NCBI GenBank assembly: GCA_949948895.1 | Contig: CATLHE010000016.1 | Location: 1-33,450, forward strand | Source: an uncultured Christensenella sp. | GTDB lineage: Bacteria; Bacillota; Clostridia; Christensenellales; Pumilibacteraceae | Length of the DNA: 33,450 nucleotides | Reading direction: 5' to 3' | In this document: one piece after another, positions 1-33,450 of the stretch | Position numbering within the stretch: the stretch's first letter is position 1 | How the letters are laid out: every line of letters begins with the position of its first letter | Position numbers and translations under genes: made by a program | Notes under the pieces: model-generated | Told to the model about the DNA's origin: nothing | The model's input: the letters and a program-made list of their open reading frames with translations, nothing else | Databases searched by the model: none

Positions 1-339
1 AAATGAACCATCGGCAGGTAAAGGCGACATATTAGATTGCTGTGGCGCCCCGCGAGGGGCGTGTGAGTTGAAATGTGCCGTCGGTATATATCTTACATTC
101 GGGGATTAGTGGCGCCCGCGAGGGGCGTGTGAGTTGAAATGTGCCGTCGGTATATATCTTACATTCGGGGATTAGTGGCGCCCGCGAGGGGCGCGTGAGT
201 TGAAATGTCGTAGGTTCGGTGTCGATTACCAACGATAAAGGTGACGCCCTGCGATGGGCTTTTGAGCTGAAATTACATACATGATGAAACGCGTACCGAT
301 AACAGCGGCGGGGTCAGTATGTGGTGCGCGAGTTGAAAT
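1..339 (+). CRISPR. Type I-C-like CRISPR array, trailer end (partial, continues left)
   Basis: Five repeat units are visible: 42-74 (33 bp, one extra C), 109-140, 175-206 (32 bp each), 241-273 (degenerate) and 307-339 (only the 3' part, about the last 14 bases, conserved). Bases 1-4 (aaat) match the last four bases of the repeat, so another unit lies beyond the left edge. Each repeat contains a GC-rich hairpin (GCGCCC / GGGGCG arms around GCGA) and ends in GAGTTGAAAT. That resembles the type I-C repeat family, which usually ends in GGATTGAAAC/T. Spacers are 33-34 bp, with a first one of 37 bp. By that end motif the array reads left to right, so the leader is off-window and the decayed repeats are the old trailer end. 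No cas genes are present here. The type call is by repeat similarity only. Confidence 0.9.
75..206 (+). repeat. Tandem duplication of one CRISPR spacer-repeat unit (2 x 66 bp)
   Basis: Unit 75-140 (spacer 75-108 plus repeat 109-140) is repeated at 141-206 (spacer 141-174 plus repeat 175-206). The two 34-bp spacers are identical. The repeats differ by one base (t at 128, c at 194). Both repeats lack the extra C found in the repeat at 42-74. This looks like recombination between neighbouring repeats rather than two independent acquisitions. Confidence 0.9.
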
Positions 340-452
340 TAATAGCACATGTCCGCGATTTCATATCTTAATTGCGCCTTAACTGTTTTTATTTTCGGAC
401 GAGTGTTTTGCTGTGCATAATTTTATACGGTTTATCAAAAGATAAACGCGTT

Positions 453-1190
453 ATGAAAGAGGAAAAAGGCACGGCGGTTTTGCGCGAAAAATCCAAGTGG
501 TCGGTCGTTCTCGGCGTGGTAATGCTTATCGGCATTACGATAGGCTATATTGGGCATTTCGACCGTATATATGAAATGACTTTTCTGTCGAATTTCTTTT
601 CGGGTATGACTTTGATATTTGCCGCACTGCATATCAAGGTAACGGGACGAGACATTAAGCATTTTTTGTATTTTGATGCGACGATGCTTTTGCTTGTCGT
701 TTTGGGCATGTGCGTCGGGTTTGCGCCGCTCGCTACGTTCGCATTCCCGTCCATCATCGTACATTTTATAAACCCCATACTCATGGCGGTGTTTTACTTT
801 ACGTTTTGCGACGCGAGAAATACGCATTACGTTACCGCTATATCGGCATTGTGTTTCCCGTTTCTTTATTATCTTTTTATGATAGCGTTCGGGCGCATCA
901 CCGGCGATACCGTATATACCTATTTCGATCCCAATAAATTCGGCGCAGGCATGCTCGCGCTATGGGGCGCTGTCGCGGCTCTCTCTATTATAGTTGTGGC
1001 GTTTATTGTAATGCGCATAAATCGACATGTGTTTTCAAAGCGCGATAAAAAAGCGGCGGTTGCCGAGAGCTGTGTGTTCGGTGAAGATGAGGCTTCTATA
1101 TCGGCACAGGTCATAGCCATGCCGTCCGCCGCTCCCGCCGCAATCCCCGTCAAGGCGACGGGCATAGGCGACGACGATATAAAAGAGTGA
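453..1190 (+). CDS. Six-TM integral membrane protein, Pr6Pr-like
   Basis: This 245-aa protein has about six hydrophobic spans, a short basic N-terminus and a cytoplasm-like, Ala/Pro-rich tail of about 45 residues. The spacing of spans and the segments FLSNFFSG near span 2, HFINPILMAVFYF near span 4 and YTYFDPNKFG before the last span resemble the Pr6Pr family of bacterial six-TM proteins, whose function is not established. The family call is from memory of its motifs, not from a search. I chose the ATG at 453 because the upstream in-frame TTG at 372 lies just beyond the last CRISPR spacer and would add an unlikely N-terminus. No Shine-Dalgarno sequence is visible before 453. The gene stands alone between the CRISPR trailer and a weak terminator. 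Confidence 0.7.
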   Translation: MKEEKGTAVLREKSKWSVVLGVVMLIGITIGYIGHFDRIYEMTFLSNFFSGMTLIFAALHIKVTGRDIKHFLYFDATMLLLVVLGMCVGFAPLATFAFPSIIVHFINPILMAVFYFTFCDARNTHYVTAISALCFPFLYYLFMIAFGRITGDTVYTYFDPNKFGAGMLALWGAVAALSIIVVAFIVMRINRHVFSKRDKKAAVAESCVFGEDEASISAQVIAMPSAAPAAIPVKATGIGDDDIKE

Positions 1191-1195
1191 TATTC

Positions 1196-1215
1196 GCCGC
1201 AGTCCTTGCGGCTTT
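1196..1215 (+). terminator. Weak hairpin after the six-TM gene
   Basis: A 6-bp stem GCCGCA / TGCGGC with a 5-base loop sits 6 bases after the stop codon and is followed by only three T residues. It could be a weak intrinsic terminator. Confidence 0.4.
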
Positions 1216-1273
1216 ACATACGGCGCGAGCCATATAGCAAATCTCAACTTATCGGTAGGTCGATATAAAAGAA

Positions 1274-1302
1274 TTGACTTTTTTGAGACTGTCGTTTAGA
1301 AT
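1274..1302 (+). promoter_or_regulatory. Sigma-A-type promoter for the NUDIX/malic enzyme unit
   Basis: TTGACT (1274-1279) and TAGAAT (1297-1302) are separated by 17 bp. The predicted start of transcription is near 1309, leaving about 20 bases of leader that contain the GGAG ribosome site at 1321-1324. Confidence 0.75.
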
Positions 1303-1329
1303 AATTGTAGTGATTTATTCGGAGCTGTT

Positions 1330-1833
1330 ATGGACGACAGAAAAGAACATAATTGCAGGTATGTGAGCGGTAACGAACGTTTTGCATACAGAGCAGCCGC
1401 GGTCATCGTCGAGGACGGGCACGTTCTTCTTGTGACCAACGCCGTTGCCGATTACTATTATACGGTAGGCGGCGCCGTGCATTTCGGAGAGACTTCTGCG
1501 GAGGCGGCGGAGCGCGAAGCTTTGGAAGAAACGGGTATAGCGTACGAGGCGGATAGGCTTATAGCGGTGAACGAAAATTTTTTTCGCGACGGCAGCGCGA
1601 GCGTACTCAATAAATACGACAGCCACGAAGTTTGCCTGTATTACATAATGAAACCTATTGGAAAGCGCGAGATAGATCACAAGAGCGAATGTTGCGACGG
1701 CGAAGAACGCGCCGAGTGGATACCGATAAGCAAGCTTGGCGAGTACAAAGTGTTTCCCGAGTTTTTGGCGGAATTACTAATCGAGCAGCCGAAAGAAATA
1801 GTTCACATAATAACGGACGACAGAAATAAATAA
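1330..1833 (+). CDS. NUDIX hydrolase
   Basis: This 167-aa protein of the NUDIX superfamily hydrolyses a nucleoside diphosphate linked to another moiety; the substrate cannot be told from sequence. The complete Nudix box (G-x5-E-x7-REUxEExGU) is present around residues 47-70: it begins GGAVHFGE and ends REALEETGI, with all catalytic Glu residues in place. The C-terminal part carries the usual aromatic-plus-Pro segment (EWIPISKL). The length fits a single-domain enzyme. The ATG at 1330 has GGAG five bases upstream. The gene is 39 bp before the malic enzyme, so the two are probably cotranscribed, although no metabolic link between them is evident. Confidence 0.9.
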   Translation: MDDRKEHNCRYVSGNERFAYRAAAVIVEDGHVLLVTNAVADYYYTVGGAVHFGETSAEAAEREALEETGIAYEADRLIAVNENFFRDGSASVLNKYDSHEVCLYYIMKPIGKREIDHKSECCDGEERAEWIPISKLGEYKVFPEFLAELLIEQPKEIVHIITDDRNK

Positions 1834-1872
1834 CGGATCGTCGCGAGCCGACTGATATTCGGAGGATAAAAA

Positions 1873-3045
1873 ATGGACGTTTACGAAAGATCGCTTAAAA
1901 AACATCGCGAGTGGGCGGGCAAATTGGAGACGCGTTTGCGCGCGCCCGTCGAAACTCTTGACGACTTGGCTATGTGCTATACGCCGGGCGTGTCGCGCGC
2001 TTGCACTGTCATAGCCGAGAATAAGTCAGAAGTTTACAATCTTACTCGGCGCCATAACACCGTGGCGGTAGTGTCCGACGGCACTGCGGTCTTGGGGCTT
2101 GGCGATATCGGTCCCGAAGCGGCAATGCCCGTTATGGAAGGGAAGTGCGCGCTGTTCAAAGCGTTTGGCGGTATCGACGCGACGCCTATATGTCTGAACA
2201 CCAAAGATACCGATGCTATAGTTGATATCGTAGCGGCGCTCGCACCAAGCTTCGGCGGCATCAATCTGGAGGATATTTCCGCGCCGCGTTGTTTCGAGAT
2301 CGAGCGCAGGCTTATCGAGCGTTGCGATATACCCGTATTTCACGACGATCAGCACGGCACAGCGATTGTCGCTGGCGCGGCGCTACTCAACGCTTTGCGC
2401 GTAGTGGGCAAGGATATAAAAAACGTGCGTATAGTCGTCAACGGCGCGGGTAGTGCGGGTATAGCGATAACGAAGTTCTTTATCTCGCTCGGCGCGGGCG
2501 ACGTTGTTTGCGTCGATAAGTGCGGCATACTTGTACGCGGCGAAAGCTATAAAAATCCCGCGCATGAAGAGATTTCCAAGGTGACGAACAAATCGGGACT
2601 TAAAGGCACGCTTGCCGACGCCATGCGCGGCGCGGACGTGTTCTTGGGCGTTTCCGCGCCGAAGATCGTTTCTTCGGACATGGTAAAGAGCATGGCGGAT
2701 AAGCCTATTGTGTTCCCGCTCGCCAATCCCGTGCCCGAGATTACCCGCGACGAAGCGATAGCCGCGGGCGCGGCGGTGGTCGGAACGGGCGCGTCCAATC
2801 AGCCCAACCAAATAAACAACGTGCTTATTTTCCCCGGTATATTCCGCGGTGCGCTCGACGTAAGAGCGAGCGTGATCAACGAGGAAATGAAACGCGCGGC
2901 GGCGGTCGCGTTATCGGGGCTCGTAAGCGATAAAGAGCTTTGCGCGGACTATATACTTCCGTCACCGCTCGATAAACGCGTTGCGAGCGCAGTCGCGAAA
3001 GCCGTTGCCGACGCGGCCATAAAGTGCAAGGTAGCGCGGAAATAA
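1873..3045 (+). CDS. Malic enzyme (NAD(P)-dependent, short bacterial form)
   Basis: This cytoplasmic enzyme catalyses oxidative decarboxylation of malate to pyruvate and CO2. At 390 aa it matches the short bacterial form without a phosphotransacetylase extension. Visible marks are the N-terminal YTPGV motif (catalytic Tyr near residue 36), the MPVMEGK segment with the catalytic Lys near residue 91, the metal-binding NLEDISAP and FHDDQHGTA segments, and a Rossmann nucleotide-binding motif (NGAGSAGIA). A clear GGAGG precedes the ATG by about 8 bases. A strong terminator follows. Coenzyme preference (NAD or NADP) cannot be decided by eye, so I give no gene symbol (candidates are maeB-like or ytsJ-like). 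Confidence 0.93.
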   Translation: MDVYERSLKKHREWAGKLETRLRAPVETLDDLAMCYTPGVSRACTVIAENKSEVYNLTRRHNTVAVVSDGTAVLGLGDIGPEAAMPVMEGKCALFKAFGGIDATPICLNTKDTDAIVDIVAALAPSFGGINLEDISAPRCFEIERRLIERCDIPVFHDDQHGTAIVAGAALLNALRVVGKDIKNVRIVVNGAGSAGIAITKFFISLGAGDVVCVDKCGILVRGESYKNPAHEEISKVTNKSGLKGTLADAMRGADVFLGVSAPKIVSSDMVKSMADKPIVFPLANPVPEITRDEAIAAGAAVVGTGASNQPNQINNVLIFPGIFRGALDVRASVINEEMKRAAAVALSGLVSDKELCADYILPSPLDKRVASAVAKAVADAAIKCKVARK

Positions 3046-3062
3046 TATAAACAACACGATAT

Positions 3063-3088
3063 AACGCGGCGGGCTTCGCCGCGTTTTT
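3063..3088 (+). terminator. Intrinsic terminator after malic enzyme
   Basis: A perfect 9-bp stem (AACGCGGCG / CGCCGCGTT) with a GGCTT loop is followed by a run of five T residues. It ends the NUDIX/malic enzyme unit. Confidence 0.9.
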
Positions 3089-3172
3089 CAAACGCGGAAA
3101 ATAGTAGCGCAATTATGCGTCGCGTGAAAAAACGTCTAATGCAATTTTAATGAATCCGTTTCCTTTAAGCGG

Positions 3173-3201
3173 TTGTAATTTGCAAGCGTATGTGTTATAC
3201 T
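3173..3201 (+). promoter_or_regulatory. Promoter for lon-ysxC
   Basis: TTGTAA (3173-3178) and TATACT (3196-3201) are spaced by 17 bp. An alternative pair, TTGCAA (3180-3185) and TACAAT (3202-3207) with 16 bp, overlaps it. Either way transcription would begin at or just before the lon start codon. No CIRCE or CtsR-type operator is evident by eye. Confidence 0.6.
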
Positions 3202-3210
3202 TACAATGGT

Positions 3211-5571
3211 ATGGAAGACATGGAAAATAAAGTTATAGCAAATACCGACGACGCTCAGATCCCTCAGCCCGTCAAGTCGTACAAAATGATCGCGTTTCGC
3301 GGCAAAGTTGTGTTCCCCGGTCAGGCGGTGCATTTTGATTTGGCGCGCGATAAATCGTACTCCGCGGTAAGCGCCGCGGTGGAATCGGGCGAGAGCGTGT
3401 TTCTCGTTGCGCAAAAACGCGCGACCATGGTCAATCCCGCGCCGCAGGACATTTACCGCGTGGGCGTTCTCGCGACCATAAAACAAGTGCAAAGATTGCC
3501 GGGCGACGCCATGCGCGTCGTGTTTATAGCGGGGCGGCGGATGCAGATCGATTCGTACGTGTCGCTCAATCCGTGCTTCGAGGTCACGCTCAAAGAGTAC
3601 GAATACGAAAAGGACGACCCTATTTATTTCGAAGCAGTCAAGCGCAGGCTCGACGAGCAGTTCAAAGAATATCGCAGGATAGACACCAAAATGCCCGGCG
3701 ATATCCTCAGCACTTTGTCGGTAGACGACGGCGAGAAGTTTGTTTCCACAATATCCAATTATATATTCTCGAGCGATTCGGAAAAGCAGAGCGTATTGCA
3801 GACAAAAACTTTGTCGGCGCAGTACGAGCAGATATTGGAAGTGCTTGCGCGCGAGACGGAAATCCGCGCGCTCGAAAAGCGCATTTCCGCAAAAGTGCGG
3901 CAAAACATAGACAAGAACCAAAAAGAGTATTACGTGCGCGAGCAGATACGCGCGCTCAAAGAAGAACTCGGCGAGGACGCGGACGAGATAGATGAGCTTC
4001 GGGAAAAGCTCGCTCAAATGAAAGACTCTATGCCGCCTATCGCGTACGAAAAGGCGGAGAAAGAGATATCTCGGTTTGAAAAAATGAATCCGTCAACGCC
4101 GGAAGCTACCGTTTCGCGTTCGTATATAGAGCTCATTCTTGAAATGCCGTGGCAAAAATCGACCGACAACGATATGGCTTTGGACCGCGCGAGAAAGATA
4201 CTCAACGAGGACCATTACGGCTTGGAAAAGGTAAAAGAGCGCATACTCGAATACCTTGCCGTGTACAAACTGACCAATAATCTCAAATCGCCCGTGCTCT
4301 GCTTTGTGGGACCTCCGGGCGTGGGTAAGACGTCCATAGTTCGGTCAATAGCGCGCGCGGCGGGCAAAGAACTCGTTACCATGTCGCTCGGCGGCGTACG
4401 CGACGAAGCGGAGATCCGCGGTCACAGGCGCACTTACGTCGCCGCTATGCCCGGGCGCATAATTTCGGGCATTCGTCAGGCGGGCGTTAATAACCCCGTG
4501 TTCCTTTTGGACGAGATAGATAAAATGACGGCGGATATCCACGGCGATCCCGCGAGCGCGCTTTTGGAAGTGCTCGATCCCAACCAAAATTTCAATTTCA
4601 AAGACAATTATCTCGATATGCCGTTTGACCTTAGCAACGTGATGTTTGTGACGACGGCAAACTCGCTCGACCCGATACCGCCCGCATTGCTTGACAGATT
4701 GGAAGTTATCGAGCTGTCGGGCTATACGTACGAGGAAAAACTGCAGATTGCAAAGCGGTATCTCAAACCCAAAGAGATAGAAGCCAACGGACTTAAATCG
4801 GTCAAGATCGAAATGTCCGACGCGGTCATCACGTATATCATTTCCAATTATACGCGAGAAAGCGGCGTTCGTAATCTTGAGCGCGAAATAGCGACGGTTA
4901 TGCGCAAGATAGCGCTTAAAGTAGTGGAAAGCGCGGACGATAAGAGCGTTTACAAAGTGACTAAAAAAGAAGTCACGGAGTTCCTCGGTCCGCCCAAGTA
5001 CAAAGACAGCGCGGTGACCGATAAGGACGAAGTAGGCGCGGCGACGGGGCTTGCATGGACGAGCGTCGGCGGCGTTACTCTCAATATAGAAGCGGCTATC
5101 ATCAAAAACGGCAAAGGCGAGATCAAGCTTACGGGCAGCCTCGGCGACGTAATGAAAGAATCATGTCTTACCGCGCTCTCGCTCGTGCGGTCGCGTGCCG
5201 ACGACTACGGGATCGACCCCGAGCTTTTTACAACGTGCGACGTGCACTTGCATTTTCCAGAAGGCGCGACGCCCAAGGACGGACCGAGCGCGGGCATTAC
5301 GATAGCGACGGCGCTTATGTCGGCGTTTTCGGGTAAAAAAGTCGCGCACGACGCGACGATGACTGGCGAGCTCACGCTTCGCGGCAAAGTGCTCGCGATA
5401 GGAGGACTGAAAGAAAAATCGCTCGCAGCGTTCCGCGCGGGCTTTAAGCGGCTTATAATCCCTACCGAAAACGAAAAAGACCTCGCGGACGTGCCCAAAG
5501 AAGTAAAAGACAAGCTCGATATCATCACGGTAGACAATATCGATAAAGTGTTTACAGCGGTGATTGTATGA
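3211..5571 (+). CDS. lon: ATP-dependent protease Lon (LonA type)
   Basis: This is a cytoplasmic AAA+ protease that degrades misfolded and regulatory proteins. With the ATG at 3211 it has 786 aa, normal for LonA. Domains in order are an N-terminal substrate-binding LON domain (about 20-205), a helical linker (about 205-310), an AAA+ module with Walker A GPPGVGKTS at 367-375 and Walker B FLLDEIDK, and a C-terminal serine protease domain. The catalytic dyad is Ser693 (in DGPSAG) and Lys736 (second Lys of GLKEK), with the same 43-residue spacing as in E. coli Lon. The start is uncertain: ATGs at 3190, 3211 and 3220 are in frame. The -10 box lies at 3196-3201, so 3190 falls inside the promoter; 3211 or 3220 is likely, without a good Shine-Dalgarno site. 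Its stop overlaps ysxC by 4 bases. Confidence 0.97.
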   Translation: MEDMENKVIANTDDAQIPQPVKSYKMIAFRGKVVFPGQAVHFDLARDKSYSAVSAAVESGESVFLVAQKRATMVNPAPQDIYRVGVLATIKQVQRLPGDAMRVVFIAGRRMQIDSYVSLNPCFEVTLKEYEYEKDDPIYFEAVKRRLDEQFKEYRRIDTKMPGDILSTLSVDDGEKFVSTISNYIFSSDSEKQSVLQTKTLSAQYEQILEVLARETEIRALEKRISAKVRQNIDKNQKEYYVREQIRALKEELGEDADEIDELREKLAQMKDSMPPIAYEKAEKEISRFEKMNPSTPEATVSRSYIELILEMPWQKSTDNDMALDRARKILNEDHYGLEKVKERILEYLAVYKLTNNLKSPVLCFVGPPGVGKTSIVRSIARAAGKELVTMSLGGVRDEAEIRGHRRTYVAAMPGRIISGIRQAGVNNPVFLLDEIDKMTADIHGDPASALLEVLDPNQNFNFKDNYLDMPFDLSNVMFVTTANSLDPIPPALLDRLEVIELSGYTYEEKLQIAKRYLKPKEIEANGLKSVKIEMSDAVITYIISNYTRESGVRNLEREIATVMRKIALKVVESADDKSVYKVTKKEVTEFLGPPKYKDSAVTDKDEVGAATGLAWTSVGGVTLNIEAAIIKNGKGEIKLTGSLGDVMKESCLTALSLVRSRADDYGIDPELFTTCDVHLHFPEGATPKDGPSAGITIATALMSAFSGKKVAHDATMTGELTLRGKVLAIGGLKEKSLAAFRAGFKRLIIPTENEKDLADVPKEVKDKLDIITVDNIDKVFTAVIV

Positions 5572-6188
5572 AAGTAAAGTCGGCAAAGTTCGTTACGAGC
5601 TGTGCCGCGCTCGACGCCGAGGGCTCCGACACGTATGCGCCGCAGATCGCGGTGGCGGGGCGCAGTAATTGCGGTAAGAGCACGCTCTTGAACATGTTGA
5701 TGGGCGCGCGGCTTTGCAAGACTTCGCAGACACCCGGGCGGACGCGGCTCATCAATATTTTCGAAGTAAGAGCGGAACCTCGGGATTTTTACTTTGTAGA
5801 CCTTCCCGGTTACGGATTCAATGCGGCGCAAAAACGGATAGGCGACGACTTCGGCGAGCGCACTGACGCGTACTTTCGGCGCGGAAAAAACATAGCGCAG
5901 GTCCTGTGCCTGATGGACGTGCGCCGCGATCCGTCGGAACTCGACAAAGTGCTTATCAACTATCTTCGAGACCTCAATTTGCCGTTTACCGTAGTGCTCA
6001 CCAAAGCCGACAAACTGAGTAAAGCCGCGGTGGGTACGGCAAAAATAAAAATTGCCGCCGCGCTCGGGCTAGCTCGAGACAATCTTATCGTTACGAGTTC
6101 GGCAAAAAACGCGGGGCGCGACGACGTTTTGAATAGGCTCGAGGACGTCTTGGCTGTGTTCGAGGACGCCGCAGCGGACGCGGAATAA
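5568..6188 (+). CDS. ysxC: Ribosome biogenesis GTPase YsxC/EngB
   Basis: This 206-aa essential GTPase assists assembly of the 50S ribosomal subunit. The TRAFAC-type G motifs are visible: G1 GRSNCGKST at 31-39 (the family usually has V where C stands), G2 in the TPGRT segment, G3 DLPG at 78-81 followed by YGF, G4 TKAD at 145-148, and a G5-like SSAK segment. The start ATG overlaps the lon stop codon (ATGA), implying translational coupling. A lon-ysxC pair is the common arrangement in Bacillota. The unit is closed by a terminator 10 bases after the stop. Confidence 0.96.
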   Translation: MKVKSAKFVTSCAALDAEGSDTYAPQIAVAGRSNCGKSTLLNMLMGARLCKTSQTPGRTRLINIFEVRAEPRDFYFVDLPGYGFNAAQKRIGDDFGERTDAYFRRGKNIAQVLCLMDVRRDPSELDKVLINYLRDLNLPFTVVLTKADKLSKAAVGTAKIKIAAALGLARDNLIVTSSAKNAGRDDVLNRLEDVLAVFEDAAADAE

Positions 6189-6198
6189 ATAATAATAG

Positions 6199-6222
6199 AA
6201 CCTTTCGAAAGAAAGGTTTTTT
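6199..6222 (+). terminator. Intrinsic terminator after ysxC
   Basis: An 8-bp stem (AACCTTTC / GAAAGGTT) closed by a GAAA tetraloop is followed by a run of six T residues, the last two bases of the stem included. Confidence 0.93.
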
Positions 6223-6287
6223 ATATGCCTGTAACGCTTTTATAATTATCGGAATAAATAATATGGATCAAGTATTTCGGAGGCGTT

Positions 6288-6872
6288 ATGGCTGTAAAAG
6301 CAGGGTGCGGCGGCAGTTTCGACGGACTGTGTTGCCGCATGGTGATAGAGGTCAAGCGCGTGTTTGACGGGTGCAGACTGAGCGACGATAACGTAACGCT
6401 AACGCTTACCACCGATGCGGATATACCGCCGCAGGCTACGTTTGTCGCGGCGCGCGTCACGGACAGCGAGCTCGTCGGGTACACTGTATCCGACGACGGC
6501 GACGGTTGCTGTCGCGTCGCGGGCGAGGTGGTCACTACGTTTGCCGTCACGTATGAGTCGGGCGGCGTGCTTACAACGATTGCCGCCAAGCATACGGAAG
6601 AGATAAACGTGCGGCTGAGGCTTCCTACGCGCGCGGTCGTGCCATATTCTATAGAAGTGCAAACGGTAATGACGGTAAACAGCGGCGCTATCATAGGAAT
6701 GAACGCCGTCTCCGTCGGCGGGTGTTTACTGCGCATAATAAAAGTCGTTGCAAACGTGGATATACTCGTGCCGACTTACGGCTATTGCAATTATCCGCCG
6801 TGCACAGGCGGCAAGTGCGTGGGCTTCGATAACAGACAGATCTTCCCGACGCTAAATAACGACGACTTTTAA
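6288..6872 (+). CDS. Cysteine-rich protein of unknown function
   Basis: This 194-aa protein has a strong ribosome site (GGAGG, 4 bases before the ATG) and its own terminator, so it is very likely expressed as a single gene. It has no signal peptide or membrane span. It carries about ten Cys residues: a cluster at the N-terminus (GCGG, LCCR), CR in the segment VKRVFDGCRLSDD, a central CCR, and a C-terminal group spaced as CNYPPC and GGKC. The middle is Thr/Val-rich and looks beta-stranded. The VFDxCR segment resembles small conserved clostridial proteins annotated only as hypothetical, some of which I associate with spores, but I do not recognise the family with certainty. Metal binding or disulfide cross-linking are possible roles and remain inference. 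Confidence 0.8.
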   Translation: MAVKAGCGGSFDGLCCRMVIEVKRVFDGCRLSDDNVTLTLTTDADIPPQATFVAARVTDSELVGYTVSDDGDGCCRVAGEVVTTFAVTYESGGVLTTIAAKHTEEINVRLRLPTRAVVPYSIEVQTVMTVNSGAIIGMNAVSVGGCLLRIIKVVANVDILVPTYGYCNYPPCTGGKCVGFDNRQIFPTLNNDDF

Positions 6873-6889
6873 ATACTATAAATAAGACG

Positions 6890-6917
6890 ACCTCGCTTTT
6901 AACAGGCGAGGTTTTTT
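6890..6917 (+). terminator. Intrinsic terminator after the Cys-rich gene
   Basis: A 7-bp stem (ACCTCGC / GCGAGGT) with a 9-base loop is followed by six T residues. Confidence 0.88.
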
Positions 6918-6949
6918 CATGTTACAAAGAATTTCTAGTCTAGAAAATC

Positions 6950-7100
6950 AAAACTCGCTTAAAGTTTTCTTACCTACTTCTTTTTCAAAAAAAGTTAATA
7001 AACATTTAATGTAAAGTCAAACATAGCGTAAAAGTAAAACAAAAGAAAACTAAAACTCGCTTAAAGTTTTCTTGCCTACTTCTTTTTCAAAAGAAGTAGG
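6950..7100. repeat. 41-bp direct repeat (two copies) with a 12-bp hairpin in copy 2
   Basis: Bases 6950-6990 and 7052-7092 are identical at 40 of 41 positions (a at 6972 versus g at 7074), and the similarity extends a few bases to each side. Copy 2 continues into a perfect inverted repeat: CCTACTTCTTTT (7075-7086), a 2-base loop and AAAAGAAGTAGG (7089-7100). In copy 1 the right arm is degraded. The sequence is AT-rich, noncoding in all frames checked, and ends exactly at the -35 box of the next gene. It has the look of a dispersed intergenic repeat. There is no T-run, so it is not a normal terminator. Confidence 0.85.
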
Positions 7101-7130
7101 TTGACAATTTGACGAGGGTAGTGGTAGAAT
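7101..7130 (+). promoter_or_regulatory. Promoter of the metallophosphoesterase gene
   Basis: TTGACA (7101-7106) and TAGAAT (7125-7130) are spaced by 18 bp. Six bases separate the -10 box from the ATG, and no ribosome site is seen, so the mRNA is probably leaderless. The -35 box abuts the hairpin of the 41-bp repeat. Confidence 0.75.
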
Positions 7131-7136
7131 AACAGC

Positions 7137-7826
7137 ATGAATATATACGCGATATCCGACCTGCACTTATCGATAAACAATCCGAAACCGATGAACATAT
7201 TCGGCGAGGTATGGGACAATTACCTCGACAGTATACGCGACTCGTTACGCGCCGCGCAGGACGACGATATAGTGCTATTCGCGGGCGACCTGAGCTGGGC
7301 AATGACGCTCGACGCCGCTGCGCCCGACCTCGAATACTTAGGCGGACTGTGCCGCGGCCGCAAAGTCCTGATACGCGGCAATCACGACTATTGGTGGAAC
7401 GGCATAGCGGCGCTTCGCGCCGCGCTTCCCGTAAACGTGTACGCCGTGCAGAACGATTTTGTTCGGCTGGACGATATAGTCGTTTGCGGCAGTCGCGGTT
7501 GGAGCGCGGACGACAAGACCGAACAGGGCAAAAAGCTCTACGCGCGCGAGCTCATCCGCATGGAAATGTCGCTTGCCGCCATGTCAAAACAGCGCAACCC
7601 CGACGATAAAGTGATATTCATGATCCACTATCCGCCGTTCAACGCAAGGTTCGAGGACAGCGAAGTAACGTCGCTTTTCGATAAGTACGGCGTAAACGCA
7701 GTCGTGTACGGTCACTTGCACGGCAAGGATTGCAGATCGAAGCCGATCGTACATAAGAACGGCGTGCCGTACTACCTCACGTCGTGCGATCAGATAGGCA
7801 ATAAAGCAATAAAAATCGAACTTTAA
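7137..7826 (+). CDS. Metallophosphoesterase (COG1768-like)
   Basis: This 229-aa cytoplasmic phosphohydrolase of the calcineurin-like superfamily carries the full set of metal-ligand motifs: DLH at 8-10, GD at 50-51 followed by LSWAM, GNHD at 81-84 followed by YWW, a His near 164 (MIHYPP), and GHLH at 192-195. The combination of GDLSWAM and GNHDYWW resembles the predicted phosphohydrolases of COG1768; the physiological substrate is unknown. The length is typical for a bare catalytic domain. The start at 7137 is supported by the DLH motif lying right at the N-terminus. It has no Shine-Dalgarno sequence and sits 6 bases after the -10 box. The convergent ilvA gene follows. Confidence 0.9.
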   Translation: MNIYAISDLHLSINNPKPMNIFGEVWDNYLDSIRDSLRAAQDDDIVLFAGDLSWAMTLDAAAPDLEYLGGLCRGRKVLIRGNHDYWWNGIAALRAALPVNVYAVQNDFVRLDDIVVCGSRGWSADDKTEQGKKLYARELIRMEMSLAAMSKQRNPDDKVIFMIHYPPFNARFEDSEVTSLFDKYGVNAVVYGHLHGKDCRSKPIVHKNGVPYYLTSCDQIGNKAIKIEL

Positions 7827-7892
7827 TCTGCGCGGCGCATTTGGCTAAATCTTTGCGGCGTGCCGCAGTGGTATTTACAAATAATTACATAC

Positions 7893-7920
7893 AAAAACCC
7901 GCGTCCGAAAGGAAGCGGGT
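7893..7920 (-). terminator. Intrinsic terminator of the threonine ammonia-lyase gene
   Basis: On the minus strand a hairpin (CCCGC / GCGGG outer arms, one mismatch, then TCC / GGA inner arms with a 4-base loop) is followed by five T residues. It lies 17 bases beyond the stop codon. It does not have a T-run in the plus direction. Confidence 0.85.
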
Positions 7921-7936
7921 GGGCATGTAAACACAA

Positions 7937-9133
7937 TCAAAGTATGGCGTAGCCTGCCGCGCGCACCGCATCGATAACGCGCTTGCCGTGCTCGGCTCCC
8001 GACACTTCGCAAGTGATATGAAGGATAGTCTCGTTGAGCGACAGCTCGGCGTTTACTCGGTCGTACTGTATAGCAATAACGTTCGCGCCGAAAGAGGCGA
8101 GTATGCGGCTCACGTTTTCGAGCGAGCCGGGCTTGTCGGGCAGGACGACCGACAGCCGTATCTGCCGTCCTCGGCTCACCAAGCCCTTTTCGATTATCTT
8201 GTGCACGAAACTCACGTCGATATTACCGCCCGACAAAAGACAAACGACCTTTTTGCCGCCGAATATATGACGGTACCTGCCGCAAAGCGCCGCGGCAAGC
8301 CCCGCCGCGCCCGCAGGCTCGACTATCTCTTTCGCGCGCTCGATAAGCGCGATTATGGCGGACGCTATCTCGTCGTCGGAAACGGTGAGTATACCGTCGG
8401 CGTAAGCGTTGATGTACTTCATGGTAATATCCCCGGGACGCTTGACCGCTATACCGTCGGCAATGGTAAATATCTTATCGAGCGCTTTGGTTTTTTTGCC
8501 GAACGATTCGGCAATAGCCGCCGCGCCCTCGGCTTGAACGCCGTACACTTTAACGTTTTTATTGCGGCATTTTGCGGCGAACGCAACGCCCGCAAGCAGC
8601 CCGCCTCCGCCGGCAGGCACGACTATAACGTCGGCGTCGGGTATGTCTTCCATGATCTCGAGCCCCACTGTGCCTTGACCCGCGATAACATCCTCGTCGT
8701 CGAACGGCGGAATGAATACTCCGCCCATAGCTTTGCAGTCGGCGACGGCGCGCTCCTTGGCGTCGTCGAACACGTCGCCGTGTAAAACGACTTTTGCGCC
8801 GTACCCCTCGGTCGCGGATATCTTGGCGATAGGCGTGGATAACGGCATATAAATGACCGCTTCGACCCCGCGCCTGTTCGCCGCAAACGCCACGCCCTGC
8901 GCATGATTACCCGCGGAACAGCTGTATACCGCAGTCCCCGCGCCGAGATCGAGCTTGCTTATCTTATTGAGCGCACCGCGAACTTTGAACGAGCCCGTCT
9001 TTTGCAGGTTCTCGCACTTTAAATAAACGTCTCCGCCCGACATCACCGAAAAAGTCCGAGAATGTTCGAGCGGCGTGTGATGCACCGTTCCCGAAAGCCG
9101 CTCGCGAGCGGCGAGTACGTCGTTTAATTCCAT
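7937..9133 (-). CDS. ilvA: Threonine ammonia-lyase (threonine dehydratase) with ACT domain
   Basis: This PLP enzyme converts L-threonine to 2-oxobutanoate and ammonia, the entry to isoleucine synthesis or to threonine catabolism. It has 398 aa. The PLP Lys is in GSFKVRGA (near residue 50), the phosphate-cradling Gly stretch is PAGGGGLLAG, and SAGNHAQG is also typical. Residues from about 325 on form an ACT domain (the PDKPGSLENVS segment), which gives allosteric control. One ACT-like domain rather than the two long regulatory lobes of E. coli IlvA places it nearer to the roughly 400-aa clostridial form, so tdcB is an alternative name. A perfect consensus promoter ends 9 bases before the ATG with no Shine-Dalgarno site. 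It is a single gene, divergent from mraZ. Confidence 0.94.
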   Translation of the reverse strand: MELNDVLAARERLSGTVHHTPLEHSRTFSVMSGGDVYLKCENLQKTGSFKVRGALNKISKLDLGAGTAVYSCSAGNHAQGVAFAANRRGVEAVIYMPLSTPIAKISATEGYGAKVVLHGDVFDDAKERAVADCKAMGGVFIPPFDDEDVIAGQGTVGLEIMEDIPDADVIVVPAGGGGLLAGVAFAAKCRNKNVKVYGVQAEGAAAIAESFGKKTKALDKIFTIADGIAVKRPGDITMKYINAYADGILTVSDDEIASAIIALIERAKEIVEPAGAAGLAAALCGRYRHIFGGKKVVCLLSGGNIDVSFVHKIIEKGLVSRGRQIRLSVVLPDKPGSLENVSRILASFGANVIAIQYDRVNAELSLNETILHITCEVSGAEHGKRVIDAVRAAGYAIL

Positions 9134-9142
9134 AATGTACTT

Positions 9143-9171
9143 ATTATAAATACTGCTCCGATCATTGTCAA
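9143..9171 (-). promoter_or_regulatory. Consensus promoter of ilvA
   Basis: On the minus strand, TTGACA (9171-9166) and TATAAT (9148-9143) are spaced by exactly 17 bp. Only 9 bases separate the -10 box from the start codon, so the leader would be 0-4 bases long. No T-box or attenuator could fit in such a leader. Confidence 0.85.
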
Positions 9172-9280
9172 TTAAATAGACGGATCTATACGCCCCGCGC
9201 CCGTATATGTCAAGGCACGGTAAATCATACAGTCGAATTATATAATATCCCGTTAAAATTTCTCGGAAAAAATTAAATAA

Positions 9281-9310
9281 AATGGTTAAAAATGGTTGAA
9301 AATGGTTAAT
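9281..9310 (+). promoter_or_regulatory. Three 10-bp direct repeats, probable MraZ operator
   Basis: AATGGTT followed by three variable A/G/T bases occurs at 9281, 9291 and 9301, so one TGGTT core falls on each helical turn. The second copy contains the start of the -35 box of the mraZ promoter. MraZ proteins are known to bind arrays of short direct repeats (TGGGN cores with 10-bp periodicity in E. coli) in front of their own gene. The match of period, copy number and position supports autoregulation here with a TGGTT core. Confidence 0.75.
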
Positions 9311-9324
9311 GAGTGTGCTATAAT
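9296..9324 (+). promoter_or_regulatory. Promoter of the division/wall cluster
   Basis: TTGAAA (9296-9301) and TATAAT (9319-9324) are spaced by 17 bp. The -35 box lies within the presumed MraZ operator. The leader of about 40 bases holds GAGGAGA at 9357-9363 as ribosome site. Confidence 0.85.
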
Positions 9325-9369
9325 AACCGAAATGGCTGATAAGAGCCGATATGCACGAGGAGACGGGAA

Positions 9370-9789
9370 TTGTTTTTCGGAGAATATCATCACCAAATAG
9401 ATGATAAAGGACGGTTGAGAATACCGCCCCGTTTCCGCGCGTTGCTCGGCGAAGAGCCTATGATGACCGTCGGCTTTGAAAAGTGCATCATGATATACAC
9501 CAAAGACGACTTCGATAAATACGTATACGGGCGTTTGGAGCAGACCGACTTTCTCAACCTCAATGCCGGCGACATAAAACGCGTGCTGTTTTCCAAAACG
9601 CAGCGCATAGAGGAAGACAAGCAGGGCAGGGTCGCCATCAACCCCATACTTATTGCCGAGTGCGGTTTGAAAAAGAACGTTATCACCATCGGCGCTATGG
9701 ACCACGCCGAGATATGGGACGAGGACGCTTACAAAGAGCACATGGCAGCCATCGATATCAAAAAGGTGCTTTCGGCGTTTGAAACATGA
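9370..9789 (+). CDS. mraZ: Transcriptional regulator MraZ
   Basis: This 139-aa DNA-binding regulator is the usual first gene of the dcw cluster. It has two SpoVT/AbrB-type half domains, each with a DxxxR motif: DDKGRLRIP near residue 15 and DKQGRVAIN near residue 85. The start is a TTG at 9370 giving the family's standard N-terminus MFFGEYHH, with GAGGAGA six bases upstream. The stop overlaps the rsmH start codon (ATGA), indicating translational coupling. Three 10-bp repeats at 9281-9310 overlap the promoter and are the likely binding sites for autorepression. MraZ is known to repress its own cluster in E. coli. Confidence 0.97.
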   Translation: MFFGEYHHQIDDKGRLRIPPRFRALLGEEPMMTVGFEKCIMIYTKDDFDKYVYGRLEQTDFLNLNAGDIKRVLFSKTQRIEEDKQGRVAINPILIAECGLKKNVITIGAMDHAEIWDEDAYKEHMAAIDIKKVLSAFET

Positions 9790-10685
9790 GCTATCACGTT
9801 CCGATCATGGCGAGCGAGGTAATAACCGCGCTGGCGATAAAAAAGGACGGGCTGTACTTGGACGCCACGCTCGGCGGCGGCGGACATACGCGGGCGATAC
9901 TCGAAGCGGGCGGAAAGGTCGTTGGCATAGACCGCGACGACGATGCGCTCGAGCACTGCAAAGCCACGCTTAACGGCGGGGTAACGTACATTAAAGGTCA
10001 ATACGAGGATGCGGCGAAACTTCTTCGCGCCGCCGAAATATTTTCGGTTTCGGGCGCTGTCATGGATCTCGGCGTATCTTCGCATCAGCTCGATGACGGC
10101 GCGCGCGGCTTTTCGTATATGCGCGACGGTGCGCTCGATATGCGTATGGACAGAACGCAAAAGCTTTCCGCGTACGACGTGGTAAACGGGTACTCGGAAG
10201 AAGAGCTCGTTCGCATACTGTGGGAGTATGGCGAGGAGCGGTTCTCGCGGCGCATAGCTTCCTCAATAGTGCGCGCGCGTGCGAAAGAGGACATAAACTC
10301 CACCGTCGAGCTTGCCGAAATAATAGCGGCGTCCGTGCCGCACCGCGTTGGCGGGCATCCCGCAAAAAAGAGCTTTCAAGCTATCCGTATAGAAGTCAAC
10401 GGCGAGCTCAGCGGGCTCAGAGCCGCGCTTGACGGGATATTCGGCATGATAGAGCGCGGCGGGCGATTGGCTGTGATAACTTTTCATTCGCTCGAAGACC
10501 GCATAGTAAAAACGGCGTTTGCCGATTACGCCACAGACTGCATTTGTCCCAAAAGCCTTCCCGTTTGCGTGTGCGATCACCGCGCTACGGGCAGGATAAT
10601 AGGCAGATATAAACCGTCGCAAGACGAACTCAACGCGAACCCGCGTGCCAAAAGCTCAACGCTTCGCGTGATAGAAAAACTGTAA
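9786..10685 (+). CDS. rsmH: 16S rRNA (cytosine1402-N4)-methyltransferase RsmH (MraW)
   Basis: This enzyme methylates N4 of C1402 in the decoding centre of 16S rRNA using S-adenosylmethionine. At 299 aa it has the normal family length. The SAM-binding motif is DATLGGGGHT near residue 25-34, followed by VGIDRDDDAL; the FSYMRDGALDMRMD and FHSLEDR segments are RsmH hallmarks, and the C-terminus ends in the typical NPRAKSSTLR segment. It overlaps mraZ by 4 bases and is followed after 13 bases by the FtsL-like gene. It is the second gene of the dcw cluster. Confidence 0.97.
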   Translation: MSYHVPIMASEVITALAIKKDGLYLDATLGGGGHTRAILEAGGKVVGIDRDDDALEHCKATLNGGVTYIKGQYEDAAKLLRAAEIFSVSGAVMDLGVSSHQLDDGARGFSYMRDGALDMRMDRTQKLSAYDVVNGYSEEELVRILWEYGEERFSRRIASSIVRARAKEDINSTVELAEIIAASVPHRVGGHPAKKSFQAIRIEVNGELSGLRAALDGIFGMIERGGRLAVITFHSLEDRIVKTAFADYATDCICPKSLPVCVCDHRATGRIIGRYKPSQDELNANPRAKSSTLRVIEKL

Positions 10686-10698
10686 GGAAGGAAACACC

Positions 10699-11454
10699 AT
10701 GATAATCACAAGACGGCAAGCAACAACAGATGCTGAAAGACGGGGCGGCTACGCGGGCGAGCGTATCGTCTCCGATACCGCGTTGAATGCGGAAGTTCCT
10801 TCCGAGGCCGTAAGCGACAGCATTATCGGGAACGCCCAGCCCGTAGAGGACATCAGACTGCGCGAAAAACCTTCCGTAGCGCAGGACTTTAGATATACCA
10901 CAAGAGAAGCGATGGTAGTTCCGCCCGCAGTCGAGCCGAAAAAGAATCTCCCGCCGCGCCCCGAAAAGGCAAAGCGCGCGCACGAGAAAGACGACATCAT
11001 GCCGACCTTAAAGACGCGCAGCGTGCTTTCCACACCCATCGAAGAGGACGTACAACCAATCGAGCTCAACGACGCGGTGCCGACCAAAAGACAGCGCACT
11101 CAGCTCAGTCCCAAAATCAAAGTCATGCTTTTCGTGTATCTCGCGATCGCGCTCGTGCTCGCGGTAGCGGTCATCGCGACGGGCGTATCCATATCCAAAG
11201 CGACGGCGGCGGCAGACACGCTTGCGCAGGAGATAGCGGCAAAGCAAACGCTTATAGCCAATCAGCAGACGGATATAGCTGCTTCCACCGACCCCGACGC
11301 TATACGCGACGAAGCGATAAACCTCGGCATGACGTATGCGGGCGATCCTGCGGGAAGCGCGACAACGGTAGGTAAAGTCGAATATCCCGATCCCCCCGTA
11401 CACACAAACGGTTTCGACGGCTTCTGCGACTGGCTGACCCGCGTGCTCATGTAA
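10699..11454 (+). CDS. FtsL/DivIC-like septum protein with long N-terminal extension
   Basis: This 251-aa bitopic protein is identified mainly by position between rsmH and the division PBP, where ftsL always sits, and by topology: one TM helix (about 142-165) followed by a short helical, Ala/Gln-rich segment. FtsL bridges the septal PBP and FtsW through its extracellular coiled coil. Two things are odd. The cytoplasmic N-terminal part is about 140 residues, charged and Pro-rich and probably disordered, whereas FtsL proteins usually have a short one. The extracellular coil is short (about 35 residues). The start at 10699 has AAGGAAGG about 7 bases upstream. A terminator follows, so this is the end of the first transcription unit. 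Confidence 0.65.
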   Translation: MIITRRQATTDAERRGGYAGERIVSDTALNAEVPSEAVSDSIIGNAQPVEDIRLREKPSVAQDFRYTTREAMVVPPAVEPKKNLPPRPEKAKRAHEKDDIMPTLKTRSVLSTPIEEDVQPIELNDAVPTKRQRTQLSPKIKVMLFVYLAIALVLAVAVIATGVSISKATAAADTLAQEIAAKQTLIANQQTDIAASTDPDAIRDEAINLGMTYAGDPAGSATTVGKVEYPDPPVHTNGFDGFCDWLTRVLM

Positions 11455-11472
11455 ATAAGAAATAAGATAACC

Positions 11473-11501
11473 ACCGACGTCGATAAGGCGTCGGTTTTTT
11501 T
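11473..11501 (+). terminator. Intrinsic terminator inside the dcw cluster
   Basis: A 7-bp stem (ACCGACG / CGTCGGT) with a 9-base loop is followed by a run of seven T residues. It separates mraZ-rsmH-ftsL-like from the PBP gene, so the cluster is split into at least two units. A TATAAT at 11582-11587, with a poor -35 region, may restart transcription. Confidence 0.88.
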
Positions 11502-11606
11502 GTTGAGCGAAAACCGCGTCCGTAAACGGTTTATATATCGCGGAGAAAATGAAAAGTATTCTCTTAACGCCGATGCTTGCATATAATAGCGTGCTATGGA
11601 GGGCTT

Positions 11607-13493
11607 ATGAAAGCGGGCGCGGTCACGATGCGAAAGAGGATACTTATAGCGTTTATCGCTCTGTGTTGCGTTTTTCTCGCACTGTTCGGGCGGCTTTTTT
11701 ACATTCAGATAATAGACGGCAAAGAGCTTAAGATCAAGGCGGCGGAGCAGTGGTATCGCGATCTTCCGCTCAAAGCGGAGCGCGGCAAGATACTCGACAG
11801 AAACGGGAACGTGCTTGCGGACAGCCGCGACGTGTTCACGCTGTATGCGCGTCCCAACGCCGTAAAAAACAAGGAAGAAGCGGCGCGCGTGATATCCGAT
11901 ACTTTGGAGCTCGGCTATGACAGCGTGCTCGAAAAGCTTTCGTCGTCCGTCGGAGAGGTCACTATAAAGCGCAAGATAGATGCGCAAACGGCATACTCGC
12001 TCCGTGAAAGAAACGTAGCGGGGCTTTATTATACGCTTGACACAAAGCGCAACTATCCTTACGGTACGTCGCTGTCTCAGATACTCGGGTTTACCAATAT
12101 CGACAACGTCGGACAATCGGGTTTGGAGAGCTATTACGACAAATACCTCACGGGCGTGGACGGGTTTGCTTATACGCCGACCGATATAGCGGGGCGCGAG
12201 ATCCCGGGCGGCGCAACTCGGTACGTTCCGGGCGTTGCGGGCTGCGATCTGACGCTTTCGATAGACCTTAATATACAGCGCTTTGCGGAAAGCGCTGTAA
12301 CTGCGGCGGCTACCGAATTTTCGGCTAAGTCTGCGTCCATGATAGTCATGGATGTCAATACCGGCGGAATACTCGCCATGGCTAAGAACCCGTCGTTCGA
12401 TCTTAACGATCCGCCGCGTAACGATCTCGATTTACTCAATTCCCTGTCGCGAAACACCATGATAGTGGACATGTACGAGCCAGGCTCTACGTTCAAGATT
12501 TTCACGACCGCGGCGGCATTGGAAGCGGGCGTGGTAAACGACAACGACACGTTTTATTGCGCGGGGTCGCGCACGGTGGACGGACAGCGCATACGCTGTT
12601 GGCGTTCGATAGGGCACGGCAGTCAGCACATTGCCGAGGGCGTAAAAAACTCGTGCAACTGCGTGTTTATGGATCTTGCGTCCAGACTGGGCACGTCGCG
12701 GTTTTATGACGCTCTGCATAAGTTCGGGCTAGGCAAAAAGACGGGCGTGGACTTTGCGGGAGAAAGCGGCGGCATGCTCATGAACGAGTCGGCGGTAAAG
12801 CCCGTCGATCTTGCGCGTATCGGGTTCGGTCAGGCGGTTGCGGTCACGCCGTTACAGCTTATAACGGGCGTATGCTCGGTGGTAAACGGCGGAACGCTGT
12901 ATAAGCCGTATCTCGTTTCGTCCGTCGATTCTTACGACGGCAAGAATCTCGCGACGCGTCTTCCCGAAGCCGTCGGGCGCACGGTGAGCGAAGCTACTTC
13001 GGCTAAAATGCGCGAGTACTTAGTGGGCGTCGTTGCGAACGGCGGCGGAAGCAAGGCGGGAGTTGCGGGGTATGCGATAGGCGGCAAAACGGGCACGGCG
13101 CAAAAGTACGTCAACGGTGCGATAGCTCAGGGTAAGTATGTTTCGTCGTTTATAGGTTTCGCGCCCGCAAACGACCCCAAGTACGCCGTGCTTATGATAG
13201 TCGACGAGCCGCAAGGCTATATGTATTACGGCAGTCTCGTCGCCGCACCGTATGCGGGCAGAACGTTTGCCAAGATATTCGACTACACGGGATTGAAACC
13301 CACGGCGGCGGAGGACGTCGAGACCACGTTCATGCCCGACGTTTTGGGACTTTCGGCTGAAGAAGCAGTCGCCGTTCTGGAAAACGCCAAGCTGTCGGTG
13401 GAAACGGTGGGCGAAGGTAAAGTCGTTTCTCAAACGCCCGCGCCCAAAACAGAAATAGCGGTAAACGACACGGTGCTTATAAGGTGCGTATGA
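11607..13493 (+). CDS. Class B penicillin-binding protein with one PASTA domain (FtsI/PBP2B/SpoVD-like)
   Basis: This monofunctional DD-transpeptidase cross-links peptidoglycan at the septum or, if SpoVD-like, in the spore cortex. With the ATG at 11607 it has 628 aa. An N-terminal TM anchor (about 10-30) is followed by the dimerisation domain (about 45-210) and the transpeptidase domain with S294-x-x-K (STFK), SCN at 349-351 in the SxN position, and K494-T-G. The last 60 residues are a single PASTA domain (FMPDVLGLSAEEA onward). The ATG at 11607 follows GGAGGG; an ATG at 11628 is an alternative. One PASTA domain is the SpoVD pattern, but SpoVD and FtsI cannot be told apart by eye. Confidence 0.93.
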   Translation: MKAGAVTMRKRILIAFIALCCVFLALFGRLFYIQIIDGKELKIKAAEQWYRDLPLKAERGKILDRNGNVLADSRDVFTLYARPNAVKNKEEAARVISDTLELGYDSVLEKLSSSVGEVTIKRKIDAQTAYSLRERNVAGLYYTLDTKRNYPYGTSLSQILGFTNIDNVGQSGLESYYDKYLTGVDGFAYTPTDIAGREIPGGATRYVPGVAGCDLTLSIDLNIQRFAESAVTAAATEFSAKSASMIVMDVNTGGILAMAKNPSFDLNDPPRNDLDLLNSLSRNTMIVDMYEPGSTFKIFTTAAALEAGVVNDNDTFYCAGSRTVDGQRIRCWRSIGHGSQHIAEGVKNSCNCVFMDLASRLGTSRFYDALHKFGLGKKTGVDFAGESGGMLMNESAVKPVDLARIGFGQAVAVTPLQLITGVCSVVNGGTLYKPYLVSSVDSYDGKNLATRLPEAVGRTVSEATSAKMREYLVGVVANGGGSKAGVAGYAIGGKTGTAQKYVNGAIAQGKYVSSFIGFAPANDPKYAVLMIVDEPQGYMYYGSLVAAPYAGRTFAKIFDYTGLKPTAAEDVETTFMPDVLGLSAEEAVAVLENAKLSVETVGEGKVVSQTPAPKTEIAVNDTVLIRCV

Positions 13494-13537
13494 GCATTTT
13501 ACGATTGTCGGGCAATAAAAGAAACTGCCGAATAATG

Positions 13538-13575
13538 CGTTAATTTGCAAAAGCCGTGCAAGTTTGCCATTAACG
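13538..13575 (+). other. Nested inverted repeat between the PBP gene and murE
   Basis: CGTTAAT (13538-13544) pairs with ATTAACG (13569-13575), and inside it TTGCA (13545-13549) pairs with TGCAA (13557-13561) around a 7-base loop. No T-run follows, so it is not a standard terminator. It lies in a 120-bp gap with no gene. It could be a structured leader element or chance. Confidence 0.3.
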
Positions 13576-13613
13576 GGCTAAAATAAACATATACTTTGTC
13601 GGGAGGGCGGGCA

Positions 13614-15050
13614 ATGCAGCTTAGCGAATTGGGATTTGACGTTCCCGAATGTGACGATATACAAATAGAAGGGCTTGCCTCGGACAGCTCCAAAGTAAAA
13701 GAGGGTTACGTTTTCTTTTGTCTTGTCGGCAGAGACAACGACGGGCACACTTTTGCCGCCGACGCTTTGAGTAGAGGTGCGGTCGCGCTCGTCGTTGAAC
13801 GTCGGCTCGCGCTCGACTGCATACAGATAGAAGTGGACGACAGCAGGAGCGCACTTAGCCTCGCGGCGTGCGCGTTTTACGGCAATCCATCCAAGCGTTT
13901 AAAGATAATAGGGCTTACGGGCACAAACGGCAAAACGACTACCACGTATATCGTCAAAAGCATAATAGAGGCGGCGGGCAAGTCCTGCGGGCTGATAGGC
14001 ACAAACGCCGTCGAGTATGCGGGAAGCAAACTCCCCGCAACGCTCACTACGCCCGATCCCATCGACCTTCAGCGCACGCTTTTCGACATGGCGGAAGCGG
14101 GCGTCGAGTATGTGGTCATGGAAGTGTCCGCGCACGCGCTCGCGCTTAAAAAGGTGGACGGCATAGTATACGAAGTAGCGGCGTTTACCAATTTTTCGCG
14201 CGATCATCTCGACTTTTTCGGCGATATGGAGTCGTACGCCGCGGCTAAGCGGTTGCTGTTTACGCCCGAGCATGCGCGCACCGCGGTCATAAACGCCGAC
14301 GATGCGCTCGGCGCGGAACTTATAAAAAACTCCAAGCTTCACGTGATAACTTACGGCGTGGACAATCCTTCCGACGTATTCGGTATAGATCTTGCCATGA
14401 GCGCGTACGGGCTCAGTTACGTGATAAACGTATTCGACAGCGTGGGCGACGTCAAGTTCAACTTGACGGGGCGGTTCAATATGTACAACACGCTCTGCGC
14501 GGCGGCGGTCGCGTCGGCGTTGGAATTGCCGTTTTCTGCGGTGCTCGGCGGCATACGCAACGTTAAAAAGATAGACGGGCGATTCAATATAATCAACACC
14601 GCAAGATGCAACGTGATAATCGACTTCGCGCACACAGACGACGGCATAGCCAATATCCTTCGCGCCATTCGCGAGTTTGCGCCCGCAAAAATAATCACGG
14701 TGTTCGGTTGCGGCGGCAATCGCGACAAGACCAAGCGCGCGGTCATGGGCAAAATAGTCTCCACAATGAGCGATTACTGTTTTGTCACGAGCGATAACCC
14801 GAGGTTCGAGCCGCCCGTGGATATAATCCGCCAAATAGAGCAGGGCATAAAAGAGATAGGCGGCACTAACTATACGACCGTAGTGGACAGAAAAGAGGCT
14901 ATACGCGCCGCGCTCGAAATGGCTGAAAAGGACGATATAGTCTTGATAGCGGGCAAGGGCGCGGAACAGTATAACGACGTAATGGGCAAGAAACAGCCGT
15001 ATAACGACGAGCGTTACGTGATGGAGATAGCGGGAGAAAACGGATTTTGA
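13614..15050 (+). CDS. murE: UDP-MurNAc-tripeptide ligase MurE (meso-diaminopimelate type)
   Basis: This cytoplasmic Mur ligase adds the third amino acid to UDP-MurNAc-L-Ala-D-Glu. It has 478 aa with the ATG at 13614, which has GGGAGGG six bases upstream; an in-frame TTG at 13596 is less likely. The ATP loop TGTNGKTT is at 102-109. The substrate-selecting motif is DNPR at 394-397, the form known from meso-DAP-adding enzymes rather than the Lys-adding ones. The segment usually reading HTPDG is HTDDG here (340-343). Its stop overlaps the TTG start of mraY by 4 bases. murF, which often follows murE, is missing at this place. Confidence 0.95.
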   Translation: MQLSELGFDVPECDDIQIEGLASDSSKVKEGYVFFCLVGRDNDGHTFAADALSRGAVALVVERRLALDCIQIEVDDSRSALSLAACAFYGNPSKRLKIIGLTGTNGKTTTTYIVKSIIEAAGKSCGLIGTNAVEYAGSKLPATLTTPDPIDLQRTLFDMAEAGVEYVVMEVSAHALALKKVDGIVYEVAAFTNFSRDHLDFFGDMESYAAAKRLLFTPEHARTAVINADDALGAELIKNSKLHVITYGVDNPSDVFGIDLAMSAYGLSYVINVFDSVGDVKFNLTGRFNMYNTLCAAAVASALELPFSAVLGGIRNVKKIDGRFNIINTARCNVIIDFAHTDDGIANILRAIREFAPAKIITVFGCGGNRDKTKRAVMGKIVSTMSDYCFVTSDNPRFEPPVDIIRQIEQGIKEIGGTNYTTVVDRKEAIRAALEMAEKDDIVLIAGKGAEQYNDVMGKKQPYNDERYVMEIAGENGF

Positions 15051-16036
15051 TAGCTGTACTTTGCGGGTTTCTAACGGCGTTTTTGACCGCGCTTTTATTG
15101 CTCCCCGCAAACGTCAGGCTTGTTAAGCGTCTCAAAGCGGGGCAACCGATACTGTCGTACGTAGACAATCACAAGTCCAAGTCGGGCACTCCGACCATGG
15201 GCGGCATTTCCATTGTTCTGTCGCTTTTTACCGCGCTGTTTTACACTGGGCACGACGGCAATGCGGCGTATATCATAGTTATAGTCACGCTCGGTTATGC
15301 GCTTATCGGGTTTATAGACGACTTTATAAAAGTACGGTATAAAAACAATAAAGGGCTTTCGGCGGCGCAAAAACTGATTTTTCAGATAATACTCGCCGTT
15401 ATAGTCTCGGTATATGCGTATTACGACCCCGAGATCGGATCGTCGGTGTTTGTGCCGTTCGCGCCAAAAACCATAGAGCTCGGACGGTTCGCGCCCTTGT
15501 ATTACGTGTTTATATTTTCGGCGTTTACAAATGCAGTGAATCTTACCGACGGGCTGGACGGCTTGGCGGCGTCGGTGACCGCGACCAACGCGCTTTTCGT
15601 GTGCGTGATCATGGGTATAGCCATGTTTGCAGGCGTAGTGTCGGGCGCGGCGGCGTCCGATATAGTGGTGCTTTGCGCCGCGCTAGGCGGCAGTCTTTGC
15701 GCGTTTTTGTGCTTTAACACCCACCCCGCGCGCATATTCATGGGCGATACCGGCTCGATGGCGCTCGGCGGATTTTTGGCGTGCGTTGCCATATTCAGCA
15801 GAATGTCTCTCAGCATGCTCTTGATAGGCATAATGTACGTAGCGTCCACGTTGTCCGTTATCATTCAGGTCATTGTGTTCAAGATCACGGGCAAGAGAGT
15901 GTTTTTAATGGCGCCGCTCCATCATCACTTCGAGCGCAAAGGCGTGTTCGAAGGGAAGATAACTGTGATATACACGCTTGTGACCATAGTGTGCGGTATA
16001 GTGACCGCCGCGCTCATGATAGTGCTTTACGCGTAG
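15047..16036 (+). CDS. mraY: Phospho-N-acetylmuramoyl-pentapeptide transferase MraY
   Basis: This integral membrane enzyme transfers phospho-MurNAc-pentapeptide to undecaprenyl phosphate, forming lipid I. At 329 aa it is of normal length with about ten TM segments. Visible motifs are the SKSGTPTMGG segment near residue 45-54, FIDDFIK, NLTDGLDG at 165-172 and the HHHFE motif from residue 292. The start is TTG at 15047, inside the murE stop region (TTGA overlap), with GGGAG about 10 bases upstream, so it is translationally coupled to murE. An untranslated gap of 77 bp separates it from murD. Confidence 0.96.
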   Translation: MIAVLCGFLTAFLTALLLLPANVRLVKRLKAGQPILSYVDNHKSKSGTPTMGGISIVLSLFTALFYTGHDGNAAYIIVIVTLGYALIGFIDDFIKVRYKNNKGLSAAQKLIFQIILAVIVSVYAYYDPEIGSSVFVPFAPKTIELGRFAPLYYVFIFSAFTNAVNLTDGLDGLAASVTATNALFVCVIMGIAMFAGVVSGAAASDIVVLCAALGGSLCAFLCFNTHPARIFMGDTGSMALGGFLACVAIFSRMSLSMLLIGIMYVASTLSVIIQVIVFKITGKRVFLMAPLHHHFERKGVFEGKITVIYTLVTIVCGIVTAALMIVLYA

Positions 16037-16107
16037 GACATAGCTACATATACTTTGCGATACGTCGCCGCCGTGCAATTCTAAATATGCCGCGCGCTTC
16101 ATACAAT
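16026..16107 (+). promoter_or_regulatory. Possible murD promoters
   Basis: Two candidates are seen. TTTACG (16026-16031) and TATACT (16049-16054) are spaced by 17 bp. Closer to the gene, TACAAT (16102-16107) lies 6 bases before the murD ATG, with only a weak TTCTAA (16079-16084) at 17 bp. The second would yield a leaderless mRNA as inferred for other genes in this window. Both are of modest quality. Confidence 0.4.
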
Positions 16108-16113
16108 TATGTT

Positions 16114-17379
16114 ATGAAGATTTACGACGGCAAGAATTTTTTTATTTACGGCGACGGCACGTCGGGGCGGGCGGCGCTTCGAGCTATCAAAAAACACGGC
16201 GGCAAAGCTAAGATATATTCGGACAAGAACGGTGTTTTTGTAAAGCCCAAGGACGGAGTGTACGACGGTGCGGTCATAAGCCCCGGTATAAGACGCGATC
16301 ACGCCGTTTACGACTATGCCCTAGCAAATAAGATACCCACGACGGGCGAAGTCGAGATAGGTTTTGCCATAGCCGATTGCCCCGTTATAGGCGTGACGGG
16401 CACAAACGGCAAGACGACTGTGACAAGTCTTATCGCGGCTATGCTCGGCGGTACGGCATGCGGCAATATCGGCTATCCCATAACGACGGCGGCGGAGCGA
16501 GAAAAGAAAGTATTGGTATGCGAGCTGTCGAGTTTTCAGCTGTACGATGCGGTCATATACCCCAAAGCGGCGGTTATAACCAATATCGAAGCCGATCACA
16601 TCGATTGGCACGGTTCGTTTGAAGAATATTGCCGCTGTAAGTGCAATATCGCGTCGAATATGGACGGCGACGGCGTTTTGGTATTGGGCGAGGACGTCAA
16701 AGTGGGCGCGCTCAAAACGCTTAAAACGGAAGCGAGGATAATACGTTGCAGTTCGGTCGGCGCGGTTGACGGCGCGTATATAGAAGACGGGTTTTTCAAG
16801 TTTTTCGGCGAGCGCGTTTGCTCGACGGACTATCTCAGGCTGGGCGGCGCGCACAATCTCAAAAACGCGCTTACAGCCGTCGCCGTTGCCAAGAGCATGG
16901 GCGCGGATAACCGCGATATAATAAAAGCGCTGTCTACCGCCAAGCTCGACGCGCACCGCGTGGAATACGTCGGCACGGCGTGCGGAAAAAAGTGGATAGA
17001 CGACAGCAAAGCGACTAATATCGCGGCGTGTCTCGCGGCGGTGGAAACAACGCATGACAGCGTTTGTTTGATAGTAGGCGGACGCAATAAGGGTTTGGAT
17101 TTCGAACCGCTTTTTCGCGAACTTCCCGAGCGCGTGATTGATGTGATAGCTATGGGCGAGTGCGGCGAGGACGTATCGGAGGCGGCGGAGCGCGCAAAGT
17201 TTAGCGGAAGTGTGATAATCGCGGACAGACTTTCTGCGGCGGTGTCGGCGGCTACGAAAAGCGCGGCGCAAACGGTGCTTCTGTCGCCTTGCTGTGCGTC
17301 TTTCGACGAGTTCGGAAACTACGCCGAGCGCGGCGACAGCTTCAAAGCCGAAGTGAATGCGTTGCGGGGGCGGAAATGA
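16114..17379 (+). CDS. murD: UDP-MurNAc-L-alanine:D-glutamate ligase MurD
   Basis: This cytoplasmic Mur ligase adds D-Glu to UDP-MurNAc-L-Ala. With the ATG at 16114 it has 421 aa, slightly short for MurD. It has the N-terminal nucleotide-sugar domain (YGDGTSGRAA near the start), the ATP loop TGTNGKTT from residue 95, the NIEADHIDWH segment and the DDSKATN motif of MurD. The open frame extends upstream into mraY, but that part is out of the mraY frame and unlike MurD. An ATG at 16087 is another possibility. No Shine-Dalgarno sequence precedes 16114. The stop overlaps the ftsW start (ATGA). Confidence 0.95.
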   Translation: MKIYDGKNFFIYGDGTSGRAALRAIKKHGGKAKIYSDKNGVFVKPKDGVYDGAVISPGIRRDHAVYDYALANKIPTTGEVEIGFAIADCPVIGVTGTNGKTTVTSLIAAMLGGTACGNIGYPITTAAEREKKVLVCELSSFQLYDAVIYPKAAVITNIEADHIDWHGSFEEYCRCKCNIASNMDGDGVLVLGEDVKVGALKTLKTEARIIRCSSVGAVDGAYIEDGFFKFFGERVCSTDYLRLGGAHNLKNALTAVAVAKSMGADNRDIIKALSTAKLDAHRVEYVGTACGKKWIDDSKATNIAACLAAVETTHDSVCLIVGGRNKGLDFEPLFRELPERVIDVIAMGECGEDVSEAAERAKFSGSVIIADRLSAAVSAATKSAAQTVLLSPCCASFDEFGNYAERGDSFKAEVNALRGRK

Positions 17380-18626
17380 AAGAAAAACGTTTACGTAAAA
17401 AACGCGATCCGTTCGGTTCGCATATAAACGACCCGCTGGGGCGGTCGGATATAGTGCTTGTGGCAGTTACGCTGGCGCTCGTGGCGTTCGGAGTGCTCAT
17501 GGTATATTCCGCGGGCATGTACTCGGGCGAAAAGATGTACGGCACAAAGTACTATTTTGTGTATAAACAGCTTTTGGGCGCGGGGTTGGGGCTTGCCGCG
17601 ATGTTTTTGTTTTCGCGTATCGACTATCGCGTTCTGTATAAACTCAGATACGTAATACTCGCGGTTTCCGTCGTACTGCTCGCTATCGTGTTTATCCCGT
17701 CGGTCGGGATAGAAAACTACGGAGCGAGACGGTGGATAAACCTGCCGTTTTTTACGATACAGGCGAGCGAAGTCGGTAAGTTCGGGTTTATAGTGTTTGC
17801 CGCGGCGTATCTCGGGACAAGACCCGATAAGGTAACTAGTTTTAAGGGTATCCTGCCGGTAATAGGCGTGGGCGGGACTATGTGCGTGCTCATAATTTTG
17901 GAGCCGAACATGTCGGTGACTATATGTATGGCGGCGCTCATGATAGTCATGCTGTTTTTGAGCGGCGCAAAGATCAAGCATTTGCTAGCCGTAATAGCGC
18001 CTTTGATAGCGGCGGCGGTGGTGCTTATATTGATAGAGCCGTACCGTTTCAAAAGGCTTATGGCGTTTATCGATCCGTGGGACAGTCCGCTTGCGGAAGG
18101 GTATCAGTTGATACAGTCGTATTTCGGATTGGGCGCGGGCGGATTTTTCGGCGTCGGGCTGTTCAATTCGCGGCAAAAGTATTTATTCCTGCCGTTTTCG
18201 GAAAGCGATTTCATATTCAGCGTGATAGGCGAGGAGCTCGGACTTTTCGGCTGTATGATAGTGCTCATCGCGTATATCATAATGATACGGCGAGCGCTGA
18301 AAGTAGCGCAGGGCGCGCCAGACAGGTTCGGCTCGCTGCTGTGCTCGGGCATAGCCGCAATAATCGCGATACAAGTTATGGTAAACGTGGCGGTCGTAAC
18401 GGGAAGCATACCGCCTACCGGTCTTCCGTTGCCGTTTATAAGCAGCGGCAGTTCGGGTCTTATCGTGTTTATGTCGGGTATAGGCGTGGTAAACTCGGTA
18501 AAGCGTCGCAGTCATAAAAGTTCGCCGTTGGCTTTTATTAAACCCGTTGGCAAAGTCAAGCCGCCCCGTGCCGAAAAAACGAATAAGCGCGCGAAAACAA
18601 AAATGCGAAAAGCCGCAACACATTAA
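17376..18626 (+). CDS. ftsW: SEDS peptidoglycan glycosyltransferase FtsW/SpoVE
   Basis: This 416-aa polytopic protein polymerises lipid II into glycan strands together with the class B PBP encoded upstream. About ten TM segments are visible. Motifs of the SEDS family include GARRWI after span 4, the large loop with FIDPWDSPLAEGYQ and QS, and IGEELG near span 8. The PEAHTDFIF-like motif is PFSESDFIF here. The ATG at 17376 overlaps the murD stop by 4 bases, with GGGGGCGG upstream as ribosome site. A basic, Lys/Arg-rich tail of about 40 residues ends the protein. SpoVE and FtsW cannot be separated by eye, and murG does not follow. Confidence 0.94.
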   Translation: MKEKRLRKKRDPFGSHINDPLGRSDIVLVAVTLALVAFGVLMVYSAGMYSGEKMYGTKYYFVYKQLLGAGLGLAAMFLFSRIDYRVLYKLRYVILAVSVVLLAIVFIPSVGIENYGARRWINLPFFTIQASEVGKFGFIVFAAAYLGTRPDKVTSFKGILPVIGVGGTMCVLIILEPNMSVTICMAALMIVMLFLSGAKIKHLLAVIAPLIAAAVVLILIEPYRFKRLMAFIDPWDSPLAEGYQLIQSYFGLGAGGFFGVGLFNSRQKYLFLPFSESDFIFSVIGEELGLFGCMIVLIAYIIMIRRALKVAQGAPDRFGSLLCSGIAAIIAIQVMVNVAVVTGSIPPTGLPLPFISSGSSGLIVFMSGIGVVNSVKRRSHKSSPLAFIKPVGKVKPPRAEKTNKRAKTKMRKAATH

Positions 18627-18631
18627 AAGTG

Positions 18632-18660
18632 TTGCAAAATTACACGATTAGAGATATAAT
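18632..18660 (+). promoter_or_regulatory. Promoter of the two-gene membrane protein unit
   Basis: TTGCAA (18632-18637) and TATAAT (18655-18660) are spaced by 17 bp, only 6 bases before the GTG start at 18667. A 7-bp hairpin (GCAACAC 18615-18621, GTGTTGC 18629-18635) spans the ftsW stop codon and overlaps the -35 box. It lacks a T-run. Confidence 0.7.
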
Positions 18661-18666
18661 AACCGT

Positions 18667-19797
18667 GTGAAATACGTTGCCGCAACATTTTCATATCTGA
18701 AAAAGCATTTTTGGCTGCCGCTCGCGGTCATGATCGTTCCGTCCGTGATAGCGTGCTTTTTGTATTCGCCCTATTGGGAAGTATCGTTCGTTTCGGCGTA
18801 CGATTACTATCCCTACGTACCCATAAAGCAGTCGTTCAGAATAATTTTCGGCGATCCGTGGCTGTATTTATGGCCGGTAATAGTTATCGGTATATTTCAG
18901 GTAGTGGGCGCGGCGCTCATAACGTCGGCCATCGGCACGCATTTACGCACGGGTAAGCTCTCGCTCAAACACCCGTTCAGAATGGTAAACACCGCAATAT
19001 TTCCCACTGCGTTGTGCGTCGCGATAATGTGCGCCGTTTCCATTTTGTGGCGCTTTATATTATTCGGACTGACAACGCTCGTTTGCGTCATAGGAAACGC
19101 GGCGGGACTACCTGCGGGCGCGACGCTTGCCGTCATAGCCGTTATAGCGTGTGTGATGTTCTTTTTTCACGTGCTTATAATAACGCCCATGCTGTACTGG
19201 TCGCCGATAATGGCGTTTTACGGTTACGGGTTTCGCGACGCGGCTGCGGCGTCGTTCAAACTGATATCGGGTAAAAAAGTATTCGGCGGACTGTTCTTTC
19301 CGATGTTGCTGTGCGCCGCGATACAACTTCTTATCGGCTTTTTAAACGTGCACGTTTGGATAACGTGGGTAATGGACGCCGTAATATTCCTCGTTACCAA
19401 CGCTTACGTGCCCGTGTACGTCGTAATATCGTTCTATAAAATAAGCGGGCTCGATCGACGTGACGTGCTCCCGTACGAGCTCTCGCTTCCGTCGCCCGTC
19501 AGACAAACCGCGACGACGGCGGCTAAGGCGAGCGGAGCGACCGAACCTAAAGCCGACGAAAGTGAATCGGAAACACCCAAGAATAAAACCGATAACAAGA
19601 ACAAAGCCGATAAACATTCGGATAAGAAGACTGCGGAAAAAGGCGCGCGCGCAAAAAACGACGGCAAAAAGCAGTCAAACAAGACTGAAAAGTCGGGCAA
19701 AACTTCGGTAAAACCGCGCGAGACAAAACGCGTAGAGCCGAAACCGTCGAAGCAGGAAGCAAAAAGTTCGGCGACGGGAGGCGAAGATGTCGTTTAA
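18667..19797 (+). CDS. Polytopic membrane protein with Lys/Glu-rich C-terminal tail
   Basis: I do not recognise this 376-aa protein as a named family. The first 265 residues contain about six hydrophobic spans, with a short aromatic first loop (SAYDYYPYVP). The last 105 residues are almost only Lys, Glu, Asp, Ser, Thr and Ala and are presumably disordered and cytoplasmic, able to bind nucleic acid or acidic partners. The GTG start at 18667 is chosen because the TATAAT box ends six bases before it; no ribosome site is seen. It overlaps the next gene by 11 bases. The two proteins are alike in size and in their pattern of paired spans, so they may form a complex. Confidence 0.75.
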   Translation: MKYVAATFSYLKKHFWLPLAVMIVPSVIACFLYSPYWEVSFVSAYDYYPYVPIKQSFRIIFGDPWLYLWPVIVIGIFQVVGAALITSAIGTHLRTGKLSLKHPFRMVNTAIFPTALCVAIMCAVSILWRFILFGLTTLVCVIGNAAGLPAGATLAVIAVIACVMFFFHVLIITPMLYWSPIMAFYGYGFRDAAAASFKLISGKKVFGGLFFPMLLCAAIQLLIGFLNVHVWITWVMDAVIFLVTNAYVPVYVVISFYKISGLDRRDVLPYELSLPSPVRQTATTAAKASGATEPKADESESETPKNKTDNKNKADKHSDKKTAEKGARAKNDGKKQSNKTEKSGKTSVKPRETKRVEPKPSKQEAKSSATGGEDVV

Positions 19798-20713
19798 AAA
19801 CGCGCTTAAAAATCTCGTGGCCAATTTCGGTACGGTCTGGGCGCTACTATTGTACATGGTGATATTCGCCGCCGTCATAACGGGTGTAAGTCTGCCGTTT
19901 TTGTTGCCCGTGCTGAGAGAATTCGATAGAGCGGGGGTTTTCCGCGAGCTCGGCGGCGCGTTCTCGTCGATCTTCGGCGAAGGCGGATGGCAGGGTTTTA
20001 CGACGGGCTTGGATTCCGTATACAATTCGGTGGTAAACGTATTCGACAGCAATGATACCGTAGCGACTCTTACCGTATCGTTCGTAATTTTTGTCGTGAT
20101 CATCGGGTTCAGATTCTTTTTGGGACTGCACGAGATCCCGCTCGCGACTGTCATAGACGGAAGAATGTCAAGCAACGCGCGCTACGGTTTGGGCGGTAAG
20201 TTCTTTTCTACGCTGGGCGTGTCGGTGCGTTATTCGTTTGCGAAAATGCTGTATACCGTTATTTTCGACGCGGCGCTCTTTGCGATACTGTACGGACTCA
20301 AAGTCGCTATAGTCTCGAACGTAGCGTTTCTTTTCGCGGGAATATTCGTCGCGGTGCTGTTTCTGTCGTTTCGGTTTTCCGTTTCGGCGTGCTGGGCGCC
20401 CATGGTAGCCTGCGGCGAGGCGGGCGTGGTAAAAGGTTTTGTGCGCTCGGCGCGGCTGTGTTTTAAAAACTTCGGCACTTTTTTCTCGACGTATTTCGTT
20501 TCTTTTATATTGTTGTTTGCGCTGGGACTGTTTGTAACGGTGTTTACTCTCGGCGCGGGACTTGTCATAGTCTTGCCCGTATCGGTAACGTACTTCGCTT
20601 ATCTCAACGCGACCGAGTTCTTCGGCAAGACGGGAAAGAGATACTACGTAGACGGTGCTGTGGTGATAACTCCCGTCAATCTGTCGGAAGACAATATCGC
20701 GACGGAAGACTGA
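19787..20713 (+). CDS. Polytopic membrane protein of unknown function
   Basis: This 308-aa protein has about six TM spans and begins with a short amphipathic, basic segment (MSFKNALKNLV). A long loop after span 1 (residues about 45-95) contains many Gly, Phe and Asp residues. Segments such as ACWAPMVACGEAG before the last spans recall membrane proteins annotated as DUF975-like or as glycerophosphodiesterase membrane domains, but the match is too weak to name. The ATG at 19787 has GGGAGG 7 bases upstream and overlaps the preceding gene by 11 bases, so translation is probably coupled. A strong bidirectional terminator follows. Confidence 0.75.
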   Translation: MSFKNALKNLVANFGTVWALLLYMVIFAAVITGVSLPFLLPVLREFDRAGVFRELGGAFSSIFGEGGWQGFTTGLDSVYNSVVNVFDSNDTVATLTVSFVIFVVIIGFRFFLGLHEIPLATVIDGRMSSNARYGLGGKFFSTLGVSVRYSFAKMLYTVIFDAALFAILYGLKVAIVSNVAFLFAGIFVAVLFLSFRFSVSACWAPMVACGEAGVVKGFVRSARLCFKNFGTFFSTYFVSFILLFALGLFVTVFTLGAGLVIVLPVSVTYFAYLNATEFFGKTGKRYYVDGAVVITPVNLSEDNIATED

Positions 20714-20735
20714 AATTGAATTTATTTATGCAATA

Positions 20736-20773
20736 AACAAGCCGTATCGCTGTGATACGGCTTGTTGCTTTTT
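20736..20773. terminator. Bidirectional terminator between convergent genes
   Basis: A perfect 13-bp stem (AACAAGCCGTATC / GATACGGCTTGTT) with a 5-base loop is followed by five T residues on the plus strand. On the minus strand only a short T-rich stretch follows, so it probably serves the plus gene best and serA less well. Confidence 0.9.
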
Positions 20774-20795
20774 AAATTATCTTGTGCGACGAAAC

Positions 20796-21950
20796 TCAAA
20801 TTTTGCGGACGCGTATGACGTTTTCGCGCGCGGATATATCGTTTATTATTTTTTGCGGAAGATCGTCCGCGCAGTCTATTATGGTGTAAGCATAGTCGCC
20901 GCGCGATTGCGATACGAAGTTTTCTATATTGATCCCCGCTTGCGAAACGATATCGGTAATAGAGTTGAGCACATTTTTCACGTTGCGGTGTATGACTGTG
21001 ATACGGCATTCGCCCGCACGCGGAGCGGAGCAGGCGGGGAAGTTGACCGAGTTTTTGATATTGCCGTTTTCTATAAAGTCGCGCAGTTCGTGCGCCGCCA
21101 TTACCGCGCAGTTATCTTCGGCTTCCTCTGTGGACGCGCCGAGATGCGGCATGACGGTGATGCCTTTTACGCCTATGAGCTCGGGCGCGGCAAAGTCCGT
21201 TACGTACGCGCCTATCTTGCCGCACTCTACCGCCGCTTTTACGTCGGCGTTTACGCAAAGCTCGCCGCGGGAAAGATTGATTATTTTGACGCCGTTTTTC
21301 ATCTTGGAAATAGCTTCGGCGTTTATCGTGCCGCGCGTGCCGTCGGTGAGCGGAACGTGTAGCGTGATATAATCGGAGTTCGCGAACAGATCGGCGAGGC
21401 TATCCGTTTTAGTTATGTTGTGATTGAGCTTCCACGCCGAGTCGATGGAAATATACGGGTCGTAGCCGAGAACGTTCATTCCGAGCCTTACAGCATTGTT
21501 TCCGACCTGAACGCCTATCGCGCCGAGCCCGACAACGCCCAAAGTCTTGCCCATGATTTCGCAGCCTGCGAAATTCTTTTTGCCTTTTTCCACCTGCTTG
21601 GCGACGTCGTCGCCCTTGAGCGTTTTAACCCATTCTATACCGTCGACCACTCCGCGCGAAGCCAGAAAAAGCGCCAAAAGACAGAGCTCTTTTACGGCGT
21701 TGGCGTTTGCGCCCGGCGTGTTGAAAACGACAACGCCTTTTTCCGCATACTCCGCGACGGGAATATTGTTGACGCCCGCGCCCGCTCGCGCCACGGCAAT
21801 AACGCTGTCTGGCAAAGCGTAGTCGTGCATAGAAAACGATCTGAGCAGTACTGCTATCGGGTCTTTGGCGTTATCGCATAGCGCATAACCGCCGCCGAGC
21901 GCGCCCTTTGCTAGGTGGGATATCGAATTGAGTGTGAGTATATTTTTCAT
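20796..21950 (-). CDS. serA: D-3-phosphoglycerate dehydrogenase
   Basis: This enzyme oxidises 3-phosphoglycerate to 3-phosphohydroxypyruvate with NAD, the first step of serine synthesis. It has 384 aa: a substrate domain of about 95 residues, a Rossmann domain with GVVGLGAIG near residue 140, the catalytic Arg in NLSRGE, a Glu in APELIG and the catalytic His in MPHLGAST. Residues from about 315 on form an ACT domain (RNVKNVLNSITDIV onward) that should bind serine as feedback inhibitor. This is the short form with a single ACT domain. It lies 34 bases after serC and is probably cotranscribed with it. Confidence 0.95.
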   Translation of the reverse strand: MKNILTLNSISHLAKGALGGGYALCDNAKDPIAVLLRSFSMHDYALPDSVIAVARAGAGVNNIPVAEYAEKGVVVFNTPGANANAVKELCLLALFLASRGVVDGIEWVKTLKGDDVAKQVEKGKKNFAGCEIMGKTLGVVGLGAIGVQVGNNAVRLGMNVLGYDPYISIDSAWKLNHNITKTDSLADLFANSDYITLHVPLTDGTRGTINAEAISKMKNGVKIINLSRGELCVNADVKAAVECGKIGAYVTDFAAPELIGVKGITVMPHLGASTEEAEDNCAVMAAHELRDFIENGNIKNSVNFPACSAPRAGECRITVIHRNVKNVLNSITDIVSQAGINIENFVSQSRGDYAYTIIDCADDLPQKIINDISARENVIRVRKI

Positions 21951-21984
21951 GGCGATTTCCTTTTATGATGGATTTTGCGACGCG

Positions 21985-23067
21985 TCACGCTTTGTGCGCG
22001 CGCTCGAACTTTTGCATAAACTCGATAAGCGCGTCAACGCCCTCTTCGGGCATGGCATTGTAGATGGACGCGCGCATACCGCCGACAAGTCGATGTCCTT
22101 TTATCGATACAAGACCGTTTGCCGCCGCTTCCTTGACGAACAGACCGTCAAGCTCTTCGGACGGACTTACGAACGGCACGTTCATCAAAGAACGGTAACG
22201 CTTTTCCACGCCGTTTTTGTAAAAGTCAGACGAATCGATATAATCGTACAGCTTTTTCGCTTTGCGCTCGTTTATCTTTTGGATAGCCGATACGCCGCCG
22301 ATTTCTTTGAGATACTTCAAAACTTCCGCGACGACGTAGGTCGAAAAGCAGGGCGGCGTGTTGTAAAGGCTCTTGTTTTTTACTTGTTCGGCATACCTGA
22401 GCATAACGGGACAGCGCTCGCTTGCGCGCTCGGTCAGATCGTGGCGAACTATAACTATCGTGACGCCCGCAGGTCCGACGTTTTTTTGCGCGCCCGCATA
22501 GACTATGGCGAACTTCTTTACGTCGAGAGGTTGACTGAGTATCATTGACGAGGCGTCGCATACCAAAGGTATTCCGCCCGTTTCGGGTATCTTGTCGTAA
22601 CGCGTTCCGAAGATCGTGTTATTGTAACAAATATGCACGTAGTCGGCGTCTTTTCTGAAAAGCGCGGGCGAGAGTTCGGGAATGTAAGTGAAGTTTTTGT
22701 CCTTACTGCTCGCGGCGACCTTGGCGTCAACGAACCGACTCCCTTCTTCGTAGGCTTTGCCCGAAAAATTGCCGGTAACTACATAGTCGGCTTTGCCGCT
22801 CGTCGTTCCGATATTGAGCGGGACAGCCGAAAACTGATTGGTCGCGCCGCCCTGAACAAACAGTACGTCGTAGTTATCCGGAATATCCATAAGCTCGCGC
22901 AAAAGCGACTCTGCGTCCGCGTTGATCTTTTCGTAAGGCTTTGAGCGGTGGCTCATCTCCATGACGGACATTCCCGTGCCGTCGTAATCGATCAGATCTT
23001 TTTGCACTCTCTCGAGAACGGGCTTTGGCAGCATCCCCGGTCCTGCCGAAAAATTGTAAACTCTCAT
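21985..23067 (-). CDS. serC: Phosphoserine aminotransferase
   Basis: This 360-aa PLP aminotransferase (class V fold) converts 3-phosphohydroxypyruvate and glutamate to phosphoserine, the second step of serine synthesis. The N-terminus NFSAGPG is a family signature. The PLP Lys is near residue 195 in the AGAQKNVGPAG segment, and QGGATNQF binds the cofactor phosphate. The ATG at 23067 follows AAGGAG in a leader of about 33 bases. It is the first gene of a two-gene operon with serA. The third enzyme of the pathway, SerB, is not in this window. Confidence 0.96.
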   Translation of the reverse strand: MRVYNFSAGPGMLPKPVLERVQKDLIDYDGTGMSVMEMSHRSKPYEKINADAESLLRELMDIPDNYDVLFVQGGATNQFSAVPLNIGTTSGKADYVVTGNFSGKAYEEGSRFVDAKVAASSKDKNFTYIPELSPALFRKDADYVHICYNNTIFGTRYDKIPETGGIPLVCDASSMILSQPLDVKKFAIVYAGAQKNVGPAGVTIVIVRHDLTERASERCPVMLRYAEQVKNKSLYNTPPCFSTYVVAEVLKYLKEIGGVSAIQKINERKAKKLYDYIDSSDFYKNGVEKRYRSLMNVPFVSPSEELDGLFVKEAAANGLVSIKGHRLVGGMRASIYNAMPEEGVDALIEFMQKFERAHKA

Positions 23068-23107
23068 AATGCTCCTTAAAGTAAAGTCTTTTAATTATAT
23101 ATGCGGT

Positions 23108-23136
23108 ATTATACTATTTTGCGGGCGTAAGGTCAA
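23108..23136 (-). promoter_or_regulatory. Promoter of serC-serA
   Basis: On the minus strand, TTGACC (23136-23131) and TATAAT (23113-23108) are spaced by 17 bp. The leader is too short for a T-box or riboswitch. Confidence 0.82.
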
Positions 23137-23292
23137 GCAAATGCGCGATGGGCAAGTCGACTTGAAAAAACAGAAACGCGGGATATTCCAAAAAAACGAA
23201 AATGCGCCCTTTTTTGCAATTATAATCGTCCTAAATTGTGAATAAAGTATGAATAAAAGCAAAAAAATGCCCGTTTTTTTGGGTTGTTTATA

Positions 23293-23321
23293 TTGACAAT
23301 GCAACATTTATGTATTATAAT
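23293..23321 (+). promoter_or_regulatory. Perfect consensus promoter of the giant-protein operon
   Basis: TTGACA (23293-23298) and TATAAT (23316-23321) are spaced by exactly 17 bp, identical to the sigma-A consensus. Transcription should begin near 23328, giving a leader of about 85 bases before the ATG at 23413. Such a promoter suggests strong, constitutive expression unless repressed. Confidence 0.88.
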
Positions 23322-23412
23322 TACTACGTGCATATTGTCGAATAGTGTATTATTCGGCGGTATGTCCGTTAATTAAACGCGATAAATCTCGGTTCAAGTA
23401 GGGTAACTTTCT

Positions 23413-26400
23413 ATGAATACGGTAAAAACCAGACGTAAAATAAAAACGTTGATCGTTTCGATAGCGGCATGTTTGACGCTCGTTTTGAGCGCGGTGTTTT
23501 CTTTCGGAATGTTCGACGGTAAATATTCCGCGGCGGACAGCGACGAGCCGCCTGTAACAAACGAAGTAGGACTGCGGTTCGTGCAAGTAGCGGCAGGTCG
23601 GGATTTTGCTATCGGACTCACGTACGACGGAAAGCTGTACGGATGGAGCTTATACGACAGCAATAACGGCTTGGGCGCGGGTGCGTCGAGCCTTGGGCGG
23701 TATTATACGTCGGAGCCTACCGAGATAAACGTAAAGTTTGTGTTGGGACCCGGAAATAACGGAACCGTTGATTGGTCTAACGAAGATGAAAAAACCGGAT
23801 ATCATGCACCCGATACAAACGGAAGAAAAATAATCCAAATAGCGGCGACGAGCACTACCGCCGCGTTCATAACCGACAACGGATATATATATACTTGGGG
23901 AAAAGACGTGCAAAAAGATTTGCCGTCGCCCGCATATTCCAACGTAGGCAGCGAAGGCTCGAATTATCATTATTTATTGTTGAGGACTCCCGACTCATCC
24001 AAAAGCGAAAGAGACTGGTATAATCCTTATATAATACAGTACGATTATTATAAAAAGATGTCCTCCACGGAATCTCCCGAGTACGCTCTTTCCACTGTGC
24101 TTGCCAAAAGCTCTCAATACTCCGATTTCTCGATAGCTGCAGGCGAAAACAATTACATATTGGTTTATAGATTGGGTAGTGAGTATTACAGCTATGTTTG
24201 GGGTTCCGTAATGTATGTGAACACTCAAACGGAAGGCAACGACGACCGATATAACTTTACTTCCTCCGCAGAATCGACCGAAGGTTTTACGGTAGAAGAC
24301 AACAGCAGTATTTACAGATACATATATCATACGCGGTTCAGAACAGGCGATACCGTGACGGCTGTTGCCGGCGGATACAACGTCGCAATGAACGGCAAAG
24401 GTACCGGCAGTGTAGGCGACAACACAACGTCGCTCATGCTTCGCGGCAGAAACTTTATTACCACCGGCGGACTTACGAAAACAGGACAGGAAACGGTGGG
24501 CGGTAAGACGTATGAAATTTACGAACCTACCGTGACGGTAGCGACGTCGTCTGTTCCAACGGGTACGACCTCCATTGTATATGAGCAGGACGGCACCAAT
24601 TACTTGATCAAAAACGGTATTATAGGCGGTAACGGCGGCGGCGCACCGTCAAACGGTACGATAGCTCAGTCGACGGGCACTTATTACGGTGTTCAGCTTG
24701 CCAAGGCTGGCGGCTCTGCTACCGATAATCTGAATTATTCCGTTTCGCAGCCCGCAAAATCCGGTGTCTATAACGCCGAGGGCGTCGAAATAGACGCCGT
24801 TTCGATCAACGGTCGCAACATTAAGGCGATACGTAACGCCGTATCGCTCGGCAACGACGTAGGTTACGGTATAAACGACGCGGACGGTCAGCTTTACGCA
24901 TGGGGCGATAATAAGCTTGGGCAAAGCGGACGCGGTACGGCCGATCAAAATTACAGCTATCCGACGAAAACGCTCGAAGGCAAATACGTTATTGCCGTTG
25001 CGGCGGGTAAACAGCTGTCGGCAAGCGATAACGGTAGGAAAGCTTTTAACGATAGCGCAACGTTTGACACGTCTGCGGGCGTAGCTTTCTCGGAAAACGT
25101 ATACAACAAAGGTAGCTTTATAACCGGCGCGATCGTAAATGAAAACGACGGTATATCGGACGCCAACGCCGGTTCGCTTTGGGTGTGGAGCGATAAGAAA
25201 AACACGCCCGAGAAGATCGAAATAGGCAATTCGTCCGACGAGTACAATAAGTTTGTCGCAGTCTATTCGGGCTACGGCGCGAATTTGTTTGCCATAACCA
25301 AGCTCGGAAAGATAGTTCGCATTTATTATGACGAAGCCGATTCGACGGGCGAATTCAAGTTCAAGGTATACGACGATTTCCGCGGTACCGACGGACGGCT
25401 TATCGACAATTGGACCGTCGCGGAAAATGGCGACAATATGTTTAAAGTAGCGGGACTCGATTCGACGGCAGATCACAAAACCGAAAAGCTCGCAAGCTTT
25501 ACATTGTTTGTAAATAACGGAATATCGGATAAATCGAGCACTAAGCTCAACGGCGCGTCCAACGACGCTCTCGATCCGCTGTACTACGGTTCCGACCGTG
25601 GTTCGCTCGTTACCGAAAATAAAATAGGCGACGTTTACCGTATACTCGATTATAATAGCGATACGTCTATACGGTTCATGAAAACAGACGATACTCTGGC
25701 GAAGACGACGCTTGAGCCTAAGTTCTATTTTAAAGCGGCGGGGCAGGCGAATTCCGTATTGATGGGAGAAGCGCAGAGAAACTCGTTGCTCGATTATGAT
25801 ATTGTTTACGACGATAATTACGGCGTAGGCATTAAGATCATGCCCAAACAATCGTCCAAGCTCGGTACGGTGTCTGTCGAGTTTTATATCGCTCGTTACG
25901 ACTGCCAAACCAACTTCAGGATCACGAGCAACTCCCGTCCTACGGACAATAAAGCTCAGTACTACGAATATAAACCGTGCCGCGTAGATTTTGTTATAGA
26001 CAATACCGCGGCGTTCCAGACGTTTGACTCGTATCGCAACAACGGGCAGGGCAACGCAAATGTGCCCCTTCTCGATCCCAATAACAAAGACAACAAGGTC
26101 TATTCTGTTGCCGTTCAAAATATTTCTTTGGGCGCGGATGAGTTGGCTAAGCACCTTACGAACAACAATGCCACCAATAAGGCTAAGCTTTTGGACGCGA
26201 TAAAGAAAGCTATGATCGATAAGGACCTCGGCTATCCCGACGCCGCCAAAATAGCGCGAGGCAATCTCGATTACTATCTCGGCGCAGCGGAAGCGAGTCG
26301 CGCATACTCCGGCACGTATCAATGGTTGTTTGAGGATATCGACGCGGACGTTATACAGATACAAGAGCTTTCCGACGAGCGCTTCGAGGGCGCGGTAAGC

Positions 26401-29106
26401 GGAGCCGTAGATAAGAAAGTAAACAAGATAGATATCAAGCTTGATAATCTTGGGTCGCTTAATATATCGGAAGATATCGCGTCCGCGTTCTTTACCGACT
26501 TTAACAATCTTTACGGTATATACAACGTAGGGTTCACCGTTGAAAGCGGCATAGTGACGGCTCTCGAGTTCTCGTACGACGTGGTTACGTTTACCGCTTC
26601 TAACACGACGGGCGCTTTGGTCTACAACTCGGGCAGCGTTTCCGACTATGCTACGACCGGCACCGACGGCAACGCCCGCATGAGTTTCTCCATCAATACG
26701 TATTACGAGTATACTCGGTACAACGCCGATTATCGCACCGACCTGACGGCGACGGACGCCGCAGGCAGAGTTGTAGATACTTGGAGTAATTTTGCCGACG
26801 TATTTTCGCAAGCCTCGGTGCGTCTTAAAGCCGACGACGGCAACGGGCATTCTCTTAAACCCGAGGGCGGCGACGTAGCGTACGGCGACGCGTCCGAACG
26901 TCGCAATAAGATCTATATAGAAGATACCAGGGATATCGCGGTAGGCGAAACGGTCAAATTGGAGCTTAGTCGCTATATCGAGAGTTACGGCGCGTTCGTA
27001 TCGTTCTCGCACAACAACAAGCGCGACGATTACGGCAGCTTTAACAGTCAGTTCCCCGACAAGCTCGGCAGGCCGGGCGAGACTTACGTCAAGCTCAACG
27101 AAAGCACTTTGGAAATAACTCCTTCGCGCGCTTTCGATATCGACATCGAGGTAAGCATACAACGCTTCTACGGCGCCGACAACGCGTACTTTGACGGCGG
27201 CGACGAAAAGATAACGCTTGTATTTACGTTTACGGGTGTAAAGCCTGTCGATCTCCGCGATTCGGGCGCGAAAAAGACTTTCCCTGTTTCAAAAGAAGGT
27301 GTTGTAGATATCTTCGGCAGAACGTCGAACGGCACCGCAGGCGCAGTCAACGAAGCCGCGCTTATATCGGTGGATCAAAGATATATCAGGAACAACAAAA
27401 TCGAGTTGCAAGGACTTAAGAGCAGCAATGCCGAAGTTCTTTCCGTGACGCCTATCGACAATAAGTCGTTCAGAATAACGCCAAAAAACTCGGGCGTGGC
27501 GCACGTTCAGTTTGCCGTATCCGTATACGACAAGTCGGTGCCCATTATCCTCACGTTTAATGTTTCGGGTATCACGCAGGTCACTACGGGTAAAGATAAA
27601 GATCCGCTTGTCGTCGCGCTCGACGGCACGAGATACGTGTATATAAGCGAGCTTAAAACCGCGTTGCATACCGCGGTCGGCAGCTTTAACGACGATATCG
27701 ACGACTACACCGTTTTATACACGGACGTAAACGACAGCGGAATGCTCAACGCCATTTATTTCACCGAGTGGACGGAAAGCACCAATGCCGAGAGCGAGCC
27801 GATCGTGGGTTATCCTTCGTACGTCAAGAGCGTTACGTTCCAAGATTATACCAGCGGAAACGACAATAAATCGTACATTCGCATAACCATGAACGACGAA
27901 GCCAGCGATATGTCCAAGGTGTACAAAATGCACGTCAGATTTATCGACGGCACCGCCAACTATACCTCGTATCAAGATGCTAAGGACAAGGGCGGAGCTA
28001 TTATCGAAACGACGTTTATCGTCAAGTCAACTAAACAGATAGCTCAAGGTCCGGGCGGCGGAATGCTCACCATCGACGCAGACGTCGACAAGCCCAAAAA
28101 ACAAAACGAAAACAATATCAACAGCGATTGGTACATGTCGGGCTCGAATATCGAAGCCAAAATATACGTGCCGCTCGAGTATTTGTTTGCTTGCGCGGGA
28201 TTGCAACCCGACAATTACAGCGTGTTCCTCGTTACAGCGTCGGATAACGCTACAAACTATATCAACTATACGTTTGACAGTAAGCGCGTGATAATAACTC
28301 CGCTTTACGACACGCCCGAAAATACGGTCATTGCGCTCAACGTTTCGACCCGGTCGTCGCGTAGTTCGGAATCCAATCAGGTCATCGCGTTCAGCATAAC
28401 CGTAAAGGGTATTTCGACCACGCTGTCCAAGCAAGAATATACGACTATTTGGCTCGTTGCGTTCTTCGCTTCGTTCGGTTTGCTGTTCATCATATTTATC
28501 ATTCGTTTGATAGTATACTGGCGTCGCCGTGCAAAGCAGCGCGCTCTTATCAAGCGCAACCAAGAGCTTATCAAAATGCGCGACCGTATACACAACCGCG
28601 CGGGCGTTGCTACGCGCGAGCAGGTCGTTAAAACCAAGCTCAAGATGGAAGATCCCAAGTACGCAAAAATGTTCGGCGAGATGAAGCGCGACAGAAACGG
28701 CGATCCCGGCGTTACGCTTGAAAACTCCGATTTCGGCGTAGGCGCGGACGACGATAAAAAATCCAAAAAGAAGAAAAAGAAGGGCGGCAAAAAATCGATG
28801 GCGGAGCTCAAAGCCGAGCTTGCCGCAAAGAAAGCCGCTTTCGCCCAAGCCCAACAGGGCGGTGTCGGCGGTCAGCCTTTCGGCGGCGCCGCACCCATGG
28901 ACAGTCCGGTATTCGAAGCGCAGTCTTACGGCGCGGAACCCATGAACGGCGGTTATCCCAACGGCGGCGACGGTTTCGGCGGTCAGCCTTTCGGGGATGC
29001 GCCCATGAACGGCGGGTTCGGCTCTCCCGTGGACGGCTATTCGCAGTCCGACCTTGACGGCAACGCGATAATATTCGACGCAACCGACGACGGGGTACAG
29101 GGTTAA
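23413..29106 (+). CDS. Giant RCC1-repeat surface protein with C-terminal TM and cytoplasmic tail
   Basis: This 1897-aa protein has a signal sequence (about 12-32, basic N-terminus, likely cleavage near 41). RCC1-like propeller motifs follow, in the pattern VAAG...G...DG.LY.WG, at about 52-78, 138-164, 472-500 and 520-535, with a weaker one near 612-640. Residues about 700-1650 are beta-rich, Asn/Asp/Thr-rich segments that may be Ig-like domains; none is named with confidence. A TM helix lies at about 1679-1703, followed by WRRR. The 195-residue tail has a Lys cluster (about 1779-1794) and Gly-rich repeats with GGQPFG twice. Topology is therefore N-out, C-in. There is no LPxTG sorting signal. 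AGGG nine bases before the ATG is a weak ribosome site. The gene ends 11 bases before its partner. The function is unknown. Confidence 0.85.
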   Translation: MNTVKTRRKIKTLIVSIAACLTLVLSAVFSFGMFDGKYSAADSDEPPVTNEVGLRFVQVAAGRDFAIGLTYDGKLYGWSLYDSNNGLGAGASSLGRYYTSEPTEINVKFVLGPGNNGTVDWSNEDEKTGYHAPDTNGRKIIQIAATSTTAAFITDNGYIYTWGKDVQKDLPSPAYSNVGSEGSNYHYLLLRTPDSSKSERDWYNPYIIQYDYYKKMSSTESPEYALSTVLAKSSQYSDFSIAAGENNYILVYRLGSEYYSYVWGSVMYVNTQTEGNDDRYNFTSSAESTEGFTVEDNSSIYRYIYHTRFRTGDTVTAVAGGYNVAMNGKGTGSVGDNTTSLMLRGRNFITTGGLTKTGQETVGGKTYEIYEPTVTVATSSVPTGTTSIVYEQDGTNYLIKNGIIGGNGGGAPSNGTIAQSTGTYYGVQLAKAGGSATDNLNYSVSQPAKSGVYNAEGVEIDAVSINGRNIKAIRNAVSLGNDVGYGINDADGQLYAWGDNKLGQSGRGTADQNYSYPTKTLEGKYVIAVAAGKQLSASDNGRKAFNDSATFDTSAGVAFSENVYNKGSFITGAIVNENDGISDANAGSLWVWSDKKNTPEKIEIGNSSDEYNKFVAVYSGYGANLFAITKLGKIVRIYYDEADSTGEFKFKVYDDFRGTDGRLIDNWTVAENGDNMFKVAGLDSTADHKTEKLASFTLFVNNGISDKSSTKLNGASNDALDPLYYGSDRGSLVTENKIGDVYRILDYNSDTSIRFMKTDDTLAKTTLEPKFYFKAAGQANSVLMGEAQRNSLLDYDIVYDDNYGVGIKIMPKQSSKLGTVSVEFYIARYDCQTNFRITSNSRPTDNKAQYYEYKPCRVDFVIDNTAAFQTFDSYRNNGQGNANVPLLDPNNKDNKVYSVAVQNISLGADELAKHLTNNNATNKAKLLDAIKKAMIDKDLGYPDAAKIARGNLDYYLGAAEASRAYSGTYQWLFEDIDADVIQIQELSDERFEGAVSGAVDKKVNKIDIKLDNLGSLNISEDIASAFFTDFNNLYGIYNVGFTVESGIVTALEFSYDVVTFTASNTTGALVYNSGSVSDYATTGTDGNARMSFSINTYYEYTRYNADYRTDLTATDAAGRVVDTWSNFADVFSQASVRLKADDGNGHSLKPEGGDVAYGDASERRNKIYIEDTRDIAVGETVKLELSRYIESYGAFVSFSHNNKRDDYGSFNSQFPDKLGRPGETYVKLNESTLEITPSRAFDIDIEVSIQRFYGADNAYFDGGDEKITLVFTFTGVKPVDLRDSGAKKTFPVSKEGVVDIFGRTSNGTAGAVNEAALISVDQRYIRNNKIELQGLKSSNAEVLSVTPIDNKSFRITPKNSGVAHVQFAVSVYDKSVPIILTFNVSGITQVTTGKDKDPLVVALDGTRYVYISELKTALHTAVGSFNDDIDDYTVLYTDVNDSGMLNAIYFTEWTESTNAESEPIVGYPSYVKSVTFQDYTSGNDNKSYIRITMNDEASDMSKVYKMHVRFIDGTANYTSYQDAKDKGGAIIETTFIVKSTKQIAQGPGGGMLTIDADVDKPKKQNENNINSDWYMSGSNIEAKIYVPLEYLFACAGLQPDNYSVFLVTASDNATNYINYTFDSKRVIITPLYDTPENTVIALNVSTRSSRSSESNQVIAFSITVKGISTTLSKQEYTTIWLVAFFASFGLLFIIFIIRLIVYWRRRAKQRALIKRNQELIKMRDRIHNRAGVATREQVVKTKLKMEDPKYAKMFGEMKRDRNGDPGVTLENSDFGVGADDDKKSKKKKKKGGKKSMAELKAELAAKKAAFAQAQQGGVGGQPFGGAAPMDSPVFEAQSYGAEPMNGGYPNGGDGFGGQPFGDAPMNGGFGSPVDGYSQSDLDGNAIIFDATDDGVQG

Positions 29107-29117
29107 GAGGTGGCATG

Positions 29118-32100
29118 ATGCAAAAAACAACGTTTAAACATAAGATATTGCCCATTATAGCTCTTATCGCGATCATCGCGGTGCTCGTCTTTGCCTTCGG
29201 TATGCCCAAGGCATTCGGTGCGCGTGCGGAAGGCAACGGGTCGGGTTCTCACGGTACGTCCGATTATGATATCGAGCTTATTCTCGACGTAAACGGCAGA
29301 GACGCTATGGTCGTATCGTCTTTGCGCGACGACGCAGTAGAAAAGATCGACACCAACAATGCGCAGCATATAAAAAGGCGTCAGTTAAGCCGCGCGGCGG
29401 TCGTTGCGGCGTACAACGCCAAGCATACCACAGATCAGATCAGCGCCAGTTCCGTATCGTTTAAGTTAGACGCGGAGATGATAGGCGGGGACGAGGTCGA
29501 GATATCGTATGACCGTTCCAACGCTAACACCATGTACGTAAACGCGGTAAAAGCTACCAACGACGTGCGCTTTTCGGTAACGCTTTCCGACGGACACGTG
29601 ATCTACTTTAAAGCCAAGGTAGAAAACACGTTCGCCCAGCGTGCTGCGGTAGAAAACGGCGGTTGGGATATTACCACGTCGATAAAGAACGTCAAGATCG
29701 GCGGCAAAGTCAATAACGATGTAGAAGACAGCTCGTTCAAATCCATAGAACTCGAAAACTTCACAACATGGGAGTTCAATCTCGGCGATCTGCTTTGCGG
29801 ACGCGCATTGTTTTGCAAAGCAAACGCCAACGACGACTATACGATGCCCATTTTTATGTCGGCAGGTAGTTCTAAATATTGGACGATAAGTTCTGCCGAT
29901 AATTTTATCGTAAAAGATATTTCGTTCGGCGGTATGCCAAATGCATTTACCGAAGTCTCGTTCCTCAATCCTACGTCGTCGTCCGCTTTTTCGGCATCGG
30001 TCAAGGCAAAGCTCAGTCTTACGACAAAAGAAGTTCTCGATTATAACGGCAACAACGGTATGTCGATGGACGACTTTTGGGGCAAGACGCATAATATAGA
30101 GATCGGTATAGCTACTGTAGAAGCGCCCGAGGCGAGAGAGGTTATTTGCATACCCGTAAACTTTATCGCGGCAAATCCCCAAACTATTCCGCTTGATATA
30201 AACAGACTCAATCTCAATATTACGTCCAATTACACTTACGACTACGCAAATAACATTTTCTATGATAATGAGCACCCCGATACCCCGCTCAATACAATAG
30301 ACAGGGAAGCGGGCTACAGCGCGGTCATTATCCGCCCGACCGATTTGGTCGATTACTGCCATGCCGAAGCGGGCAATATCGATAAAATGAGGTTCAGTTC
30401 AGATGGTACCGATATGGGCTCGATGGACGACGATTACATTGTGTCCGAATATGAGTACATAGAGGGCACGACCATTCCCACGGCGTATAAGGTGACAGCG
30501 CAAAACGACGGTCAGTATTCTATCAACTTCCGCATTTCTTATAAGACCGCAAGTTCCGAAAACCTTAAGCCTATAGACGTTCTCACGTCCATAAACGGTT
30601 ACGGCAACTTTAAAGTCACGTTCGGCACGCTCGAAGGCAAGCATCCCATAGAGTACAATATTCTCGACAGCTATCTATTCGACAAGCTCAGAGAAGCGAA
30701 TTATCAAATGACGCACGTCGAGTCCAACAACAAGGACGTGCTCGAAGCGACGCTTTCCAATAATATACTCACGCTCAAGCCCAACGTGGATAAGATAGAC
30801 GGTCAAGCTACCGCGTCGATAACGATGACGTTTACCAACTCTTCGGGTCGCACCGTCAAGATCGTATCCAATACATTCGGTATAGACGTTAAGGCGGGAA
30901 GTTTCTGGGCGAGGTTCGACGACTGGCAAGGCTGGTTGATAATAGCCGGTTGCATTGTAGGCGGCTTGCTTTTGATACTGCTTGTCGTATGGCTCGTTAT
31001 CCGTTCCATTTCCAAGCACAAACAGGAAGAAAATGCCACCGCCGCGCCGGTATCGTCTTACATAGTTAAGCTCAATTCCACTATAGCGGCAACGCAGGCA
31101 CAACAACGCCTTGTGGCGACGCAAGCGCTGTCTCAAGCCAATTCGCAAATGCTTTTGGGCGCAGGTCCTACGGGCACGCAAGCCCCGCCCGCCGATACTT
31201 TGCAGCTTGCCACCGGCATGCCCAGCGTACCTCAGGCTACGGACAGCACACCCAGCGCGCCCGCGCCGGCAATGAGCACGCCTCGCGAGACCGAGGAAAA
31301 CTACGACGAGCTCATCGCAAAATACATTACCGACGAAGAATTGCTCGAGCGTATATTCACCGAGAAGTACGAGCCGAAAGGCATGGTGCGCCGCACGTTC
31401 TTCAAGTCGAAAGACTTGCAGTCGCGCGAACTCGAAAAAGAGAAAAAGCGCATAATCGAGCGTTACAAGACGCCCATGCCCATGGACGAGGCTATCATGA
31501 GCGAAGCGGAGATCGCCAAAGCGGAAGAATCAGGCGACGCGCCCGCCATGTCCGAACCGAGAGAAGAAACGCCCGTATTCGTCATAGATCTCGGATTCGA
31601 TCCCGAAGAACCTTTGTGCGTCGAGCAGAATGTCACGGACGAGTTCTCGGACGAAAAGATCGATCTCGACGTTTCGCCGGAAGAATCGGCGTATGCGGAA
31701 ATATCGCGCCGCGACGACTTCCTTCGTCGCGAACTCGAAGAGCTCAAGCGCCGTATCGACAAGGTGCAGAAAGAGCTTGATCGCAATTCGTCGCTCGAAG
31801 CCGAGCTACGCGAGAAGATCGCCAAAGCGGAAGCCGACGACGACAAGTACAAAAAGGATATCGAAGAGCTCGAATTCAAGCTCGCGTCTGCCAAGCAGAA
31901 AGAAAAAGACAAGATTATGCGCGATATCTCCACTACGGAGACCAAGAAAGAGCGCAACGTCAACGAGCTTGAAAGACTGCGCGCCGAACTCGAAGTATTG
32001 CTCGGCGGCGGCGCTAAGCTCAACGACGTTATGTCGTCGCTCGTCGCTACGCAAGAGCAAAAGAACAGCGAACAGGCGAGCCTTGCCGACGATCTCGATA

Positions 32101-33450
32101 AGGCTAAGGCGGAGCTCGACGCTTACAAACAACGTTTGGAGCTCGTAAGACTTCGTCAAGAACTGGAGGGCAAGATCGAAGGCTTGACGCCTATGCTCGT
32201 GTCCGTCAACTCGCTCGATCACGAGATCCGCGAGCTTGCCGCAACGGCGGAAAAATACGAGAAGGAGCGCGATCTTCTCAAAGCCGATATTGCGTCGGCA
32301 AAATCTCAGATACTCGGCGCAAACGACTTCGAGCTTATCAACGAGCTCAACAGCCGTATATCCGATTCGAATGCGCGACTTTCCGAGATCGAGAAAGAGC
32401 AGACCAAAGCGACAAAGCGCAAGTCCGACCTCAATATCGAGTTCACTTCGCAGCGCCGCAAGGCTAACGAATACGTCGAAAAGAACGAAGTCCCGCTCGA
32501 AGAGATCATCAAAGCCGAAGATACCGTTATCGGCGATTTGGCAATGGAAAACCTCCGTCACGAGCGCGAGTACGAGCGCGAGGAAGCGGAAAGAGCCGTT
32601 GCAAGAGCGCAGGCGGCATTGGACGACGTTACGGCGTCGGCTTCCGACGTCACGATGGTCGCCATGGAGATAGCGTCCGAACTGCAAGACCTCGAAACCG
32701 AGCTTGCTACAGCGCAGTCCGAGCTTGACGCCGTCAACGCTCAGATGGAGACCGCGACCGACGACGAAAAACTCATGCTCATGGTCGATCAGAGCGATAA
32801 GTCAGACAAGGTCGAAGAACTCAGCGAGCGCATCAAGCAGATCAATATCGACGGTACCAAGCGCAAGATGGAAGTTCAAGCCGAGTACGATCAAAGAGTC
32901 GAGGAAGCGCGTCACAATCTTGACGAAACGAGCGAAGAGTTTAAGCTCGCTTCCGCCAAGTACGATACGCTTGCCAACACTAATCCTCTCGACCTTATTG
33001 TATCGGGAAGCGGTATAATAAGCCAAGATCAAAAGAAGATCGAAGCGGAAAACTACAAGAAACAGCTCGAAAGATCCAAGAACGAGATCGAGCAGGCAAG
33101 GCTTGCCGCGCAAAACGCCCAAGCGGAAGCGGAACAGGCGCGCTTGGAAGCGCTCCGCGCATCCGACGAAGCAAAGGCGGAAGCCGAGCGCGTTGCTCAA
33201 GAAGCAATAGAAAGAGCCGAGCAGGCAAGACTGGAAGCGGAAGAAAAAGCGCGCATTGAGGCAGAGAACGCAGAAAAGGCTCGTCTCGAAGCCGAGGAAG
33301 CGGCTGAAAAGGCTCGTCGCGAGGCGGAAGAAGCGGCTGAACAAGCCCGACTCGAAGCCGAGCAAGCCAAGAAAGAAGCCGAAGATGCGGCTGAGCAGGC
33401 TCGCCGTCAGGCAGAAGAGAACCTGCTTGCCGAAGCCGAAGAAGCCAAAC
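29118..33450 (+). CDS. Giant bitopic protein with long cytoplasmic coiled coil (partial, runs off right edge)
   Basis: The frame is open to the end of the window, giving at least 1444 codons. A signal sequence (about 8-28) is followed by an ectodomain of about 570 residues, rich in Asn, Thr and Val, with no domain I can name. One TM helix (about 605-629) precedes a basic stop-transfer segment (IRSISKHK). The cytoplasmic part starts with a Pro/Ala/Thr-rich linker (about 640-720), then a small charged region (FTEKYEPKGMVRR near 750). From about residue 855 to the window end it is a nearly continuous coiled coil, SMC- or TolA-like in composition, but no ATPase motif is seen so far. The ATG at 29118 is preferred over 29115 because GAGG at 29107-29110 then has 7-base spacing. 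The gene is coupled to the RCC1 gene. Confidence 0.85.
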   Translation, partial: MQKTTFKHKILPIIALIAIIAVLVFAFGMPKAFGARAEGNGSGSHGTSDYDIELILDVNGRDAMVVSSLRDDAVEKIDTNNAQHIKRRQLSRAAVVAAYNAKHTTDQISASSVSFKLDAEMIGGDEVEISYDRSNANTMYVNAVKATNDVRFSVTLSDGHVIYFKAKVENTFAQRAAVENGGWDITTSIKNVKIGGKVNNDVEDSSFKSIELENFTTWEFNLGDLLCGRALFCKANANDDYTMPIFMSAGSSKYWTISSADNFIVKDISFGGMPNAFTEVSFLNPTSSSAFSASVKAKLSLTTKEVLDYNGNNGMSMDDFWGKTHNIEIGIATVEAPEAREVICIPVNFIAANPQTIPLDINRLNLNITSNYTYDYANNIFYDNEHPDTPLNTIDREAGYSAVIIRPTDLVDYCHAEAGNIDKMRFSSDGTDMGSMDDDYIVSEYEYIEGTTIPTAYKVTAQNDGQYSINFRISYKTASSENLKPIDVLTSINGYGNFKVTFGTLEGKHPIEYNILDSYLFDKLREANYQMTHVESNNKDVLEATLSNNILTLKPNVDKIDGQATASITMTFTNSSGRTVKIVSNTFGIDVKAGSFWARFDDWQGWLIIAGCIVGGLLLILLVVWLVIRSISKHKQEENATAAPVSSYIVKLNSTIAATQAQQRLVATQALSQANSQMLLGAGPTGTQAPPADTLQLATGMPSVPQATDSTPSAPAPAMSTPRETEENYDELIAKYITDEELLERIFTEKYEPKGMVRRTFFKSKDLQSRELEKEKKRIIERYKTPMPMDEAIMSEAEIAKAEESGDAPAMSEPREETPVFVIDLGFDPEEPLCVEQNVTDEFSDEKIDLDVSPEESAYAEISRRDDFLRRELEELKRRIDKVQKELDRNSSLEAELREKIAKAEADDDKYKKDIEELEFKLASAKQKEKDKIMRDISTTETKKERNVNELERLRAELEVLLGGGAKLNDVMSSLVATQEQKNSEQASLADDLDKAKAELDAYKQRLELVRLRQELEGKIEGLTPMLVSVNSLDHEIRELAATAEKYEKERDLLKADIASAKSQILGANDFELINELNSRISDSNARLSEIEKEQTKATKRKSDLNIEFTSQRRKANEYVEKNEVPLEEIIKAEDTVIGDLAMENLRHEREYEREEAERAVARAQAALDDVTASASDVTMVAMEIASELQDLETELATAQSELDAVNAQMETATDDEKLMLMVDQSDKSDKVEELSERIKQINIDGTKRKMEVQAEYDQRVEEARHNLDETSEEFKLASAKYDTLANTNPLDLIVSGSGIISQDQKKIEAENYKKQLERSKNEIEQARLAAQNAQAEAEQARLEALRASDEAKAEAERVAQEAIERAEQARLEAEEKARIEAENAEKARLEAEEAAEKARREAEEAAEQARLEAEQAKKEAEDAAEQARRQAEENLLAEAEEAK
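33273..33425 (+). repeat. 33-bp tandem repeats encoding an 11-residue coiled-coil unit
   Basis: Inside the coiled-coil gene, units starting at 33273, 33306 and 33339 are each 33 bases long and encode variants of EKARLEAEEAA. After a 21-base partial unit (33372-33392) another begins at 33393. Related EAR/EAE-rich sequence extends back to about 33110. An 11-residue (hendecad) period gives a nearly straight, slightly right-handed coiled coil. Codon differences between units show that they are not a very recent duplication. Confidence 0.8.

What the first reader, a model, noticed from the sequence alone, without database searches (positions are those of the whole stretch)
23413..33450. Two-gene operon of giant single-span proteins with large outer parts and cytoplasmic tails: candidate undescribed trans-envelope system
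Seen: two adjacent genes (11-bp gap, one consensus promoter) both encode signal peptide, very large ectodomain, one TM helix followed by basic residues, and a cytoplasmic tail. One ectodomain has RCC1-like repeats; the other protein carries more than 590 residues of inner coiled coil. Known: Gram-positive surface proteins are usually held by LPxTG/sortase, S-layer or choline-binding domains and have almost no cytoplasmic part. Inference: the pair may form a complex that links a surface structure or receptor to an internal scaffold. Further genes of the operon may lie to the right.
Basis: partly seen in the sequence, partly recalled or inferred. Interest (0 to 1): 0.75.

Follow-up and report, generated by a model that had tools for sequence, protein, structure and literature searches.

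The report
Giant trans-envelope operon in cell-division cluster
A family of gut bacteria carries, inside its cell-division and cell-wall gene cluster, an undescribed set of giant proteins that seems to tie very long surface proteins to a giant internal scaffold; nobody has yet shown what it does.

Summary
P1 (23413-29106, 1,897 aa) and P2 (29115 onward, cut by the contig end) are adjacent genes, each with signal peptide, large ectodomain, one membrane helix and a cytoplasmic part. On another contig of the genome the operon goes on with a third giant, P3 (2,335 aa, cytoplasmic, acidic, coil-rich). P1-P2-P3 is conserved in Pumilibacteraceae and lies in the dcw cluster (FtsW ... P1-P2-P3-MurA-FtsQ). 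Of 74 family genomes 33 have P1; all 33 have P2, and 32 also have giant surface proteins (mostly 3,500-4,250 aa) related to P1 and P2 at their membrane ends. The five genomes found with P2 but no full P1 have P2 without ectodomain and no such giants. P3 shrinks to 112-129 aa at the same locus elsewhere. Cytoplasmic parts evolve slowest. No sortase was found in the 74. Best reading: a lineage-specific trans-envelope complex whose internal core belongs to the wall/division machinery and organises giant surface proteins. Conservation, co-occurrence and locus are shown; binding, position in the cell and function are inferred. No family in the libraries searched fits P2, P3 or the giants.

The parts
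23293..23321 (+). consensus promoter TTGACA-17-TATAAT before the operon
   Evidence: sequence
23413..29106 (+). P1: signal peptide, RCC1-like head, long stalk, one membrane helix, basic cytoplasmic tail
23566..25362 (+). P1 RCC1-like (beta-propeller) head, about residues 52-650
   Evidence: Pfam WD40_RLD/RCC1; end of the region approximate
25513..28392 (+). P1 stalk, residues 701-1660, fast evolving (median identity 32%)
   Evidence: domain type inferred, not modelled
28438..28509 (+). P1 membrane helix (about 1676-1699)
28510..29103 (+). P1 cytoplasmic tail (RNQELIKMRDR ... EDPKYAKMF ... terminal IIFDA)
   Evidence: alignment A3; TM plus tail median identity 67.5%
29115..33450 (+). P2, incomplete here (contig end); its last part is on contig C10 (L061:1-708)
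29220..30914 (+). P2 ectodomain, residues 36-600, chain of beta-rich domains
   Evidence: AlphaFold model mean pLDDT 77.6; fold comparison
30609..30896 (+). P2 membrane-proximal Ig/cadherin-like domain shared with the giants
30921..31010 (+). P2 membrane helix
31149..31166 (+). P2 cytoplasmic MLLGAG motif; a like motif is in tails of the giants
31296..31499 (+). P2 most conserved cytoplasmic module (ENYDELIAKYITDEELLERIF...MPMDEAIM)
   Evidence: median identity 85.5% over residues 726-800
31692..33449 (+). P2 cytoplasmic coil-like region, continues on contig C10
21985..23067 (-). SerC (context; left neighbour of the operon)
   Evidence: position in relatives
20796..21950 (-). SerA-like dehydrogenase (context)
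18667..20713 (+). two multi-span membrane proteins without Pfam family (TM376 18667-19797, TM308 19787-20713) between FtsW and the operon
9786..18626 (+). dcw cluster: MraW, a one-helix protein (FtsL-like by position only), PBP, Mur ligase, MraY, Mur ligase, FtsW

Best explanation
P1-P2-P3 is a lineage-specific trans-envelope complex of Pumilibacteraceae. P3 is a giant acidic coil-rich scaffold in the cytoplasm; P2 is a membrane-anchored coil protein that joins it; P1 carries an RCC1 propeller on a long stalk through the wall. With them work one to three giant single-span surface proteins (mostly 3,500-4,250 aa), whose membrane ends are related to those of P1 and P2 and whose cytoplasmic tails bear a motif like one in P2. 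The core (P3, then P3 plus a short P2) belongs to the dcw cluster and probably acts with the wall-synthesis or division machinery; ectodomains and giants come and go together with it, so that surface proteins are gathered at a scaffold-defined place on the cell. Shown: conservation, gene order, co-occurrence, relatedness of the membrane ends, intracellular conservation. Inferred: binding between the proteins, position in the cell, adhesive role.
For: Operon: P1 and P2 side by side in 30 of the 33 P1 genomes in loci seen; in G015 and G085 by coordinates; in G009 they lie at contig ends. P3 directly after P2 on one contig in 28 of 33; the other 5 stop at contig edges. Co-occurrence in 74 genomes: P1 33, giants 33, both 32. 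The 4 other strong P2 genomes (G024, G031, G034, G092) and G097 have P2 without ectodomain and no giants. Sister genomes G028 (full set) and G068 (short one-helix protein, 745-aa P3, no P1, P2 or giant hit), 96% support, differ in all parts at once. dcw locus. Membrane ends related: P2/giants 98.7%, P1/giants 96.1%. Tail motif: MLLGAG or a close variant in 20 of 23 P2 rows plus the window's, M-L/I-G in 22 of 24 giant tails (counted by eye). Median identity: P2 ectodomain 26% against 85.5% for its cytoplasmic module; P1 stalk 32% against 67.5% for helix and tail. No sortase: 0 of 74.
Against: No experiment and no interaction datum. The Fisher test (p 1e-18) ignores shared ancestry. G086 has a giant but no P1, P2 or P3 hit (its assembly also lacks SerC, as do 5 of the other 20 family genomes searched there, so the locus may be missing); G008 has the operon but only a weak, broken giant hit. 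MurA was not seen within two genes right of P3 in 4 of 11 full-operon genomes where that side is visible (G005, G018, G023, G028; one gene visible in G018 and G028) nor in 3 of 14 without full P1 (G024, G031, G093). G027 has no P3 between SerC and MurA, so the system is not needed for division throughout the family. A place in a gene cluster can be inherited without function. The hhalign alignments include the hydrophobic helix, which inflates scores; the tail motif is short and was picked after looking. Coils give spurious profile hits.
Confidence: 0.55

Rival explanations
1. Division/elongation regulator first: P2/P3 are an EzrA-like membrane-tethered coil regulator of septum or side-wall synthesis, the P1/P2 ectodomains sense or grip peptidoglycan, and the giants are independent adhesins that merely occur in the same clade.
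For: dcw position in full, short and mini forms; short P2 is an N-terminal helix plus long cytoplasmic coil; the cytoplasmic parts are the conserved ones.
Against: Giants occur in 32 of 33 genomes with the ectodomains and in 1 of 41 without; related membrane ends and a like tail motif; no Pfam EzrA match in 22 members of A1 at E up to 0.1.
Confidence: 0.2
2. Polar attachment or gliding organelle: the complex works like the terminal organelle of mycoplasmas, with cytoplasmic scaffold, membrane links and long adhesins at one pole.
For: Same kinds of parts (comparison recalled): coil-rich and acidic cytoplasmic giants, single-span giant surface proteins, beta-rich domains with weak likeness to adhesin and S-layer domains.
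Against: No match to a named mycoplasma cytadherence family at the thresholds used (MG_279/MG_280-type at E 0.025 in one short P3 is far below its cut-off); no motor candidate was sought or identified; polarity cannot be seen from sequence.
Confidence: 0.12
3. Plain surface adhesins with unusual anchoring: in a lineage without sortase, large surface proteins are held by one helix, and long tails only stabilise them; the dcw location is inherited and means nothing.
For: 0 of 74 genomes match sortase; G027 does without P3 at the locus; in some full operons MurA was not the neighbour.
Against: Tails and coils are far more conserved than ectodomains; P3 exists as a 112-1,134-aa cytoplasmic protein at the same locus without P1/P2, which a plain anchor does not explain; joint difference between G028 and G068.
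Confidence: 0.13

Closest known systems
EzrA (Bacilli division regulator; description recalled, paper listings)
   Same: N-terminal membrane helix followed by a long cytoplasmic coil, as in the short P2; a link to division genes here by locus
   Different: No Pfam match; full P2 has a large ectodomain and lies with P1, P3 and giants; FtsZ binding unknown
Mycoplasma terminal (attachment) organelle (recalled)
   Same: Giant surface adhesins plus acidic and coil-rich cytoplasmic scaffold proteins
   Different: No sequence relation found; lineage with wall-synthesis genes; operon inside dcw
Cadherin/Ig-repeat adhesins and S-layer proteins (FrhA, MpAFP, SbsC, cadherins)
   Different: Middling Z, mostly 8-14% identity, a common fold; a cytoplasmic coil of this kind is not known to me in them (recalled)
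RCC1-repeat proteins
   Same: P1 head matches RCC1 repeats by Pfam
   Different: Joined to a stalk, helix and tail; no RCC1 protein of this build among the 20 papers listed (listing only)

Membership tests
RCC1-like repeat proteins | RCC1 repeats forming a propeller | tested here: met
   RCC1_2 and RCC1 above cut-off; 13 of 13 scanned match RCC1_2 and WD40_RLD, 8 of 13 RCC1; WD40_RLD is below its cut-off in P1; the propeller itself was not modelled
LPxTG/sortase-anchored surface proteins | sortase in the genome | tested here: not met
   PF04203: 0 of 74 family genomes (0 of 43 high-quality); rings in 3 of 14 control genomes
S-layer (SLH-anchored) proteins | SLH domains in these proteins | tested here: not met
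   No SLH in Pfam scans of P1, P2 and one giant; genomes not searched
EzrA | EzrA sequence family | tested here: not met
   No EzrA among the Pfam families matched by 22 A1 members at E up to 0.1 nor in one whole short P2
EzrA | N-terminal helix plus long cytoplasmic coil | tested here: met
   Short P2 forms in G034, G031, G092 and one-helix coil-like proteins in G030, G090; full P2 differs
EzrA | binds FtsZ at the septum | not testable with these tools
   needs imaging and binding assays
Mycoplasma terminal organelle proteins | membership of cytadherence families (e.g. EAGR-box proteins; names recalled) | tested here: not met
   No such family above cut-off in Pfam/NCBIfam scans of P1, P2, P3, short forms and one giant
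Mycoplasma terminal organelle proteins | localisation at one cell pole | not testable with these tools
   needs microscopy
Ig/cadherin-type adhesins | chains of Ig/cadherin-like domains | tested here: inconclusive

The most novel reading that the evidence does not exclude
A new kind of bacterial organelle-like system: a dcw-encoded cytoplasmic scaffold (P3, P2) that couples cell growth or division to the placement of giant single-span surface proteins, found in one bacterial family in every grade from a ~120-aa coil-like dcw protein to a ~5,900-aa three-gene complex with about three giant clients per genome in the window's genus, as a Gram-positive counterpart of scaffold-and-adhesin junctions.
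Probability: 0.35. Interest if true: 0.9.

Novelty: categorically new. Interest (0 to 1): 0.75.

Why it matters
If right, Gram-positive bacteria can hold and arrange surface proteins through a dedicated internal scaffold instead of sortase, S-layer or wall-binding domains, and that scaffold belongs to the division and wall cluster. The graded series at a single locus (mini P3, P3 alone, short P2 plus P3, ectodomain-less P2 with a P1 stub, full system) records how a large trans-envelope machine was assembled or dismantled. Three named isolates carry it (Anaerocaecibacter muris, Pumilibacter muris, Pumilibacter intestinalis), so it is testable.

Tried and rejected

Rows left out: A1 had the window plus 21 of 26 available P2 segments, A3 the window plus 16 of 22, A5 L061 plus 19 of 23, A7 28 of 29, A10 18 of 20 new giant ends plus 4, A11 the window plus 12 of 20; short segments were dropped automatically; G007, whose P2 is split in two frames, entered as separate pieces and is partly absent from the medians.
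Full report
What is there. Above cut-off Pfam recognises only the RCC1 repeats of P1; P2 has no Pfam family at E up to 1 and only NCBIfam hits far below cut-off, mostly coil proteins. The window is the whole of contig C16 (33,450 bases). Contig C10 of the same genome begins with 42 residues identical to the end of the P2 fragment and continues with the end of P2 and then P3, 2,335 aa without membrane helix. The overlap lies in a repetitive stretch, so the join in this genome rests also on the same order P1-P2-P3 in relatives, seen on single contigs for P2-P3 in 28 of 33 P1 genomes; the other 5 (G000, G003, G009, G085, G089) stop at contig ends.

Who has it. A scan of named genomes finds relatives in Anaerocaecibacter muris, Pumilibacter muris and Pumilibacter intestinalis and in MAGs, i.e. 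Pumilibacteraceae; the isolates come from mouse gut or faeces (passage). In 74 family genomes the P2 profile hits 40, of which 37 strongly; G097 came to light later. The P1 tail profile hits 33, all of them among the 37; the P3 N-terminal profile hits 53, several of them weakly. In 396 genomes drawn from the order, strong P2 hits occur only in the family.

Gene position. In the window the order is MraW, a one-helix protein, PBP, Mur ligase, MraY, Mur ligase, FtsW, two unknown multi-span proteins (TM376, TM308), then SerA and SerC on the other strand, then P1-P2. After P3 on C10 come a MurA-type enzyme and an FtsQ-type protein. Among the 33 full operons, the genes left of P1 are visible in 25: 22 have SerC next to P1 or TM308 close by (in G017 with two genes between), 3 have neither (G035, G069, G089). 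The genes right of P3 are visible in 11: 7 have MurA within two genes (G000, G003, G019, G069, G083, G089, G094), 4 do not show it (G005, G023, and G018 and G028, where one gene is visible). Of 14 genomes with a P3 or P3-like protein but no full P1 where the right side is visible, 11 have MurA within four genes (G034, G070, G081, G030, G090, G029, G068, G092, G065, G064, G062) and 3 do not show it (G024, one gene visible; G031, two; G093). In 7 genomes of 7 other families neither MurA nor FtsQ lies in the 14-16 kb around SerC (an eighth, G059, could not be judged).

A graded series at one locus. Three g18 genomes have only a 112-129-aa P3-like protein there, matching the C-terminal module of long P3 (YESYNNIILDEI); G093 has a 133-aa one. 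Of 14 g8 genomes 11 have a P3 hit and none a strong P2 hit; the two loci read have P3 alone (1,016 and 1,134 aa). G030, G090 and G029 have a one-helix protein of 354-638 aa plus P3 of 636-752 aa; that these one-helix proteins are true P2 relatives was not shown by profile. G034 and G092 have short P2 (672 and 708 aa, helix at the N-terminus, no ectodomain) plus P3. G024 and G097 have long P2 without ectodomain; G097 also has a 114-aa P1-like stub with helix and tail start (P1-tail profile E 3e-6). Then come the full systems. G027 has nothing between SerC and MurA. In another family (f19) three genomes carry a P3-like protein next to MurA or one small frame away, MurA on the other strand, one of them also beside SerC, so P3 seems older than the family. 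Gain or loss is not settled: the SerC+SerA tree has weak deep nodes, but it makes G028 (full) and G068 (short protein, 745-aa P3, no giants) sisters with 96% support, so the parts changed together at least there.

The giants. Full genomes also hold proteins, mostly of 3,500-4,250 aa, with a C-terminal helix and tail; a signal peptide was seen in the one read whole. Their C-terminal profile gives E below 1e-40 in 33 of 74 genomes: 32 of the 33 P1 genomes plus G086; G008 has only a weak, broken hit. By my count, 16 of the 20 genomes of the window's genus have three such hits (G012, with 7% contamination, seven; G003 and G009 two; G008 none), and genomes of other genera one or two. Their last Ig-like domain plus helix is related to those of P2 (hhalign 98.7%, E 4e-16) and of P1 (96.1%, E 3.5e-9), with the warning that the helix contributes. 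Giant tails are alike across genera (EEIEALLVSEMELEEQMLKL, YQSYGYLPPT, then M-L/I-G and an acidic end); M-L/I-G is in 22 of 24 giant tails read, and MLLGAG or a close variant in 20 of 23 P2 rows plus the window's P2 (G014 has MLLSAG; none in G035 and G024) (counted by eye from the output). No sortase was found in any of the 74.

Mechanism. The picture that fits best: P3 assembles a cytoplasmic scaffold; P2 fixes it to the membrane; P2 and P1 reach through the wall; giants dock by their tails. Because the core sits in the dcw cluster in most loci seen, in short and long forms alike, it probably works with wall synthesis or division, which would place the surface proteins at a growth zone, septum or pole. 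Binding, place and purpose are inference. A wall-spanning stalk with a propeller head outside would suit the size of P1 (about 4 nm per Ig-type domain, recalled), but the stalk was not modelled.

Verdict. P2, P3 and the one giant scanned fit no family in the libraries searched, and six paper searches showed nothing on it. I rate it categorically new as a system, with a mechanism that is plausible but untested.

Noticed in passing
window 18667-20713 (+): Two multi-span membrane proteins (TM376, TM308; no Pfam family) sit right after FtsW, where MurG is often found in other bacteria (recalled); relatives lie at the same place in many loci of the family.
   Followed up: partly
L053:14063-14683 and L114:7309-7848: In G035 and G094 a 206-aa and a 179-aa frame matching the acidic P3 N-terminus precede the long P3.
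   Followed up: no
L133:6324-11651 (-): In another family (f31, G103) a 1,775-aa protein with an acidic GYD-repeat N-terminus weakly matches P3 (E 7e-11, probably by composition) and lies between 1,172-aa and 1,842-aa ORFs: possibly an analogous giant cluster, with no dcw gene recognised nearby.
   Followed up: partly
G020:C1:540807-542135: Pumilibacter muris has a second P3-like C-terminal match (ORF 621 aa) on another contig than the operon, near that contig's end.
   Followed up: no
L053:70-1488 (+): In G035 a 472-aa protein with a short RCC1-type match to P1 and a lipoprotein-like start lies just upstream of P1.
   Followed up: no
L048:6246-11349 (-): In G007 P2 is split into two overlapping ORFs (1,123 and 614 aa); assembly error or real break not decided.
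   Followed up: no
window 24649-27162 (-): An 837-aa open frame runs antisense inside P1; probably a by-product of codon use.
   Followed up: no
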